Below, piece by piece: positions 1-64,000 of a stretch of DNA of 64,000 nt. The notes beneath the pieces are model-generated. The model did no database searches. It worked only from the letters and a program-made list of their open reading frames with translations, and had not been told where the DNA came from. Source of the stretch: Halorientalis marina (GTDB lineage Archaea > Halobacteriota > Halobacteria > Halobacteriales > Haloarculaceae); the NCBI RefSeq assembly GCF_023028345.1, contig NZ_CP095488.1, positions 62,001 through 126,000 of the forward strand. The letters run 5' to 3'. Every line of letters starts with the position of its first letter. The first letter of the stretch is position 1. Made by a program: the position numbers and the translations under genes.

Positions 1-1
1 C

Positions 2-220
2 CTGACGGTCATCCACACCGACGACGAGGAGTCGCTGCTGACCGAGCGCCAGCGCGAGTGTCTGACCGTCGCACAGCGCCGTGGCTACTTCGACGTGCCA
101 CGGGACTGTACGCTGGCGGAACTGGCCGACGTGCTAGACGTGGATAAATCGACGGCGAGCGAAACCATCCGCCGCGGGACAGCCCGCGTTCTCGAACAGT
201 TTCTCGTCGGGCACGAGTGA
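2..220 (+). CDS. C-terminal part of an HTH-10 (Bat-type) regulator, partial
   Basis: Only the last 72 codons lie in the window; the gene begins left of base 1 and stops at TGA 218-220. The fragment holds a whole HTH-10 domain of the bacterioopsin-activator family: the opening LTERQRECL, then RRGYFDVPR, and a second helix region DVDKSTASETIRRG before a short tail. In haloarchaea this domain sits at the C terminus of one-component regulators whose front half is either a short sensor-like region or PAS and GAF domains; which kind this is cannot be told here. Related domains occur at 3920, 20271 and 62532. The family call is safe, the ligand and target genes are unknown. Confidence 0.8.
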   Translation: MTVIHTDDEESLLTERQRECLTVAQRRGYFDVPRDCTLAELADVLDVDKSTASETIRRGTARVLEQFLVGHE

Positions 221-373
221 CCGTCGCGCCGACTGTCCCGATGGCTACTATGGAGTCGGCCTCTCCGGTTCGTCAGCCCTGTCCACGCAGTCGGTAGCGT
301 TCCACGATTACAACTTGTCGACGCCGTCGATGGGCTCTCAAAACGTCACAAGAGACTACCAGGTGAAATTTTT

Positions 374-484
374 TCAGCCCAGCAATCCGAGTGCATCCAA
401 TTCCTCACGGACAGTATCCAGAGCCTGATGCGCATCGCCGGGATCTTTGCCACCGGTGATGACGATCTTCCCCTTGGCGTCGTC
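374..484 (-). pseudogene. tbp: C-terminal relic of a TATA-binding protein
   Basis: Read on the minus strand, the last ~36 codons before TGA 374-376 give GKIVITGGKDPGDAHQALD and end in LDALGLLG. This matches the C-terminal end of the second repeat of archaeal TBP, where a GK-V-TGGK motif is followed by an Ala-Leu-Asp helix and a final Leu-Gly-Leu-Leu. Upstream of about 485 the reading frame stays open but no longer looks like TBP, and at 536 the sequence runs into a fragment of an unrelated gene on the other strand. I read it as the leftover 3' end of a TBP paralogue cut by a rearrangement. The similarity is short, so the call is moderate. Confidence 0.5.
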
Positions 485-535
485 GCCCGAGGAACCCTGG
501 GGAAGGATCGCCTCGACACGCTCGCCGAGATGTGA

Positions 536-1258
536 CTGCTCGACGAGCGGACGGTACTCGCACATTGCACCCACGCGGACACCGAGGACGTGGGACGGAT
601 CGCCGAGGGCGGTGCGAGCGTCGCCCACTGTGCGAGTATCTTCAGTTACTACCGGGCCGAGCAGCGCGACTGGTATCCCCTCGGTGCGTTGCGCGATGCC
701 GGCGTTTCGATCGGACTGGGGCTGGCCGACCCGGGCTGGTTCGGCACCTGGGACCTGTTCCGGGAAGCTAGTCGGGCACGGTTGCTTGCCAACTACGAAT
801 ACGGCGCTCACCAGTACCACTCACGTGACCTTCTCCGGAAGCTCACCATCGAGGGCGCGACGGCACTCGGGCTCGACGATCGAATCGGGAGCCTCGAAGC
901 TGGCAAACGTGCCGACTTCATCCTGCTTGACGTCGAGTCAGCGACCCACCAGCCGCTGTACAACCTCTCCGCAGGGATCGTCAACACCGTCACTGCTGGC
1001 GATGTCGAAACCGTCGTCGTGGATGGTGACGTGCTGGTTCACGGGGGGACGGTCCGGAGTGTCTACCCGTCGGCGATCACTGCGGCTGCCCGCCGCGAGT
1101 TCGACCGATTTCTCGACAAGACCGGCTGGCAGGCGACGCTCGGCAGCGTTTCCCCACCGGAGACTTCCCCGTGGCGGCTGCTCTCCCCAGTCGTGATGGC
1201 CCGGTACGCCCGGCAGGCACTCCGGGGCGTCGGCCCCTCCATCCGTGCGCGGTTGTGA
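536..1258 (+). pseudogene. 5'-truncated amidohydrolase fragment
   Basis: About 240 codons match, residue for residue in many places, the second half of the intact amidohydrolase encoded convergently at 1259-2713. Shared blocks are LLDERT, LLANYEYGA, TNTVTAGD(V/I)ETVVVDG and a KTGW/ETGW tail. In-frame homology begins right after a TGA at 533-535. The N-terminal metal-binding HxH region and the first half of the barrel are missing, so the product cannot be active. A GTG at 590 could in principle start a 222-residue protein, but homology extends upstream of it, which argues for a truncated gene. It ends one base before the stop of its paralogue, tail to tail. Confidence 0.75.
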
Positions 1259-2713
1259 CTACCCGAGGTGTTCGCTGACGACCCCGCGGCCGTACTGTTT
1301 CGCTGCGCGGAGGAGTGGTCGGCCAGCGACACGCCGGAGCAGCGACGACTCCGGCGGGGAGCTACCGGTCAGCGAGGTCTCCCAACCGGTTTCGGTCTGC
1401 AAGCGGTCTCGCTCTCGGGTTGCATCGTCCTGGACCCGGTCCACATCCATCGACAGTACCTCGTGCTCCTCCATGAGCACCTCCCCGTCGACGACGACGG
1501 TCTCGATGTCACCCGCCGTGACCGTGTTCGTGAGCAGCGAGGGGAGGTTACTGAACGGCCGGTGGCGTGCGGTGTCAACGTCGACGATCAGGAGATCGGC
1601 CCGCTTGTCCGGTTCGAGACTGCCGAGCTGGTCGTCCATGCCGAGTGCGCGGGCAGCGTCGATGGTGAGCATCCGCAGGAGGTCGTACGATGACCACTGC
1701 TGGGCGCCGTACTCGTAGTTCGAGAGCAGCCGCGCGTGCCTGGCCTCCTGGAGGAGGTCCCAGGAATCGAACCAGAACGGGTCATCGAGGCCGATTGCAA
1801 TGTTCACGCCGAACTCCTGGAGCGCCGGGAGCGGGAACCACGCTCGCTTTCCGGCCTGGAAGTAGCTGTAGACGGTCGGGCAGTGCAGCACGTGCGCGCC
1901 CGCGTCAGCGACCCGTTGTGCATCCGACCGATCCGCGTGAAGGAAGTGCGTCAGGAGCGTGCGGTCGTCGAGGAGGTCCAGCTGGTCGAGGAGGGCGAGC
2001 GGGTCGCTGGCGCCGCTGCCAGCCGCCATCGTGTCGGCCGCTGGAGAGTCGTACAGATGCGTGTGCAGTCGCAAATCGGGGTACTCCGCCCGAAGTTCCG
2101 CGACGCCTTCCCAGAGCCGTCGCGAGCAGCCGGCTTCACCGCCCGGCGCGATACTCGCCCAGACGCGCCCGTCGTACGCCCCGTGATACGTCTCGATGAA
2201 GTCGCGAGCGGCCGCGAGTTGTGCCTCTGGCGGGTCGGAGTTGAGAAAGTCCGCGAGTTCCGGCCCGATCACCGCGCGCAGGCCGGCGTCCCCGATGGCC
2301 TCCGCGCCGAGTGCTGGTGTGAAATCCATCGCGTTGACGGTCGTGACGCCGTGGGTGAGTTGCCGCAGGCAGGCGAGGTCCCAGGCAGCCTCGAAAAACG
2401 ACTCCCCGAGTCTCGTCTCGGCGGTTTGGTACAGCGACAGGGCCTCCTTGAGCAGTTCCTCGCCGCCGAGTTCACTGAACAGGCCCTGCACGAGCGTGAA
2501 ATCCGTGTGTCGGTGCGCATCGACGAGGCCCGGCAGCACGACCTTGCCCTCGGCATCGATCACGTAATCGGCCGATGCGTTCCGATCGGCGGCCTCGGTC
2601 GGTTCGACCGACCTGATGACCCCGTCCTCGACCCGGATGGTGCCATTCGTCAGTATCTGGTGGTCTCGATTCACCGTGACGACGATCGCATCACGAATCA
2701 GGAGGTCCGTCAT
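1259..2713 (-). CDS. Amidohydrolase-superfamily metal-dependent deaminase/chlorohydrolase-like enzyme
   Basis: A 484-residue protein from the ATG at 2713 (an in-frame GTG at 2731 is less likely). The order fits the SsnA/AtzA/guanine-deaminase branch: an N-terminal beta-sandwich half (LLIRDAIVVTVN, then GKVVLPGLVDAHRHTDF with the HxH metal ligands), a TIM barrel with further His motifs (LHTHLYD, HFLHADRSD) and an Asp strand at IGLDDPFWF, then the C-terminal sandwich (GSLEPDKRADLLIVDVD). Such enzymes hydrolyse C-N or C-Cl bonds of heterocycles; the substrate here is unknown. It is probably cytoplasmic. The neighbouring half-copy at 536-1258 indicates a past duplication or exchange at this spot. 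Confidence 0.8.
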   Translation of the reverse strand: MTDLLIRDAIVVTVNRDHQILTNGTIRVEDGVIRSVEPTEAADRNASADYVIDAEGKVVLPGLVDAHRHTDFTLVQGLFSELGGEELLKEALSLYQTAETRLGESFFEAAWDLACLRQLTHGVTTVNAMDFTPALGAEAIGDAGLRAVIGPELADFLNSDPPEAQLAAARDFIETYHGAYDGRVWASIAPGGEAGCSRRLWEGVAELRAEYPDLRLHTHLYDSPAADTMAAGSGASDPLALLDQLDLLDDRTLLTHFLHADRSDAQRVADAGAHVLHCPTVYSYFQAGKRAWFPLPALQEFGVNIAIGLDDPFWFDSWDLLQEARHARLLSNYEYGAQQWSSYDLLRMLTIDAARALGMDDQLGSLEPDKRADLLIVDVDTARHRPFSNLPSLLTNTVTAGDIETVVVDGEVLMEEHEVLSMDVDRVQDDATRERDRLQTETGWETSLTGSSPPESSLLRRVAGRPLLRAAKQYGRGVVSEHLG

Positions 2714-3232
2714 CGTTGGTCGAGTGTCCACGTTGGAGTACTGGTTTCTCCCTCGGCACTGCTGGTCAGAGCGGACGCGGTGTCACCCAGCAGTCCGCGC
2801 ACGTCTCTTCGGGCCACGCGTATCGCTACCTGTGCGTACGATTCGGTCAGTCATAAGCCACGTAACCGCGTTTCTCTGGCTGAAATTCGGCAGTCGTTTT
2901 TTCGAGGATCCGTCTGTCGATCTCAGGGTGATCGGGTACTGCTGACCGACGACCCGCATACGGCAACGACCCACGGAAACCATACGTGACACCTCAACTG
3001 TAGTGGTAACCTCACGTGGTGCTACTGGAATGGTGTTACCGGAATGGCGCGTTCCGCGTCCGGAACCTCTCGGTTTCCGGTGCTGGTCAGTTTGGCACCG
3101 AACAGTGATCAGGATATCACTCGAAAAGATAGGACTTGCAGACGTTCCGGAAGGAGAGGACTGATAGGAGAAACTCAAACGGGTTTCGAAGTTTTCTGAA
3201 GATACTTTCCAGTAGCCACGGAAAACCTTCGT
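2714..3232. other. Intergenic region between divergent genes
   Basis: About 520 bases between the amidohydrolase and the lipoprotein gene, which point away from each other, so both promoters should lie here. Open frames across it give low-complexity Arg/Ser-rich translations without recognisable motifs. I see no RNA gene or repeat. Confidence 0.5.
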
Positions 3233-3871
3233 ATGAAGCGTCGAACACTCCTCGCAGCATGCAGTACGTGCGTCGCCGGTCTAACTGGCTGTCAGTCGAG
3301 TGTTGACGACGACAGGGGAACGCCGACTGGGGGGAGTACTGGCGAAGGACCGTCTCCCAGTACCACTACTGGAACGAACGCGTCGTCCGACGTTTCCGTC
3401 GAGTACGTTGTCCTGCCCGGTTCAGTGCCCGATGCGCTCCAGTCTGTGAGCATGATGTTTCAAATCATCTTCGTCACCGAGGCGGACGAGATATCGGCGT
3501 GTTTGCGAGACACCTACGAAGGACCGTATAAGCCGACGATCACCCCGATTCCGACACCGGAGAGTAACGCTTGCTACCGGTCAGAGACGATCACACGCGA
3601 TCTCACCGAGATCGAGTCGCATTCCTCGCTGGGACCGATCACCGCCCCAGGTTCGTTTGCCGCTGGTCACGCCTTGGTCGTCACCGACGTGACTGTGACA
3701 ACTGCCGACGATGAGACTGCCGCAATCAGAGGGACCGGTGGTCACCGCGCCAACGTCGTCGACGGACGGCCCGCCGACCAGTACCACGTAGAATTCGACG
3801 TAACGGCCGCGCCGGAGGGAGCCCGGTACGACTATACACTCGTTTCGAGGCTGGTGGAACCAGCAAACTGA
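3233..3871 (+). CDS. Predicted Tat-exported lipoprotein of unknown function
   Basis: A 212-residue protein. The start MKRRTLLAACSTCVAGLTGC shows a twin-arginine signal and a lipobox-like LTGC, so export by Tat and lipid anchoring outside the membrane are likely. A Thr/Ser/Gly/Pro-rich linker (residues ~25-60) follows, as in many haloarchaeal lipoproteins, then a globular region with three cysteines besides the lipobox (near residues 84, 105). No catalytic motif is evident. It is followed 48 bases later by an HTH-10 regulator in the same direction, which may or may not be cotranscribed. Confidence 0.65.
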   Translation: MKRRTLLAACSTCVAGLTGCQSSVDDDRGTPTGGSTGEGPSPSTTTGTNASSDVSVEYVVLPGSVPDALQSVSMMFQIIFVTEADEISACLRDTYEGPYKPTITPIPTPESNACYRSETITRDLTEIESHSSLGPITAPGSFAAGHALVVTDVTVTTADDETAAIRGTGGHRANVVDGRPADQYHVEFDVTAAPEGARYDYTLVSRLVEPAN

Positions 3872-3919
3872 CCCGATCCACGGCTACCAGAGGTCCTGAC
3901 TAAGTTACGTGCGGATTTT

Positions 3920-4621
3920 ATGTCGGATCAGCAACCACCAGCAAGCATGAAGCGTATCCGGATCACGGTGCGGCCGGACCTCGACCGATCCCCGCAGTTT
4001 CTGGCGTATCTGCTGGATTCGCCGGACGTGGTCGAAGCGCGAGCCGTTGACTGGAACCGGGGCGCGACCGCGACCTCGACGCACCTGTACGCTATCGACG
4101 GTGACGGTGAGACGTTCGTGGATCTGGCAACCGACACCGCCGGCGTCGAGTCGGTGACCCACACCGCAACCGAGGGCTCCGTCTCATATGCCATCCTCGA
4201 GCTTCGTGACGAGGACGTTCCCATCTTCGGGGGCTCCGCACGAGCGATCGACCGCGCCGGACTTGTAGTTCGTAGACCGCTGGTCTACCGCGACGGCCGG
4301 ATCACCGGCCACATCATCGGCGACCCGGATATCCTCCAGGCGACCATCGACGAGACGCCCACTGCTGTGGACGTCCAGATCGACGAGATCCGGCAGTTCC
4401 CCGGGAGGCGTGCCGACCCATCCTCCGCGCTGAGTGAGCGCCAGCGCGAGGCACTCGAGACGGCACTTGAACTGGGGTACTACGACACGCCTAGGGGCGC
4501 CACGCACGAGGACGTGGCCGACGAACTGGGCTGTGCGCCCAACACGGCGAGTCAGCACCTCCAGAAAGGCGAGGCGAAACTCGTCCGGGCAGGTCTGGAC
4601 GCCGACGACATCACTCTCTGA
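3920..4621 (+). CDS. HTH-10 (Bat-type) transcriptional regulator
   Basis: A 233-residue one-component regulator. Residues ~10-160 form the sensor-like N-terminal region seen in small haloarchaeal Bat relatives; residues ~170-233 are the HTH-10 domain (LSERQREALETALELGYYDTPR, shortened here to the signature LSERQREAL, then ATHEDVADELGCAPNTASQHLQ). The start at 3920 follows a short spacer; an alternative ATG at 3947 gives MKRIRITV, where family similarity seems to begin. The gene lies beside catabolic genes and resembles the regulator at 20271, so it may control part of this island; this is inference. It ends 18 bases from the convergent oxidoreductase. Confidence 0.8.
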   Translation: MSDQQPPASMKRIRITVRPDLDRSPQFLAYLLDSPDVVEARAVDWNRGATATSTHLYAIDGDGETFVDLATDTAGVESVTHTATEGSVSYAILELRDEDVPIFGGSARAIDRAGLVVRRPLVYRDGRITGHIIGDPDILQATIDETPTAVDVQIDEIRQFPGRRADPSSALSERQREALETALELGYYDTPRGATHEDVADELGCAPNTASQHLQKGEAKLVRAGLDADDITL

Positions 4622-4639
4622 ATTAGTCTCGGGGACGCA

Positions 4640-5599
4640 CTACGGCGTGACGACCAGTTTTCCGACGTAGCCACCGACGAGAACGTCCTGCTGTGCCTGT
4701 GCGATGTCCTCGAAGTCGTAGGTGTCGGCGACCACCGGCGTCAGTTCGTCACGCTCCATGAGTCGGACGAGCCGACGTAGTTTTGGCGCTCTGACAGGAT
4801 GGTTGTCCATCCTGAGTGCCTGGACGGTGATCTCCTTAGTATAGAACGGGACGCCGCTCGCGTCCGGAATGTTGCCCATGAGACAGACCAGCTGGCCGTT
4901 CTCGGTAAGGACTTCGAGGTCGAGTTCGAGGTACGCCTGGAGGCGGTGGTCGAGGACGGTCTCGACGCTCTCGCCGTCGCTCGCGGCCAGCACGTCTTCG
5001 GCCAGCGTGTCGCTGTCGTAGTCCAGCACCGTGTCGGCACCGAGTTCCCGGACGCGCTCGCGGGCAGTCTCGGAGCCAGCCGTGGCGATCACCTCGGCCC
5101 CACTGGCACTGGCAATCTGGACAGCGGCGTGACCGACGCCGCCTGCACCGCCGTGGATCAGCACCCGATCACCGGCTTGGATACCAGCGACCTCCTCGAG
5201 TGCGGTCCAGGCGGTCGCGCCCACGTTCGCGATGGCGGCACCGCCCTCGAAGGAAACGTCCTCGGGAAGGTGTGCCAGTTTCGTCTCCGTAATCGCCGCG
5301 TACTCTGCGCAGGTCCCGCCCTCGGCGCGGTCCATCCCGGAGGCGAAGACGCGGTCACCGACCGCGAACCGTTCGACACCCTCTCCGACTTCGGCGACGA
5401 CACCGGCACCGTCGCCGCCGGGAATGGAGGGGAGCGGGACGTCACCATACTCGCCGGAGCGGAACATGACGTCGACCGGGTTGACGCTCGCGGCGCGCAT
5501 CTCGACGAGCACTTCGTCGGCGTCCGGACTGGGCCGGTCCACCTCGTCGACGCCGAGGACGTCGCCACCGCCGTACTCGTGATAGCGGACAGCCCTCAT
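4640..5599 (-). CDS. NADPH:quinone reductase-type medium-chain dehydrogenase
   Basis: A 319-residue zinc-free member of the MDR superfamily. The GroES-like start MRAVRYHEYGGGDVL and the ASVNPVDV motif mark the quinone-oxidoreductase branch, and the Rossmann nucleotide site is HGGAGGVGHAAVQ at ~145-157. The zinc ligands of alcohol dehydrogenases are absent. The reaction would be NAD(P)H-dependent reduction of a quinone or enone in the cytoplasm. In this setting it could act on unsaturated ketones or CoA esters, which is only a guess from the neighbouring ketone and CoA genes. Confidence 0.85.
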   Translation of the reverse strand: MRAVRYHEYGGGDVLGVDEVDRPSPDADEVLVEMRAASVNPVDVMFRSGEYGDVPLPSIPGGDGAGVVAEVGEGVERFAVGDRVFASGMDRAEGGTCAEYAAITETKLAHLPEDVSFEGGAAIANVGATAWTALEEVAGIQAGDRVLIHGGAGGVGHAAVQIASASGAEVIATAGSETARERVRELGADTVLDYDSDTLAEDVLAASDGESVETVLDHRLQAYLELDLEVLTENGQLVCLMGNIPDASGVPFYTKEITVQALRMDNHPVRAPKLRRLVRLMERDELTPVVADTYDFEDIAQAQQDVLVGGYVGKLVVTP

Positions 5600-5878
5600 G
5601 CCTCGGTCACCTCGCTTGTGAGGTGGGCGCTAGCCGCGGGTTCCGATTCCGTGTCGATGCGTCGGGGGTCAGGTTGGGTAGACTTCCTGCCGGACATCAC
5701 ATGTCTACCATTGGGTGGACACTGGGTAGCGGTTCTGTGGAGTATGCTCGAGGGGTTTAACACATCAGGAGTGTGTTCTCCGCAGTCGTCCGCTGGCGAC
5801 TGCCCAAGCCTCGGGATGCAGGCTGGTGATGCCGTTGAAAGATGCTATGTATCTCCACGCCGTTGCCGAAAGCGACAG

Positions 5879-6199
5879 ATGCCAGCGGATAGATTCGTGT
5901 TCGCCGCTACTGGCGACGCAATTTTCGCAGACCGGGTCCTCAAAGACGACGGGCAACTCGAACAGGAGGAGGCGCTGCTCGACGTGCTCCGGGGCGCAGA
6001 CGCTACGGTCTCTCAGGTCGAACCCGTGCTGGTTGACGACGACTGCCGTCACGCCTCGCTCCGGCAGGTGACCGACCAGTACCAGTATCTCGGGCCGTTC
6101 CCGGGAGCCATCATGGGCACGACCCCTGCCGTGCATTCGAGTTACTCTCCTGACTTTTTCCAATCGTGCCACATACCCGGTGAATCGATATCGGTTTAA
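5879..6199 (+). pseudogene. N-terminal relic of a CapA-family (poly-gamma-glutamate synthesis type) protein
   Basis: From ATG 5879 the frame reads MPADRFVFAATGDAIFADRV, followed by LLDVLRGADATVSQVEPVL. This is the beginning of the calcineurin-like CapA fold: a beta strand ending in TGD (metal site) and the following strand in which a Glu-containing motif contributes to the active site. After ~90 residues the resemblance ends and the frame stops at 6197-6199, while intact CapA proteins are 300 residues or more. I read it as a truncated gene. A possible alternative is a short stand-alone protein, but the missing rest of the phosphoesterase core argues against function. Confidence 0.55.
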
Positions 6200-6308
6200 T
6201 TGCTGCATACAACCTCTATATTAATCGGTCACTAATTTGACTGGTCAAAATATATTGTCGTTCAATTACAGCGTGCGGCGTTCTCGTAGTGTATCACGGA
6301 CGATTACC

Positions 6309-6993
6309 ATGAGTCGAACGAATGGGCAAAGCAGCATCGACAATCACTGACCACGCGCCACACACGAGGATGTCCTCACCGACCGGGAGTTCGAATTACT
6401 GCTGGAAGCGTGTCGTTCCCTCCCGAGCCGCGTGACTTGCAGGCGCGGTTCGTCTGTCTGGCTGCTGGCCGACTTGGATTGGGTGCTGGTGAGATTGCAC
6501 ACTTCCGCGCCGAGTGGCCCGATTGGGATCGGATGTTACTCCGCATTCCACAACATGAATCCTGCGAGTGTGGCTACTGTCGCCGGCAAGCCTCCCAGGA
6601 GACGACGCACGATGAGGACCTCACGCAGGAAGAAGCAATGGAGGCTCGCTGGCACCCGAAGACGGTCGCCTCTGCTCGGTTGATTCCCGTTGATCTCTGC
6701 TCCGTGTGGAGTTGTGTCTGGAACGGTTCACCGACCAGTACGACGCATTTCCACGGTCCCGCACCGCTGTCAACAGACGCGTGACGGCTGCCGCCGAGGC
6801 CGCAGACATCGACGGCCGGGTGTATCCGGATTGTCTCCGCGCGACCGCTGCCAGCTACCACGCCCACCAGGGAGTCGCGCCAGTCTCACTCCAGGCGCTG
6901 ATGGGCTGGAGTGACCTGGCGACGGCCCAGAAGTAAATCCGCATCTCCGGGAGAGCCACAGCAGACGCTCTTCGGCAGGTCCACCACCGATGA
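6309..6993 (+). pseudogene. Tyrosine recombinase (integrase) pseudogene with stop at the catalytic Tyr
   Basis: Joining frames gives a haloarchaeal phage-type integrase: MSRTNGQSS, stop TGA at 6348-6350, DREFELLLEACRSLP, frameshift near 6421, RFVCLAAGRLGLGAGEIAH with the first Arg region, CECGYCRRQA, second frameshift near 6700, ELCLERFTDQYDAFP, YPDCLRATAASYHA (the LRATAA stretch corresponds to the H/L-x-x-R box) and ALMGWSDLATAQK. The next codon, where these proteins have the nucleophilic Tyr (QKYIR), is TAA at 6934-6936, followed in frame by IRISGRATADALRQVHHR and TGA at 6991-6993. Two nonsense codons and two frameshifts make it a clear pseudogene, the remnant of an integrated element. Confidence 0.85.
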
Positions 6994-7185
6994 AGACAGT
7001 CTACTATCTATCAGGTTTCATCGTGGGTACTGAACGGACGGTTCGTTCACCGATTTGAGTCCGATAGCTGCCAGACCGGATGATTCACCAGCTGTTGGAT
7101 ATAGAGGGTGCATTCAGCACGGTCCGCGTATTTTTCACGCTGAAGTCAGCGAACCAACTGTTCAGTGGATTTGCGGTCTGGGCAA

Positions 7186-7491
7186 TTACAGCCAGTCGTC
7201 GGGGAGCTCATCGGCATGGTCCTGTAACAGCTCAAGAAGTGGCCGGATATCGTCGAACTTCGGCCCTTTCACTACCTCATGAGTATCTTGATTCCAGCGA
7301 ATGAATCCCGCTTCTTCCAATACGGGAAGATGCCAGTGATAGAGTTTTGTTTGAAGCTTCTCTAACGTCTTCTCTCCCTCATGAATGTCCTCTGGAACGA
7401 TTATACTGTCTCGCTGTGAATTGTGGTTGAGTAAGGCGACGAGCAACCGCCGGCGATGAATATTCGTCAACGCCTCAAACTGTTTGTCCAT
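7186..7491 (-). CDS. Small winged-helix protein (DUF7344 type)
   Basis: A 101-residue protein from ATG 7491 (MDKQFEALTNIHRRRLL). Frequent haloarchaeal proteins of this kind begin with an F-EAL-N-RRR-LL helix, then a winged helix whose recognition region is LYHWHLPVLEEAGFI, and end in LLELLQDHADELPDDW. These are presumed DNA-binding regulators. The base composition around it is AT-richer than the neighbouring enzymes. It stands alone between an integrase relic and an unassigned stretch, a common place for small regulators of former mobile elements. Target unknown. Confidence 0.7.
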   Translation of the reverse strand: MDKQFEALTNIHRRRLLVALLNHNSQRDSIIVPEDIHEGEKTLEKLQTKLYHWHLPVLEEAGFIRWNQDTHEVVKGPKFDDIRPLLELLQDHADELPDDWL

Positions 7492-7975
7492 TATTATTTT
7501 AGCAAGGAATTGCAATTTATATTTATGATGCTGTTAACAGATGAGTGTTCACTCTATACTGATCTAACTACCCGTGACCGGAACGTGTTCCGGAGCTCTC
7601 GTCGGTGGAACCGGTCCTCAGGTGGTCGGTTCGTGGGGACGGTCCGACGCACCGCGAGGGCCGTCCACGCGGCCCTTCGAACCATATTGACGAACTCCTT
7701 GTACGGCCACCACCAGAGAAACGCGCTGGGTAAAGAGACGCTCGGTGACAATATCTGTGCGAAGACGTTCACTAGTTTCCGCTGATGGTTGATGGAGTAC
7801 GCAGAAGAAACCGGTCGAGACCTGTTGTGCGAGGTCTTCCAAGACCACCGCAGTTACCTCCAAGAAGAACACCGTCCCGACGAGACGAGCACGCTGCGGA
7901 TTGGTTTCAGTCGGTTCCCGGCTGATTCGATGGAAGCGGTAGCTTCAACACGGCGACCGGAGTATACGTGATACC
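7492..7975. other. Unassigned stretch, probably gene debris
   Basis: No convincing gene. On the minus strand, frames covering 7554-7872 contain stretches such as LWWWPYKEFVNMVRRAAW that look more protein-like than random, and the plus frame 7789-7971 gives LMEYAEETGRDLLCEVFQDH. I could not tie either to a family. Both may be fragments of a former transposase or other gene. The promoter of the thiolase gene should lie just before 7976. Confidence 0.35.
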
Positions 7976-9145
7976 ATGGCACGTGCATGTGTGGTCGGTG
8001 CCGGCATGACCCAGTTTGGAGTCCACGACGAGCCACTGGAGGAACTCTTCGCGGACGCCGCGCTATCGGCGATACACGACGCCGGTGTCGACGGCGATGA
8101 AATCGAGGGACTCTACTTCGGTAACGCGATGGGCGGCATCACGGAGAACGACACCCATCTGGCTCCGAAGCTAGCGAGCCATCTCGGGCTTCAGGGAATT
8201 CCTTGCCAGCGGTTCGAGGATGCCTGTGCGACGTCGTCGAACGCTTTCAAACACGCCGTCCAGTCCGTCGAGGCTGGCGTGCACGATGTGGTCCTGGTCG
8301 GGGGCGTCGAGCGGTGTACGGCCGAGACCGGGCTGGACACGGAGGCGATGACCCGGACGTTCGCGAGCGCGTCGCACCGCGAGTACGAACAGCCGACGGG
8401 ACTGACGTTCCCCGGCGTGTTCGCGCTCCTGACGAAGCGGCACATGCACGAGTACGGGACCACTGAGGAACAACTCGCCGAAGTCGCCGTCAAGAACCAC
8501 GCACACGGACAGTACAATCCGAGGGCACACTTCGGCCGCGAGGCGGACGTAGCCGAGGTTCTCGATAGTCCCGTCGTCGCGGATCCGTTCCACCTCATGG
8601 ACTGCTGTCCGTTCTCGGACGGCGCGTCCGCGGTCGTCGTCGTCTCCGAGGACGTAGCCGAAACGTACGACGGCGACCCAGTTGCCGTTTCAGGGATCGG
8701 TCACCGGACGGACGCCGTGCCGATTGCGGACAAGGCCGCGCCGGTCGAAACGACGGCAGCAAAAGAGGCCGCGAACGAGGCCTATGCGCAGGCGGACATC
8801 TCGCCCGACGACGTTGACTTCGCCGAAGTCCACGACTGTTTCACCGGGGCGGAGGTCATCGCGATCGAAGCGCTCGGCCTCGTTCCGGAGGGCGAGGGAG
8901 GGGCGGCCGCGATGCGTGGCGACACGTACCTCTCGGGCGAGATGCCTGTCAACCCGAGTGGGGGGCTGAAAGCCAAAGGGCACCCGATCGGCGCGACCGG
9001 GACGGCACAGATCGTTGAGTTGACCGAGCAACTCCGCGGCAGCGCGGGCGATCGACAGGTCGCTGGCGCGGACAAGGGGATCGCACACAATCTCGGTGGC
9101 GACACGGCTACGGCCGTGGTTACGGTCATGGAGGCCGCACGATGA
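7976..9145 (+). CDS. Thiolase (SCP-x/archaeal acetyl-CoA acetyltransferase type)
   Basis: A 389-residue thiolase. The acylated cysteine is in FEDACATSSNAF near residue 83, the catalytic histidine in GLKAKGHPIGATG near residue 335, and VHDCFT supplies another His motif. The last motif reads AHNLGGDTATAVV, so the second cysteine of classical CxG thiolases is replaced, as is usual in the SCP-x-like archaeal branch. The stop overlaps the ATG of a DUF35 protein (ATGA), the standard archaeal pairing in which the DUF35 protein binds the acyl-CoA and channels it. The gene could cleave a beta-ketoacyl-CoA made by the carboxylase and ligase encoded opposite, or condense acetyl-CoA; context favours cleavage. 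Confidence 0.9.
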   Translation: MARACVVGAGMTQFGVHDEPLEELFADAALSAIHDAGVDGDEIEGLYFGNAMGGITENDTHLAPKLASHLGLQGIPCQRFEDACATSSNAFKHAVQSVEAGVHDVVLVGGVERCTAETGLDTEAMTRTFASASHREYEQPTGLTFPGVFALLTKRHMHEYGTTEEQLAEVAVKNHAHGQYNPRAHFGREADVAEVLDSPVVADPFHLMDCCPFSDGASAVVVVSEDVAETYDGDPVAVSGIGHRTDAVPIADKAAPVETTAAKEAANEAYAQADISPDDVDFAEVHDCFTGAEVIAIEALGLVPEGEGGAAAMRGDTYLSGEMPVNPSGGLKAKGHPIGATGTAQIVELTEQLRGSAGDRQVAGADKGIAHNLGGDTATAVVTVMEAAR

Positions 9146-9537
9146 GCGAAGAACGACTGTCTCCCGTGGCGGATGTTCAGGGGCCGCCCGAGTACGACGA
9201 CTGGCGCGAGTTGCTAGAGGAGGGCGTCCTCCTGGGCACCGAGTGCGAATCCTGCGGGTGGACCACAGCGACGCCGAAACGGCGGTGTGGCGAGTGTGGA
9301 AACGAGCAACTTGAGGGCATCGCCTTGCCGACGACCGGCGACGTGTACAGCGAGACGACGATCAACGTGACGCCGGCCGGGTTCGACGACTCGTACCAAA
9401 TCGCGATCGTCGACCTCGACGGGACGCTCCTCACTGCGCAGATCGACGGGTCCGTCGAGATCGGCGACCGCGTCCGGTTTGGCGACATCGTCACACCCGA
9501 CGGCCGCCCCGCTCCCGTGTTCGAGCCGGTCGAGTGA
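9142..9537 (+). CDS. DUF35 OB-fold/zinc-ribbon partner of the thiolase
   Basis: A 131-residue protein overlapping the thiolase stop by four bases. Residues ~30-55 form a zinc ribbon with CESCGW and CGECGN pairs, followed by an OB-fold region (VYSETTINVTPAGF, IAIVDLDGTLL, IGDRVRF). In archaeal thiolase/HMG-CoA synthase complexes this protein bridges the enzymes and shares the CoA site. The tight translational coupling implies a fixed stoichiometry with the thiolase. No HMG-CoA synthase lies beside it here, so the complex probably serves thiolysis or simple condensation. Cytoplasmic. Confidence 0.88.
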   Translation: MSEERLSPVADVQGPPEYDDWRELLEEGVLLGTECESCGWTTATPKRRCGECGNEQLEGIALPTTGDVYSETTINVTPAGFDDSYQIAIVDLDGTLLTAQIDGSVEIGDRVRFGDIVTPDGRPAPVFEPVE

Positions 9538-9586
9538 ACACCGTCCGACGACGACCCGACTGCGGCCACCGACAATCCAATCACGT

Positions 9587-10663
9587 ATGACTGTTCACGG
9601 CGTCGAGACCCTGCTGACCGAATCGTACCCCTATCCCGAACTCGTCGGCGATCAGCTGTGCAACCTCCACGTGCGTCCCTGCGTAATGATCCCCTTCAGC
9701 GAGGCTGCGTTCCCGGACCTGATGGACGCGTTCCGGGCCGAAGGTAGTTCCCCGCACTGCCACGAGGGTACCGAATCCGCCAGCGAGGAAAACGACCGAC
9801 TGTTGGCCCATGTCGACGACGTTGAGGCCTTCTTCGCGGGCAAACTCTGGACAGAGGTCCTCGATCCGGCACTGTCGGGATTCAGTACAGAGCTCGTCGC
9901 GGCCCCGTATCGAGACACCACGTTCGAGTCCGCAATCCACGCCGACTTCTCCCCCCGCTGGAAGATCGAGGCGTATCTCTTCACTACCGAAGAGCCACCG
10001 GCCGAACTCGAGGCGATCCGGGAGGCAAAGGAGAAAGCCCTCCGATCGCTCCGCGACGGGAGGTATCCGACCGAGCGCACTGCGGAACACAGACTCGCCG
10101 AGATCCGTGCGAAAAGCGAGCTGTTCGGGTATCCCGACTGCTGTACAGAGCAGTTCCTCGAAGAACGGGAAGACCGGTTCGACGTTCTTCTCGAGATCGG
10201 GGCCGAACGGATTGAGGAACTCCAGGCTGAGTGTGAGAGCCGTAGCCAGTTGCAGTCGGCGTTCGAGTCAGAACTCGAGGCCCAGGGACTCCCGCTCCAG
10301 GATCTGAATGTCGAGAGCCGGATCGTCCAGCAACTCGAGTACGTGAATATCGGCAGGTACTTCGAGGACTGGTCGGAGGACGAACTCAGCGAGTTCTACC
10401 AGCAGAAGTCCCGAGACCCGCTCCCAGAGTTCTTCTATGCATTTTTCACCGCGGACTTCTATCCGCACCATCCGCGGTGTGAAGCGGCGATCGAGGTCGG
10501 TCGCCGGATCGAATCTACGCTCAGGGAGAGTGACCCAGCGCTCGTCCCGCTCTACCGGGCTACGCTGATGACGAACGTCTTCTCCTGTCTCGGGTTCGAC
10601 GACCGGCAGGTACACCGGCGACTGCTGAGCGATACCATTGCGACTCACGATGATAAACCGTGA
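9587..10663 (+). CDS. DUF483-like conserved archaeal protein
   Basis: A 358-residue protein; the ATG at 9587 (MTVHGVETLL) is preferred over an upstream frame extension whose sequence is low-complexity. The most telling motif is GYPDCCTEQFLEE near residue 180, a CC-containing signature I associate with archaeal DUF483 proteins. A second His/Cys cluster, FYPHHPRCEAAIEVG, follows near residue 295. The Cys and His motifs suggest metal binding, but the function is unknown. It follows the DUF35 gene by 49 bases in the same direction and converges on the carboxylase operon, so it may belong to the same pathway. Confidence 0.55.
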   Translation: MTVHGVETLLTESYPYPELVGDQLCNLHVRPCVMIPFSEAAFPDLMDAFRAEGSSPHCHEGTESASEENDRLLAHVDDVEAFFAGKLWTEVLDPALSGFSTELVAAPYRDTTFESAIHADFSPRWKIEAYLFTTEEPPAELEAIREAKEKALRSLRDGRYPTERTAEHRLAEIRAKSELFGYPDCCTEQFLEEREDRFDVLLEIGAERIEELQAECESRSQLQSAFESELEAQGLPLQDLNVESRIVQQLEYVNIGRYFEDWSEDELSEFYQQKSRDPLPEFFYAFFTADFYPHHPRCEAAIEVGRRIESTLRESDPALVPLYRATLMTNVFSCLGFDDRQVHRRLLSDTIATHDDKP

Positions 10664-10680
10664 ACGCGGACGTTGCGACG

Positions 10681-11568
10681 TCAGCGATCCGTGACAATGT
10701 CCCGGTAGAGTTGTACTCGTTCGGGGTCGACTGCGGCCGGGAGCGAGGGCATCAAAACGAACGAGTCGGGGAGTGCGTCGAGGTACGTAGTGAGTTCGTC
10801 ACGGAAGACCGCCTCGTCGCGGTCCCAGATCGATTCGGGGAAGCCGCCGCCGGTCGGAACGGGAACGTCCAGGGTGGTGAGGTCGCCGCGCGGCACGACA
10901 TCGAAGACCAACACGTCTACGTCCTCCGCGATTCGGTCTGCTGATTCCTGGAGGTCCCGTGGGAGTCGACCGACCACGGTCAGTTCGTGGTGGTCCGCGA
11001 CGTTGAATATGGCTCCCGCCTCGAGGAGCGCGTCGTCGAGTCGGAGGCCGCGGTCGCGTGCAGCCTCGAGTCCGCGGTAGTCCAGGACGATTCCCGCCAC
11101 CGACCCGCCCTGTGCCCGGAGCAGGTCGGTCAACAACTGGCTCACGTGATGGAGCGTATCAAGAGCGGCGAACTCGTCATCCTCCAACAGGTCGAGCCAC
11201 TCGTCGCCGAAGCAATCCACGCAGAGAGTGACTGGGTCCGGCACGAGCGAGAGGAGTGGTTCGTCGCGGACGTCCGCTGTTATGTTCACAGTCTCGACGA
11301 ACGCGTCCGTCGGCTCGCCGAGTGAATCGGAGAAGTCGACGTCGGTAATCGGGCCCGTCGTCGCCGCCTCGAGGTCCTGTTCGAGCACCTCCCGGCTGGA
11401 GACCGCGATCAGGTCAGGCGAGACGAGGTCGGCGGTCTGCCTGATCGCCGCCGACCACCCGATCGGATCACTCCACTTCGGCTCGGGCATCTCGTCGCTG
11501 ATTCGCGCGGCGTAGGCTTCGAACAGCGGCACGTGCACGTAATTTTCGTCGATAGCACTGAGATTCAT
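10681..11568 (-). CDS. Conserved protein, URO-D-like barrel suspected; last gene of the carboxylase operon
   Basis: A 295-residue protein starting MNLSAIDENYVHVPLFEAYA, 48 bases after HyuB and on the same strand. No signal peptide or membrane segment. Phrases such as VPDPVTLCVDCFGD, AGGIVLDYRG-like VAGIVLDYRGLE and LTVVGRLPRDLQ recall the uroporphyrinogen-decarboxylase/cobamide-methyltransferase barrel, but I cannot prove this. Its place and size (about 32 kDa) correspond to the fifth, loosely bound subunit gene of acetophenone carboxylase operons; that equivalence is positional inference, not sequence proof. Confidence 0.5.
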   Translation of the reverse strand: MNLSAIDENYVHVPLFEAYAARISDEMPEPKWSDPIGWSAAIRQTADLVSPDLIAVSSREVLEQDLEAATTGPITDVDFSDSLGEPTDAFVETVNITADVRDEPLLSLVPDPVTLCVDCFGDEWLDLLEDDEFAALDTLHHVSQLLTDLLRAQGGSVAGIVLDYRGLEAARDRGLRLDDALLEAGAIFNVADHHELTVVGRLPRDLQESADRIAEDVDVLVFDVVPRGDLTTLDVPVPTGGGFPESIWDRDEAVFRDELTTYLDALPDSFVLMPSLPAAVDPERVQLYRDIVTDR

Positions 11569-11616
11569 GAGACGGTCTGTGTGTGAACGGGAGATAAAGG
11601 CTCCCCCTGGCCTGGG

Positions 11617-13968
11617 TCAGTCGTCCTCGATGTCGGCCTTGCACTCGGGTTTCGGCGGATAGATCGGCGTGTCGAAGAGGTGCGGGTTCTGGGCGCGGAA
11701 GAGGTTCATCGGCACCGGCTGGAGCGTCTCCGGCGTCATGACGGCTTCGGGCGTCCCGGCGTAGATCTCCTCTTTATCGTTCCAGTGCCCGAAGAAGGGG
11801 ATGTCCTCGGGCGGCGTCTCGGTTTCCCAGTCGTCGACGAACTCGTCGAAGGGAACACCCTCCTCAAGCCGTTGCTCTCGCTGTTCCGCTCGACGCTCTT
11901 CGGTTTCCTCTTCGTCGACCAACATCGTTTCCTCGTCGAACGAGACGTGGTAGATGTTTTCCAGGACCCACTCCGAGATGAGCTCGTCGTCATACTCTTC
12001 GATCACCGACTCGGGATCGCGTTCGAGCGGGTCGCCGAGGCCGCCACCGGCGCCGTGTGAGAGCCAGTAAACCTCGCCCTCCTCGGCGAACTCCTGCTGG
12101 AGTCCCAGATCCCAGGTAGAGTACTCGCCGTCGAGCGGTTTCTTTTTCATCAACTCGGAGATGTCGTACTCCAGTTCCTCCGGGTTCTCGTCCATTTCGT
12201 CGAAGACGTTAGTGCCCTTGATGCGGCCGCAGGGAATGGACGGAGACGCGTAGCCGCCGTAGAGGCCGTTGACCGACGGGAACCGGGATCCGATTCCGGT
12301 AGCCAGCCAGGCCCATGCCGGCGTGTCCTTGTGTGTGAACACTTGCTGGTGGCCGTGGCCACCACGATACCGCCCGAAGCCCTGTAGGTCCTTCATTAGC
12401 CGTGTCCGAGTGAGGGCCACGAACGGGTACTCCTCTTCGTAGTGTTCGGTCTCTCCCATGTCGCCCATGGCACAGAAGACCGCCGCCTGGGAGTGGAGGC
12501 CGTCGCGGTTCCACCGGGCCCCGCCGGGCATGGTGTTGATGTCGGTCACGATGTTCCCGACGAAATCATCGTGTTGGGTGAATCCGCCATAGGTCCAGCC
12601 GTTAATCATGTTCCACTGGTTGGCGTGGATGTCGGTCGCTTCGGACTCGTTGTCCTGCACGAAGTCGGGGTACATCGCCTTCATCATCCCCTGTTCCATC
12701 GCCGAGAACGAGGGGAAAAACGTCATCATGCTCTGAGCGTTGGGTACTTCCCGCGTGCAGTGGAGCGTCGACCCGCGGTCAGCCTCGATCGAAACTGGCT
12801 CGAAGATGGCCTGGTTCCGGGGCAGGTCGGGCCAAATGAAGTTGAGGAAGACCGGGATCAACATTCCCTTGAGCGACGAGAGGATCGTATTGTTTGCCCG
12901 GTCGTCGAACTCGGGGGCCGATCCACGGTAGTCGGCGGTCAGTTCGTCGCCGTCGATCGTTATTTCGCAGGGAACCTTGATGAGACAATCGTCCTTCAGC
13001 GTGTTGTCCGCGAAGGTCGTCTGTCGATACGTTCCGTCGGGGATGGACTCGATGCGGTTTCGCATCTCGGCCTCGGTCGACTCCAGCGAGTGCCGCAATG
13101 CCCCGACAACGTACTTCGAGCCATACTGGTCGACCGCGTCCTCGACGCGTTCGACCATCCGTCTGGTCGACGCCAGGCGAGCGCGGTGGTCGTTCTTGAC
13201 CAGTTTCTTGTCCCGGACCGAGTTCTGGAAGAACGTCAGGAGTTCTTCATCGAGTTCGTAGTCCGTACCAATCTTCATCGGCTGGACCTTGAGCCCCTCG
13301 TCGTAGGGACTCTCTGCGTCGCCCGGCATCCCGCCTGGTTCGGTCGAGCCGTTCTCCCCCTCGTGGATGACGCAACTGGCCCACGCGATGAGTTCGTCGT
13401 CGTCGAAGATGGGGAGGAACGTGCTCTGGTCGGTGTTGTGGACGTTTCCATACCGGGCGTCGTTGTGGTGGAAGATGTCCCCCTCGTTGATCTCGTAGTC
13501 CGGGTCCTCCCGCCACTTCTTCATGATGTGTTTGATCGGCTGTGACTGGAGGGCGATGAACAGCAGGACGCCGCTGGACGACGCGACGGCCATGTCGCCC
13601 TCGCGCGTAAAGATACCGTTGATGAGGTCACCCCACTTGGCGCCCGGCGACGAGGCAATGTGCATCACCATCTCCCGGGCCTCGTTTGCCGTCGCCTGGA
13701 GGCGATTCTGGACGATCATCCTCGTCACGTCGTCGTTGGCGACCTCCTCCATCGCGGCCTCCTCTAAGTCCGTCCGGGGTTCCATGGAGTGGTCCTCCAT
13801 GATATCGAGGTCGGGCCCCTCGAACATTTCCTCGCCTTCGAGGAACTCCGTCATCTCTTCTTCGAGGCTCTGCTCGCTCGATTTTTCCGACGGGGGGGTC
13901 GTTTCGGCAACGCCGCCGTCCGGTTCGGTTCGCTCGGAGTCGGTCGGGTCGGTGTCGTTCTCGTTCAT
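11617..13968 (-). CDS. hyuB: HyuB-type large subunit (beta) of a ketone carboxylase/hydantoinase-family enzyme
   Basis: A 783-residue protein from ATG 13968 (MNENDTDPTDSERTEP); the open frame continues upstream but reads as low-complexity sequence of the neighbouring gene. After an acidic N-terminal tail (~80 residues) come HyuB hallmarks: GDIFHHNDARYGN, the central DYRGSAPEFDD, NNTILSSLKGM, and the C-terminal GGLGDPLERDP. Family members are hydantoinase/oxoprolinase B and the beta subunits of acetone and acetophenone carboxylases, which hold the carboxylation site. The acidic tail and a long C-terminal extension after GDPLERDP (~170 residues) are larger than in hydantoinases and fit the carboxylase branch. 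It is the fourth carboxylase gene of the operon, 55 bases after HyuA2. Confidence 0.85.
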   Translation of the reverse strand: MNENDTDPTDSERTEPDGGVAETTPPSEKSSEQSLEEEMTEFLEGEEMFEGPDLDIMEDHSMEPRTDLEEAAMEEVANDDVTRMIVQNRLQATANEAREMVMHIASSPGAKWGDLINGIFTREGDMAVASSSGVLLFIALQSQPIKHIMKKWREDPDYEINEGDIFHHNDARYGNVHNTDQSTFLPIFDDDELIAWASCVIHEGENGSTEPGGMPGDAESPYDEGLKVQPMKIGTDYELDEELLTFFQNSVRDKKLVKNDHRARLASTRRMVERVEDAVDQYGSKYVVGALRHSLESTEAEMRNRIESIPDGTYRQTTFADNTLKDDCLIKVPCEITIDGDELTADYRGSAPEFDDRANNTILSSLKGMLIPVFLNFIWPDLPRNQAIFEPVSIEADRGSTLHCTREVPNAQSMMTFFPSFSAMEQGMMKAMYPDFVQDNESEATDIHANQWNMINGWTYGGFTQHDDFVGNIVTDINTMPGGARWNRDGLHSQAAVFCAMGDMGETEHYEEEYPFVALTRTRLMKDLQGFGRYRGGHGHQQVFTHKDTPAWAWLATGIGSRFPSVNGLYGGYASPSIPCGRIKGTNVFDEMDENPEELEYDISELMKKKPLDGEYSTWDLGLQQEFAEEGEVYWLSHGAGGGLGDPLERDPESVIEEYDDELISEWVLENIYHVSFDEETMLVDEEETEERRAEQREQRLEEGVPFDEFVDDWETETPPEDIPFFGHWNDKEEIYAGTPEAVMTPETLQPVPMNLFRAQNPHLFDTPIYPPKPECKADIEDD

Positions 13969-14023
13969 TGGTATCAGGTGTCGGATTGTGTCGGGTGTCG
14001 TAGCGGGCTGGTTGTCGTTTCGA

Positions 14024-16153
14024 TCATTGCTGTCGAAGGTAGGTGACGTCGTGGCGTGTCCGCTCGAACTCCCACCCGTCGTTGACGACGATACTGGTTT
14101 CCGGGTGCTCGACGATCGCAGGACCCTCGATGGTGCCACGGTCGAATTCGGAGAAGCGATACACCGGCGTCTCGACGAACTCGCCGTCGAAGTAGCACTC
14201 CCGCGATCGCGTCGACGCCGGCGACTCGGCGCCGCCGTCAGCGACGGCAGTGCTGCTCTCACCAGTGTACTCCAGTCGGGGTTGCTCGACGTGGGACTGG
14301 ACTCGGACCGTCCGCAGGTTGACGTCCGAGGACGGCATGTGTGCCTCCTCGCCGAAGTTCTCGCCGTAGGAGTCGCGGAACTGCTTGATCAGTCTCAGCA
14401 GGTCCTCCTTGCTACTGAGCGTGTCAACCGGCACTTCGGTCGTCGTCGTCTGTAGCTGGACGCCGTAGTGCATGTCGACCTCGACAGTGTGTTCGACCCT
14501 GTCGGGAGCGTACCCTTCGTCGATGAGATCCTGCCTCCCCTCCGTCTTGAGTTCCTCGACGATCGAGTTGAACCGGTCGTAGTCGTCGAAGTACGACTGG
14601 GCCTCGCCGTCGAAGATGTTCATGTACACCGATTGCTCGTACATGTGCATCTGGTCGAGGTTGCCGGCGCCGGCGGCCGACAGGACGGGGCTGAATGGCG
14701 GGATGATCACCTGTTGGATGTCGAGTTCCTCGGCGTACCCGCAGGCGTGGGTCGGACCGGCACCGCCGTAAGACAGTACCGAGAAGTTCCGCGGGTCGTA
14801 CCCTTTGAGCGAGATCTCGTTGAACATGGTCTGGGCCGCCTTCGTGTCGACGATTTGCCGTGCGGTCGCGGCCGCCTCCTCGACGCTTACGTCCATCGGG
14901 TCCGCGAGGTCGCGGCGGACGGCCCGTTCGGCGAGTCGGCGCTCAAGATCGAGTTCTCCGCCCCAGAAGTAGTCGGGGTTAATGTATCCGAGGACAACGT
15001 CGACGTCGGTAACCGTCGCGCGGCGACCGCCGCGGTTGTAGCAGGCTGGGCCTGGGTCAGAGCCAGCGCTTTCGGGGCCCACGCTGACGACGTCCTCCGC
15101 GTTGTCGTAGCTGAGGACGGAGCCGCCACCGGCGCCGATGGTCTTCATATAGACCATCGGGATGTTGATCAGCCACCGGTCGATGATCGGCTCGTACTCG
15201 TACAGCGAGACCTCGCCCTCCGTGACGGCCCCGATGTCGAAGCTCGTGCCGCCCATGTCGGTGGTGATCAGGTTCTCGTCTTCGAGTTCTTCGGCCAGTT
15301 GTTGGGCGGCTCCGAGCCCAGCAACCGGCCCGGCGTGCATCGTCTGGATGGCGTAGGTCTTCCCCAGTTGTGCCATGCCAGAGGTGTTGTGGACCAACTG
15401 GAGCGGCTTCTCGTAGCCGTTCTCGCGGAGCACGGACTGCATGTCCTGGAGCCCCTCCCGCATGGTGCGGTGGAGGTAGGCGTTGATGACCGTCGCGTTG
15501 CTCCGCATGTACTCGCCGTTTTTCCCCGTTACCCGGTGAGAGAGAACCACGGGTGTCGATCCGAGCACATTGCTCGGGTACTCCTCCTGGATGACCTCCT
15601 CGACGAGGAGTTCGTGTGCCGGGTTAGCAGTACTGTTCAGGAGGACTACAGCGATGGCGCGAACACCGTCGTCGACGAGGTCGTTGACGATTTCCCGGAT
15701 CTCCTCGCGGCTCGGTTCCATCAGCGCGTCACCCTTGTAGTCGACGCGTTCCCGGAGGCCGTAGCGATGCTCTGCTGGCACGATCGGCTCGGGCCGGTCC
15801 GCGCCCGGGATATCGTTCTGGTCCTCGATCGGGAGGCCGTCACCGTACTGTCGGCCCCGACCGATCTGGATCGCGTCCTCGTGACCCTCGGTCGTGATCA
15901 ACCCGACCCGCTCGCCGGAGCGCTCGATGAGCGCGTTCGTCCCCAGAGTCGTCCCGTACCGAACGGAGTCGACCTCCCCGAGGACCGTCTCCACGCCGAC
16001 CCCGAGTCGCTCGGCCGCGGCTTCGAGCGCGTTCATGAACCCCTCAGTGAGGTCGTGATGGGTAGTCGGAGCCTTCGTCTCGACGCGGTCGTCACCCCAC
16101 GCGACGACGCAGTCGGTGAACGTGCCACCGATGTCGACGCTGACGCGTTTCAT
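14024..16153 (-). CDS. hyuA: HyuA-type ATP-dependent subunit (second copy) of the ketone carboxylase
   Basis: A 709-residue protein from ATG 16153, which overlaps the stop of the gamma gene (ATGA). The N terminus MKRVSVDIGGTFTDCVV is the first phosphate motif of the acetate-kinase/HSP70-like ATPase fold; TTDMGGTSFDIGAV is the second, and GAGGGSVLSYD the adenosine-contacting glycine region. The C-terminal FSVLSYGGAGPTHACGYA is typical of HyuA/oxoprolinase A. In ketone carboxylases such subunits use ATP to phosphorylate bicarbonate and the enolate of the ketone. Having two different HyuA subunits plus a small zinc subunit sets this locus apart from ordinary hydantoinase or oxoprolinase pairs. 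Confidence 0.88.
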   Translation of the reverse strand: MKRVSVDIGGTFTDCVVAWGDDRVETKAPTTHHDLTEGFMNALEAAAERLGVGVETVLGEVDSVRYGTTLGTNALIERSGERVGLITTEGHEDAIQIGRGRQYGDGLPIEDQNDIPGADRPEPIVPAEHRYGLRERVDYKGDALMEPSREEIREIVNDLVDDGVRAIAVVLLNSTANPAHELLVEEVIQEEYPSNVLGSTPVVLSHRVTGKNGEYMRSNATVINAYLHRTMREGLQDMQSVLRENGYEKPLQLVHNTSGMAQLGKTYAIQTMHAGPVAGLGAAQQLAEELEDENLITTDMGGTSFDIGAVTEGEVSLYEYEPIIDRWLINIPMVYMKTIGAGGGSVLSYDNAEDVVSVGPESAGSDPGPACYNRGGRRATVTDVDVVLGYINPDYFWGGELDLERRLAERAVRRDLADPMDVSVEEAAATARQIVDTKAAQTMFNEISLKGYDPRNFSVLSYGGAGPTHACGYAEELDIQQVIIPPFSPVLSAAGAGNLDQMHMYEQSVYMNIFDGEAQSYFDDYDRFNSIVEELKTEGRQDLIDEGYAPDRVEHTVEVDMHYGVQLQTTTTEVPVDTLSSKEDLLRLIKQFRDSYGENFGEEAHMPSSDVNLRTVRVQSHVEQPRLEYTGESSTAVADGGAESPASTRSRECYFDGEFVETPVYRFSEFDRGTIEGPAIVEHPETSIVVNDGWEFERTRHDVTYLRQQ

Positions 16154-16563
16154 TCTTCTCCCTCCAGGTATCGGTTCCGGAGCCAGTCCAGGTCCGGCTG
16201 GATCTCGTTTTCCGGCGGGTGGCCCGGCGGCAGGTACTCCGTCTCGACCTGGACGCCACAGCCGGGACAGTAGTACTCGAGGATGCGACACCAGTCCGAG
16301 TCCGGTGTGTAGGTGTACTGGTACTCGTCGCCGATGAGCGGTCGGTGGATCTCCTCCGGGTCCCGTTCGTTGACGAGGAGCCCGTGTTTGAAGTTCTCCG
16401 TCGCGTCCTCGAGCGTTTCGGCACAGCGCCGGCAGACCCACTGTTCGGCATCCAGGTCGATGCCGAGGTACGGCGTCACGGGGACGACCGCTTCGTCCTC
16501 GACGCCGACGTCGGCTTCGATGCCATCAGCGTTCGTCTCTGATTCTGATTCGCTTTGAGCCAT
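16150..16563 (-). CDS. Small zinc-binding gamma subunit of an acetone/acetophenone-type carboxylase
   Basis: A 137-residue protein between the two HyuA genes, overlapping both: its ATG shares one base with the upstream TAA and its TGA overlaps the next ATG. The acidic N-terminal tail is followed by CRRCAETL (~residues 44-51), a middle region with WCRILEYYCPGCG (~92-104) and VETEYLPPGHPP. The paired CxxC motifs and the EYYCPGCG...E(Y/A)xPPG block are the signature of acetone carboxylase gamma subunits as I know them, which bind zinc. No other family with this layout comes to mind. Its presence is the strongest single reason for calling the operon a ketone carboxylase. Confidence 0.8.
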   Translation of the reverse strand: MAQSESESETNADGIEADVGVEDEAVVPVTPYLGIDLDAEQWVCRRCAETLEDATENFKHGLLVNERDPEEIHRPLIGDEYQYTYTPDSDWCRILEYYCPGCGVQVETEYLPPGHPPENEIQPDLDWLRNRYLEGEE

Positions 16564-18497
16564 TATGATTCCTCCATCGTGATGATCATGTGTCCGAATT
16601 CGTTCACTGTAGCACTCCAGTCGGGTGGGATCGCGTACGTCGTGGACGTGTCCCGGAGGACGGCGGGGCCGTCGACGGTAACCTGGCTGGTGACGTCCCG
16701 GTAGTCGTAGAGGGGGGTCACGTCGGATACCGGTCCTTCTGTCGTCTGCCAGCGGATCGTCGCCTCGTCGGCCGGATCGATCCCCGAGCCGTCCTCAAAG
16801 CGCGGGCTGAAGGAGTGGGTCGGAAGGTGTGCACGCGCTCGCAGTCGGAGCGTGACCTGGTCGTACTCGTCGAGGTAGTTCTCCATTTTCGTCTCCGCGT
16901 CGCCGGGACTGACCTCGACGTGTGACGTCGCCTCGTTACCCGTCACGCCGGTGATTGTCCAGACGAAGTCGGCCTCGTCGTCCTCGAATCCCTCGCCCTC
17001 CATGTCGCGGCGTGCACGCTGACGCAATCGCCCGATCTCCTCGTCGAGGTCGTCCAGATCGGATCGATCCGCAGCGCTGACGTGGTAGTCGTGGACGACG
17101 TCGCTGAACCCGACGCTGTGGGCGCTGAACACCGACGGATAGGAGGGCACGACAATGCGATCGATGCCGGCCGACTGTGCGACCCCGCAAGCGTGTGTCG
17201 GCCCCGCGCCCCCGTAGACAACGAGGGATGCGTCCTCCCGCGAGACGCCCGCGTCGTCGAGTTTGTCGACGATGAAATCGCCGATCTGGGCTTCGAGGCG
17301 GTTCCGGATCATGAACGCCGCCTCCTCGGGCGGGACGCCGAGAGGGTCGGCAACGTTCTCTTCAATGACCGCATGCGCGCGGTCGGCGTCCAGCGAGATT
17401 TCCTCCCCTGCGAAAAAGCCCGGGGACATAATCTCCGAGACGACATCGGCGTCGGTGACCGTCGCCCGCCGGCCCCCGAGACCGTAGCAGGCCGGGCCGG
17501 GGTTTGCGCCCGCGCTCTCGGGCCCGAGTTGCAGGTCGCCATCCTCGACTTTGGCGACCGTCCCGCCACCCCCGCCGACCGGGTGGAGCTTCCGCATCGG
17601 GAATGACAGTTCGACATCGTCGACGGTTCCGAACTCGTCCTGTGCGATGTCGCCGTCGTGGATGAGGGCGACATCGGCGCTCGTCCCGCCGATGTCCAGC
17701 GCGACGGCGTCGGGTGCTTCGTAGAGCGACGCGATCTCCGCCGCGCCCTGAAGCCCCGCGGACGGCCCGGAGTTGTAGGTGCGGATTGCGGTCGTCTTGG
17801 CGACGCGGTTCGACGTGCCGTCGTTACAGAAGATCAGGAGTGGGTTCTCGTAGCCCTGGTTTCGGAGGAAGTCCTCGGCCTTGTAGAGGAACTTCCCGAC
17901 GGACGGGTTGAGGTACGCGTCGACCAACGTCGTCACGAGTCGGCGCTCGTCGTCCGTGTCGCTCGTCAATTCGTGCGAGAGGTGTAGCGGGACACTCCCG
18001 AGATAATGACGGGGCTGTTCTTCGAGGAGGGCGGTCCGAACCGCGCGCTCGTCGTCGAGAGAGTGCATCCCGACCACGATGTTGTCGCTCAACTCCTCGG
18101 CGAGTTCGCCGTATCGCTGGGAGATTTCCCGCGTGTCTGACGCGGTCGCTAACTCCCGTCTCGCCCCCTGTGCCAGGATGTCCTGGAGGAGACTCTCGTC
18201 CCGGTCTTCGACAGCTCTGAGTAGTTCATCTGGTGCCAGTGCCCCGACGTTCGCTCCCTCCCGTTCGATCACCGCGTTCGTGCCGATCGTCGTCGAGTAC
18301 CGAATGCAGTCGACCGTCGTGAGGAACTTCCGGAGATCCTCCACGAACAGGTCGGCGGCCTGCTCGATTATTTCTGAGAAACAGACAGTCAGGTCGTGCG
18401 GCGTCGTCGAGGTCTTGAGCGTCCACACCTCGTCGCCGCGACGAACGGTCCCGTCGGTGAACGTTCCGCCAGTGTCGATGTCGATCGTCGTTTCCAT
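16563..18497 (-). CDS. hyuA: HyuA-type ATP-dependent subunit (first copy) of the ketone carboxylase
   Basis: A 644-residue protein. ATG 18497 (METTIDIDTGGTFTDG) is preferred over an in-frame TTG at 18509. ATPase motifs are IDTGGTFTDG, LDIGGTSADVALI and GGGGGTVAKV, and the late family motif is LVVYGGAGPTHACGVA. It is clearly paralogous to the HyuA at 14024 but diverged throughout, as the alpha and alpha-prime subunits of acetophenone carboxylase are. The stop TAA shares its last base with the gamma ATG. It lies 14 bases after the CoA ligase, so ligase, both HyuA, gamma and HyuB read as one transcript. Confidence 0.86.
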   Translation of the reverse strand: METTIDIDTGGTFTDGTVRRGDEVWTLKTSTTPHDLTVCFSEIIEQAADLFVEDLRKFLTTVDCIRYSTTIGTNAVIEREGANVGALAPDELLRAVEDRDESLLQDILAQGARRELATASDTREISQRYGELAEELSDNIVVGMHSLDDERAVRTALLEEQPRHYLGSVPLHLSHELTSDTDDERRLVTTLVDAYLNPSVGKFLYKAEDFLRNQGYENPLLIFCNDGTSNRVAKTTAIRTYNSGPSAGLQGAAEIASLYEAPDAVALDIGGTSADVALIHDGDIAQDEFGTVDDVELSFPMRKLHPVGGGGGTVAKVEDGDLQLGPESAGANPGPACYGLGGRRATVTDADVVSEIMSPGFFAGEEISLDADRAHAVIEENVADPLGVPPEEAAFMIRNRLEAQIGDFIVDKLDDAGVSREDASLVVYGGAGPTHACGVAQSAGIDRIVVPSYPSVFSAHSVGFSDVVHDYHVSAADRSDLDDLDEEIGRLRQRARRDMEGEGFEDDEADFVWTITGVTGNEATSHVEVSPGDAETKMENYLDEYDQVTLRLRARAHLPTHSFSPRFEDGSGIDPADEATIRWQTTEGPVSDVTPLYDYRDVTSQVTVDGPAVLRDTSTTYAIPPDWSATVNEFGHMIITMEES

Positions 18498-18511
18498 TAT
18501 TGAGCTCAATG

Positions 18512-20101
18512 TTAAGCAATCTGTCGTGTTTCTTCTTCCCAGTACGGCTCGCGGAGCGCCTTCTTGTCGACCTTTCCGTAGGGTGTGGTCGGTAGTTCGT
18601 CCACGAACTCGACGCTCTTCGGTTTCTTGTAGTCTGCAAGCCGCTCGTCCGCGAATGAGTTGACGTCCGATTCGGTAACGTCGCTGTCGCCCTCGGTGAC
18701 GACGACGGCGTGGACGGCTTCGCCCCAGTCGTCGTGAGGGACGCCGATGACCGCAACGTCGTTGACGTCGGGATGTTTGATCAGTTCGTCTTCCACATTG
18801 GTCGTGTAGACGTTCATCCCGCCGGTGACGATCATGTCGCTGTCCCGGTCGAGGATGTAGACGTAGCCGTCCTCGTCCATCTTCCCGACGTCGCCGGTCC
18901 TGACCCAGCCGTCGACGAGCGTCTCTTCTGTCTTCTCGGGCAGTTCGTGATAGCCGACCATTCGGTACGGTGCCCGCAGGAGGATCTCCCCCTCTTCGCC
19001 TGGCGGAAGCGGTCCAGTGTCTGCCTTGTCGTCGATCGGCGCGATCTGGACGTCGACCATCACGGTCGGCTGTCCGCAGGAGTCGAGTTTCTGCCCGGCG
19101 TCGACCGTGTGGTCCGTCTTAGGGAGCGTCGTCCCGACGTTCGGAACCTCGCTTTGTCCGTACAACTGGACGAAAACCTGTCCGAAGACGTCGAGTGCCT
19201 CCTCGAGTCGCTCGCGTGCGATCGGCGCGGCGCCGTAGACGAGCGTCTCGAGCGAGGACACGTCAGTCGACTCGAGGCGGTCGTGATCCAGCACGCGATA
19301 AATCATCGTCGGGACCATCCACGACCACGTGATCTCTTCCTCCTCGAGGTGTCGCAGGAAATCCTCTGCGTCGAACCCCTGCGTGATGGTCGCGTGTGCG
19401 CCGCGTATCATCCCTGCCGAGAGGGCGTACCCCGCCGAATGGGGCAGCGGCGTCATCAGGAGCATCCGCTCGTCGGGATTGATGTCCAACTCGATGACGT
19501 GGGCGAGGAGATCAGTCGCAAGGCTGTAGTGGGTGTGTTTGGCTCCCTTCGGCTTCCCGGTCGTCCCGCCGGTGTACTGGAAGAGCGCGATATCATCTGG
19601 GTCGACTTCCACGTCGGGGGCGGTCCCCGCGTGTGCCTCGACGAGCCGCTCAGACGCGGCCATCCCGTCCGGTGCCTCCTGGCCCAGTACGACGACTTCC
19701 TCGAGCGACGGAATCTCCTCAGCCAGCCCCCCGATCGTCTCCGTGAACTCCTCGCCGACGACGACCGCTCGCGCCCCCGAGTCCGAGATGATGTGTTCGT
19801 ACTCGTCTTCGGTCAGCATGTCGTTCATCGCGACCTTCGCGTACCCGCCGCGGACACAGGCGAGGTCGGCCAGCACGTAGCCCAGTTGGTTCGACATCAT
19901 GAGACCGACACGATCGCCCTTCTCGATCCCGCGCTCGGCGAGAGCATTTGCGAGCGCGCCGGCGCGATCCCACGCCTCCCTGTAGCTGATGGACTCGTCG
20001 TCGAACGTCGCCAAGGGATCGTCACCGTACTTCCGACACGCGCGTTCTAAAAGCGCGTTCAACGTCGGTACTTCCGACACGAACTGGTCATTAGCATCCA
20101 T
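18512..20101 (-). CDS. Acyl-CoA synthetase (AMP-forming), first copy
   Basis: A 529-residue ANL-family ligase starting MDANDQFVSEVPTLN. Motif A3 is FQYTGGTTGKPKGAKH (~residues 172-187), A5 is LYGQSE, A8 is GWVRTGDVGKMDEDGY, and the catalytic lysine near the end is in TPYGKVDKKAL. It activates a carboxylic acid to its CoA thioester via an acyl-AMP. Placed directly before the carboxylase subunits it is the natural counterpart of the benzoylacetate-CoA ligase encoded with acetophenone carboxylase, so a beta-keto acid is the favoured substrate; a free fatty or aromatic acid remains possible. Cytoplasmic. Confidence 0.87.
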   Translation of the reverse strand: MDANDQFVSEVPTLNALLERACRKYGDDPLATFDDESISYREAWDRAGALANALAERGIEKGDRVGLMMSNQLGYVLADLACVRGGYAKVAMNDMLTEDEYEHIISDSGARAVVVGEEFTETIGGLAEEIPSLEEVVVLGQEAPDGMAASERLVEAHAGTAPDVEVDPDDIALFQYTGGTTGKPKGAKHTHYSLATDLLAHVIELDINPDERMLLMTPLPHSAGYALSAGMIRGAHATITQGFDAEDFLRHLEEEEITWSWMVPTMIYRVLDHDRLESTDVSSLETLVYGAAPIARERLEEALDVFGQVFVQLYGQSEVPNVGTTLPKTDHTVDAGQKLDSCGQPTVMVDVQIAPIDDKADTGPLPPGEEGEILLRAPYRMVGYHELPEKTEETLVDGWVRTGDVGKMDEDGYVYILDRDSDMIVTGGMNVYTTNVEDELIKHPDVNDVAVIGVPHDDWGEAVHAVVVTEGDSDVTESDVNSFADERLADYKKPKSVEFVDELPTTPYGKVDKKALREPYWEEETRQIA

Positions 20102-20121
20102 GCATACACCTGAATGTTGAT

Positions 20122-20165
20122 AACACGCATGTTAGGTATTCCCACTATATTAGGCCATATATATC
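20122..20165 (-). promoter_or_regulatory. Promoter with palindrome before the ligase/carboxylase operon
   Basis: Upstream of the ATG at 20101 there is an AT-rich TATATATA-like element at about 20154-20165 and, some 30 bases nearer the gene, the near-perfect palindrome AACACGCATGTT (20122-20133, five of six base pairs). A dyad where transcription should start suits a repressor or activator site. The HTH-10 regulator encoded just upstream is an obvious candidate, which is inference. Confidence 0.4.
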
Positions 20166-20270
20166 GGTCGTTTATTACAGTCGTTCGGTACCGGCGCGAC
20201 AGAGAGATCACGACAGTCGCCGAGTATCAGTGACGGCTGCTACAACCGCTGAACACGCTGGAACATGGTC

Positions 20271-20969
20271 TCACTGGTCGATTGACTCTCCGAAGAGGAG
20301 GCCGAACATGCTGCTCTCAGTCCGGCGGAGTTGCTCGCTGAACGACGGCTGGCTGATGCCCAGCTCCGCCGCGACGTCCTCGCTCGTGGCCCGCTGTGGC
20401 ACCTCGAAGTAGCCCATCCGGTACGCCGTCTCCAGCAATTCAAGTTGGCTCTCGGTGAGTTTTCCCCGGTAGACGCGTTTCATCGAATCGAGGCCGAGCG
20501 GATAGCCCGCGCTCTCCGTCGGCGACGTTTCGAGGAGTTCGAACGCCTCGAACCCGTCTTCGATACTCGTGGCGAGGTCCTTGAGGTGGTTCCAGTCCCT
20601 GACGACCGCGACGATGGTCAGTCGGCCGTTCTCCGCGACCAGCCGGTACGGAATCGCGTCGTTTTCCGCTAGTGCCGTCAGGATGAAAGGATCTTCCTCC
20701 TCCACGAAGCCGACGAGGTGGTGCGTCTCGGACGCGGGCGAGAGTTTCCAGAGTTCAATGACGTCGATGTGCCCGACTTCGTCGAGTTCGTCATGGATCG
20801 ACTCACCTGCCCCGCCGCTGATCGTGATGAACTCGATCCAGTGTCGCTCCCCCTTGTAGATCGCGTTGTCCAATTCGACGGTGTCGACGCCGGGGATGCA
20901 GTCAATCGGCGTCGTAAACGCACCCGATTGTTTGACCCCGAACTTCACCCGGAGGACTCTCTCGTCCAT
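20271..20969 (-). CDS. HTH-10 (Bat-type) regulator of the catabolic island
   Basis: A 232-residue one-component regulator, MDERVLRVKFGVKQSG. Residues ~1-155 are the sensor-like region; residues ~165-225 the HTH-10 domain (KLTESQLELLETAYRMGYFEVP, signature LTESQLELL; recognition region GISQPSFSEQLRR). It follows the second CoA ligase by three bases and precedes the first one, so it is cotranscribed with a ligase and sits between two catabolic transcription units. Control of both by a CoA ester or ketone is likely but unproven. Confidence 0.82.
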   Translation of the reverse strand: MDERVLRVKFGVKQSGAFTTPIDCIPGVDTVELDNAIYKGERHWIEFITISGGAGESIHDELDEVGHIDVIELWKLSPASETHHLVGFVEEEDPFILTALAENDAIPYRLVAENGRLTIVAVVRDWNHLKDLATSIEDGFEAFELLETSPTESAGYPLGLDSMKRVYRGKLTESQLELLETAYRMGYFEVPQRATSEDVAAELGISQPSFSEQLRRTESSMFGLLFGESIDQ

Positions 20970-20972
20970 TCC

Positions 20973-22538
20973 TCACCAGTACGGCTTGCGGAGCGTCTTC
21001 TTGTCGATCTTACCGTACGGTGTCTCCGGGAGTTTCGCAACTTCGTCGATGGAGTCGGGCACCTCGTACTCCGCCAGATTGTCGCGGCAGAACTCCAGAA
21101 GGCCATCCCTGTCCACCTGGTTCCCCGACGCCGGAACGATCACGGCCTTCGGGAGCTGATCGGTTTCTCTGCGGGGTTTCGACGTCCCGCGTCGAGCGAC
21201 GTCCTTGTCCCGGGGAACGCCGATAACCGCGACCTGGGACACGGCGGGATGGCGCTGGACGACATCTTCGACCTCCGTCGAGTAGATCGGCTGCCCATCG
21301 CGCAGGATCACGTCGTCGACCCGGTCCAGAACGACGAGTCGCCCCGCATCGTCGATCCGGCCCAGGTCACCCGTCAGAATCGGCCCCGATTCGGCCGCCG
21401 CCCCGTCCCCATTCAGATATTCCACCATCGCGTACGGCGACCTCACCGCGATCTCGCCGACATCATCCCCCCACTCGTACTCGTCCGACAGCACCTCGAT
21501 GTTCGCCAACTGGACGGGGTAGCCGGCGGAATTGAGTCCCGCTTCGTTCGCCGGATCGTGTTCGTGTTTCGGCAGGACCGTGACGAGGTTCGGCACCTCG
21601 GCAAGCCCGTAGAGCTGAATGAACACCTCGCCGAGCTGTTCGAGCCCCTCCTTGAGCGTCGTCGTCGGGATCGGCGCCGCGCCGTAAATCAACGTCCGTA
21701 ACGAGTCCGTCTCGTGTTCCGCGAGTTGCGGCGATTCAAGCAGTTCGGCGATCATTGTCGGGACCGCGAACGTCGCCGTGACCCGCTCCTCTTCGATAGT
21801 CTCGAGAACACGCTCCGTATCAAAGCCGTCTTGGAGGAGCACCGTTCCGCCCTGGGCGAGGACACCGCGGGCGCAGTACCCCGCCGAGTGGCCAAGCGGC
21901 GTCGTCAACAGCATACGCTCGTCGCGGTGGAAATCCAGCTCGGAGATGTGGGAGTAGATGTTCGATACGAGCCCTTCGTGTGTGTGTAACGCACCCTTCT
22001 GAGTCCCTGTCGTCCCGCTCGTGTACTGTGCAACAACGCCATCAGTCGGCGAGATCTCGACGTCGGGCGGCTCGTCGTCGGCCTTGGAAATCACCCTCTC
22101 GTAGGCCTGGAACCCGATGGGGAGACTCTCCCCGTCGGCGACGCCGACTATGAACTCGAGATCTGTTTCGGAGTCGGACAGGATCTCCTTCGCGATGTCA
22201 AAATACGATGGCCCGACGACAAGGATGTCAACGTCGGCATCATTGACGATATACCCGATGCTCTCCTCGTCGAGGCTGGCGATCAGCGGAACGAGGATGC
22301 CGCCCGCCTGTGTGGTCGCCACCTCCGTGACGAGGTACTCGTAGCGGTTGCGCATCAGGAGACCGACACGGTCGCCGACCCCCAGCTGCATCTCACGAAG
22401 CGCGTTCCCGAACGCTCCTGCCTCCTGCCCAAGTTCACCGTACTGCAAACGGGTTCGTGCGGACTGGACTGCGATGCTGTCCGCGTAGCGGTCGAACAGC
22501 TTGGCGTAGAATTCGTCGAGAGTTACGTTCATACCCAT
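20973..22538 (-). CDS. Acyl-CoA synthetase (AMP-forming), second copy
   Basis: A 521-residue ANL-family ligase, MGMNVTLDEFYAKLFD. Motif A3 is QYTSGTTGTQKGALHTH, where the usual proline before Lys-Gly is Gln; A5 is LYGLAE; A8 is TGDLGRIDDAGRLVVLD; the catalytic lysine is in TPYGKIDKKTL. It is a diverged paralogue of the ligase at 18512. The two may act on different acids of the same pathway, for instance the starting acid and the carboxylation product. A TTTAAAAC stretch ~30 bases before the ATG at 22538 suits a TATA box and a nearly leaderless transcript. Confidence 0.85.
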   Translation of the reverse strand: MGMNVTLDEFYAKLFDRYADSIAVQSARTRLQYGELGQEAGAFGNALREMQLGVGDRVGLLMRNRYEYLVTEVATTQAGGILVPLIASLDEESIGYIVNDADVDILVVGPSYFDIAKEILSDSETDLEFIVGVADGESLPIGFQAYERVISKADDEPPDVEISPTDGVVAQYTSGTTGTQKGALHTHEGLVSNIYSHISELDFHRDERMLLTTPLGHSAGYCARGVLAQGGTVLLQDGFDTERVLETIEEERVTATFAVPTMIAELLESPQLAEHETDSLRTLIYGAAPIPTTTLKEGLEQLGEVFIQLYGLAEVPNLVTVLPKHEHDPANEAGLNSAGYPVQLANIEVLSDEYEWGDDVGEIAVRSPYAMVEYLNGDGAAAESGPILTGDLGRIDDAGRLVVLDRVDDVILRDGQPIYSTEVEDVVQRHPAVSQVAVIGVPRDKDVARRGTSKPRRETDQLPKAVIVPASGNQVDRDGLLEFCRDNLAEYEVPDSIDEVAKLPETPYGKIDKKTLRKPYW

Positions 22539-22761
22539 CTGGCTTCGTCGTCCGTGCCAACCTTGTTTTAAATTAGCCGGTATTAAGCATTTGCACGGCC
22601 GGCGTCGTTGTCTTCAATTGTTGAGTGGTGTGCTCTAGTCAACGACCCCACCCTACTCGCTCGGGATCCATCGACTCGAGCGTGTTGGTGCATGTCTTGA
22701 ATGAGACACCGTCGTCCAATAGCCCTCGCTGACTTGGAGTTCGAAGTCGCTGGTTTGGAGG

Positions 22762-22802
22762 TTAACCAACAAAGTCGGGGATAGAGTAAGTTTGTTGGTT
22801 AA
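22762..22802. repeat. Bipartite palindrome, copy 1 (left of the origin)
   Basis: TTAACCAAC at 22762-22770 and GTTGGTTAA at 22794-22802, separated by exactly 23 bases; here the arms extend to 12 bases (AAA/TTT). The same pair with the same 23-base gap recurs at 25614 and 61188. The half-site centres are 32 bases apart, about three helical turns, as expected for a protein dimer contacting one face of the DNA. Confidence 0.75.
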
Positions 22803-22886
22803 GCTATTCGGACCGAGATCCGATTTTGGGAGGAGAAGGAGGACGAAGGGGAGAATGAGAGTGGAGAGAGAAACGGAATGGAGGGG

Positions 22887-23523
22887 ACACACCACGTTTC
22901 CGGTGAAAGAGCGAACTGATTTGCGAGCTGGATCGGACACCGGGTTTCCGGTGAAACGGACGTTCAAGGGGTTTCTCTGGAGTGGAACGGAGTCCATGGG
23001 AGTACGAACCGGTGAAAGAACCGACCGATTCGACTGGAGATTTAGGCATAGAGAGAATGTGAAGACCGGTCACGACCGTTCACTCGATCAACTTATCGAG
23101 AGGTGGAGACACACACACCACGTTTCCGGTGAAATCGGTGACAGAGGGGTCCCGCATCCTGAAAATGGCTGTACTAAATACTCTGGAAGTGTCTGTTTAG
23201 GTATGTATGTCTGACGAAGATATAAGTGGTATGGAAGTGTTATACTCCATTAAGTCACTCGCAACTGAAGAGTAGAAGCGAGCTCGCTCGCGAGTATCTC
23301 CAGTTGAACCAGTCGAAAACAGTGTTCTCTCGAGCTCTCTGTGCTGTTCGTCCATCGTGCTACTTGCCAGTAAGAGGGCTGCGTTCGATAGAACCGCGTT
23401 TCTTCTGAATCGGTCCCCCGCATTTCCTGTGCCCTCACCCTCTCTTTCTAACTGTTTCACCGGAAACGTGGTGTGTGTGTGTCGGGGAAAAAGCCAAGTC
23501 ATTTCACCGGAAACGTGGTGTAT
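22887..23523. other. oriC: Replication origin: inverted origin-recognition boxes flanking an AT-rich stretch
   Basis: Boxes with the core CACCGGAAACGTGGTGT lie in inverted orientation on both sides. On the left, 22887-22908 and 23113-23134 read as the reverse complement, with a variant at 22936-22956 and a half box near 23006. On the right, 23455-23476 and 23502-23523 read forward. The 22-base boxes at 22887, 23113 and 23455 are identical when oriented. Between them 23160-23250 is AT-richer than its surroundings and may be the unwinding element. The arrangement next to cdc6 is the standard haloarchaeal origin. The box at 23502 ends six bases before the cdc6 ATG, so Cdc6 binding should also affect its own promoter. 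Confidence 0.85.
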
Positions 23524-23529
23524 AATCGA

Positions 23530-24729
23530 ATGTCAGATTCCGACGACCTCTTCATCAGAGAAGACGCCATCTTCGCGAACAAGGAACTTCTCGAGATCAA
23601 TCACCTTCCTGACGAGGGACGGATCGTCGGTCGCGATGAGGAAATCTCCAATCTCGCAAACGCCGTCAATCCAGCTATATTCAACCAAAGCCCGAGCAAC
23701 GTTCTTATCTTCGGGAAAACGGGCACCGGGAAATCCCTCTGTGCGAAGTACGTGTCCCAGCGACTGATACAGACGGCTAGTGACGAGGGCGTGAAAGCGG
23801 CGTTTGCCTACGTCGACTGTGCACAGGACTCGACGGAAACCCAAGCTATCCAGACGGTCGCGGCTGAACTGAACGACGAGTCGACTGACATCCGGATTCC
23901 TGATAAGGGGATCAGTACCTCGAACTACTACAAGAGGCTCTGGGATATTCTCGAAGACCTCTACGACGTCACCCTTATCATCCTCGACGAGATCGACAAA
24001 CTGGACGACGACGATATCCTGATGCAGTTGTCCCGAGCCGGTGAGGCCGGAAAGATCGAAAACTCAAAGATCGGCGTTATCGGGATCAGCAACAAGATCA
24101 AATACAAAGAGCGGATGGACGAACGCGTCAAAAGCAGCCTCTGTGAACGGGAGTTCGTCTTCCCACCCTACAATGCTGCACAACTGCAGGAAATCATGCA
24201 CGCTCGCGATGACGCATTCAAATCCGGGGTTCTCTCCGACGGAGTCATTCCCCGTGTCGCTGCACTTGCCGCCCGTGAACACGGTGATGCGCGGAAAGCG
24301 ATCGACATGCTCCGCTACGCTGGCGAAATCGCACAGTCGAAAAACGCCGACCAGATCGAGGAGTCGTTCGTCACGGAAGCTCGGGAACGGGCCGAAACCG
24401 ATCGGTTCCGCGAGTTGATCCGTGGTTCGACGCCGCATTCCCGGTACGTACTGCAAGCACTCACTATTCTGTCGCTAGATAGCTATTCTCAAACCGGCTT
24501 CAGGACGACACGAATCTTCGATACCTACAAAGAAATCTGCCGGCAGGAGGCGTCCGATCCATTGTCGCTGCGTCGCGTGCGTGATCTCCTGAAAGAACAT
24601 GCGTTCCTCGATGTCATCGAGCAGTCTCGACACAGTGGTGGGAGTGCCGAGGGGAGCTACACCGAACACCAGCTACTCGAAGACCCGACTGTCGTGAAGA
24701 ACGTCCTGCAGGATACTATCGAGCAGTAG
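23530..24729 (+). CDS. cdc6: Orc1/Cdc6 replication initiator
   Basis: A 399-residue AAA+ initiator from ATG 23530 (MSDSDDLFIREDAIF); the frame extends to a GTG at 23475 but that part is origin-box DNA. Walker A is FGKTGTGKSLCAKYV, Walker B LIILDEIDKLDDDD, sensor 1 region VIGISNK, sensor 2 region REHGDARKAIDMLRYAG, and the C-terminal ~100 residues form the winged helix that reads origin boxes. It should bind the boxes at 22887-23523 and the array behind the gene and load MCM. It stands as a single transcription unit between the two sets of boxes. Confidence 0.93.
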   Translation: MSDSDDLFIREDAIFANKELLEINHLPDEGRIVGRDEEISNLANAVNPAIFNQSPSNVLIFGKTGTGKSLCAKYVSQRLIQTASDEGVKAAFAYVDCAQDSTETQAIQTVAAELNDESTDIRIPDKGISTSNYYKRLWDILEDLYDVTLIILDEIDKLDDDDILMQLSRAGEAGKIENSKIGVIGISNKIKYKERMDERVKSSLCEREFVFPPYNAAQLQEIMHARDDAFKSGVLSDGVIPRVAALAAREHGDARKAIDMLRYAGEIAQSKNADQIEESFVTEARERAETDRFRELIRGSTPHSRYVLQALTILSLDSYSQTGFRTTRIFDTYKEICRQEASDPLSLRRVRDLLKEHAFLDVIEQSRHSGGSAEGSYTEHQLLEDPTVVKNVLQDTIEQ

Positions 24730-24763
24730 CTTCACGATTGAACGCTCCCGTTTCGCTCGGCGA

Positions 24764-25205
24764 TTTCACCGGAAATGCGGTGTGTGCGATCCGAACCGAT
24801 ACCTTTCACCGGAAACCCGGTGTGTCATATTGGCTATCGAACCGCGTTTCACCGGAAACCAATCGGATTCCACCAGTAACCAACCGCGCTCACCGGCGGT
24901 CAACCGCGTCCAGCGCAGGTCAACCGTATTTCACACGGGGTCAACCGTATTTCACCGGAAATCCGGCGTGTCAATTCAGGATTGCTCAATTCACCGGAAA
25001 CCTGGTGTGTCAGTCTAGAATGGCTCGATTCACCGGAAACCCGGTGTGTCAGCTCGAGGTGGCTCGATTCACCGGAAACCTGGTGTGTCAGTCCAGAATG
25101 GCTCAATTCACCGGAAATTCGGCGTGTCAATACGGGGTTGCTCAATTCACCGGAAACCTGGTGTGTCAGTCCAGGATGGCGCAATTCACCGGATACCTGG
25201 TGTGA
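24764..25205 (+). repeat. Tandem array of origin-recognition boxes behind cdc6
   Basis: All boxes read in one direction. Three are at 24764, 24804 and 24847; a degenerate part (24867-24948) repeats GTCAACCG every 20-21 bases; then seven boxes begin at 24950, 24989, 25028, 25067, 25106, 25145 and 25184, exactly 39 bases apart. Each has ATTCACCGGAAA and GG(T/C)GTGTCA. The stretches between boxes are themselves related (consensus near CAGTCCAGAATGGCTCA), so the whole 39-base unit was duplicated. It is not a CRISPR: no unique spacers and no cas genes. Confidence 0.85.
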
Positions 25206-25269
25206 CTCGCGTGCTGGTTCGGTTCCCATACGTGATGCGGTGAATGATGGCATCCTCGCGAGTGTCGTC

Positions 25270-25536
25270 TCATGTCTCCTCTGATGATCCCTCGAGATTC
25301 TTCGAGACCGCGGTAGCCAGCATCTCGATGTGGCCCAGTTCCTCCGTTGCAGTCTCCATCAGGAACTGCCGTATCTTTTCCTTCTCAGCGGGGATGGCAA
25401 ACGCTTGGAACATGTACTGGAGGGCGATACGCATTTCGCCCTCGGCACCACCGATGGCCTGCTGTCGCATCTTCGCGAACCGAGGGTTCGGCTCATTGAC
25501 CGTGACTTCGAACTGAAGTTCGTCATCGTGGTGAAA
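25270..25536 (-). pseudogene. N-terminal relic of a manganese catalase
   Basis: The minus strand reads FHHDDELQFEVTVNEP, then RFAKMRQQAIGGAEGEMR, ALQYMFQAF and ATEELGHIEMLATAV before TGA 25270-25272. This is the start of the ferritin-like Mn catalase fold, including the first two Glu/His metal-ligand helices (GGAEGEM, EELGHIEM). The initiator codon expected just before FHHDD reads GCG, and the protein stops after ~88 of the usual ~270-300 residues, so the gene has lost both ends. An in-frame ATG at 25470 could give 66 residues, too short for the fold. Confidence 0.75.
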
Positions 25537-25612
25537 CGCGATATCGGAGACGTGGGAAAACAGGGGATGTATGTAGCCTCTGCACTCGCCATCCCTCGAT
25601 TCGCCCGCTTGC

Positions 25613-25655
25613 TTTAACCAACGGCTGCCACCTATCTATGACTCTGTTGGTTAAA
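25613..25655. repeat. Bipartite palindrome, copy 2 (right of the origin)
   Basis: TTTAACCAAC at 25613-25622 and GTTGGTTAAA at 25646-25655, again with a 23-base gap. It lies about 80 bases upstream of the Mn-catalase relic, in promoter position for that former gene, and marks the right border of the origin region as copy 1 marks the left. Confidence 0.75.
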
Positions 25656-25788
25656 CATCTACCGTCGGTTCCCGCGCCAGCTGAAGCGGACAAACGAACT
25701 CGCTCCTACCAGAACGTGAGAGGATTCGAGGTGGGGGCGCTGTCCAGTTCACCCGGCCATCATCACTTACGGAAATACAAGGAGAAAG

Positions 25789-25808
25789 CCCCGCCGTTTA
25801 GCGCGGGG
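25789..25808 (+). mobile_element. IS200/IS605-type subterminal hairpin
   Basis: CCCCGC-N8-GCGGGG preceded by GGAGAAAG, the kind of short GC hairpin found at ends of haloarchaeal IS200/IS605 and IS1341-type elements. It precedes the TnpB relic by ~100 bases. The rest of 25656-25907 shows no gene. Confidence 0.45.
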
Positions 25809-25907
25809 ATAAATCCGACACTGACCGTGACAGCCCACCGTTCGATGGCACACCCGGATATTCAAAGGTCGAATCCATACCTTCAGCTAGGTCTGTCAAC
25901 ATAGGTT

Positions 25908-26000
25908 ATGACGGAACAGGTCGTCACCCGCACCTACACTGCTTCCATCAAGAACTAGCAACAGGTGCAAGACGACCTAGACGCCCTCGGGTTCGCCGCG
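25908..26000 (+). pseudogene. tnpB: N-terminal relic of TnpB (IS1341-type)
   Basis: From ATG 25908 the frame gives MTEQVVTRTYTASIKN, a TAG at 25956-25958, then QQVQDDLDALGFAA. This is the first ~31 residues of haloarchaeal TnpB, in which a dipeptide-rich strand is followed by QQV-DDLD-LGF-ASKLWN. Similarity ends at 26000 where a different sequence begins. The C-terminal part of a TnpB is found 1.8 kb downstream in the same direction. Confidence 0.65.
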
Positions 26001-26113
26001 GACCAGCCGACCGGCGAGGGGTCACGGGCTCACCCGCGGACGCGATTCCACCGGACTCGATCCGCTCACGTCCACACCGGCGGCGGGGGACTGACGATCC
26101 CATGACCGCTGCC

Positions 26114-26323
26114 TCACCGGCGACGGGCGAGTCGGGCGAGCACGGACGCGACTACGCCGAGTCCGGGCACGCGCCGCGACAGTGCAGCGGCCGCGAGCAG
26201 GATGGCGGCGCTCCAGCGTTCCCCGCGTGTCAACGCGATCGCGGCGTCGACAATCGTGGAGAAGAACGAGACGTCGTTCAGCAGGTTTCTCGTGGAATGT
26301 GTCGTCACGTTCAGCAAAAGCAA
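26114..26323 (-). CDS. Small hydrophobic protein, unknown
   Basis: A possible 69-residue protein (MLLLNVTTHSTRNLLNDVSF; a GTG at 26308 is an alternative start). Its second half, WSAAILLAAAALSRRVPGLG, is a hydrophobic segment ending in a basic tail LARLARRR, giving one membrane helix or hairpin. I recall similar short haloarchaeal proteins with LLLAAAALS and GLG-VVS patterns but cannot name the family. It lies inside the region separating the two TnpB pieces. Confidence 0.45.
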   Translation of the reverse strand: MLLLNVTTHSTRNLLNDVSFFSTIVDAAIALTRGERWSAAILLAAAALSRRVPGLGVVASVLARLARRR

Positions 26324-26418
26324 TTTGACCGTCGAACGTGTCCTGCTTGCGGCTGCCCGCTGTCTTTAACAGGCACTGCTCCACACAGTTGCCCCCTCAC
26401 GTCTCGACCCCCACAAAC

Positions 26419-27657
26419 TCAGCCGGACTCCGCGGTATCGCCCCCTTCGACGAACTCGCCGGTGTCGCCCTCACTCCCGGAGCCGTCGCCCGGTTCGTCG
26501 TCCGGTAACTGGTCGGGGTCCGAACCGGTGGATTCGGCCATCGAGACGGTCGGTGTCTGACGTTCGCCGTGGACCAGCTCCGGGAGCGGGATCCGGATGG
26601 CCTCGACCATCACGACGAAGACGATAGGCAACAGGAAAAAGCCGTACCAGCCGAAGAGAATCGGGCCGAGGATGTACCCGAACATCAACAGCATCATGCC
26701 CAGCTGGCGACCCGAGAGGTACGGCTGGAGGAACGTCTGTGGCATGATATCGAGCAGGAGGAAGTAGACGACGAGGACGCCGCCGACGAACGCGAGTGCG
26801 CCGCCCCCGGCCTCGGTGGCCTGGAGCGCGAGCAGTCCCACCACCGGCAGGTAGACCAGTTTCCCGACGACGACCGGGATCAGGCTGGCGAGGCCGGTCA
26901 GGAAGGCGAGGATGAACACCATCGGGATCGCGAGGCCGGCGGGCGCGACCAGGTTCGTCACCCAGTAGACCACCGCCGCGATGAGGCTCATGGCGACGAC
27001 GAACAGCAGGTTCCCGAAGAAGACGGACTCGAGATCTTCGTCGACCGCCGCCGCGTAGGCGTGGGCCGTCGTCCCGGGGCCGCCGACGAGGTCCCGGAAG
27101 CCGGCGGCCAGTTGCTCGTCGGTTTTGAGGAGGAAGAAGGACAGCGAGATCGCGAGTCCGAGAAAGAGGAGCGTCCCGGCGAGCGCCGAGAAGGCCGCGA
27201 CGCCGGCGCCGATCAGCGGTTCGATGCCACCGCCGCTCGTGACCGCCCCGACCGGGTCGGCCAGTATCTCGAGGAGGACCTCCCGCTGTTCTTCCGGCAG
27301 TGCGTCCAGCGCGAAGTTCTCGCCGACCAGTCCGAGGAGACCGTCGGAGTCGGCCAGCGCCGCCCCGACCTGGCTCACGATGCGGACCCCTGCAATGAGC
27401 GTGACCAGGAGTATCGGGACCAGCACCAACAGCACGGTCGCGCTCGCGGCGAGCGGTTCGGAGTCGATGACGCGGCTCAAGCGCCGACAGATCGGTCGCG
27501 TGGCGTAGTACCCGAACACGCCGACGACGAGTAACCCCACGAACACGTGGGCGATGTACAGGGCCGCGAGACCCAGTACGGCAACGAAGGCCCACCAGGC
27601 CAGTCGGTTCCACCGCTCGCGCGACCAGCGTTCGGACTCGGACATATCCTTTTTCAT
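26419..27657 (-). CDS. AI-2E family permease (PerM/TqsA-like)
   Basis: A 412-residue membrane protein with about eight hydrophobic segments: two near residues 22-60, one at 68-90, a loop of ~80 residues ([11 protein letters not shown]), then helices from 150 to 345 including [18 protein letters not shown] and [15 protein letters not shown], and an acidic, disordered C-terminal tail after residue 355. The PYLSGR and G-LIPVVG regions are family hallmarks. Members export small molecules or, in haloalkaliphiles, exchange Na+ for H+; the substrate here is unknown. Start ATG 27657 or an internal ATG 12 bases later. Confidence 0.85.
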
Positions 27658-27780
27658 GATGGTGTCTGGGTGGAAAACGGTTCGCCCGGCCCGTCACGGC
27701 GGGCTCCCTTGTGCGGGCGGGGTGTCCCGGTTCGTGAGGACGACGTTCACCGTCGCGCCCACGAGAATATACAGGCAGTC

Positions 27781-28232
27781 GGACGGAAAGAGGCCGGTCG
27801 GTTCAAGATGATGCTCCACCGAATTGCGAACGGCATCATCAAAGAAGTCGCCGAGGTCGGTTGTACAGGCATCGCCTTCGAGGAGTTGGCTGGATCCGTG
27901 ACCGCCTTTCTGGCGCGTCATGGGGCCACAAATGGGCCTTTGAGCGGCTGTACGAGTACGTCGAATACAGGGCCGAACTCCACGGTATCGATGTGGAGCA
28001 GGTAGACCCGGAGAACACGTCTCGGCGATGTTCGACTTGTGGATTCACGCACCCGGACAACCGTGACGGTGAGGACTTTGAGTGCCTGAAATGCAGCTAC
28101 GAGAACCACGCCGATTACAACGCGGCAAAGAACATTGGCTTGCGGTGTCTCCGTCGGTATGATCCGCCAACCGGACCGGGTGGTCGCAGATTACTGGTCC
28201 GTTGCCCGGAGGACGAGCGGGCCGATGGCTAG
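27781..28232 (+). pseudogene. tnpB: C-terminal relic of TnpB (IS1341-type), frameshifted
   Basis: Frame one reads [20 protein letters not shown] and GIAFEELAG; a frameshift near 27890 moves to [33 protein letters not shown], then [34 protein letters not shown]. These are the RuvC-II Glu strand (FEEL), the zinc finger (CSTC...CLKC) and the RuvC-III Asp (HADYNAAKN) of the RNA-guided nuclease TnpB. The start and about 200 middle residues are missing, and the last ~30 codons no longer look like TnpB. The tail overlaps the end of the convergent gene at 28191. Confidence 0.8.
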
Positions 28233-29201
28233 CGTCCGTTTAGCTACCACGACGATGCGGAAAATATAGGAGATAAACAGGAAAAACGGGAGCAAACAGA
28301 TGGTGAACGTGATGCCGACGACCCAGGTGACGACGGGGAGTCCGAGAAAGCGCGTCGGCCCGAACGTCGCCGCGTCGACGAACGTGAGCATCCCGCCGGC
28401 GACGACCAGCGCGACCACGGCTAGCCCGAGGATGTACTTCGAGAGATCGATCAGCGCCCACTGGAAGTAGAGCGTCTTGATGTGCTCGCGGGCGGGGCCG
28501 TACATCGTGACCGCGGTCCGGAGCTCCGCGAGCGCTTCGCCCAGCGGCTCGTCGATGGCCGCCCCGTGTTCTTCTTCTAATAGTTCGATCCGGTAGATCT
28601 TCCACGAGTAGTCGACGTCCAGCGCCGCCCTGAGGACGTCGAAAGACCCGAACTCCGCACCGTCGAGGGCACCTCTCACCGATGCCGTGTTCTCCTGGAC
28701 GTCGTCGGTGAGCGACGCGGCGTCCTCACGGAGGCCGTCGTCGTCGCTCTCGGCGGCGAGGCGGTGAACGGCCTCGGAACGGCGTTCCACGCTGGCGACG
28801 ATGGCGGAGAGGAAGGCCGCGGGCTCGACCGGGACGACGCCGTCAACCATGTCGGCAGTGTAGTCACGGAAGTCCACCGCCCCCTCCATGCGCTGGCGCT
28901 GGTCCCCGAGCGGTCCGTTCTCCTGTGCGAGGACGAGCTGGCTGATCGTGACGACGAGCGTCGTCCCCGTGACGAGGACGCCAATCAGGGCGGCAAAGAG
29001 CGTCTCGACGGTGTCCGTAGACTGGATGCGAAGCGACAGCGGCGGCGCGAGGGCGACGCTGAACAGCATGAACCCGACGAAAGCGGCCAGCCCGAGGAGT
29101 GCGGTGACGACGAACCGGTTCCAGTCGAACAACAGGCGGCCGACGAGGCCGGTCTCGTCGTTGCGCTCACGCATCGTGTCCGCGGTGGTGGATTCAGCCA
29201 T
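28191..29201 (-). CDS. Membrane protein of unknown function
   Basis: A 336-residue protein from ATG 29201 ([16 protein letters not shown]). Hydrophobic segments lie near residues 22-50 ([16 protein letters not shown]) and 60-90 ([17 protein letters not shown]), a ~150-residue soluble region follows (residues ~95-240, rich in Glu/Asp helices), then two more helices near 245-275 and 285-320. No catalytic motif. The next gene upstream overlaps its start by eight bases, so it is translationally coupled to the DUF4177 protein. Confidence 0.65.
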
Positions 29202-29385
29202 TCTGTGTGTCCTTCGGCCGTTTGAGAACGATGAACTTCGTTCCGCCGCCGACGTAGTCAACCGTGGCCGTGACTTCCCAGCCGTCGGCACCGAGCGCAG
29301 TGAGGGCTGATTCCGGATCCGTCGCCTCCTTCCGGGTCGCGTTACGAGGTGGACTGATCGTCTTGTACTCCCACTGTCTTGTCAT
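29194..29385 (-). CDS. DUF4177-like small protein
   Basis: A 63-residue protein, MTRQWEYKTISPPRN from ATG 29385. WEYKTI, then ALTALGADGWEVTA and the closing FIVLKRP form the short beta-alpha-beta pattern of DUF4177 proteins, found in bacteria and archaea without known function. Its stop overlaps the start of the membrane-protein gene, so the two form an operon and the products may associate. Confidence 0.75.
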   Translation of the reverse strand: MTRQWEYKTISPPRNATRKEATDPESALTALGADGWEVTATVDYVGGGTKFIVLKRPKDTQNG

Positions 29386-29524
29386 GGCGGCCATTCTACC
29401 CCGGAACGTAAACAGATGGGGGCCGCTTCAGGCGCTCGCTCGGGATCCGCCGGCCGGGGCGCGGTGTGCGTACCAGACTACGGAGAAGTCCTGTGGGCTC
29501 GGATCCGCAGGCGAGCCATCCGAC

Positions 29525-29887
29525 GAGGGCCAGCTGAGCCGCGAGGCTGCCCGTCGCGAACAGGACCTCCCCACCGTCGGCGGAAGCGACGCCCACTACC
29601 CGCCCGAGGTGGGCCGCGCGTTCACGCGCGTCGACACGGACCGACTGACGCCAGCGGCGGTCGTGGAGGCCATCCGCGAAGGCCGCGTGGAGGCCAACGT
29701 TTCCGACTGACTCCCTCATCGTCTCGTCCACCGACTGTACCGCGCGGTCCACTTCAGGAAGGGGCACCTCGACACGCCGGACTGGCTCGGGAAGGACGAA
29801 GACGACACGGTGGACGAATCCGATACGGAAGGCGTGACGACCCGATCCGGGAGGACACGCTCGGAGGATGTGGAGTCGACCGGGTAG
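29525..29887 (+). pseudogene. C-terminal relic of a PHP-domain phosphoesterase
   Basis: In one frame the DNA reads GQLSREAARREQDLPTVGG, SDAHYPPEVGRAFTRVD, TPAAVVEAIREGRVEA, an in-frame TGA (29708-29710), then LVHRLYRAVHFRKGHLDTP before TAG 29885-29887. GGSDAH is the last metal motif of TrpH-like PHP phosphoesterases and the AIREGR helix and basic YRAVHFRKG tail are typical of the haloarchaeal branch. The N-terminal two thirds with the other metal ligands are absent. Confidence 0.7.
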
Positions 29888-30063
29888 TGACGGACCGGCC
29901 GGATCTTCGCCGACCGGTCCCCCGACGTGGCGGAGCGCCACGCTGGGTGTCCGGACGGTGAGCGGGGAGGCTACGGCTCGCTCGGCGTCGGTGTGGCAGC
30001 GGGACCGTGAGGGGCTGTGAGGGCGTGCGTCAGCGGGAGATGGGTGTCGACGTAATCGGCCCC

Positions 30064-30252
30064 TCAATCAGCACAGACGCCCTCACCGTTGCGAAGTGCA
30101 CGCATCGTCGTGCATTCGAGACAGGCGTACAGATTGTTGTCGTTGTCACCAAACACGCGGGCGAATCGTTGGGTGGCGTAACTACCACACTGTAAACATC
30201 TGGCTCGCCCCGACACGCGATCGTCGTGAACTCCGGCGATCTCCGATGCCAT
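30064..30252 (-). CDS. Small zinc-finger protein (DUF7563-like)
   Basis: A 62-residue protein, MASEIAGVHDDRVSG. The core is CLQCGSYATQRFARVFGDND and NLYACLEC: two CxxC pairs ~23 residues apart around the FARVFGD motif. Small haloarchaeal proteins with C-x2-CG-x5-F-RVFGD-x6-C-x2-C are frequent and presumed zinc binding. A second one is encoded at 50400. The role is unknown. Confidence 0.65.
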   Translation of the reverse strand: MASEIAGVHDDRVSGRARCLQCGSYATQRFARVFGDNDNNLYACLECTTMRALRNGEGVCAD

Positions 30253-31135
30253 GTACGGTTTCTTCCAGACATGTGGGTCCCTTTGTTATACTTCTACTAC
30301 TCCACCAGTCAGCGGTACAGCACTGGTCTTCGGGACGGCGAACGGCTGAAACCCGTGGCGAGCGACTCTCTCGGCCACGAACCCGCGGAGCGGTGCGGAC
30401 TGCCGACTCTCCGTCCGCCTTACTCCGGGGATTAGGAGCTATTTACCCCCGTAATTCGACCGACGAAGCGGCTCTCCGGCCCGCCACTTCCATCGACGGA
30501 GGCCCAGTGACTGCCGAAACTGTCTCAGCTTCTATCGTTTCGGGAGCCGTGCCAGTTTCCTGAGCGGCGGAGACCGGCCCCGATGAAATCGGTGGAGTGG
30601 GTGGTGGCGACCTGGCGACAGGGATCCGTCGAGCACGGGTCCACTCCGGAGAGTCGGCCGGGAAGGACAGACTGGTGGGATGAACGTGTCTACGCCATGC
30701 GTCAAGGGCGATAGTGAGATCGATGAGATGGCACGCTTACCGTTCCTCGGCCGACGCTAGAAGTGTCTTTCTCTGAAACACGGTTCTTTTGATTGCGACT
30801 GCAATTCTTTTTTATGATCAGTCGAAAGCGGACGCAGCAACCGAGAGAGTGACAGACCAGCTCGTCCCGTCGGAATCGTCGATATTGGTCTGTTCGGCGT
30901 GGCGACGGGCGGCTCTCGAAAGACCGCTTTCCCGAACAGTCACCGGAGTGAGCCCGGGACGGCGAGGGTGGCGAGGGAGGATGCCCCAGTCAAGGTCGAC
31001 CGCCGCTTTCGAGCGGTCCGGCCGTTGTATGCGCGTACTTAACACGTAAACAGTCGAAAAAACGGGTGAGGGAATCGCGCATTGGTTTCCGTCAGCTTCG
31101 GAACGGTTTTGAGAACACGGTCGTACGTCTCCCTC
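30253..31135. other. Long intergenic stretch without recognisable gene
   Basis: About 880 bases. Frames here translate to Arg/Ser-rich sequence without motifs; no tRNA-like cloverleaf, repeat or long hairpin was noticed. An AT-rich patch around 30780-30815 could be a promoter. It may hold decayed genes. Confidence 0.4.
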
Positions 31136-31773
31136 GTGACGACCCGAGACGACAGTAAGGGTGAGGAACCGCCGTGTTGCAAGCTCGGGCGGGCCATCGA
31201 ACGGTACGGCCTCGGGGGCCTCGACGAGGAACTCACGCAACGGTGGCGTGGCGCAGGCGGCGAGCGTAGCGGGGTCCGCGACCTCGCTGACCGAGTGAAC
31301 GTCGGATCCTCTCGAGAGCCCTCGACGTCGCCGGTGTCACGCCTCTCGACGCAGATACGGAGCACCTCTACCACCGGCTGACCGACGACGGGGTCGGAAG
31401 CGGGACACGGACCGAACTCCGCAGTCGGCTCGAATCGAAGGGTGTCGAACTCGATGCCGTCGAGTCACGATTCGTCTCTCACCAAACTGTCCATACACAC
31501 TTGACGGAGTGTCTCGGCGTGTCACGTGCCGACGATGACCGCTCCTCCGCCGAGCGCCGCTCGGACGAGCTGGATCGGATTCGGGCCCTCCAGAGCAGGA
31601 CCGAGGCGGTGACGGTCGACTCGCTCGAACGTCTCGACCGGAAGGACGACATCGACCTCCCGTCGTTCGACGTCCTCGTCGACGTTGCGATCCTCTGTGA
31701 ACGGTGTGGCCGCAGGACCGGGCTTGGCGACATACTCGAACGCGGCGCGTGCAGATGTGAAATCGAGAATTAA
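31136..31773 (+). pseudogene. rdfA: rdfA-like gene (rod-determining factor A) with one frameshift
   Basis: From GTG 31136: CCKLGRAIERYGLGGLDEEL, RWRGAGGERSGVRDLADRVN, then a one-base deletion near 31300, then RILSRALDVAGVTPLDAD, LTECLGVSRADDD, LQSRTEAVTVDSLERL, LPSFDVLVDVAILCERCGR and stop TAA 31771-31773. Start and end match haloarchaeal RdfA, about 200 residues, needed for rod-shaped cells. Restoring one base joins both frames perfectly (VNRRIL expected). It is either a recent pseudogene or a base-calling error; the rest shows no decay. A second copy elsewhere may be the active one. Confidence 0.7.
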
Positions 31774-31883
31774 GCGGGAGCGATTCCAGGTGTCGATGCG
31801 CTACCAGTCGTGCGACCGTCGCCCGGGCACTGGCACCCGGCGGTCTTCTGCGACGCGCCCGCTCGCCGGTAGGCGGTGCACGG

Positions 31884-32183
31884 TCAGTCCTCTTGGACGG
31901 CGGAGATCGCTTCTCGTGGCGCACTACAGTTCGGGCACGGTCCCGGTAGTTCCTCGTCTAGTTCACCCATCTCTCCGCACTCGCCACACTGCCACATCAG
32001 GTACCCTTCCCCGAACTCCTGTCCCGGCAACTCCTCGACCTCGCTCTCGTGGGGATCCATCGTTTCCACCTCGAACCCATCGTCGGTGAGTCCGCTCACG
32101 CGCCCCACCGCTCGGCCGTTGCCGTCGTACACTGCCTTTCCCGGTTCAATCGACGCACTGTCGACACGGTTCTGGTCGTCCAT
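31884..32183 (-). CDS. Rubredoxin-like zinc-ribbon protein (DUF7130 type)
   Basis: A 99-residue protein from ATG 32183 (MDDQNRVDSASIEPGK). The first 55 residues form a PRC-barrel-like or SH3-like stretch (GKAVYDGNGRAVGRVSG), and the end carries WQCGECGEMGEL and PCPNCSAPREA, a rubredoxin-type pair of CxxC motifs. Such small haloarchaeal proteins are common, with unknown role in redox or zinc handling. Confidence 0.7.
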   Translation of the reverse strand: MDDQNRVDSASIEPGKAVYDGNGRAVGRVSGLTDDGFEVETMDPHESEVEELPGQEFGEGYLMWQCGECGEMGELDEELPGPCPNCSAPREAISAVQED

Positions 32184-33124
32184 ATCATGACGTTCGTTAG
32201 CACGGTGCATTAGCTTTCGGGGAAACGTCGCGTACAATCCCCTCCCGAGAAGCGTGGGAGCCGTCCGGCCGCGGAGATATCTGGTCTCGGTTCGGCACCG
32301 CGTGTTCGTTCACAACGAAGACTGACTGTTCCCGGTAAACGGTGGTGGACACCGAATTGCGGCCTCCGGGTGCGCTCTAAAGCAATGTGTCGCGTCTTCT
32401 GTGCAGTTCCTGCCCGGAGATGTAGGCCTCAGTAGTTGCGCCGACGGAATCGGGCAGGAGTTTCTGGACACAGCGCGAGACCGCGACTACCGATGACACC
32501 CGGTAGCCAGCCATATCTCACTCAATTTTCAATTCCAAACTACTATCAGACATCTTTAATACCTGGCGGTCAGCGCGTTCGACCTCTCGTCCACAACTGG
32601 GTGTCCGAAGCCGGCTTCCAGCAGGCAGGGACGCCGACCCGAGTACGGGACGGTTGCGGAACCGTGATGTGCCCCGGTACGGGCGCAGTCAGCCCGGACA
32701 CGGCTGCGTATAGATTGTCCCACGTAGCAGACGCCTGGCAACGCGATGAATTTCGTCCTGTCGAGGGGCCGTTACGGAACTGATTCCGACGACACTCGAG
32801 AGCGAAGCATCGCTCACTACTGTCCATCAGATACTCCCTCACCCGAAACGTGACAACGAACCCACCAATTGAGGGGGGCTTCGTCGGGGCCGTGAGCCCG
32901 ACTTGCTTGAAAAAGCCAATCGATCACCCGTTCGCACTAACAATTATCAAAAGTATAATACTATATCTAACGAGACATTATACCACTCCAGTCCAATCAC
33001 TAGCTGATGCCATCGCCGAGTACATCACGACTGAACGAGATCGTCGGGTCTACGGAGAGTGCAGCGACAGTGTCATCGAAACCACCGAGGAGCGAGCGGT
33101 AGCGAGCGACCGGGTGAGCAATTC
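32184..33124. other. Long intergenic stretch with possible debris
   Basis: About 940 bases without a convincing gene. A short plus-strand phrase VHNWVSEAG near 32590 recalls the helix-turn-helix region of IS6-type transposases, and DAIAEYITTERDRRVY near 33010 resembles a piece of a DUF7344-like domain; both are too short to call. The AT-rich patch 32935-32990 probably contains the promoter of the gene at 33125. Confidence 0.35.
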
Positions 33125-33763
33125 ATGCTATCCACAGACTGGATTCCCTCTGCTGTGCAACCGGGGACCAACGTGCTGGTTAGCGGGCCGTCGGGGCACG
33201 GTGCCCGTGACGTGGCGTTGCAGTTAGTCCTCTCCGAATCGGCTCCCGACGAGGCACTCATTCTGATATCGGCCGACGTTGGCGGGCGCCCGTTGCTACA
33301 GCGAGCTGCGGACATCGACGGCCCCATCGACCGCACGCGGATCGGTGTGGTCGACTGTTCGGGACTCGACGACGACCAAGCGCGGTTCCGGGAACACGGC
33401 GAACCGATCGACGATCCGGGTGACCTCATGAATATCGAGATGGAATTCTCCGTCCTGTACGAGACGCTCGTAGAACGGGGGTACGACCGTGTGTACCTGG
33501 CCGTGTTCTCCGTCTCGTCACTGTTGGCACACGCGGATCTGCAGTCCGTCTCGTGGTTCCTCCACATGCTGACGGGGCGGATTACCGCCGCCGGCGAAGT
33601 GGGCGTGTTCGTCGTCGACGCCTCGATGCAGGACGATCGAACCGTCGACGCCATCGAATGGTACTGCGATGGCTCCGTCGAGGTTCGACACCGAGTTCCG
33701 GAGGGACGCCAGTTCCGCACGCGCGGCCTCGGAATCCGGTCGACACCGTGGACACCGGTGTAG
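33125..33763 (+). CDS. RecA-fold ATPase-like protein (DUF7504/RAD55-like)
   Basis: A 212-residue protein, MLSTDWIPSAVQPGTNVLVS. The first strand and loop GPSGHGARDVALQL are a degenerate Walker A (G-x4-G-A-R instead of GK-T/S), followed by ALILISADVGG, a strand ending VVDCSG, and VGVFVVDASMQDD in Walker B position. Haloarchaeal relatives of RAD55/KaiC with this degenerate P-loop are common next to sensor genes and are thought to be signalling proteins that may not hydrolyse ATP. It stands alone here. Confidence 0.65.
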   Translation: MLSTDWIPSAVQPGTNVLVSGPSGHGARDVALQLVLSESAPDEALILISADVGGRPLLQRAADIDGPIDRTRIGVVDCSGLDDDQARFREHGEPIDDPGDLMNIEMEFSVLYETLVERGYDRVYLAVFSVSSLLAHADLQSVSWFLHMLTGRITAAGEVGVFVVDASMQDDRTVDAIEWYCDGSVEVRHRVPEGRQFRTRGLGIRSTPWTPV

Positions 33764-33914
33764 CTAGATGCCGGTTGGTGGGTCGCTCTCCCGTCGGACC
33801 GAGAGTGGTGCTTCTCGTCTTTGCGGGGCTCGATGTAGAAGCTCTCGGAGTCTATTCTGAGCCGAAAGTGTTCGGGGCAACCACCAACTGCGAAACCCCA
33901 GAACGGACTGCAAA

Positions 33915-35705
33915 ATGGCACTGCCGTCGTGGACTGGTGCGGTCGTGATGGGTGGACTGTTGCTCGTCGTCGCCGCGTGGCTCTCCCGGGTCGAAGACTG
34001 GCGGTCGTACGGCCCTGTCGTCGGGGGTGACGGCGGACTGCTGGACCGTTCCGAGTACGAACACCGCGAGAAACCGGGCGGTATCAGCCGCTGGCTGACG
34101 ACGGTCGACCACAAGGACATCGGCCTCCTGTACGGAACCTTCGCGGTGCTCTCGTTCGCCTGGGGTGGTGTCGCGGTCCTGTTGATGCGGACGGAACTGC
34201 TCTGGCCGGCGTCGGACATCATGGACCCGGCGCTGTACAACGCCTTCCTCACGAGTCACGGGATCACGATGCTGTTCCTGTTCGGGACGCCGATGCTGGC
34301 GGCGTTCTCGAACTACCTGATCCCGCTTTTGATCGGGGCCGACGACATGGCGTTCCCGCGGATCAACGCCATCGCGTTCTGGTTGCTCCCGCCCGGTGCC
34401 GTCCTCATCTGGGGCGGGTTCTTCATCCCGGGTATCGACGCGGCCCAGACCGCCTGGACGATGTACACGCCGCTGTCGGTCGAACAGACGAATCCTGGCG
34501 TGGACCTGATGCTGCTCGGGTTGCATCTCACGGGCGTCTCGGCGACGATGGGGGCGATCAACTTCATCGCGACCATCTTTTCCGAGCGCGGCGAGGACGT
34601 CAACTGGGCCAACCTCGACATCTTCTCCTGGACCGTGCTGGTCCAGTCCGCGCAGATACTCTTCGCGTTCCCGCTTTTGGGCAGTGCGCTCATTATGCTC
34701 CTGCTGGACCGGAACTTCGGGACCACGTTCTTCGCGGTCGAAGGTGGCGGCCCCATACTGTGGCAACACCTGTTCTGGTTCTTCGGCCACCCCGAGGTGT
34801 ACATCCTCGTGCTCCCGCCGATGGGGCTGATCAGCTACATCCTCCCGCGGTTCTGTGGGCGGAAACTGTTCGGGTTCAAGTTCGTCGTCTACTCGACGCT
34901 GGCGCTCGGCGTCCTGTCTTTCGGGGTCTGGGCGCATCACATGTTCGCGTCTGGGATGGACCCGCGCCTGCGGGCGTCGTTCATGGCGGTCTCCATCGTC
35001 ATCGCGATCCCCTCCGCGGTCAAGACGTTCAACTGGATCACGACGATGTGGAACGGGAACATTCGGTTGACTGTTCCCTTCCTCTTCTGTGCGGGGTTCG
35101 TGGCGAACTTCATCATCGGCGGCGTCACGGGCGTCTTCGAGGCCGCGATTCCGATCGACCTCGTCCTCCACGACACGTACCACGTGGTCGCGCACTTCCA
35201 CTACGTCATCATGGGTGGGATCGCCTTCGCGATCTTCGCCGGCATCTACTACTGGTTCCCGCTCTTCACCGGCCGGATGTACCAGCGGACGCTGGCGAAG
35301 TGGCACTTCTGGCTGACGATGATCGGGACCAACCTCACCTTCTTCCCGATGATCCTGCTGGGCTACGCCGGGATGCCCCGTCGGTACGCGACCTACGACG
35401 TCTCCATCGGGCCGCTAGAGCTGTTCAGCCTGCTCCACCAGCTCGCGACCGTGGGTGCGTTCGTGCTCGCCATCGGGCAACTGATCTTCGTCTGGAACCT
35501 CGTCCAGTCCTGGCTGGAAGGGCCGAAGGTCGAGGACGGCGACCCCTGGAACCTCCGTGAAGGGACGACGAACCTGTTCACGCGGGAGTGGGGGTGGCAC
35601 GAGCGCCGCCTCGAAGCCGCCATTGCTGACGGTGGACGGGAGTCCGTGACCGAGGACGGTACTGCCGACGACGCCCCGAGCGAAGACGCGCCGGCCGACG
35701 ACTGA
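33915..35705 (+). CDS. coxA: Haem-copper terminal oxidase subunit I
   Basis: A 596-residue, ~13-helix membrane protein. Haem and copper ligands are visible: LTSHGITMLFLFG (haem a), WFFGHPEVYILVLPP (CuB His and the cross-linked Tyr), WAHHMFASG (two CuB His) and HDTYHVVAHFHYV (haem His). The K-channel Lys is in PSAVKTFNW and the Glu of GHPEVY marks the A1 class. An extra helix and ~60 residues precede the core, and an acidic tail follows it. It reduces O2 to water while pumping protons. No subunit II, III or haem-synthesis gene lies beside it, which is unusual. Confidence 0.93.
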   Translation: MALPSWTGAVVMGGLLLVVAAWLSRVEDWRSYGPVVGGDGGLLDRSEYEHREKPGGISRWLTTVDHKDIGLLYGTFAVLSFAWGGVAVLLMRTELLWPASDIMDPALYNAFLTSHGITMLFLFGTPMLAAFSNYLIPLLIGADDMAFPRINAIAFWLLPPGAVLIWGGFFIPGIDAAQTAWTMYTPLSVEQTNPGVDLMLLGLHLTGVSATMGAINFIATIFSERGEDVNWANLDIFSWTVLVQSAQILFAFPLLGSALIMLLLDRNFGTTFFAVEGGGPILWQHLFWFFGHPEVYILVLPPMGLISYILPRFCGRKLFGFKFVVYSTLALGVLSFGVWAHHMFASGMDPRLRASFMAVSIVIAIPSAVKTFNWITTMWNGNIRLTVPFLFCAGFVANFIIGGVTGVFEAAIPIDLVLHDTYHVVAHFHYVIMGGIAFAIFAGIYYWFPLFTGRMYQRTLAKWHFWLTMIGTNLTFFPMILLGYAGMPRRYATYDVSIGPLELFSLLHQLATVGAFVLAIGQLIFVWNLVQSWLEGPKVEDGDPWNLREGTTNLFTREWGWHERRLEAAIADGGRESVTEDGTADDAPSEDAPADD

Positions 35706-36017
35706 CGCGACGCCCAGTCTCGCGCTCCCGGACCGACGGACCAGACAAGCCGCTCGTGACCGTGCCCTGTTGTCCCCGCATCCACTCCCGTTCGTGTCGG
35801 AGAACTCCTTCGGGATCCGGATATTTTCCGAACCCGCGGCGTTCGATGGTGGGCAGTAGTCTTGAGAACGGACGTGTGGCCGTCGACAGAAAAACGGCAG
35901 TGGGACGCTGCTAGCCTTCCTGGGGCGTCATCGCGCCGCAACGGAGCTCCCGAGGTACCCGAGGGGATCGAACTGTTCTCAGTCTCCCATTTTGAGTGAT
36001 GGATAATACTGCCGCAT
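35706..36017. other. Intergenic region behind coxA
   Basis: About 310 bases between two convergent genes. No motif, repeat or extra cox subunit was recognised in either strand. Confidence 0.5.
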
Positions 36018-36671
36018 CTACACCGATTCGACGGTGAACAGCGTGTCGTCGCTGAGCACGACCTGCACGCGGCGGTGCCAGGCGTCAGCGAAGGCCTCCC
36101 GTTGCTGGTCACTCGCTGTCCCGTCGAGAATCTGCTGGAGGTTCCCGATTGCAGGTCCGCCATCGGGAACCTCGCTGACGTGGTAGGTCACCTGCACTGT
36201 CTCGTCCGTATCGGTTCGCCGAAACCGAAACGTCGGCTCCGCCGTGTCCGGGTCGAAGGCGTCGAAGTGGAGGAGATCGCTGCGCCCACCGTAGCCGCCA
36301 GCGAGTCCCCTGAATCCGTCGTCTTCGGTCGCGCCAGTCACGTACGAGATGATGCGACTCATCACGCCGTACGTCGCGTCGTCTCGCGAGCGGGGTGCTT
36401 GTACCTCGATTTCGCTTCTTACCGGGTAGCTATCGGGATACAGTGTGTCGAGTCCGAACTGGGCGATCCGGTAGGCGCCCGAGGCGGTCGGACAGGAGTG
36501 GCCGGCTTCTTTCACCGCGTCAGTGTAGGTGATGACGAACGGGTCGCCGGGTTCGAGGACGCCCAGGGCCTCCGCGACGGGGTCGCGAATTTCGATCTGA
36601 TCGACCTCGTAATCGACCTGCCAATTGGTTCCAGTCCGGGTTTCGTCAGTCGTAGTTGGATTCGATGTCAT
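36018..36671 (-). CDS. FmdE-like protein of the metal operon
   Basis: A 217-residue protein. The stretch EAGHSCPTASGAYRIAQFGL near residue 58 resembles the GH-CPG-A-G-R-G motif at the front of FmdE (formylmethanofuran dehydrogenase subunit E) domains, where His and Cys can bind metal, and GLAGGYGGRSDLLHF continues the domain. No zinc ribbon follows. It lies 28 bases behind the P-type ATPase and so probably belongs to the efflux operon, perhaps as a metal-binding accessory. The family call is tentative. Confidence 0.5.
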   Translation of the reverse strand: MTSNPTTTDETRTGTNWQVDYEVDQIEIRDPVAEALGVLEPGDPFVITYTDAVKEAGHSCPTASGAYRIAQFGLDTLYPDSYPVRSEIEVQAPRSRDDATYGVMSRIISYVTGATEDDGFRGLAGGYGGRSDLLHFDAFDPDTAEPTFRFRRTDTDETVQVTYHVSEVPDGGPAIGNLQQILDGTASDQQREAFADAWHRRVQVVLSDDTLFTVESV

Positions 36672-36699
36672 GAGTGGGTGTGGTGATAGTGTTTCGTGG

Positions 36700-38736
36700 T
36701 CAGTAGCGAAGCAGTCGCATACCGTTTCCGATGACCGCGAGGACGCTGGCCTCGTGGACCAGCATCCCGGCGGCGAGGGTGACGTAGCTGGTAAGCACGC
36801 CCGCGAGGAGGACGGTCACGGTCAGCACCGCGAGTCCGACGTTCTCGAGGACGTTCCAGCGCGTCGCCTTGCTGAGTGTCACTGCGTACGGGATGCGTTC
36901 GAGGTCGTCAGCCATCAGCGCCATGTCCGCCGTCTCGATGGCGGTGTCCGTCCCCGCGGCACCCATCGCGATGCCGACGTCGGCGGTCGCCAGCGAGGGC
37001 GCGTCGTTGATGCCGTCGCCGACCATCGCGACGACGTGGCCGTCGGCCTGGTCGGCCTCGATGACGGACTGCTTGTCCTCGGGGAGGAGCTCGGCGCGGT
37101 ACTCGTCGATGCCGACCTCCTCGGCAACGGCAGCGGCCGTCCGCTCGTTGTCGCCGGTGAGCATCACCGTCTCGATGCCGGCGTCCTGGAGCGCCGCGAC
37201 GACGCCGGGGGCGGACTCCCGGAGTTCGTCCCGCATCGCGATTGCGCCGATGATGTCCCAGCCGCCGCTCACGGGTCGCCCCCGCTCCCCGTTTGCGCGT
37301 TCGGCGGTCTCGCTCCCGCTGGTCGGTCCGACCGCCCGCCGGACGACGTGGACGACCGTCTCGCCGCGCTCCTCACGCTCGCGGACGTACTCGGCGACTT
37401 GACTGGGAATGTCGATGCCACGGTCGTCCAGCAGTGCGCGGTTACCGACGACGATCTCGTTGTCGTCGTAGCGGGCAACGACCCCCTTCCCGGCGACAAC
37501 GTCGAAATCGTCCGGATCGGGGACCGACTGGAGGCTGGCGTGCGTATCGTCCGCCTTGGCGACCGTCGCCCCACCGTCCGTCGCAGCCGTCGGTCGCTCG
37601 CGGGCCGCGTCGACGATGGCGTCGGCGAGGTGGTGTTCGCTCTTTTTCTCGGCAGTCGCGGCGAGCGAGAGCACTTCGTCGTCAGCGACGCCGAACCCCT
37701 CGACGTCGGCGACTGTGGTCTCGCCCTTCGTGAGGGTGCCGGTCTTGTCGAAGGCGATGAGGTCGATCTTGCCGGCGCGTTCGAGGTGTTCACCGCCCTT
37801 CATGAGGACGCCCGAGCGGGCGGCGTTGCCGATGGCCGAGACGATGCTGACCGGCGGCCCGATGACCAGCGCCCCGGGACAGCCGATGACGAGCAGCGTC
37901 AGCGACAGGATCGCGTTCTGCGTGACTGCATACGCGCCGATAGCGAGCACGATGACGGCGGGCGTGTAGTACTTCGCGAACCGGTCGATGAGACTCTCGG
38001 TCGGTGACTGGGCCTCCTGGGCTTCCTCGACACGGCGGATGATGCGTTCGAGCGTCGTGTCCGAGCCCGCACCCGTCGTCCGGATTTCTAGCGCGCCCTC
38101 CTGGTTGACCGTCCCGGCGTAGACCTCGTCGCCGTCGGCCTTGTGGACGGGCGCGCTCTCGCCAGTGACTGGCGCCTGATTGACGGCGCTTTCGCCGTCG
38201 ACGACGGTCCCGTCGACCGGAATCTTCCCGCCCGGCTTCACGACGACGACTTCGCCCTCCTCGACTTCGCGGGCGGGGATCTCTTGGAGTTCCCCGCCCG
38301 CTCGTTCGGAGGCCTCACTCCCGTCGGTCGCATCGGCCTCCCGGCGGACAGTCGCCGTGTCGGGGGTCATCTCCAGCAGCTCCTGCAGAGCCGTCCGGGT
38401 CTTCCGCATCGTCCGGCCCTCGAGGTAGCTACCGAGGCTGAACAGGAAGACCACGGCGGCGGCCTCCCAGTACTCCCCGATGACGATGGCACCGATGGCA
38501 GCCAGCGTCACCAGCGTCTTGATGCCGAGCGTCCAGTTTGTGACCTCGTGGTAGGCGGTCTTGGCGATGTCGTAGCCACCCACGACCGTCGCGAGGACGA
38601 GGATGACTGCGCTTGCGGTATCGAAACTCGTGAAGTAGCCCAGACTCCAGCCGCCGCCGTAGAGCAGGCCGCTGGCCGCCGTAACGATGGCTTTCCGGTG
38701 TTTTCGGGAGTACTGTGTGACTGTTTGTCTGTTCAT
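36700..38736 (-). CDS. P1B-type heavy-metal ATPase with CPG motif
   Basis: A 678-residue pump: two N-terminal helices pairs, actuator motif PVTGES near residue 200, transmembrane metal motif GCPGALVIGPP near 290, phosphorylation site DKTGTLTKGE near 335, nucleotide-domain motif SEHHLADAI near 370, and GDGINDAPSLA near 575. Two departures are plain: the transmembrane site is CPG instead of CPC/SPC, and the hallmark His-Pro of the nucleotide domain is His-His. No heavy-metal-associated domain is fused to the front; it is encoded separately four bases upstream. It should export a soft metal cation; which one cannot be inferred safely from CPG. Confidence 0.88.
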   Translation of the reverse strand: MNRQTVTQYSRKHRKAIVTAASGLLYGGGWSLGYFTSFDTASAVILVLATVVGGYDIAKTAYHEVTNWTLGIKTLVTLAAIGAIVIGEYWEAAAVVFLFSLGSYLEGRTMRKTRTALQELLEMTPDTATVRREADATDGSEASERAGGELQEIPAREVEEGEVVVVKPGGKIPVDGTVVDGESAVNQAPVTGESAPVHKADGDEVYAGTVNQEGALEIRTTGAGSDTTLERIIRRVEEAQEAQSPTESLIDRFAKYYTPAVIVLAIGAYAVTQNAILSLTLLVIGCPGALVIGPPVSIVSAIGNAARSGVLMKGGEHLERAGKIDLIAFDKTGTLTKGETTVADVEGFGVADDEVLSLAATAEKKSEHHLADAIVDAARERPTAATDGGATVAKADDTHASLQSVPDPDDFDVVAGKGVVARYDDNEIVVGNRALLDDRGIDIPSQVAEYVREREERGETVVHVVRRAVGPTSGSETAERANGERGRPVSGGWDIIGAIAMRDELRESAPGVVAALQDAGIETVMLTGDNERTAAAVAEEVGIDEYRAELLPEDKQSVIEADQADGHVVAMVGDGINDAPSLATADVGIAMGAAGTDTAIETADMALMADDLERIPYAVTLSKATRWNVLENVGLAVLTVTVLLAGVLTSYVTLAAGMLVHEASVLAVIGNGMRLLRY

Positions 38737-38740
38737 GATA

Positions 38741-38956
38741 TCAGGCAGGCTGGGGCGTGTAGCCCTGGTTTTCGATGGTCTGTGCGAAGTCGTCGGGATC
38801 AGCGACGCCCTCGTCGTACTCGATCTCGACGCGGCCGGTCGCGTAGTGGACTTCGACGTCTCGGACGCCCTCGACGTTCGAGAGGGCGCGTTCGACCGTG
38901 CCTGCGCAGCTGGGGCAGTCGAAGTCGAGAACGCGGAACTGGGTTGTGTCGCTCAT
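38741..38956 (-). CDS. Heavy-metal-associated (HMA) domain protein
   Basis: A 71-residue ferredoxin-fold metal chaperone. The binding loop is DFDCPSCAGTVE, followed by ALSNVEGVRDVEVHY and the final QTIENQGYTPQ. It is the first gene of the efflux operon, four bases before the ATPase, and would hand the metal to the pump or replace the missing N-terminal domain of the pump. Confidence 0.88.
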   Translation of the reverse strand: MSDTTQFRVLDFDCPSCAGTVERALSNVEGVRDVEVHYATGRVEIEYDEGVADPDDFAQTIENQGYTPQPA

Positions 38957-38994
38957 TACAGTTTGAGGTAGTGCCCGTCCCCCAATAAGAATTT

Positions 38995-39013
38995 TTCAAA
39001 TGATATGTTTGAA
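38995..39013. promoter_or_regulatory. Operator-like palindrome in the metal-operon promoter
   Basis: TTCAAA-N7-TTTGAA, a perfect six-base dyad, 39 bases upstream of the HMA start codon and on the side of the divergent ArsR-like gene. On the minus strand an AT-rich AAATTCTTATT element (TATA-like) lies between dyad and gene. A metal-responsive regulator such as the one at 39156 could bind here. Confidence 0.55.
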
Positions 39014-39155
39014 TACGGAAATAGATCGTTGGAACGGTCAAACGGGCCGTCTAGGGCTTTCGCCCTGGCGGATCACGTCGCGGGTGCGTCCTCGGCGGAC
39101 ACTACTTCGCTCGTATCCCGCTACCTTTTCCATCGTGCTCACTCTCGGTTCTTGC

Positions 39156-39680
39156 ATGAGTAGTCCCGGTACCGACCACCGTCTCGACGACATCGCAGTT
39201 CGCGATACCCGAATCTCGGACGCCATAGACGAACCGATGCGGGCGATGATCCTCGACATTCTGTCAGAGAAGGCCCTGACTGCGGCGGAGGTTCACGAGC
39301 GACTTGCTGATCGCGGGATCGACCGGACGGAGAACACGGTTCGCCATCACATCAACGAGCTCCGGGACGCCGGCCTCGTCGACGTCGTTCGGTTCGAGGA
39401 GGGCCGCGGCGGGACGACGAAGTACTATCACGCGAACACGATCGTCCTCTCGTACTCCTTGCCGGACTCGGCCGATGCCGCCGTCGAGGGGATGATCGAA
39501 GCCATCCAGCCCCAGATCACCGATGCGCTCGCCACGCTCACCGACGAGCACGACGACGTACTCGAGGAAATCGTCGCGGACATGCAGCCCTGCGAGCACT
39601 GTCGGACCCAAAAATACGAGACGTACGTGCTCCTGACCGTCCTGCGTCGTGCGTTCGTTCGCGCCCACCGCGACTCGTAA
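39156..39680 (+). CDS. ArsR-like winged-helix regulator, probable metal sensor
   Basis: A 174-residue protein from ATG 39156 (MSSPGTDHRLDDIAV). Residues ~15-95 form the winged helix (EPMRAMILDILSEKALTAAE, NTVRHHINELRDAGLVDVV, and the wing EEGRGGTTKYYHAN), then an acidic helix and MQPCEHCRTQKYETY, a C-terminal CxxC that could bind a metal. It is divergent from the HMA/ATPase operon with the dyad at 38995 between them, so it most likely controls that operon. Homologues act as repressors or activators; the sign cannot be inferred. Confidence 0.8.
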   Translation: MSSPGTDHRLDDIAVRDTRISDAIDEPMRAMILDILSEKALTAAEVHERLADRGIDRTENTVRHHINELRDAGLVDVVRFEEGRGGTTKYYHANTIVLSYSLPDSADAAVEGMIEAIQPQITDALATLTDEHDDVLEEIVADMQPCEHCRTQKYETYVLLTVLRRAFVRAHRDS

Positions 39681-39734
39681 TCCGATTCTGTTGCCGCAAT
39701 GTCGACTGTAGCAAAATCGCCGGACGGGGGACAG

Positions 39735-41969
39735 TCACACAGTATCTGCGGCCTGCAACTGTACCGTGACGACACTGCCACTGGGCTCATTCGCAGCAAA
39801 TTCGAGCGTGCCATTGCACCGCCGGACGATCAAGTGAACGAGCCAAAGCCCCAGTCCTTTCCCGTGGTACAGTTGCGTCATCTCCACATCTCTCCCGAGG
39901 AGAATGTCACGTTCCATCTCCGGGATGCCCGGACCGTTATCGCAAACGCGAACCGCGACCCCGGTAGCAGTCTCCGACACTGCCACGTGGACGTGTGGTG
40001 TCTCACTGTCGTTGTGTTCGAGTGCGTTTCTGAGGAGTTCCTCGATGGCGGTTCGAATCTCTGACGTCGCTCGTACGACTGCCTGGTCCGGAACGGAAAG
40101 TTCGACGGTGGCTGACGGGTAGTCCTCTCGAACGAGGTCGACCACCGACTGGATCGTCGCGGTCAGGTCCACCGCTTCGCTCACCGGTTGGTCTACGAGC
40201 AACGCCGTAATTTTGCGCTCTTTGTCCATCGTTCTCAGAAGCGCATTACCGGTGTCGATGATGCGTTGGGCGTAGTCCGTGAGCGGATCACTTCCCTCCT
40301 CCTGGATCAGTTCAGCCATTCCCTGGACCACGTTCAGGTCGTTGTTGAGGTTGTGGCGGAGCACCCGGTCGATGGTCTGGAGGTGGCGCTGGCGTTCGCG
40401 GAGTTCGGTCACGTCCTGCTGGAAGCCGACGTAGTTGATGATCTCGCCGTCAGTGTTCCGGACCGGCGCGAGTTCGAGGCGGTTCCAGAATCCGCTGCCG
40501 TCCTTGCGGTAGTTCCTGATCGTCACCGACACTGGCTCCTCGGCGTCGATTCCGGCACGGATGCGGGCAACTGTCTCGGGATCGGTGTTATCGCCCTGGA
40601 GGAACCGGCAATTCCGGCCGACCGCGTCCGATTTCGAATACCCGGTCAGGTCGGTGAACGCGTCGTTGACGTAAATCAGCGGATTGTCCGCTTGGTCAGG
40701 GTCAGTCAGGACGATCCCGATCGGGGCTTCGTCGATCGCGCGCGTCTTCTGGTGGAGTTCCAGTTCGCGCTCCTTGCGCTCCGTGATGTCGGTGATGAAC
40801 CCCTCCAGCATCATTTCCTCACGGGTGAAGGGATCGACTTCCTGGCCTTGCTCCCACACCCATCTGGTCTCTCCCGTCGCGGTCCGGATCCGGTACGTGA
40901 TCTCGAATGCCTCGCCTGCCTCAACTGCCGCGTCTACCGTCTCAGTAACGTGGTCTCTATCGGCCGGATGAACGATGTCGGACCCCCAACTCACGTCACC
41001 AGTCTCTAGTTTCGACTCCTCATACCCGGTGAGTTCCGCTACCTGTCCGGCGACGAAATCCATCGGCCACCCAGGCTCGTTGTACCCTCGATAAACGATG
41101 CCGGGGAGGTTGTCGATGAGTGTCTGCAACAGGCGCGTCCGTTCTTTCTCCTCGGTAATGTCCGTCTGGATCGCGACGTATCCGGTGACATCGCCGGCTG
41201 CATCGTGAATGGGTGCGATAGTCTCCTGTGCGTAGTATCGGTCTCCGTTCTTTTTTTCGTTGGTTATTTCTTCGGTCCACACGTCGCCGTTCTGGATCGT
41301 CGCCCACAGGTCCTCAAAGTAGCTGTCGGGCATCGCTCCCGAATTGAGCAAGTGCGGCGTCTCGCCGATGGCGTCGGCTTCAGAGTAGCCCGTGAGTCGT
41401 TCGAACGCGGGGTTGACGAACCTGATTTGGCCGTCTGTGTCGGCGATGTGTATCGGGTGGCCGGCGGCATTTACAGCACGCCTGAAATGCCGAAGCTCGC
41501 CTTCCCGGTTCGCCAGCTCCCGCGTCTGGCCGCGCATGCGAAGCAGCGACTCGATCCGCCATCGCAGTTCGAACTGGCGAACCGGCAGGGAGAGCAGTTC
41601 GTCAATCGCCTCCTGAATCAGCGTATCAGGGAGGTGTCCAGGCCCGTTCTGCAGGAAATCCGGTCCTTCGTCTTCCCGCAGGAAGAGGTAGGGTAACAAG
41701 ACGGGGTGTTCCGACTGTTTGCGTCGCTCGAGTGCCTCGAAGTGCTCCGTGAGCGCTGTCTCGTCGACGATACAGAGGTCGAACGACGCGTCCTCGATAG
41801 CTGGCGAGCCCTCGACAGCTTCGTATTTGTCGATAGAATCGAGCCAGTCGACGAGTAACTTCTCGTTACCCGGGTCAGAGACCAGCGGATAGATTCTTGC
41901 GGGAGTGTGATGCTCCGAGGTTGCACTATCCAGAAGGTCACTCGCCGATTCTGGGCCGTTGTCAGCCAT
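39735..41969 (-). CDS. LOV/PAS sensor histidine kinase
   Basis: A 744-residue soluble kinase from ATG 41969. Order: a receiver-like domain without the usual acidic pocket (PLVSDPGNEKLLVDWLDS, ~1-135), PAS (ADTDGQIRFVNPAFERLTGY), PAS with WVWEQGQE, then a full LOV domain around residue 450 with GRNCRFLQG, whose Cys forms the flavin adduct on illumination, and NYRKDGSGFWN; kinase H-box LRHNLNNDLNVVQ, N-box LLRNALEHND, DNGPGIPEME and GKGLGLWLV. No membrane helix. The start overlaps the stop of the upstream kinase by eight bases. A blue-light or redox sensor acting with the KaiC-like protein is likely; the response regulator is not in view. Confidence 0.87.
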   Translation of the reverse strand: MADNGPESASDLLDSATSEHHTPARIYPLVSDPGNEKLLVDWLDSIDKYEAVEGSPAIEDASFDLCIVDETALTEHFEALERRKQSEHPVLLPYLFLREDEGPDFLQNGPGHLPDTLIQEAIDELLSLPVRQFELRWRIESLLRMRGQTRELANREGELRHFRRAVNAAGHPIHIADTDGQIRFVNPAFERLTGYSEADAIGETPHLLNSGAMPDSYFEDLWATIQNGDVWTEEITNEKKNGDRYYAQETIAPIHDAAGDVTGYVAIQTDITEEKERTRLLQTLIDNLPGIVYRGYNEPGWPMDFVAGQVAELTGYEESKLETGDVSWGSDIVHPADRDHVTETVDAAVEAGEAFEITYRIRTATGETRWVWEQGQEVDPFTREEMMLEGFITDITERKERELELHQKTRAIDEAPIGIVLTDPDQADNPLIYVNDAFTDLTGYSKSDAVGRNCRFLQGDNTDPETVARIRAGIDAEEPVSVTIRNYRKDGSGFWNRLELAPVRNTDGEIINYVGFQQDVTELRERQRHLQTIDRVLRHNLNNDLNVVQGMAELIQEEGSDPLTDYAQRIIDTGNALLRTMDKERKITALLVDQPVSEAVDLTATIQSVVDLVREDYPSATVELSVPDQAVVRATSEIRTAIEELLRNALEHNDSETPHVHVAVSETATGVAVRVCDNGPGIPEMERDILLGRDVEMTQLYHGKGLGLWLVHLIVRRCNGTLEFAANEPSGSVVTVQLQAADTV

Positions 41970-43452
41970 TTTGCTCACCTCGTTCCGCGCCTGCGGCGGC
42001 CACTGTGTCGAGTTCGACACAGAACACTGCGCCGGTGGGGTCGTTGTCTTCGACCCAGACCTCGCCACCGTACATCTCGACGAGCGTCGCCACCAGATAC
42101 AGCCCCATGCCAGTCCCCGAACTCTCGAGTCCCATCACTTCGTCACCGAATACCTCGTCTTTGATGGCGTCCGGAACGCCCGGCCCGTTGTCGGCGACGC
42201 GAACCTGGACGCGGTCGTCGGTCTCACGGATCGTTATCGAGACGACCGGATCGTCCGCATCGTTGTGCTGGACCGCGTTGTTGATGAGGTTCCGGAACAC
42301 CGACGAGAGCAGTTCGTTCGCAGCGACCGTCACCCTCGGTGGCGACTCAGGAAGTTTGATAGTGGCTTCCTCGAACGTCTCCTGCCCCTTCTCCGCCTCC
42401 TCGATGAGAAACTGGGTGAGATTCGACGGTTCGAGTTCGGGCCTCCCGCCGGAACTCATCGTTTCGGCGATGTCGCCAGCGGCGGTCGTGAGTTCCACGA
42501 CGTGGCCTGCGGAAGCCTTGATCTGGTCAAGCTCCTCCGTCAGTTCCCCGTCGGTCTGGTCGGCCACGTATTCGAGCCAGCCGAGCACGACGTTCATGTC
42601 GTTACGGATGTCGTGCCGGAGCACCCGGTTCAGGATGTTGAGCTGTTCGGAGCGCTCGCGGAGAGAAGCCTCCAGCTCTTTGAGTTCAGTGATTTCGTGA
42701 TTGAGGGCGATGAATTGTTCGATCTCCCCGTTAGGTCCCGTCACTGGCGCAATCGTCTGGTCGATGACGTACGGCTTGCCGTCTTTCCGTTCATTGACGA
42801 CCTCGCCGCGCCAGACGTCTCCAGCGGTGATCGTCCCCCACAAGTCCTCGTAGAACGCCGCATCGTGTTCGCCAGATTTGAGGATGCCCGGTGTTTGGCC
42901 AAGGGCCTCCTCACTCGTGTATCCTGATTGAACCTCGAAGGCGGTATTGACGTACTCTATCGTCCCATCAGTGTCGGTGATAATAACGCCGTGACCGGCG
43001 TGTTCGTCCCGAATGGTCCGGAGTTGTTCTTGTTGGCGGCTCAGTGTCGCCGACTGGTCACGGAGTTGGAGCAGCGTATCGACCTGATCTTCCAGTTCGT
43101 ACTCTCGAACTGGCAATCGAAGAATCCCGTCTACGAGATCCCACAGTGACGGGCGCTCCTGACGGAGTTCCCTGTGAACCGCTCCTTCCGTGTCCTCCAC
43201 GAGCAACAGAACGGGCACTATCTGGGACGTCTCCCGTTTGCGGAGTCGGATCGCGGCTTCTTCCCGTTCGAGTATCTCGCTGTCGAGAACACAGATGTCG
43301 AACGTCGCCGTCTCGAGGGGCTCCTCCGTCAGGTCGTATCGGTCGTGGTCGGTCAGCCAGTCGGTGAGCATGCGGCGGTTCCCGCTGTCAGCCACCAGCG
43401 GGAGCACCGTCGCCTGGTCGCCACCCTGGCGCGTCGCCCCAGTCTTAGCCAT
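41962..43452 (-). CDS. PAS sensor histidine kinase
   Basis: A 496-residue soluble kinase from ATG 43452. It has the same receiver-like N terminus as its neighbour (PLVADSGNRRMLTDWLTDH, ~1-130), one PAS domain (DTDGTIEYVNTAFEVQSGY), H-box LRHDIRNDMNVVLGW, N-box VFRNLINNAVQHND, DNGPGVP and GTGMGLYLV. PAS lacks the LOV cysteine. It overlaps the KaiC-like gene in front by eight bases and the LOV kinase behind, so all three are translationally coupled and presumably form one signalling module. Confidence 0.86.
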   Translation of the reverse strand: MAKTGATRQGGDQATVLPLVADSGNRRMLTDWLTDHDRYDLTEEPLETATFDICVLDSEILEREEAAIRLRKRETSQIVPVLLLVEDTEGAVHRELRQERPSLWDLVDGILRLPVREYELEDQVDTLLQLRDQSATLSRQQEQLRTIRDEHAGHGVIITDTDGTIEYVNTAFEVQSGYTSEEALGQTPGILKSGEHDAAFYEDLWGTITAGDVWRGEVVNERKDGKPYVIDQTIAPVTGPNGEIEQFIALNHEITELKELEASLRERSEQLNILNRVLRHDIRNDMNVVLGWLEYVADQTDGELTEELDQIKASAGHVVELTTAAGDIAETMSSGGRPELEPSNLTQFLIEEAEKGQETFEEATIKLPESPPRVTVAANELLSSVFRNLINNAVQHNDADDPVVSITIRETDDRVQVRVADNGPGVPDAIKDEVFGDEVMGLESSGTGMGLYLVATLVEMYGGEVWVEDNDPTGAVFCVELDTVAAAGAERGEQNG

Positions 43453-44911
43453 CTGTCCCGCCTGCCGATTCCTCGTCCTTCCACTCCGGCGTGCCCGTGA
43501 GAACGCCCTGTAGTTCTTCGAGGGGGTCACCGACACTGATGCCGTGTTCGGTGAATTCGAGCCTGCGGAGCGTGTGTTCGAAGTCACTCGTCCGCATCTT
43601 GAGCACGCCGATGACTTTCTGTATCCGCCCCTTGTATTCGACGTGGCGGATGAACACGATGTTGTCGGCGAGGTTGCTCACTCCTTCCTCGGTGGCGCGG
43701 AACTGACCCGTGATGTCGTGAACTTCGTTGGTAACGATCGTGGTGACACCCATCTCGCGGAGATATCGGCCGATGTCGATCAGGTTCTTTGCCGGGTCGT
43801 CGCCGTGCCCGCGTAGGTTCTGTTTGAACCCCTGTGTCCCGTCGACGAGGACGATCTCCACGCCTGCGTCTTCGACGGCCTCTTGGAGCATATTCGTGAG
43901 CTGGTTCACCGTATACTCCTGTGGGCGAACTTCGATTATGTCGAGTGTCCCCTGTTCGACCATTTCGCTGATCGGCATGTTCAGTGCCTCGGAGCGCTGG
44001 ATCAGGGTTCGTCGTGATTCTTCAAACGAGAGCAGTAGCGACTGGGTGCCGCGCCCAGCTGCTGCCTGGACGAACTGCATGCTCGTGGTCGTTTTCCCGA
44101 CACCTGTTGGCCCGCTGAAAAACGTGACCGTGCCCCGGTCGAGTCCGCCGTTGAGCAACTGATCGAGTTCGGGAACGCCGGAAGAGAGTTTCTCCTGTGG
44201 GAAGTCAGTTTGCGTCTCGCGAATTTCCAGACGCGGCCACACCTCGACGCCTGCCTCGGTGATCTCGTAGGCGTGGGGGCCGCGTTTGGCGGACGGCCCT
44301 CTGAACTTCGGTACGTCGACGGTATGTGTGTCTTCCGTCTGTTCGAGGTTGATGACCGCATCGGTCAGGAACTGCAGGTCCGTATCGGAGACGTCGGCGG
44401 CGGCCTGGGATGTCATGACGACCGTGGCGTTCGCTGACTTGAGGAAATCCAGCAAGCCCAAGATCTGTGTTCGGAACTGGTGGTCGTCCGTCGTCATGAA
44501 GCGGAACTCCGTGATCGGATCGATGAGAACGCGGTCGGGCTGGAGTTCCTCGACAGTCTCGCGGACTTCGCTGACGAGCGACGGCTGTTCGGCTTCCGCC
44601 GACGAGAACAGCGTGTACGTTCCCTCTTCCGTGAATCGATCCCCGGTGGGGGAGAGTTCGAGAAACCGGAGGGAATCCGAATTCAGTCCGAAGTGGTCGG
44701 CCGTCCGTCGAACGTACTCTGTCGGCTCACCGAGATTGATGTACAGACTGACCTCGTCGTTACCGCCTGCTGCCAAAAAGTGGAGGCCGAATATCGTCTT
44801 GCCTGCACCAGGCGGGCCGCGAATGATCACGTTCTGTTCCTCGAGGAACCCCCCGTCGAGGATCGTATCGAGACCAGCGATACCGGTCGATAATCGAGAT
44901 GTATTTCCCAT
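43445..44911 (-). CDS. Two-domain KaiC-like ATPase
   Basis: A 488-residue protein with both RecA-type domains: Walker A GPPGAGKTIF at ~32-41 with a Walker B strand PDRVLIDPITEF, and Walker A GPTGVGKTTTS near 265 with VEIVLVDGTQGF. Catalytic Glu candidates follow each P-loop. Unlike many haloarchaeal one-domain or degenerate relatives, both sites look complete. No kaiA or kaiB is present. Haloarchaeal KaiC proteins are linked to light-dark responses; here the overlapping kinase genes, one a LOV kinase, make light signalling likely. A TTATAA element lies right before the ATG. Confidence 0.87.
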   Translation of the reverse strand: MGNTSRLSTGIAGLDTILDGGFLEEQNVIIRGPPGAGKTIFGLHFLAAGGNDEVSLYINLGEPTEYVRRTADHFGLNSDSLRFLELSPTGDRFTEEGTYTLFSSAEAEQPSLVSEVRETVEELQPDRVLIDPITEFRFMTTDDHQFRTQILGLLDFLKSANATVVMTSQAAADVSDTDLQFLTDAVINLEQTEDTHTVDVPKFRGPSAKRGPHAYEITEAGVEVWPRLEIRETQTDFPQEKLSSGVPELDQLLNGGLDRGTVTFFSGPTGVGKTTTSMQFVQAAAGRGTQSLLLSFEESRRTLIQRSEALNMPISEMVEQGTLDIIEVRPQEYTVNQLTNMLQEAVEDAGVEIVLVDGTQGFKQNLRGHGDDPAKNLIDIGRYLREMGVTTIVTNEVHDITGQFRATEEGVSNLADNIVFIRHVEYKGRIQKVIGVLKMRTSDFEHTLRRLEFTEHGISVGDPLEELQGVLTGTPEWKDEESAGGTDG

Positions 44912-45388
44912 TATAAGTTTTTTATCGTTAAGTGGGTAAATAGCTTCGTGCAGTTTTTCGTTATACCAAGTATATAATAGAACTCAATTCATGGCTTGAG
45001 TTATCCACGTTTCTGACCGGACCCTGGTTCGTAATCAAAGATCACTGAGAAAAAACGTTAGCCGGCGTTCGGACACGGAGAGGATGGAACGGTTTTCCGG
45101 TGGCAGCCACAGGTATCAGGCGGTCGATGGGACGATTCCGATCGACAAGAAGCTTCGAATGGAACAACAGCCAGCGGAAGTCTCGTACCGGAGATACCCC
45201 CACGAAGTGCAGTGGCGTCGTTGCCGGTGATGTTCCCAGCAGGGTCGATACTTCATGTGACCCTGAGTTCTGGACAGCAGCGGATGCTAGTCTGCTTCGA
45301 TCTGCATATCGAGGATGCAAACAGTGAAATATCAAATATGATAGGGTGGCATATGTGTTTATACGATGGTCTTTGCGTATCGGAGTAT
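44912..45388. other. Divergent promoter region between the KaiC operon and the DICT gene
   Basis: About 480 bases. AT-rich stretches at 44912-44990 (with TATATAATAG near 44970) suit promoters for the KaiC operon. A short frame at 45084-45230 (MERFSGGSHRYQAVDG) has no support as a gene. No repeat was seen. Confidence 0.45.
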
Positions 45389-46144
45389 ATGCATCTCCTG
45401 GAGACGATCGATCTCATCAAGTCCCTCGAAAAGGAGTTAGCGGTATTCAACGTCGGATCCTCGGATTCCCTCCACGAACGGCTCGAGATATTCTTGGAGA
45501 CACAGAACGTCAGAGTGTCAAGCTACCAGACATCGTCCAAAACGCCGAGTGAAGTCGCAGTCCTCAGTACTGAACAGGAGGTGCTCGCTCTCGTCACCGT
45601 CGACATGTTGCGGGACCTCGTAAACGGGCCACCGTCCACTGCGGATGCCCTTGGTATCCCGGACGCGGAGTACGGACACATTCTCAAGCATCTCAAAGAA
45701 ACGACGTTCACGTCCTACGATACCGAACAGATGCTCAACGCGTCGCGGGAAATCGAGGACCGTGCTCGCAGAACTGGCTCCGGAACGATCCATGCCGGCT
45801 TCCAGCAGTGTTCACTCATGACAGACCAGCAGGAAATCTACTCACCCCTCTCACAGCATGGGCTGGAGGTACATATGTACGGCATACCTGACGTGACGCC
45901 CCCAGTTATTAACGGTGTCAGGGTACACACGCCCGAAACAGACGAAATCGCACGGATTTGGTTTGTCGTCTTCGATGGTGGCGGTGACGAAACCCAGAAG
46001 AGTGCTCTCCTCGCCAAAGAGCGCGATGAAAATTCGTTCTACGGGGCTTGGACCTACGATGCGAAGATCGTCGACAGCGTTCTCACGTATCTTCACAGAA
46101 CGTATGTTTCGTCGAATGATACGTATCCGCAAACTGGATCTTGA
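45389..46144 (+). CDS. DICT sensory-domain protein
   Basis: A 251-residue protein; ATG 45389 (MHLLETIDLIKSLEKELAV) is chosen because family similarity begins there, although the frame is open to 45212. DICT-domain features are the LAVFNVG strand, the middle VEVAVLS-like SEVAVLSTEQEVLALV, the conserved FTSYDTEQMLNASREIEDRA and the late GLEVHMYGIPD. DICT domains occur with diguanylate cyclases and photoreceptors and are thought to sense or relay light and redox signals. Standing alone between a KaiC/LOV operon and an Htr transducer, it probably serves the same signalling group. Confidence 0.75.
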   Translation: MHLLETIDLIKSLEKELAVFNVGSSDSLHERLEIFLETQNVRVSSYQTSSKTPSEVAVLSTEQEVLALVTVDMLRDLVNGPPSTADALGIPDAEYGHILKHLKETTFTSYDTEQMLNASREIEDRARRTGSGTIHAGFQQCSLMTDQQEIYSPLSQHGLEVHMYGIPDVTPPVINGVRVHTPETDEIARIWFVVFDGGGDETQKSALLAKERDENSFYGAWTYDAKIVDSVLTYLHRTYVSSNDTYPQTGS

Positions 46145-46292
46145 TGAGTGTAAAGCTGCGTGTGACGCCGTGAATTAGCTACTAGTAGACGACCTGAATA
46201 TAATCGGTGCGCGATTTATAACTCCGCTTTCACAATATCTCTTCTGATAAATAGGGGGGAACACGCTAATACCAGTATTGAGAATCGCCAGC

Positions 46293-48014
46293 ATGAGCAA
46301 CCAAAGTGAGCGGACTGACCGGCCGAAAAACCGGACGGACTCCGTCGACTGGGAAGACGCCTCGGACAACTCGGACAGGCTCCGAGACAAACTCCTCGGC
46401 GGACTCGGTAGCGAGTCCGAGACGGACCCATCCGAACCTACTGAACCAGCCCCGCCTGCCGAAACCGACGATGGCAATGAGGAAGCCGCTCGTTCCGACG
46501 AAGCACAGGCATTCGTCAGGAGTATTCTTAATGGGTTACAGGAGCCTACCATCGTGGTCGATACCGACGGTCGGATCACCCACATCAACGACCAGGCCTT
46601 GGAGCTGTATGACTGCACTGAGTCGGAGGCAGTCGGGCGCAAGCCACACGTGTTACAGGCCGACGGGAGCCAGGCCAGCGACATCGTAAAGGAGGCCACA
46701 CGCCGCGATAACGACATCCAGCAACGCGAGGAGACGATGCTCGTCACTGGTCAGGAAACCCCACTTGAACGCACGGTGACACTACTGTACGACGATGACG
46801 GCGCCTTCGCCGGTGCGATGCTCGTCGAAAAGGATGTCACCGAACGCAACCGCCAGCGCCGGAAAAAACAGTTCCTCGAACAGTACCAGCGAGACGTTCT
46901 CGACGATTTACAGGACAAGGTCGAGCGGTTCGCCGCGGGCGACCTGACGATCGACCCGACGGTGCCGGAACCCGACCAGGACTACGACGAGGCAATGGAC
47001 GTCTACGACGAATACACTCGCCTGAACGACCATCTCAACACAGCCGTTGACAATCTTCGAGAGATCATCGACTCACTGACTGCCAACGCAGCCGACCTCA
47101 ACGATACGGGCGAGACACTCAGTGCCAGCAGTGAGGAGGTGACGGCTTCCATTCAAGAAATCGATGCCTCTTCAACCGAACTCGCAGACGGGGCCGACGA
47201 TCTCGCTCAGGAAACCCAGCGAGCCAACCAGAACGTCGACGATCTCTCGGCCTCCATCGAGGAGATCACGGCCACGATTCAACAGATCGACGCCCAGTCG
47301 GAGAAGGTCGCAGACATCGCCTCGGCGGGTGTCGACAGCGCGACGACGACGGTCGAGCAGATCCGGGATGCGACGGATTCGACCGCCTCGGTCGCCCAAC
47401 GTATCGACTCGCTCGAACAGAGCATGGAGGAGGTCGGTGAGATTATCGACATCATCGCCGACATCGCCGAGCAGACGAACATCCTCGCGCTGAACGCAAA
47501 CATCGAAGCCGCTCGCGCGGGCGAGGCCGGCGAGGGGTTCGCCGTCGTCGCGAACGAAGTCAAGAACCTCGCCGAGGAGTCCCAGACGTCGGCCGACAAC
47601 ATCGCGGCGATCATCACGGACGTCCAGAAGCAGACGGCGGACCTGGTCGAGAGCATCACCGACGCCAACGAGAACGTCGAAGAGGGAGCCAACGAAGTTG
47701 AGTCCCTCGTTCAGCAACTCGAAGCTGTCGAAGACCGAGCGACGCAAACCAGTGACGGAATCGACGAAATCGCCGATGCCGTCGAGTCACAGGCCGACAA
47801 CGCCGAGGCTGTCAGCAACGTCATCGAGGATACGGCCGGGATGAGCGAGGAAATCACGGCCTCCATCCAGCAGATTTCGAGCGGTATCGACGAACAGGCC
47901 GACGCGATGGAGGAAGTCGCAGGACGCGCAGAGCAACTGACTGCGATGAGTGACGATCTCCACGAGCAGGTGGATATCTTCAAACTCGCAGCCGACGAGG
48001 ACGCGACCCTCTGA
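46293..48014 (+). CDS. Soluble PAS-containing Htr-type transducer
   Basis: A 573-residue protein from ATG 46293 ([16 protein letters not shown]). An acidic leader (~1-75) precedes one PAS domain (~75-195; [20 protein letters not shown]), a linker, and a long methyl-accepting signalling coil with the hairpin tip [17 protein letters not shown] and [16 protein letters not shown]. No membrane helix, so it is a cytoplasmic transducer feeding CheA. Glu/Gln pairs in the coil suit methylation. Input could be redox, oxygen or a small ligand in the PAS pocket. Confidence 0.9.
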
Positions 48015-48146
48015 CCTCCCACGGGTACCGTCGGAGGATTGCCTCTTGGGAGTTGATCGGATCACCCCCTCGGTCAGATGACATCCTCCGCGCCGTGAAC
48101 GCCAGGATTCTCTCGCTGAATTAAGATAGGCAGAACAACGGCGCAG

Positions 48147-48272
48147 TTACTCCCCGAGTTCGCGGAGTTTCTTTTCCACCTGCGTGTATACACGCGGGTG
48201 GAGTGTCATCCCCTCGTCGCCGTCGGTCAGCAGGTCAGCCAGTTTCTCGCTCGAAGCCCATCGGTTGGTCAT
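48147..48272 (-). CDS. Possible 41-residue protein
   Basis: MTNRWASSEKLADLLTDGDE, followed by a helix VYTQVEKKLRELGE and TAA. Codon use and the amphipathic end look coding, but the frame is short and no family is known to me. It may be the tail of a lost longer gene. Confidence 0.35.
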   Translation of the reverse strand: MTNRWASSEKLADLLTDGDEGMTLHPRVYTQVEKKLRELGE

Positions 48273-48399
48273 CGGCGGTGGTTGGCACCATCCCACGACT
48301 CACATGGTCGATTTAGGGGGCGATCGGAGCGGACTCCATACTCACTTCTTCGCTGACAGCCTCGTTTTCGAGTCGCTCGTAGAACTGTTCGCGAATAGT

Positions 48400-48640
48400 A
48401 TGGATGGGCCCTGGGGGAGAACACCCACAATGTTCACGGCTGTCAGCCAGTCGTTTGGCGGCGCCAGCGTCGCTGAGACCGCCGGTCAGTACGCAACGCT
48501 CGTTCGGAATGCTCACTCGACTTTACACGAATCCCACGCCGGGGATACCGATCCGTAACTGTGGTACACGGGATCCGGAAAGAGACTGGCGAGCCTAGCG
48601 CAGTAATTCACCTGTGGACTGTCAGCAACAGTCTGCTGAG
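48400..48640 (+). mobile_element. MITE-like repeat, copy 1
   Basis: 48426-48459 matches 50788-50821 at 32 of 34 positions (core GTTCACGGCTGTCAGCCAG), the ~25 bases before it are also alike, and a second anchor CTGTGGACTGTCAGCA (48612-48627) matches 50966-50981 with one change. The interior has diverged. The rest of 48273-48660 shows no gene. Probably ends of a decayed insertion sequence or a non-autonomous element. Confidence 0.55.
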
Positions 48641-48660
48641 TACAGAGACTAGCCTTGTCG

Positions 48661-49110
48661 TCAGGACTCTCCTTCTAGCGGCTTCGGATAGAGCGCGAAC
48701 CCGACGACTGCGGACAGACACGCGAAGGCGTTGCCCTGCCAGGGCGGATTCCCAGGTGTGTTCTGGAGCACTGCGAGTGTCGCCGAGAGGTTCGGGATGT
48801 AGAACAGCAGGATGACTGCGGGAAGCGCGTACACGGCCCACCTGCGGTCGTTCCGGAACGGGAAGACCAGAAGTATCAGTATTACTACACCAACCGTGAA
48901 CCAGCCGCCGCCGGAGACGGTCATCAACGCCGAAATCAACACTTGATTGACTGCCTCGAGTTCACTCCACCTCATCGAGAGTGCGTCCGCGTGGTACGGC
49001 ATGAACGATTGCTTGAAAACGTAGACGCCTCCCAGGACCAAACTCACGACAGCTGTAATGCCGTACGAGAGGCCGGCCGCCCGCTTCCGAAGTTTCCTAT
49101 CGATGAACAC
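48661..49110 (-). CDS. Four-helix membrane protein, unknown
   Basis: A 149-residue protein, MFIDRKLRKRAAGLSYG. Four hydrophobic segments lie near residues 13-33, 55-80, 90-108 and 125-142, with a basic N terminus suggesting it stays inside. No known motif. The stop is flanked by a MITE-like repeat, so its surroundings are rearranged. Confidence 0.6.
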   Translation of the reverse strand: MFIDRKLRKRAAGLSYGITAVVSLVLGGVYVFKQSFMPYHADALSMRWSELEAVNQVLISALMTVSGGGWFTVGVVILILLVFPFRNDRRWAVYALPAVILLFYIPNLSATLAVLQNTPGNPPWQGNAFACLSAVVGFALYPKPLEGES

Positions 49111-49318
49111 TGGGAATTCCCTCGATATCCATTACAGGCTACATCTGATTATGACTTGTCTCAACAGACCGGCGGCGTGATCCAGTCTGACTCCCTACCG
49201 AAGCCCGCCATCGAAACGAATCACAAAATCATTTTTATTAATGGAGGAAACTGATATCAGTTACAAAGTTTGTTTAGGTTGGCCAAAATATTTTACCCCG
49301 AATCCCAAAACCTCTCGT

Positions 49319-49534
49319 ATGAGTTCGGATCAAGACCACCTCAAGGAGACGGACACGGAGAAGCGGCTTAACCTCAAGAAAGAGGAGAAGCCGGCATTGC
49401 CGATATCGAGTCCACTACACTCGAACGTTCGAACCAATGACAGCACGATCCACGCCACTCGCGATCACGACCGCAGCCGAACTGAGACAGCGAACGCCCG
49501 CCGAAACCGCGGGACAGAGGACATAACACGATGA
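49319..49534 (+). CDS. Hypothetical 71-residue protein preceding korB
   Basis: ATG 49319 lies ~28 bases behind an AAAATATTTTA element, the spacing of a haloarchaeal TATA box to a leaderless start, so transcription of this frame is likely. The product, MSSDQDHLKETDTEKRLNLK, is hydrophilic, Arg/Thr/Asn-rich and unlike any family I know. Its stop overlaps the korB ATG (ATGA), the place normally taken by the alpha-subunit gene. It may be a leader, or the fused ends of a deleted korA-type gene. Confidence 0.4.
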   Translation: MSSDQDHLKETDTEKRLNLKKEEKPALPISSPLHSNVRTNDSTIHATRDHDRSRTETANARRNRGTEDITR

Positions 49535-50394
49535 GCTCAGACGTTCGATTCACGGACTTCAAATCCGACAAGCAACCGACCTGGTGTCCCGGCTGCGGTG
49601 ACTTCGGGACGATGAACGGCATGATGAAAGCCCTGGCGAACACCGGCAACGACCCCGACAACACGTTCGTGGTCGCCGGTATCGGCTGTTCAGGGAAGAT
49701 CGGGACCTACATGCACAGCTACGCGCTCCACGGTGTCCACGGTCGCGCCCTGCCCGTGGGCATCGGGACGAAGTTGGCAAACCCCAACCTCGAAGTGATG
49801 GTCGCCGGCGGCGACGGCGACGGCTACTCCATCGGGGCCGGCCACTTCATCCACGCCGTTCGCCGGAACGTCGACATGTCCTACGTCGTCATGGACAACC
49901 GCATCTACGGGCTGACGAAGGGGCAGGCTTCCCCGACCAGTCGCGAGGACTTCGAGACGTCGACCTCGCCGGACGGGCCGAAACAGCCGCCAGTGAATCC
50001 GCTCGCGCTGGCGCTGGCGGCCGGCGGCACCTTCATCGCCCAGTCGTTCAGTTCGGACAGCCAGCGCCACACCGAGATCGTCAAGAAAGCCATCGAACAC
50101 GACGGGTTCGGCTTCGTCAACGTCTACAGCCCGTGTGTGACGTTCAACGACGTCGACACCTACGACTACTTCCGGGACACCATCGTCGACCTGGAGGAGA
50201 GCGACCACGACCCGACCGACTACGACGATGCCAAAGATGCCATCCTGGACGCCGACAAGGAGTACCAGGGCATCATCTACCAGGATGAGGGGTCGGTTCC
50301 GTGGGAGGAACGTGAGGGGCTGAGCGAACCGATGTCCGACATCCCCGATGGCGCGCCTGAGGACGCCATGGACCTGGTTCGAGAGTTCTACTGA
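49531..50394 (+). CDS. korB: 2-oxoacid:ferredoxin oxidoreductase, beta subunit
   Basis: A 287-residue thiamine-diphosphate subunit. TWCPGCGDFG near the start supplies the CxxC of the beta subunit, GIGCSGKIGTYMHSY and GRALPVGIGTKLANP follow, the metal/TPP motif is GGDGDGYSIGAGHF and then DNRIYGLTKGQASPTS. It oxidatively decarboxylates a 2-oxoacid with CoA and reduced ferredoxin as products, but needs the gamma-alpha subunit, which carries the CoA-binding and substrate parts. No alpha gene is next to it, only the short ORF at 49319. Either the partner is encoded elsewhere or this copy is a remnant. Confidence 0.9.
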   Translation: MSSDVRFTDFKSDKQPTWCPGCGDFGTMNGMMKALANTGNDPDNTFVVAGIGCSGKIGTYMHSYALHGVHGRALPVGIGTKLANPNLEVMVAGGDGDGYSIGAGHFIHAVRRNVDMSYVVMDNRIYGLTKGQASPTSREDFETSTSPDGPKQPPVNPLALALAAGGTFIAQSFSSDSQRHTEIVKKAIEHDGFGFVNVYSPCVTFNDVDTYDYFRDTIVDLEESDHDPTDYDDAKDAILDADKEYQGIIYQDEGSVPWEEREGLSEPMSDIPDGAPEDAMDLVREFY

Positions 50395-50399
50395 CTGGC

Positions 50400-50549
50400 A
50401 TGCCAGAATGCACTACCTGCGGTGGGCACGTCTCGGACGGATTCGTTCGGGTGTTCGGCGATGGGGAGGGAACGGTCCATGCATGTCCCAACTGTTCGAC
50501 CAATGCGGGAATCGGGGAAGTGACACGAGCGCGAAGCGAACGAACATAA
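50400..50549 (+). CDS. Small zinc-finger protein (DUF7563 type)
   Basis: A 49-residue protein five bases after korB: MPECTTCGGHVSDGFVRVFG, then HACPNCSTNAG. Two CxxC pairs enclose the F-RVFGD motif, as in the protein at 30064. Such miniature proteins are widespread in haloarchaea. The closeness to korB suggests a shared transcript, but the two need not be functionally linked. Confidence 0.7.
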   Translation: MPECTTCGGHVSDGFVRVFGDGEGTVHACPNCSTNAGIGEVTRARSERT

Positions 50550-50761
50550 CACACCCTCGCGCCTGGTCTGCCAGTTTCGGTAAAAGCGAATCGATCGGCG
50601 ACTGATTACCACGTATCCCGCGTCGGATTCTGTGACGGTACGAGGACAGCGGCTCACGACCGGCTGCTGGACGAACTCCCCCATCACTGGGCACATACTA
50701 GCTGACGTATATTTCGGTGGTAAATTCACCAACAGCCTGTTGCCCATAAATATAATAATTC

Positions 50762-50985
50762 TGTTATGGTCTCTGGCGGTGACCATCCACAGTGTTCACG
50801 GCTGTCAGCCAGTCGCTTGGCAACGTGAGAGGTGCTCGGGCCGGTTGGCACGCGTGGTTCATTGAATTGGTAATCCCCACCCACAGTACCGACTCCGACG
50901 ATATCTGTTCGCAGCGATGCTGAGCAAAATCCGAACGAGAGTCGGAATACGGTGCAGAGATTTGCCTGTAGACTGTCAGCATTTT
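50762..50985 (+). mobile_element. MITE-like repeat, copy 2
   Basis: Diverged partner of the element at 48400: anchors 50788-50821 and 50966-50981, spaced 177 bases against 185 in copy 1, same orientation. The region 50550-50761 in front shows no gene apart from an AT-rich patch at 50735-50765. Both copies flank the korB unit, which may have been carried or rearranged with them. Confidence 0.55.
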
Positions 50986-50997
50986 CCGAGGCGGAGC

Positions 50998-51349
50998 CTC
51001 CGGCCCCAAGGAGCGAGGGCTTCCGACTGGTCGGAAGCACGAAGCGAGTAGGCCGGAGAGGAAGCCGACACGGTGGGAAACGAACATCGGTGTTGTCGCT
51101 GATAGACTCGCTATCCGAAGGGGTTTTTTCGGGGGCCACCGTATCAGTAGTCAGTGATACCGTCGCACACGTCGCCGGTATCACGGGCCGCAGTAGCCCG
51201 GCCCCCGAATGGTGGGGGCGCCGACCCCGAAGGTCGTTCGGTACGGGTGAGGAACGACCTTCCTCCCCGGCGACAACTGAGGGCGAGTCCCACATCAAAG
51301 CCCCTCCCTCAACGAGCGAGGTCGCAAGACCGAGCGAAGTAGGGAGGGG
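50998..51349. other. Hairpin-dense non-coding block
   Basis: At least four strong hairpins in 350 bases: outer stem CTCCGGCC/GGCCGGAG (50998-51005, 51051-51058) enclosing GCTTCCGAC-TG-GTCGGAAGC (51019-51038); AAGGTCGTTC/GAACGACCTT (51230-51260); and CCCCTCCCT/AGGGAGGGG (51301-51309, 51341-51349) enclosing GGTC-GCAA-GACC. The first and last share the arms CAA(G/C)GAGCGAGG and GTAGG, so they are related. A T6 run lies at ~51123-51128. It may be the end region or guide-RNA scaffold of an IS200/IS605-type element, or a structured RNA. Confidence 0.55.
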
Positions 51350-51425
51350 TCGGTTACCAGCGGTTTGCTGCATACGGGAGTTGAAATCCGGCAGCAGTTG
51401 AACCGGATCTCCTCACATCGAATGA

Positions 51426-52466
51426 CTATCGGTCGCCTTCCCCGTCGCCGGCGGGCGCGGCACTCTCGGGTGGCGTGAACTCGCCGCGGCGCGTGGCCGC
51501 CCGCAACCCCAATTCGGCGATCGTCCCGCCGCTCTCGACGGTCCGCCGGAGTGCGTCGAGCGCCCGCCCGAGCCTGTAGTCCCCAGCCGGGTCGGCCAAC
51601 TCGCGGTCCAGCGCCTCGACCGCCGACCGTGTCGCCTCGCGCGTCTCGAGCGCGTCGTTCGCGACGTCGGTGTCCCCGTCACCGACGACGACGGCGGTCC
51701 CCCGCTCGACGACGCTCAGGGCGTCCCGGCCGATCACTCGAAGCTTATCAGCCGGGAGCGCGTCGGGCAGCGTGTCGACCGCTGCGGCGACTGCCCCAAT
51801 GGTCTCCGCGTTGTCGGCGACCCGCTCCAGCTCCCGGGCAGCGGTCCGCAGCTCGAACAGCTCCGACCGGCTTAGCCCGAGCGCGTCCACCTCGTCGAGC
51901 CGGGAGAGCCCGCGCCCGAAGTGGCGGTCGATCATCGCGTACAGCCGGTCAGCCTCGTCCTCGCGGTCGGCGGCGGGTGGCGCTTCGTCGTCGACGAGGG
52001 CGGCCATCGCGTCCCGGTGCATCGAGAGGGCGGTGAACCGGAGCTGCCGAACGGACTGGCGGACCGATACCTCGGTGGCGTCAAGCAGTGCCCGGACGAT
52101 CAGTTCTGTCTCCGTCTCCGTGGTGAGTGCGACGCCGACGAACCCGCTGGCGACCTGCTCGACCGCCTGCCGCTGCGCGCTGGAGAACCCCTCCGGCGCC
52201 TGGAGGACCAGTTCCTCGAACCCAGCAGCGTACGCCGCCTTCACTGTTCGTTCGAGGCGATTCGGTGGTTCGTCGCCGACAGTGAGCTGGACCCGCGAGG
52301 TGGCGTCATCGGCGGGTGACTCCGGCTCGATCACGAGCTGCTCGTCGCCGTGGACATCGATATGGACGGTCTTCCCGGCAGTGATCCCGGTCCGCTCCGC
52401 CCACCGCTTCGGGAGCGACACCGTGTACGTCCCGCCGCCGACCTGCTGGACCTTGCGCTGCTCCAT
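51426..52466 (-). CDS. AbrB/PhoU fusion regulator of phosphate uptake
   Basis: A 346-residue protein. Residues 1-50 are a SpoVT/AbrB-type DNA-binding barrel (MEQRKVQQVGGGTYTVSLPK, ITAGKTVHIDV), the rest a PhoU-like helical repeat (LSMHRDAMAAL, ELERVADNAETIG). Such fusions in archaea are thought to link phosphate status, sensed through PhoU contacts with the Pst transporter, to transcription. Its ATG overlaps the phoU stop (ATGA), as the last gene of the pst operon. Confidence 0.85.
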   Translation of the reverse strand: MEQRKVQQVGGGTYTVSLPKRWAERTGITAGKTVHIDVHGDEQLVIEPESPADDATSRVQLTVGDEPPNRLERTVKAAYAAGFEELVLQAPEGFSSAQRQAVEQVASGFVGVALTTETETELIVRALLDATEVSVRQSVRQLRFTALSMHRDAMAALVDDEAPPAADREDEADRLYAMIDRHFGRGLSRLDEVDALGLSRSELFELRTAARELERVADNAETIGAVAAAVDTLPDALPADKLRVIGRDALSVVERGTAVVVGDGDTDVANDALETREATRSAVEALDRELADPAGDYRLGRALDALRRTVESGGTIAELGLRAATRRGEFTPPESAAPAGDGEGDR

Positions 52467-53140
52467 CAGTAGATCAGCTCCGGGTCGCTCTCGATCATGT
52501 ACAGCGTCCGGGCGGCGACGTTAACCGCGTGGTCGGCGATCCGTTCGAGGTCACGGACCGTCAGCAGGAGTGTCGAGACATCGTCGAGCAGCCGTTCCAG
52601 TTCCCACGCGTCGGTCGCGGCTTCCCGCTCGATGAGGTCGCGCGCGACCGTCTCGGAGGCCCGCGCACACAGGGCGTCGACCTCGTCGTCGTCCGCGTGG
52701 ACCGCCCGGCACGCGGCGGCGTCGCGGTCGGCGTAGGCGTCGAGGCTCCGGCGGACGAGCGATCGGGCCGCCGACCCGATGTCGGCGACCGCGACCTCCG
52801 GCGTGAGTTCACCGTCGGTGTCCGCGGCGTACCGGCCGAGGTTCGCCGCGAGGTCCGCGACCCGCTCCAGATCAGTCAGGATCTTGAACGAGGCGGCGAC
52901 GAACCGGAGGTCGCCGGCGACCGGCTGCTGTAGCCCGAACAGTTCGATACACCGTGATTCGAGCGCGAGATATCGCTCGTTCACCGCGGCATCGCCCTCG
53001 GCGACCTCGCGGCCGCGCGGTCCGTCACCGGTCGTGAGCGCCGTCAGCGCCTCGTCGAGCCGTTCGAGCACGAGGTCCCCCATCGCGAGCACGTCGTCGC
53101 GGAGGGCGTCGAGGTCCTCCTGGTACTGCTCCCGAGCCAT
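52466..53140 (-). CDS. phoU: PhoU
   Basis: A 224-residue protein from ATG 53140 (MAREQYQEDLDALRDD); the longer frame upstream reads in Arg-rich shadow sequence of pstB. Two three-helix PhoU repeats are present, each with the metal-cluster motif: DLERVADLAANLGRYA (~residue 95) and DLERIADHAVNVAARTLY (~200). PhoU binds metal clusters and restrains the Pst transporter under phosphate plenty. Five bases separate it from pstB. Confidence 0.92.
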   Translation of the reverse strand: MAREQYQEDLDALRDDVLAMGDLVLERLDEALTALTTGDGPRGREVAEGDAAVNERYLALESRCIELFGLQQPVAGDLRFVAASFKILTDLERVADLAANLGRYAADTDGELTPEVAVADIGSAARSLVRRSLDAYADRDAAACRAVHADDDEVDALCARASETVARDLIEREAATDAWELERLLDDVSTLLLTVRDLERIADHAVNVAARTLYMIESDPELIY

Positions 53141-53145
53141 CGTGG

Positions 53146-54060
53146 TCACCCGAACTTGCCGGTGATGTAGTCCTCGACCCGTTCGCTCCGGGGGTCCTCG
53201 AACACCTGGTCCGTATCCCCGTACTCGACGAGCTCGCCGCCGGTGAGGAAGACGGCCGTCTGGTCGGAGATACGGGCCGCCTGCTGCATGTTGTGGGTGA
53301 CGATGACGACCGTGTACTGCTCGCTCAGCTGGTCGATGAGGTCCTCGATCTTGGAGGTGGCGACGGGATCGAGCGCCGAGGCCGGCTCGTCCATCAGGAT
53401 CACCTCCGGGTCGACCGACAGACAGCGGGCGATGCAGAGACGCTGTTGCTGGCCGCCGGAGAGCCCGAGGGCGTTGTCGTCGAGCCGGTCGTTCACCTCG
53501 TCCCACAGCGCCGCGTCGCGGAGGCACTGCTCGACCAGCTGTTCACGCTCGTCCTCGTCGCTCCGGTCGAGCAGCCGCGCCAGCAGCCCGGTCTGCAGGT
53601 CGCCGTGCTTCTCGGGACCGTACGAGATGTTCTCCCGAATCGACTTCGGGAACGGGTTCGGCGACTGGAATACCATCCCGACGCGCTTGCGGAGTTCGAC
53701 GAGGTTCACCCCCTCCTGGTAGATCTCCTGGCTGTCGATCCGGACTGACCCGTCGACGTCGGCGCTCCGGATCCGGTCGTTCATCCGGTTGAGACAGCGA
53801 AGGAACGTCGACTTCCCGCAGCCCGAGGGGCCGATGAGTGCGGTGACGCTGTTCTCCGGAATCTCGATGGAGACGCTTTTCAGCGCGTGGTCGTCGCCGT
53901 AGTGAACGTCGAGGTCCTCGACGTCGAGTTTGGTCCGGCCGTCGAACTCGTACTCGCGCCACTCCTCGCGGACCTGTTCGTCGGTCTCACCGCTCGTCGT
54001 CTCGAGGGGCTGGTCCGTTGCTGTATCCGTCCGCTCCGTCGTCCGTGTCGTTTCACTCAT
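53146..54060 (-). CDS. pstB: Phosphate ABC transporter ATP-binding protein
   Basis: A 304-residue ATPase from ATG 54060 ([16 protein letters not shown]), whose ATGA overlaps the pstA stop. A ~45-residue acidic leader is followed by the ABC domain: Walker [11 protein letters not shown]-loop [11 protein letters not shown], signature LSGGQQQRL, Walker [14 protein letters not shown] and switch [10 protein letters not shown]. The LRCLNRMND stretch after Walker A is typical of PstB. It powers high-affinity phosphate import with PstA and PstC at the inner face of the membrane. Confidence 0.95.
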
Positions 54061-55676
54061 GTTTGAATCCGCCTCCGGAAGTAGTACCGCGCGCCGATGC
54101 CAATCGCGTAGAAGGACAATACTACCATCAACAGCACAAGCGCCGTCGCCCACTGGAAGTCGACGGGGTTGGTGACGTTGTCGCCCAGGCCGACGCCGGC
54201 CGTGATGAGGGCGTACAGCTGGAACGGGAGCGCCGTCGTCGCCTGCAGGAGCTCCGGGTTCGCGACGAACGGCGGACTGGCCGTGAACTGGAAGCCGCCG
54301 ATTATGTCGACGGTTTGTCCGCCGGGAACGAACGTCCCACCGGTCATCGTCAGCAGGATTGGGGCCGTTTCGCCGGCGATCCGACCGACACCGAGGATGA
54401 CGCCCGTGACGACGCCGGGTAGCGCCGCTGGAATGACCACGCTGCGGATGGTCTGCCACTTCGAGACGCCCAGCGCCGCGCTCGCGTCGCGGTACTCGTC
54501 CGGGACCGCGAGGATCGCCTCCCGACTCGTGATGAGCACCAGTGGGAGGAGCATGAACCCGAGCGTGAGCATCCCCGATATCAGCGACTTGTTCCCCCCG
54601 AACCGCGGGACGAGGAATGCGAATCCGAACAGGCCGAACACGATGCTCGGCGTGCTCCAGAGCCCGTTCGTCGCCACCTCGACGGTCTGGGTGAGCCGGC
54701 CGCGCTCGGCGTACTCCGTGAGGAAGATCGCCGCGCCGACGCCCAGCGGCACCGCGAACAGCACGGCCCCGACCACCAGCCAGATCGTGCCGACAATCGC
54801 CGGCAGTACCCCCTGGAAATCATTCAGGAGTGCCACCCCGTTCATGACGAACGGAATCGAGAACGGGAGCGAGACCGAGAGGCCAAAGAGCCCGACCTCC
54901 GGGCCGACTCCGGGACCGAACTCGAAGCCGGTCAACAGTCCCGGAATCCCCCGGACGGTGGTGAACGCGATCAGGACGAACAGCACGCCGATGATGGCGC
55001 CGGCGTTCACGTAGACGAGAACGTACGCCCCGATGTGGCGGCCGCGGGCGCCGAAGCCACCGTACGCTTTGGCGGCGGCCCAGCCCGAAAGGAGCGCACA
55101 GAACAGCGTCAGCACTGGGATGACGAACTCCGCGGTGAACGACGCCTGCTGCTCGAAGCCCAGGTCCCAGACCCAGGCCGGGCCGATGGTCCCGGTGACG
55201 AAGACGGCACCCGTCAGCAGGGTGAGCGCCCCCGCCGGAAGCGTCGAGCCGAGGTCCTCCCGGGGGAGCGCGGTCAGCACGAAGGTACCGCCGCCGACCG
55301 CGAGGGCGACCAGGAACGAGACGGAACTGCCCAGCCCGACCGTCTCGGAGGCGACCAGCCCGCCGATCACGAACCAGATGACCGAGAAGGCCGTCGCCGC
55401 GACGAGGCCGGCGCTCGGGCTCGGCTCGGTCTCGACGTAGCCCAGATACGAGCCGACGCCGAACGAGCTCACGGCGCCTCCGAGCGCCATCAGTGTCACC
55501 CCGAGCAGTGTGACGACCGGAACGCCCGCGACAGGTTCGCTGATCGTAATCGCCTCGAACAGCGCCGCCAGCGCCAGCGCGAACAACAGCACTGCGAGCC
55601 CGACTGCCACGGCCGCGACCGCGTTCGTCTCCGAGGTACCGCCCTTGACGAGGTCGGTTTCGGTCGCGCCCGCCAT
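54057..55676 (-). CDS. pstA: Phosphate ABC transporter permease PstA with long N-terminal extension
   Basis: A 539-residue permease; usual PstA proteins have about 280-300 residues. The classical domain occupies roughly residues 255-539 ([20 protein letters not shown], the ATPase-contact loop [26 protein letters not shown]). In front lie ~240 residues with six or seven additional hydrophobic segments ([20 protein letters not shown] and others). Extended forms are known in haloarchaea, and the role of the extra helices is unclear. Start ATG overlaps the pstC stop. Confidence 0.92.
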
Positions 55677-56806
55677 CAGATATCACCCCCGAACTTCCGG
55701 CGCATCCGCCACTCGATGTACTGCGCTCCGACCGAGATGACAAGCACCGTGATGAACAGGATGACGCCCGCGACGAACAGGGCGTCCATCTGGAGCCCGT
55801 CGGCCTCGCCGTAGTTGTTGGCGATGAGCGAAGTGAGGGTCGCCTGGCCGTAGAAGGCGTTGTACAGCGGCTCCGTCAGTTGCGGGACGCCGCGAAGCAT
55901 GACCGTCGCGGCCATCGTCTCGCCGATGGCGCGCCCCACGCCCAGCAGGACCGCCGCGGAGACGCCCGAGAACGCCGCGGGCAGCGTGATGGAGGTCATT
56001 GTCTGCCAGTCGGTCGTCCCCATCGCGAGCGACCCGCTCTTCATCGACTCGGGGACGCTCGAGAGGGCGTCTTCCGCCACCGAGACGACCGTCGGCAGCG
56101 CCATCAGTCCGACGACGATGCCGACGAACAGGTACGTCCCCTGGCCGGTGGTCCGGAACTGCCCGGCCGCCCACGGGCTCAGGATGGTGAACCCGATGAA
56201 GCCGTAGACGATGGAGGGGATGCCGGCGAGGATCTCCACGCCAGGCTTGACGATCTCGCGGACGGTCGGCGGGGCGATCTCCGAGAGGAACAGCGCCGCG
56301 GCGATCCCGAGCGGTGCCGCGACGGCCGTCGCGATGGTGGTGACCATCACGGTCCCGTGGATCATCGGTACCATCGAGTACCGGACCGGTGGGGAGACCG
56401 CGTCCCACTGTGTCTGCGTGAACAGCCGGAGCCCCGGCACGCTGATGCCGAACACCGTCACGCTCTCGTACTGGATGACGGGAATCGACTCGACGAAAAT
56501 AAAGACGGTAATCAGCAGTAGTATCAGAATCGTCGAGACCATCATCGAGAACGTCAGCACCCGGGCGGTCAGCCCCTGGTGCCGCGCCCAGCCGTACCCC
56601 GCGCTGCCGAGGAAGACGGCGAACGGAACGATCGTCAGTGGCGAGACCGCCAGGAACCCGACGACCGCCAACAGCAGTGCGACCGCCATCACGCCGACCG
56701 TGGCCAGTGCTTCCGGTTCAGTCTCGTCGATGAAATCGCGGAGTTGTCGGCGCCGCCGCGCCAGCGCACCCGCCCCGGCGCCCGCCTCGTTCGATGTGCG
56801 TGCCAT
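55676..56806 (-). CDS. pstC: Phosphate ABC transporter permease PstC
   Basis: A 376-residue permease from ATG 56806 (MARTSNEAGAGAG). After a basic soluble leader and two extra helices (~35-80) comes the PstC core: PMIHGTVMVTTIATAVAAPL, EILAGIPSIVYGFIG, the contact loop GSLAMGTTDWQT and GRAIGETMAAT. With PstA it forms the phosphate channel. It follows pstS by 66 bases and overlaps pstA. Confidence 0.94.
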   Translation of the reverse strand: MARTSNEAGAGAGALARRRRQLRDFIDETEPEALATVGVMAVALLLAVVGFLAVSPLTIVPFAVFLGSAGYGWARHQGLTARVLTFSMMVSTILILLLITVFIFVESIPVIQYESVTVFGISVPGLRLFTQTQWDAVSPPVRYSMVPMIHGTVMVTTIATAVAAPLGIAAALFLSEIAPPTVREIVKPGVEILAGIPSIVYGFIGFTILSPWAAGQFRTTGQGTYLFVGIVVGLMALPTVVSVAEDALSSVPESMKSGSLAMGTTDWQTMTSITLPAAFSGVSAAVLLGVGRAIGETMAATVMLRGVPQLTEPLYNAFYGQATLTSLIANNYGEADGLQMDALFVAGVILFITVLVISVGAQYIEWRMRRKFGGDI

Positions 56807-56872
56807 GATGTATTACGGTTATGTGAGTAGGGGGGTCCGGAATGCCCGGACCCTATCAGTGGAAGTGCTGTC

Positions 56873-57988
56873 TCAGGCCTGATCCGGCAGCTTCTCGGCC
56901 TCGGCCTCGAGGTCGCTGGTCGGGAGCGGGATGTAGTTGTTCTGCTCGACGAAGACGATCTGTCCGAACTCCGTCAGGAACATGTTCAGGAAGGCACCCT
57001 CGCGCTTGTCCGTCCCGCTGGGGGTGTCTTCAGTGATCTTCGTGTACATGTGGAGGTCCCGATTCAGCGGGTATTCGCTGTCGAAGATGGTGTTCTCGGC
57101 GTCCTTGTTCGGCTCGTACAGGGTGCCATCGAAGTCGATACCGATGGGCTGGACCGAGTCGCTGGTGAACGCGAGCGCCATGTACGCGATGGCACCGTCG
57201 TTGTTGGCGACGGCCTCGGCGACCTGCTGATTCTGGCCGAATCGGGAGTTGACGCCCGGCATTGGGGCTTCAGCATCGCCCAGCATGTTGAGCCGGAACG
57301 CCGTGTCCGTTCCCGAACCCTCGGCGCGACCGATGACGAAGATCTCCTGGTCGGGACCACCGACCTCGGACCAGTTGGTGATCTCGTCCTGGTAGATCTT
57401 CCGGATCTGCTCGCCGGTGAGCTGCTGGACGCCGCCATCGTAGATGTCGCTGCTCACGACGACCGGCTGGCCGTCGCGGCCGACGACGTGGTCGACGAAC
57501 TGCTCCTCGGCCTCGGAATCGCTGAGGCCCAGTTCGGCCGTGATCGGGCCCGACGAGTTACCGATGTCGACCAGCCCGTCGCGGACTGCTTTACAGCCCG
57601 TCCCGGAGTGGCTCAGGCTGACCGTCGTGTTGTACGGCGGGTTCGAGCGCTCGTCCGTCGCCTCGAAGCCGTACAGCCCCGCAAAGTAGTCGGCGAGTTT
57701 CTGCTCCGTGTCGATCTCGTCCCAGCCGGGAACGGTGCTCTCGTCGTTCGAGCCCCAGTACTCGCCGTCGCTCGGCGGCGCGTTGGCGTTCCAGTAGGAA
57801 CTCCCCTTGTTCGAGATGGGATACACCGTCGAGGAGCCCTCGGCGGTGAGCAGATCCGTGCTCGTCCCGCTGTCACCACTGGCCTCACTCGAGCAGCCAG
57901 CTAATCCCGCTGCCCCGATAGCGCCCGAACTGATGAGGAATTTCCGCCGTGATACGCCGGTACCGGACGTCGTGCCATCAGACATCAT
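56873..57988 (-). CDS. pstS: Phosphate-binding protein PstS (Tat lipoprotein)
   Basis: A 371-residue substrate-binding protein; two adjacent ATGs (57988 and 57985) are possible starts. SRRKFLISSGAIGAAGLAGC is a Tat signal with lipobox, so it is anchored outside. The phosphate site motifs are AEGSSTVYPIS near residue 50, SHSGTGCKAVRDGLVDIGNS, and GRAEGSGTDTAFR near 215. First gene of the pst operon, and the one expected to respond most strongly to phosphate starvation. Confidence 0.94.
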   Translation of the reverse strand: MMSDGTTSGTGVSRRKFLISSGAIGAAGLAGCSSEASGDSGTSTDLLTAEGSSTVYPISNKGSSYWNANAPPSDGEYWGSNDESTVPGWDEIDTEQKLADYFAGLYGFEATDERSNPPYNTTVSLSHSGTGCKAVRDGLVDIGNSSGPITAELGLSDSEAEEQFVDHVVGRDGQPVVVSSDIYDGGVQQLTGEQIRKIYQDEITNWSEVGGPDQEIFVIGRAEGSGTDTAFRLNMLGDAEAPMPGVNSRFGQNQQVAEAVANNDGAIAYMALAFTSDSVQPIGIDFDGTLYEPNKDAENTIFDSEYPLNRDLHMYTKITEDTPSGTDKREGAFLNMFLTEFGQIVFVEQNNYIPLPTSDLEAEAEKLPDQA

Positions 57989-58013
57989 CAGGAAACATCC
58001 GGGATTTGATTAA

Positions 58014-58030
58014 AGCGATTTATAATACTG
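58014..58030 (-). promoter_or_regulatory. Probable pst operon promoter (TATA box)
   Basis: On the minus strand TATTATAAATCGC lies 26-42 bases before the pstS start codon, the right distance for a TATA box of a nearly leaderless haloarchaeal transcript. A phosphate-specific box could not be identified with certainty. Confidence 0.5.
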
Positions 58031-58203
58031 CTATACGGCCGTACGCGCCAATTTTGAGCCGATGGGTAGGGTCTATCCGGTTCAATTCACCCACGTTCGA
58101 CCCACGAGCAATATATAGCCGACCTGGCCGCAACCGAGAGGTACTGTCCCCAACAAACGGTTCTGACGGAAGATATACGGGTCGTGCTGCGGAACCCGCG
58201 GCC

Positions 58204-59139
58204 ATGAGCCAGAACGGACTCGTCGGCCGGCGGGTCGAGGACGTGATCACGGCGGTCGTCGACAGCGGGGACGACCAGGACCCCGAGACGGTACGGGAGG
58301 CACTCGACCCGGTCACCGACGACGGGGTCGTCACACGCGAGGCGGTCGAGACAGCCGTCTCGGACACCGCCAAGGTGGTCTCCACGGCCGAGACGCGCGC
58401 CGAACTCGCCGGCATCGCCTACGAGGACGCCACCGCAGCGGCCGCCCCGGTTGACGATATCGGTATCGTGTCGGCCCGGCTCGACGAGTACGCCGACCGT
58501 CTCGACGTCGTCGAGGCGCGGGTCGCCGCCCTCACGGACGACCTGCGTGCGCCCGTCGAACTGCTGGAGGACCCTGGCGCCGTCTACGAGCTTGCGGTCG
58601 AACTCCGCGAGGTCGCGGCGACCGCCCAGGGCGTCGTTCGGATGGCCGACGACCTCTCCGTCGACCTGGAGGCGTTCGAGTCGTGGCTCGACAGCCCGGA
58701 ACGCCGGTACGACGAGTTCGCGGAGGACGTCGACCTCGTCGACGAGTCGCTAGCGGAGCTGTCCGATGCGGCTGCCGCGCTCCCTGAGGAGAGCGACGCA
58801 CCCGCGGCCGATTGGGCGGACGCGACGATGCGGACGCGCGTGCTCGAACTGTTGATCGCCGACCTCCGCGCCGAACTGGCTGACCTCCGGGCGTGGGCCG
58901 ACCGCGAGGACGCCCCGTTCCGTGCCGCCTTCGACGAACGGATGGCGGACCTCGAACATCGGGCCGGGGAGCTGACAGACACGCTGACCGAACGCGCCGA
59001 ACCGGCTTGGCACGACCGGTTCGAGAATGACCTCGCGGCGTTCGAGCGCGAACTAGACGGGCTCGAACCGCCCGTCGACTGGGAGCACACACAGGAGGCT
59101 CTCGAAGAGCAACGGGCACAGACCTTCGTGAACCGCTAA
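58204..59139 (+). CDS. Coiled-coil haloarchaeal transducer-like protein
   Basis: A 311-residue acidic, nearly all-helical protein from ATG 58204 (MSQNGLVGRRVEDVITAV); the frame upstream lies in the pst promoter region and is not used. Heptad-like stretches (DEYADRLDVVEARVAALTDD, LLIADLRAELADLRAW) run throughout, without membrane segment or known catalytic site. Proteins of this kind are often annotated as halo transducer protein, and I recall them beside pst operons. It is divergent from pstS, so a phosphate-related role is possible. Confidence 0.65.
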   Translation: MSQNGLVGRRVEDVITAVVDSGDDQDPETVREALDPVTDDGVVTREAVETAVSDTAKVVSTAETRAELAGIAYEDATAAAAPVDDIGIVSARLDEYADRLDVVEARVAALTDDLRAPVELLEDPGAVYELAVELREVAATAQGVVRMADDLSVDLEAFESWLDSPERRYDEFAEDVDLVDESLAELSDAAAALPEESDAPAADWADATMRTRVLELLIADLRAELADLRAWADREDAPFRAAFDERMADLEHRAGELTDTLTERAEPAWHDRFENDLAAFERELDGLEPPVDWEHTQEALEEQRAQTFVNR

Positions 59140-59252
59140 GCGACTCACACCGGCCGGTCGATGCCCGTGTTCCCGACCGCCCGGAGTCGGTGCCGGACCT
59201 CCGCGCGGACCGGCGCCGAATAGAGGTGGCTACGACGATATCAGGTTGATTA

Positions 59253-59997
59253 CAGTCGACGACAGCTCTTGGGAGTTATCGGTGCCGGCGCAGTCGCCGG
59301 GACGGGCTTCACCCAGTGGGCGAACGCACAGGAGACGCCCGTCGTGGAGATGGGCAACAACTAGTTCGATCCGATCGGGCTACGTGTCGAACCAGGCACG
59401 ACCGTTCGATTCGAGATCGAAGCCGGAGCGAATTCAGCAACGGCGTACCCGGATCGCATTCCGGAGGGAGCTACCGCCTTCGATAGCGGCACGATCTCGC
59501 AGGGCAGCTTCGAACACACGTTCGAGACTCCGGGCACGTACGATTACTACTGCATCCCCCACGAGTCAATTGGAATGGTCGGACGGATCGTCGTCGGGAG
59601 CCCCGGCGGACCAGCGGAAGAGAGTTCGATCCCGAGCGGTGAGGTCCCATCGAGTGAGGCGGTCGTCGAGGAGGGAGCAATCGCCTACGGTTCGGACAGT
59701 GGTGGGAGTGGAAATACTGGAGGCGGAATGATGGAACCAGGCGGTCACGGGATGATAAACGGCCGCAATGGAGGGGGGACTGGGCGGCTTCCAATCGCTG
59801 GTGGGGTGCTCGGAATGCTCGGCATTCTCGGCGGCGCGCTCTATTTGCTACGAAACCGAACGTCTCCCCGTTCGAGTCCTGACCACTCCGCCAAAGAAGT
59901 GCTCCAGAAGCGCTATGCCAGCGGCGAGATCGACGAGGAGGAATACAGACGCCGCCGTGAACGACTGGACGCATCCGACGAGGACGTCTCCGATTGA
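59253..59997 (+). pseudogene. Halocyanin-like copper protein with SHOCT tail, broken
   Basis: The frame reads SRRQLLGVIGAGAVAG (Tat-like signal, no start codon in reach), VVEMGNN, TAG at 59362-59364 where Tyr is usual, FDPIGLRVEPGTTVRFEIE, ANSATAYPD, GTYDYYCIPHESIGMVG, a Gly/Ser linker, one membrane helix (GGVLGMLGILGGALYLL) and a SHOCT end VLQKRYASGEIDEEEYRRR. Cys, His and Met copper ligands are kept in the last motif, but the first His, normally in SHSATAY, is Asn. Lost start, nonsense codon and lost ligand show decay. The distal part from 59575 could still be translated. Confidence 0.7.
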
Positions 59998-60065
59998 GTG
60001 TCACCAAGAGAGGGAAATCGATATCACGGTCACGACGTTGACCGCCGGCATCCCCCGCATCACGA

Positions 60066-60248
60066 TCACTGACTCGCCGAATCGATGGCGAACGTCCTGA
60101 CGACACTCCGGAGGCTCATTCCGAAGAAAAACCCGACGAGACCGGCCAGGATCGCCGTTTTCGTCCCACCCATCGCGAACCCGAGAGCGACGGCTGGAAG
60201 CCCGATCAGCACACCGGATCGTTCAGCGAGTGCCGGGAACAGTTGCAT
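60066..60248 (-). CDS. Small two-helix membrane protein
   Basis: A 60-residue protein from ATG 60248 (MQLFPALAERSGVLIG); the frame is open to 60437 but that part is low-complexity. GVLIGLPAVALGFAMGG and ILAGLVGFFFGMSL are two membrane helices joined by a short turn, a glycine-zipper-like hairpin. Function unknown. Confidence 0.5.
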   Translation of the reverse strand: MQLFPALAERSGVLIGLPAVALGFAMGGTKTAILAGLVGFFFGMSLRSVVRTFAIDSASQ

Positions 60249-60496
60249 ACGTTGGCGGAACGCCCAGTCGGGAATAGGTCCCCTCCCGAAGGTGTTCGTC
60301 GGTACTCGACGGCCCCCTTCGCACCCCCCATAGCCCGGGCCTGGATTACTTCCCACGAACTCCCAGGTGAGTCCAGTCCCGAGAGACCGGTAGACAGCGC
60401 TGCCAACCGAGCACACCACTCTATCGACCCACACCATATCGCGAAATCGGCCGATTCGGCAGAAGGTACTTTCCCTGCGACGAGCAATCCCTTAGC

Positions 60497-60604
60497 ATGG
60501 GCGACCCGGCCTGTTATCGCGATTTCTGTCCGGAGTGTGACGCACAGATCACTATCGTGGACGGCGAGTGCCCGGACTGTGGGGCGTTTCTTGCGGATGA
60601 GTAG
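60497..60604 (+). CDS. Miniature zinc-ribbon protein, 35 residues
   Basis: MGDPACYRDFCPECDAQITI, then ECPDCGAFLADE and TAG. Two CPxC knuckles 14 residues apart with an intervening beta hairpin make a minimal zinc ribbon. Such micro-proteins are numerous in haloarchaea. The coding call rests on the motif, since the frame is short. Confidence 0.55.
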   Translation: MGDPACYRDFCPECDAQITIVDGECPDCGAFLADE

Positions 60605-60767
60605 CCCGTCGCGACACTGAGACGCGTCAGTTCGTTCTCCTGTCGGCCGGTCGTGAGTTCGGATACGGGGGCCTGCATCGATGTAACCGGTGAGGATATC
60701 GACGACGGGCGTCGGGAACTCCGTCGTCGGTATCGATGGCTCGTGGGCGGGTAGCTGTCGGCTCGCG

Positions 60768-61169
60768 TTACTCCCTGTCGGGTGAAACAGGTGCCACGTA
60801 TTGCGATTTGATCTGTTCACCGTCGCGCCACTGGAGGTAATAGTAGTCGTTGTCGTTGATGGTCTTCGTGGTGATCGTTCCCTTTGTCGACGCGATACCA
60901 GCCTTGTCGACGGCTTCCTCGAGGGCATCTTCCCACGTCTCGTCGTCCCAGTCATCCGGAACCTCGTCAGTGTCCTGGGCCGACTGTGCTTGCAGTTCCT
61001 GATCGGCCCGAGATTCCTTCCAGCCGGCGAGTGACAGCGCGTAGTTCGAGGCGAGACGGAGTCGGTCCGGGCTCTGACTTTCCAGCGCGTCCACGAGATA
61101 CGCCGGGAGCTCCTCCGGTGGTGCCGGTGGACCCCCTCCAGTCATGCGGTCAGGTTCCTCAGGTGCCAT
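60768..61169 (-). CDS. Conserved haloarchaeal protein (DUF6788-like tail)
   Basis: A 133-residue acidic protein, MAPEEPDRMTGGGPPAP. A short helix region PAYLVDALESQSPDRLRLAS is followed by an acidic linker and a C-terminal NDNDYYYLQWRDGEQIKSQY, the YYYLQWR-G-K-KS-Y pattern also found in proteins linked to plasmids and transposons. It has no catalytic motif. The third bipartite palindrome begins 19 bases upstream of its start, in promoter position, so it may be controlled by whatever binds there. Confidence 0.6.
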   Translation of the reverse strand: MAPEEPDRMTGGGPPAPPEELPAYLVDALESQSPDRLRLASNYALSLAGWKESRADQELQAQSAQDTDEVPDDWDDETWEDALEEAVDKAGIASTKGTITTKTINDNDYYYLQWRDGEQIKSQYVAPVSPDRE

Positions 61170-61187
61170 CGGTGGTTCTCTCGTATA

Positions 61188-61227
61188 TTAACCAACAGCC
61201 GGCGCAATCAGTTAGTTTTGTTGGTTA
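61188..61227. repeat. Bipartite palindrome, copy 3
   Basis: TTAACCAAC at 61188-61196 and GTTGGTTAG from 61220, again with a 23-base gap; only the last base of the dyad differs. It occupies the promoter of the gene at 60768-61169, which makes an operator function likely for the motif in general. Confidence 0.75.
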
Positions 61228-61386
61228 GTGTGACGAACTACCGATCTCTTCGAGGGTCCCGGTTGCGATATCACCAAGCTCGCCTGACTCAATCTGTGAG
61301 CCCCGCTCGCGCACCATCTCCTCGGAGCTGTTCGAGTATCGGGCAGCAACGGTGTATCCGAACGCTCGGACAGGGACCTCGCCCAT
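61225..61386 (-). CDS. Possible 53-residue protein
   Basis: MGEVPVRAFGYTVAARYSNS, then RERGSQIESGELGDIATGT and a short end. Composition looks coding, with an acidic helix at the end, but no family is recognised. It ends inside the third palindrome. Could be the tail of a lost larger gene. The remaining 61387-61646 shows nothing clear. Confidence 0.35.
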   Translation of the reverse strand: MGEVPVRAFGYTVAARYSNSSEEMVRERGSQIESGELGDIATGTLEEIGSSSH

Positions 61387-61646
61387 CCCACGCCGACTGC
61401 CGTGTGGGGTGTGTGGTCGTGTTTCGGATGTCGATTGCGGGGGTTTGCGATTTCGCGACCCGACGCCCCGAGTCGTGAACGGAACGAGAACGACCCGTGT
61501 GGAGAGGGTCGACACAGGGCCCACGATGAAGCAGAACACTTCCGATTGCCTGCCGCTGTGTCGACAGCACGTGAGTCATTGGCTTTATTGACAGCACGAA
61601 CATACTTCGTAGCCAGGCCAGTCAGATCGCACTGGAAGTTCAAACA

Positions 61647-62390
61647 ATGCCCGACAGACCACGTATCCTCGTCCCGGTCCGTGTCCTCGAAGGGGAATCG
61701 ATACCGGAGGGTGTTCCCGAACTCCTCGCGAACGCTCACGTCGTCCTGCTGGGGTATCACGTCGTGCCGGACCAGACCGCGACCGACCAGTCACGCTACC
61801 AGTTCGAAGACAAGGCGACTCGCCGTCTCAGTGATTTCACGGCGATACTCGAACACGCTGGGGCGACGGTGGAGTCGACACTCGTGTTCACCCACGATGG
61901 GCAGACCACGATCGATCGAATGACGGCAGAGCACGACTGCCACGCGGTACTGATCCCGAACGCGACGAGACCGATCGAGAACGTGCTGGTCGCGATCCGT
62001 GGGATCGTTGGCATCGACCGATTCGTCCGTCTCGTATCGGGCCTGTTCGCGTCGATCGACGTCGACGTAACACTGTACCACGTCGCCGAAGAGGACGAAA
62101 CTGACGAGGACGTGGAGACGCTGCTCGATGGCGTCGCGAATCGCCTCATCGATGCGGGTCTCTCCTCGGACGCGATCGATATCCAGATTTCCCGTGAGGG
62201 CTCGCCACAAGGGTTGATCGTCGATACGTCCGACGACTACGACACGATCGTCATGGGGGAATCCGATCCATCGGTGACGACCTTCCTGTTCGGAATGACT
62301 GCGGACCAGGTCGCCGAGCAGTTCCTGGGCCCGGTATTCGTCATTCAGCACGAGGACCAGGACGAAGGTGAGGGAACCGCCACCGATTGA
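61647..62390 (+). CDS. Double UspA-type universal stress protein
   Basis: A 247-residue protein, MPDRPRILVPVRVLEGESI. Two Usp folds in tandem: residues ~5-110 (RILVPVRV, HAVLIPNATRP) and ~115-238 (VDVTLYHVAEED, DTIVMGESDPSV, VFVIQH). The ATP-loop G-x2-G-x9-G(S/T) is only partly kept (MGESDPSVTTFLFG), so nucleotide binding is uncertain. Stress and membrane-transport linked roles are typical. Single gene. Confidence 0.82.
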   Translation: MPDRPRILVPVRVLEGESIPEGVPELLANAHVVLLGYHVVPDQTATDQSRYQFEDKATRRLSDFTAILEHAGATVESTLVFTHDGQTTIDRMTAEHDCHAVLIPNATRPIENVLVAIRGIVGIDRFVRLVSGLFASIDVDVTLYHVAEEDETDEDVETLLDGVANRLIDAGLSSDAIDIQISREGSPQGLIVDTSDDYDTIVMGESDPSVTTFLFGMTADQVAEQFLGPVFVIQHEDQDEGEGTATD

Positions 62391-62531
62391 CCGCCTCCCT
62401 CCTCGGAGTGGGCTTTCGCCTCGCTACCGCTGTACCGAACGGTGCTGGTCGAGAAGTCGTCGTTCAGGGGGTACTCGCCGTGGCTGGGCCTTCCGGACGA
62501 GCGGGCAGATCGGACGGGTGCGCCTCCGCCC

Positions 62532-64000
62532 TTACCGATCCGCCTGTAACTGATTGGTAACCGTGTCGCCGAACAGAATCTCGAAGAGTTTGTTCTCGGC
62601 CGCTCGCAGATGCTGTGTGAAGGTCGTCTGTGAGATATCCATCATCGACGCGACTTCCTCGCCGCTGTGCTCGCGGGGCCAGTCGAAGAAGCCAGCGAAG
62701 TAGGCGGTCTGTGCGGCCTCTCGCTGTCGCTCCGTCAGTGACGATTCGAGCCGCGCCCGGAACGCGGCTTCGGTCTCGACCTCCCGTTCACGTTCCCGCT
62801 GGGCGACGAGGTCCAGTTTTGGATAGGTCGTCCGGAGTGCGTCGACGACGGTTCTGATGTCGTTCGAACTGGCGACTTCCGCCTGCAGCCGACCGCTCTC
62901 GCCGGTGAGCGACAGCGACTCGATGCCAGCGCCGTACTGAGCCAGCGTCGCGATGAGAGACGCGTCGTCGACAGCTATCCGGAACAGTTCACGGTCGTCT
63001 TGGGTGCACACGTGCTGGACCGAGTCGATGTGAGCGGCCTCGCCTGCGTAGTCGACGACCGCATCGGGCGTCGTCCCCGCGATGGTGACGTACTGGAGGC
63101 GTTCCCCGTCGCCATCGGCTGCGATATGCTCCAGGTCGACCGTACAATCCAACTGCGCCGCCAGGTCGGTGAGTGGTTCGTCGATGCCGTGCAACTCGAA
63201 CTCGAGTTCGGTCACGTTATCGGAGGCCAGAGTCTGCTTGCTCTCGACGGCGCTGATCGCGTCCGCGATGGTCCGGCCAAGCTCGGCGAAGATCTCGCGC
63301 TCGATCAGATCGAACGCGTTCGGGTCGCTCGTTTCCACGACGAGGACGCCGTATTCGGCACCGCGATAGGCCAGGGGGACGACGACGGCGGTCGACGTCT
63401 GGCCCTCTTCCGGCGTCCCGGGTTCGACCCTCGTAAACACGGGCTCCTGTGCGCCCAGTGCCTCGTCGACTGGCGTCGGTGCAGTGGCACAGAGCGCGTC
63501 GATTCGATCGTCCAGTGTGGCGGCATCGGTGCCGGCCCAGGAACGCGGACTGACGGACCCGTCGACCAGGCCACGGCCGGCGACCCAGGCCACGTCGAAG
63601 AGGTCGGCACCGGTCAGCCGTTCACAGACTGCCCGTTCGATATCGTCGCGCGTCGAGGCGGCGACCAGTTCACGATTGATGTCCCGAAGAACCGTGTTGG
63701 TGTTGTTCAGCAACTCGAGGCGCTCGTTTTGCGCTTCGATGTGGAGCTCGCGTTCCTTCCGGTCGGTGATGTCCCGCTCGACGGCGACGTACCGCTCGAC
63801 CTCGCCGTCGTCGTCGGTGATCGGAGCGATGGTCGTATCGACCCAACAGAGCTCGCCGGATTCGCGTTGGTTCGTGATCTCCCCGTCCCAGACCGAACCG
63901 GAGGCGATCTGTTCCCAGAGGTCGGCGTAGAACGCGTCGTCGTGTTTCCCGGACTGCCAGAGCCGTGGGTTCTCTCCCAACACCTCGTCCGGTTCGTACC
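62532..64000 (-). CDS. Large Bat-type regulator: PAS, GAF and HTH-10 (5' part outside the window)
   Basis: At least 488 residues; the gene starts to the right of base 64000. Visible order: end of a PAS domain (ENPRLWQSGKHDDAFYADLW, ITDDDGEVERYVAVERDITD), a GAF-type domain (LRDINRELVAASTRDDIERA, STAVVVPLAYRGAEYGVLVV), the Bat spacer domain, and HTH-10 (SSLTERQREAAQTAYFAGFF, MMDISQTTFTQHLRAAENKL). Haloarchaeal Bat uses such PAS/GAF modules to sense oxygen and light and to activate bacterioopsin genes; no opsin gene lies nearby, so the target is unknown. Confidence 0.9.
   Translation of the reverse strand, partial: YEPDEVLGENPRLWQSGKHDDAFYADLWEQIASGSVWDGEITNQRESGELCWVDTTIAPITDDDGEVERYVAVERDITDRKERELHIEAQNERLELLNNTNTVLRDINRELVAASTRDDIERAVCERLTGADLFDVAWVAGRGLVDGSVSPRSWAGTDAATLDDRIDALCATAPTPVDEALGAQEPVFTRVEPGTPEEGQTSTAVVVPLAYRGAEYGVLVVETSDPNAFDLIEREIFAELGRTIADAISAVESKQTLASDNVTELEFELHGIDEPLTDLAAQLDCTVDLEHIAADGDGERLQYVTIAGTTPDAVVDYAGEAAHIDSVQHVCTQDDRELFRIAVDDASLIATLAQYGAGIESLSLTGESGRLQAEVASSNDIRTVVDALRTTYPKLDLVAQREREREVETEAAFRARLESSLTERQREAAQTAYFAGFFDWPREHSGEEVASMMDISQTTFTQHLRAAENKLFEILFGDTVTNQLQADR

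Follow-up and report, generated by a model that had tools for sequence, protein, structure and literature searches.

Does a haloarchaeal megaplasmid encode a ketone carboxylase of the acetophenone-carboxylase (Apc) type, as the original prediction for this locus proposed? In the window (the whole stretch of 64,000 nucleotides of Halorientalis marina DNA that was analysed), the megaplasmid carries six minus-strand genes at positions 10681–20101, with neighbouring gaps of -4 to +55 bases, so the predicted operon of CoA ligase, HyuA, CxxC subunit, HyuA, HyuB and 295-residue protein is present with its short gaps and overlaps. In transcription order, the genes encode an acyl-CoA ligase, alpha', gamma, alpha, beta and the 295-residue protein (here epsilon), at intergenic distances of 14, -1, -4, 55 and 48 bases (Table 1). 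The published order of apcABCDE is likewise alpha', gamma, alpha, beta and epsilon (PMC5214803). By analogy with Apc, we consider it very probable that the operon product is a ketone carboxylase of a second class within the Apc type, with five subunits and a dependence on ATP but not on biotin.

Table 1. Operon genes in transcription order, followed by their neighbours (window positions).
Feature	Positions	Strand	Basis
AMP-forming acyl-CoA ligase, 529 aa, proposed beta-keto acid CoA ligase	18512..20101	-	Pfam AMP-binding 261 bits + AMP-binding_C
alpha' (ApcA-type HyuA), 644 aa, 69.7 kDa	16563..18497	-	best PDB 5L9W_b 309 bits
gamma (ApcB-type), 137 aa, 15.7 kDa	16150..16563	-	Pfam Acetone_carb_G 117 bits
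alpha (ApcC-type HyuA), 709 aa, 78.1 kDa	14024..16153	-	best PDB 5L9W_B 537 bits
beta (ApcD-type HyuB), 783 aa, 88.7 kDa	11617..13968	-	best PDB 5L9W_A 285.5 bits
epsilon (predicted), 295 aa, 32.4 kDa, divergent UroD-fold barrel	10681..11568	-	structure model + Foldseek
HTH_10/BAT regulator, just upstream of operon	20271..20969	-	Pfam HTH_10 66 bits, BAT 29 bits
second AMP-forming acyl-CoA ligase, operon strand	20973..22538	-	Pfam AMP-binding 235 bits
thiolase, 389 aa, convergent	7976..9145	+	NF004720 427.6 bits, cut-off 420
OB-fold/zinc-ribbon partner of thiolase, 131 aa	9142..9537	+	Pfam OB_ChsH2_C 35 bits; zf-ChsH2 below cut-off
394-aa ORF, start uncertain, convergent with epsilon	9479..10663	+	no Pfam match at 0.001

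The adopted starts lie inside the longest ORFs, and that of beta was picked by hand. Pfam recognises AMP-binding with its C domain, Hydantoinase_A (twice), Acetone_carb_G and Hydantoinase_B, and because the main-domain E-values of the recognised proteins run from 5.5e-34 to 6.7e-82, chance domain matches are excluded. Chance or mis-framed ORFs were rejected on gene overlaps, GC3 and homology. Contamination of the assembly is listed at 7%. All six proteins are acidic (D+E 17–25%, K+R 6–8%), as expected for a haloarchaeon, and the GC content of the operon (63.1%) is close to that of the window (62.2%), which makes the operon unlikely to be a contaminant; same-family relatives at 47–81% identity also led us to reject this explanation.

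The subunit set and order, ATP motifs, zinc cysteines, alpha fingerprint and epsilon fold were read from sequence or model. For each core subunit, the top solved match is acetophenone carboxylase (5L9W), above acetone carboxylase and hydantoinase. For example, alpha scores 306 bits against oxoprolinase, 305 against N-methylhydantoinase and 297 against acetone carboxylase, all well under its 5L9W_B score; gamma scores 117.5 bits against 5L9W_C vs 30.9 against acetone carboxylase, and beta only 155 against the latter. Both HyuA proteins carry the three ASKHA ATP motifs (DTGGTFTD, DIGGTSAD and GANPGP in alpha'). The fingerprint [RK]ERiDsxG occurs in alpha as RERVDYKG at 134 (with Y for s), and a motif search of alpha' for [RK]ERxDxxG found none. 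By analogy, we propose alpha as a candidate ketone kinase and alpha' as a second ASKHA kinase module and candidate bicarbonate kinase. The zinc-site cysteines of gamma (C44, C47, C99 and C102; CRRC..CPGC) are unchanged across eight aligned sequences. The expected likeness to Apc in gene order is borne out, and four subunit masses are near those of apcA–E (70, 15, 80, 75 and 32 kDa); beta departs from the expected size, being 14 kDa larger (783 aa vs the 684-residue Apc chain).

The original prediction listed the 295-residue gene and missed its identity as a subunit. By sequence, the protein has no match in Pfam, NCBIfam or the PDB. Its structure model (pLDDT 93.4) has the uroporphyrinogen-decarboxylase (UroD) fold, and a Foldseek search with the model places UroD-family structures on top and the solved ApcE, 9FOU, at rank 23 (E 5.8e-7, probability 1.00). 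The epsilon profile links at 98.5% with the gene that follows beta in other operons and at 93.8% with epsilons of the UroD type; a profile of the latter recovers 9FOU at 6e-23. A profile built from class-II epsilon alone does not recover 9FOU by sequence, and hhalign of the two haloarchaeal epsilons against the ApcE of L136, a near-orthologue of Apc, gives a probability of 0.0. Judged by its modelled fold, which matches solved ApcE, the 295-residue protein is the fifth (epsilon) subunit. A region of epsilon with an HY-x-W motif is conserved. The gene was found in four of 142 genomes of the family, and the genomes with the close gamma type, out of 146, are these same four.

Because 9FOU exists (released 2025-12-24), we do not claim the UroD fold of ApcE as new. 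In the open-access literature, nothing was found for 'acetophenone carboxylase' together with 'uroporphyrinogen decarboxylase', and 'ApcE' was paired with 'acetophenone' only in 2016 and 2017. A second epsilon family after beta, considered in five loci (L045, L061, L066, L071 and L093), was discarded, these genes being in fact short-chain dehydrogenases.

Could the enzyme then be a true acetophenone carboxylase, which would convert acetophenone to benzoylacetate and have a benzoylacetate-CoA ligase as its partner? The subunits and order match apcABCDE and a ligase is present. Benzoylacetyl-CoA also occurs as an intermediate in phenylpropionate oxidation, so that pathway could use the same thiolase and later steps. 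The pocket argues otherwise. At the proposed acetophenone-pocket positions of alpha, Apc L81, F281, N282, P285, I333, Q344 and T345 are T, M, H, P, I, Y and M here (two of seven kept), and this non-Apc pattern is common to 73 of the 77 alphas that could be read in the fetched loci, a set picked by likeness to the window's gamma. In the bicarbonate pocket of alpha', E248, D274 and K281 (numbered on L136) are N, D and D, i.e., one of three is kept. Scores against the NCBIfam Apc models are also far under the cut-offs (alpha' 369 of 1250 bits, NF042960; gamma 134 of 250; alpha 585 of 1500; beta 311 of 1500, NF042976), and the ApcE model does not match epsilon. With the cut-offs missed and five of seven pocket residues different, the operon is, on sequence comparison, not orthologous to Aromatoleum Apc. 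The genome also has no match to BoxB (benzoyl-CoA epoxidase), although other benzoyl-CoA routes exist. We therefore judge a true acetophenone carboxylase improbable; the enzyme type in the original prediction is supported, acetophenone is an unlikely substrate by its pocket residues, and the substrate is probably another ketone.

In sum, the operon resembles ApcABCDE of Aromatoleum aromaticum (5L9W core, 9FOU epsilon) in its five subunits, their order, the acyl-CoA ligase, the ATP motifs of both HyuA, the alpha fingerprint, the zinc cysteines and the UroD-fold epsilon. It differs in its pocket residues (including alpha' Lys281 to Asp), longer beta, low NCBIfam scores and an epsilon unrecognisable by sequence.

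The HyuA trees (57 rows, with Apc represented by L136 and no named Aromatoleum row) bear on the remaining alternatives. The window's alpha' falls in a 26-row alpha' clade that includes L136 (support 100) and its alpha in an all-alpha class-II set of 19 rows (100), while acetone-carboxylase and hydantoinase-type rows lie on one side of a branch (99), with both window HyuA apart from them. This phylogeny, proposed as a check in the original prediction, supports a ketone carboxylase of the acetophenone-carboxylase type. The acetone-carboxylase and hydantoinase rows attach between the class I and class II alpha rows (2 changes). A link between class II and Apc therefore does not follow from the alpha tree by itself; the alphas of the two classes could still share a single origin.

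That attachment, in which class II is no nearer to Apc alpha than to the hydantoinase and acetone-carboxylase rows, fits an ATP-dependent amidohydrolase (hydantoinase- or lactamase-like) with accessory subunits, as do the alpha scores against 5-oxoprolinase and N-methylhydantoinase and a kinase chemistry that is the same. We nevertheless rate such an enzyme highly improbable: the Apc match of alpha is better by 230 bits, alpha' sits in the Apc alpha' clade, the three other HyuA of the same genome fall outside both Apc sets, and hydantoinases and oxoprolinases have two subunits, without gamma, alpha' or epsilon (PMC5214803). A variant of three-subunit acetone carboxylase (AcxABC) with extra adjoining genes is barely credible: it shares HyuA, HyuB and a zinc gamma with the operon, gamma belongs to Pfam Acetone_carb_G and homologues are auto-annotated 'acetone carboxylase subunit gamma', but Acx lacks alpha' and epsilon, is ordered alpha-beta-gamma, lies on another branch of the tree and is far behind Apc in gamma score (31 vs 117 bits). 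A further argument against it is that this genome separately encodes an Acx-type set at C1 (L043); the alpha of that set pairs (100) with the alpha from a Sinorhizobium set adjoining an annotated acetone carboxylase gamma.

The operon is thus best placed, as far as sequence can tell, in a second Apc-like class (class II) that is common in bacteria. To our knowledge, no member of this class has been assayed. The core order seen here recurs in 70 of the 80 fetched loci; eight of the other ten are cut-off contigs, and two (L088 and L129) have a long upstream flank and gamma-alpha-beta but no alpha'. Epsilon was not detected in 20 of the 80. Among class-II loci, 57 of 73 have the short epsilon, and L073 instead has the UroD type. 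Class-II bacterial operons (Alicyclobacillaceae L073, Sulfobacillus L065, Rhodococcus, Burkholderiales and Nevskiaceae) have the gene order and the T-x-H-P-I pocket in common with the window, and their alphas are 43–50% identical to its alpha.

Among haloarchaea, the window and L050 form their own branch (100/100), L050 differing by Asp in place of the pocket His. An operon of the first type occurs in six other haloarchaeal genomes (among 391). These first-class operons (L037–L042, e.g., Haloterrigena alkaliphila plasmid, L047) have five genes and the same alpha'-gamma-alpha-beta order, but carry a UroD-like gene between alpha' and gamma, belong to a separate clade and, in four aligned alphas, have an Apc-like F N P I pocket. 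The two haloarchaeal alpha types do not form one clade (AU p 5e-51).

We infer carboxylation activity, substrate, division of labour and the roles of ligase and thiolase by analogy with Apc. Alpha would phosphorylate the enol of the ketone and alpha' would phosphorylate bicarbonate, each at its own ASKHA site; beta and gamma would form the core scaffold; and the UroD-fold barrel of epsilon would dock and couple the half-reactions, letting CO2 reach the enol phosphate. The resulting beta-keto acid would be activated by the operon's ligase and cleaved by a thiolase. A broader reading, which we offer as rather unlikely, would set class II apart in function, as a carboxylase whose ketones are hydrophobic, non-aromatic or longer. 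Secondary-alcohol dehydrogenases would supply these ketones, of the short-chain type in bacteria and possibly of an F420 luciferase-like type in archaea, and haloarchaea would have acquired two such enzymes in separate events. Epsilon, which has a cofactor-free decarboxylase fold, would then be the actual C-C bond-forming chamber and would use UroD-like chemistry to carboxylate, instead of only assisting conformational change.

The first operon gene encodes an AMP-forming acyl-CoA ligase. The predicted adjacent ligase is present, but its beta-keto acid specificity was not borne out and stays putative: only the AMP-forming type is identifiable, with no NCBIfam equivalog above cut-off among the matches listed (25 of 109). 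It lies upstream of alpha', whereas the AMP-binding gene of L136 lies downstream of epsilon. Two relatives of genus g16 (G722 and G724), in which the operon lies on the largest contig, have a 53% homologue of the ligase in the same neighbourhood and a 54% homologue of the 394-aa ORF convergent with epsilon. The thiolase is a candidate for beta-ketoacyl-CoA cleavage, and the HTH_10/BAT protein is, by position, a possible operon regulator. In 53 loci with enough flank, neighbours include a ligase (9), a thiolase (9) and a short-chain dehydrogenase (8); at the threshold used, 33 have none of the three. In Neorhizobium, a CoA transferase neighbours the operon.

The Apc branch had only one characterised enzyme by 2017 (PMC5214803). 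The literature searched yielded no acetone or acetophenone carboxylase in haloarchaea or Halobacteriales, and the only match found for ketone carboxylase with archaea concerns Chloroflexi. The anticipated archaeal extension of the enzyme class stands as a complete five-subunit set of a widespread second class; it is not the first sign of one, since a 2011 paper already lists an Apc-like gene on a fosmid from the Dead Sea (PMC3236060). Because the megaplasmid has a complete predicted ketone-carboxylase gene set with a different pocket, haloarchaea with this operon may live on ketones, predicted from the pocket to be other than acetophenone. Which ketones haloarchaea use via carboxylation, and what catalytic role a UroD-fold epsilon plays, become testable questions, and the annotation of operons filed under 'hydantoinase' and 'acetone carboxylase gamma' can be revised.

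The counterpart of epsilon is labelled hypothetical in the records of bacterial relatives and gains an identity here. Across the window and 96 scanned loci, SCP2-like genes lie near the operon only in L150, L152 and L046. A luciferase-like protein of L050 matches the six in the window's genome at only 28–38% over at least 150 residues.

The operon lies on a 420,925-base contig (C2) of a four-contig, 4.75-Mb genome, the window being G000:C2:62001-126000, and its six genes were confirmed on the minus strand at the coordinates first claimed, with intergenic distances of 14, -1, -4, 55 and 48 bases. For beta and alpha, the longest ORF runs into the preceding gene, and the starts in the table are those we adopted. 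The encoded enzyme is probably a ketone carboxylase of the acetophenone carboxylase (Apc) type, of a second class; we introduce the name class II for the window type and class I for Apc proper.

Coordinates of the features, with predicted subunit masses and published Apc masses (PMC5214803, available sections)
Feature	Location	Coordinates or adopted start	Mass (kDa)	Apc mass (kDa)
Apc-type operon, minus strand	window	10681-20101		
Ligase	window		58.0	
Alpha'	window	start 18497	69.7	70 (apcA)
Gamma	window		15.7	15 (apcB)
Alpha	window	start 16153	78.1	80 (apcC)
Beta	window	start 13968	88.7	75 (apcD)
Epsilon (295-residue protein)	window		32.4	32 (apcE)
Gene beyond epsilon	window	9479-10663		
orc1/cdc6 region	window	22880-24729		
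Acetone-carboxylase-type set, order alpha-beta-gamma	L043, window's genome (G000:C1:26001-46000)	7304-12293		
Second HyuB, after acetone-carboxylase-type gamma; shares 87% identity with the Acx-type beta of the window's genome	L150 (G724)	6298-9012		
Luciferase-like oxidoreductase	L050 (archaeal MAG)	12583-13590		
SCP2-like lipid-transfer gene by class-II operon	L150 (haloarchaeal)	12610-13029		
SCP2-like lipid-transfer gene by class-II operon	L152 (haloarchaeal)	4327-4746		
SCP2-like lipid-transfer gene by class-II operon	L046 (Rhodococcus plasmid)	19621-20016		

When the core subunits are compared with all PDB chains using phmmer, acetophenone carboxylase (5L9W) is the top match for every one. 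Alpha' scores 309 bits to chain b and 270 to Apc chain B, its second match, against 181 for the best non-Apc chain; gamma scores 117.5 bits against 31 for acetone carboxylase (Acx), alpha 537 against 306-307 for oxoprolinase and 296-299 for acetone carboxylase, and beta 285.5 against 155 for acetone carboxylase. The NCBIfam models ApcA, ApcB, ApcC and ApcD rank first for alpha', gamma, alpha and beta, respectively, with all cut-offs missed by far (369/1250, 134/250, 585/1500 and 311/1500 bits). The published Apc gene order is present, and, as the published criteria require, each of the two HyuA proteins has three ATP motifs, the fingerprint RERVDYKG is confined to alpha, and gamma has all four cysteines.

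Our Apc reference is L136, a near-orthologue (ApcA 1243/1250, ApcC 1490/1500, ApcD 1391/1500, ApcE 391/450 bits). In a quick-method tree of 57 HyuA rows, comprising 26 alpha, 26 alpha' and 5 other proteins, the alpha' rows including that of the window form one side of a branch with a marked support of 100, and the window's alpha falls within an all-alpha set of 19 rows (also 100). The genome's Acx-type alpha (L043), its Sinorhizobium counterpart (L137) and three further HyuA proteins of the genome share one branch side (99). Their attachment point separates class-I from class-II alphas, so the tree of alpha alone does not unite the two. The HyuA part of the phylogeny proposed in the original prediction places alpha' with Apc alpha', apart from other HyuA, but does not by alpha alone group class II with Apc. 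From these trees, a single origin of both alphas is possible, and the link between the classes comes from their common alpha' clade. The genome seems to hold all three branches of the HyuA family (Apc-type, an Acx-type set and three further HyuA genes), as does Aromatoleum according to the available sections of PMC5214803.

In Apc alpha, seven residues are proposed to form the acetophenone pocket (L81, F281, N282, P285, I333, Q344 and T345; PMC5214803, available sections), where the window's alpha has T, M, H, P, I, Y and M. The claim of an acetophenone-carboxylase-type enzyme is supported for the type, given the top PDB match, gene order and motifs, but with five of seven pocket residues differing, acetophenone itself is an unlikely substrate. 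At published E248, D274 and K281, the window's alpha' has N, D and D; lysine is retained at K281 in L096, L119 and L136.

Our survey covers the loci of a gamma alignment, the best 80 of at least 427 relatives, a sample biased to the window's own kind. Among these 80, the alpha pocket pattern is T..[HD] in 73 (Asp solely in L050) and Asn in 4, with 3 too truncated to read; the full alpha'-gamma-alpha-beta order occurs in 70, and 8 others are cut-off contigs. No alpha' is recognisable in L088 and L129, both class-II gamma-alpha-beta, despite approximately 10 kb of upstream flank. A short epsilon type accompanies 57 of the 73 T..[HD] loci and a UroD (uroporphyrinogen decarboxylase) type one (L073); the 4 Asn loci have a UroD-type epsilon in 2 and none found in the other 2. 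Epsilon was not detected at threshold in 20 of the 80, many of them short contigs. G708, the groundwater betaproteobacterial MAG that is the source of L082 and L136, has 8 ApcB-model matches (6 above 110 bits, 1 almost at the curated cut-off), suggesting many Apc-type enzymes within a single genome.

The 295-residue protein (P0001) occupies the apcE position, and sequence searches match it to nothing in Pfam, NCBIfam, the PDB or 72,556 plasmid records. Among 6282 ORFs of 91 fetched loci, phmmer finds a homologue in L050 (6e-67) and weak matches to the post-beta genes of L073, L106 and L110. In profile comparison, P0001 plus its L050 homologue matches the post-beta gene of bacterial operons at 98.5%, UroD-family genes in the same position at 93.8%, and haloarchaeal UroD-like genes at only 10.5%. 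Its AlphaFold2 model (33 sequences, pLDDT 93.4) has 54 Foldseek matches in the PDB at E <= 0.001: ranks 1-20 all belong to the UroD family, being uroporphyrinogen decarboxylases plus one methyltransferase, and rank 23 is ApcE (9FOU; E 5.8e-7, probability 1.00, TM 0.60). A profile of seven UroD-type epsilons retrieves 9FOU at 6e-23; the profile of the window's class alone does not find it, and haloarchaeal epsilons compared directly with L136 ApcE give probability 0.0. The connection to ApcE is transitive and structural, and P0001 is identified as the epsilon subunit; the operon is a complete subunit set with a hidden epsilon. Of 142 family genomes, four contain P0001: the window's (G000), G722, G724 and G748. 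These are exactly the ones that, of 146, have the close gamma type. Of 392 genomes sampled from the phylum, one contains P0001.

For Apc, a two-kinase scheme is described, with alpha acting on the ketone, alpha' on bicarbonate, and epsilon required (PMC5214803, available sections). By analogy, the window's alpha would phosphorylate the ketone and its alpha' bicarbonate, and epsilon would be needed for activity. The modelled fold of epsilon is a cofactor-free decarboxylase fold, which invites the reading that epsilon itself may host the carboxylation step.

The ApcB model matches at E 0.001 in 32 of the 391 genomes of the class, strongly (133-164 bits) in 7, the window's and six others; the remaining 25 reach at most 47 bits, many in frames of acetone carboxylase-like length (166-180 residues). 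In the six other operons, a gene of 318-322 residues sits between alpha' and gamma, with alpha and then beta following. In Haloterrigena alkaliphila, annotation assigns this additional gene to the uroporphyrinogen decarboxylase family, and Pfam URO-D is over cut-off in both copies scanned (L047 and L038). Pocket F and N occur in four of these six class-I alphas, the four aligned. Haloarchaea thus contain both classes. Constraining haloarchaeal alphas to one clade is rejected (p-AU 5e-51; 6 of 28 rows), so the histories of the two are separate. Gain from bacteria is the favoured reading because the operons are rare in haloarchaea and broad in bacteria; 1 of the 80 survey loci (best 80 of at least 427) is an archaeal record. 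A 2011 study of Dead Sea fosmids gives 'Acetophenone carboxylase' as a transfer, with Azoarcus as best match at 45% identity (PMC3236060, available sections).

Two genus-g16 genomes, G724 and G722, have in succession a ligase (53%), a further ligase (31%) and the five subunit genes, with alpha' at 71-72%, gamma at 78%, alpha at 81%, beta at 76% and epsilon at 47-48%; a homologue (54%) of the gene beyond epsilon comes next, in convergent orientation. The window's copy of that gene has a sub-threshold DUF483 match as its sole Pfam trace. Directly upstream lies an acetone-carboxylase-type set in the fetched stretch of G724 and the end of one in G722. In L050, the luciferase-like (F420-type) gene separates beta from epsilon; its superfamily includes the F420-dependent secondary alcohol dehydrogenases, only a hint that it encodes one. 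Bacterial operon neighbours include short-chain dehydrogenases, a CoA transferase, ligases and thiolases; among 53 loci with enough flank, a count at a strict threshold with no background control gave ligase in 9, thiolase in 9, dehydrogenase in 8 and none in 33. These neighbours fit a route from secondary alcohol through ketone, beta-keto acid and beta-ketoacyl-CoA to thiolysis. Beside the window's operon, an orc1/cdc6 gene preceded by recurring 'acaccacgtttccggtgaaa'-like motifs probably marks the replication origin of the 421-kb replicon.
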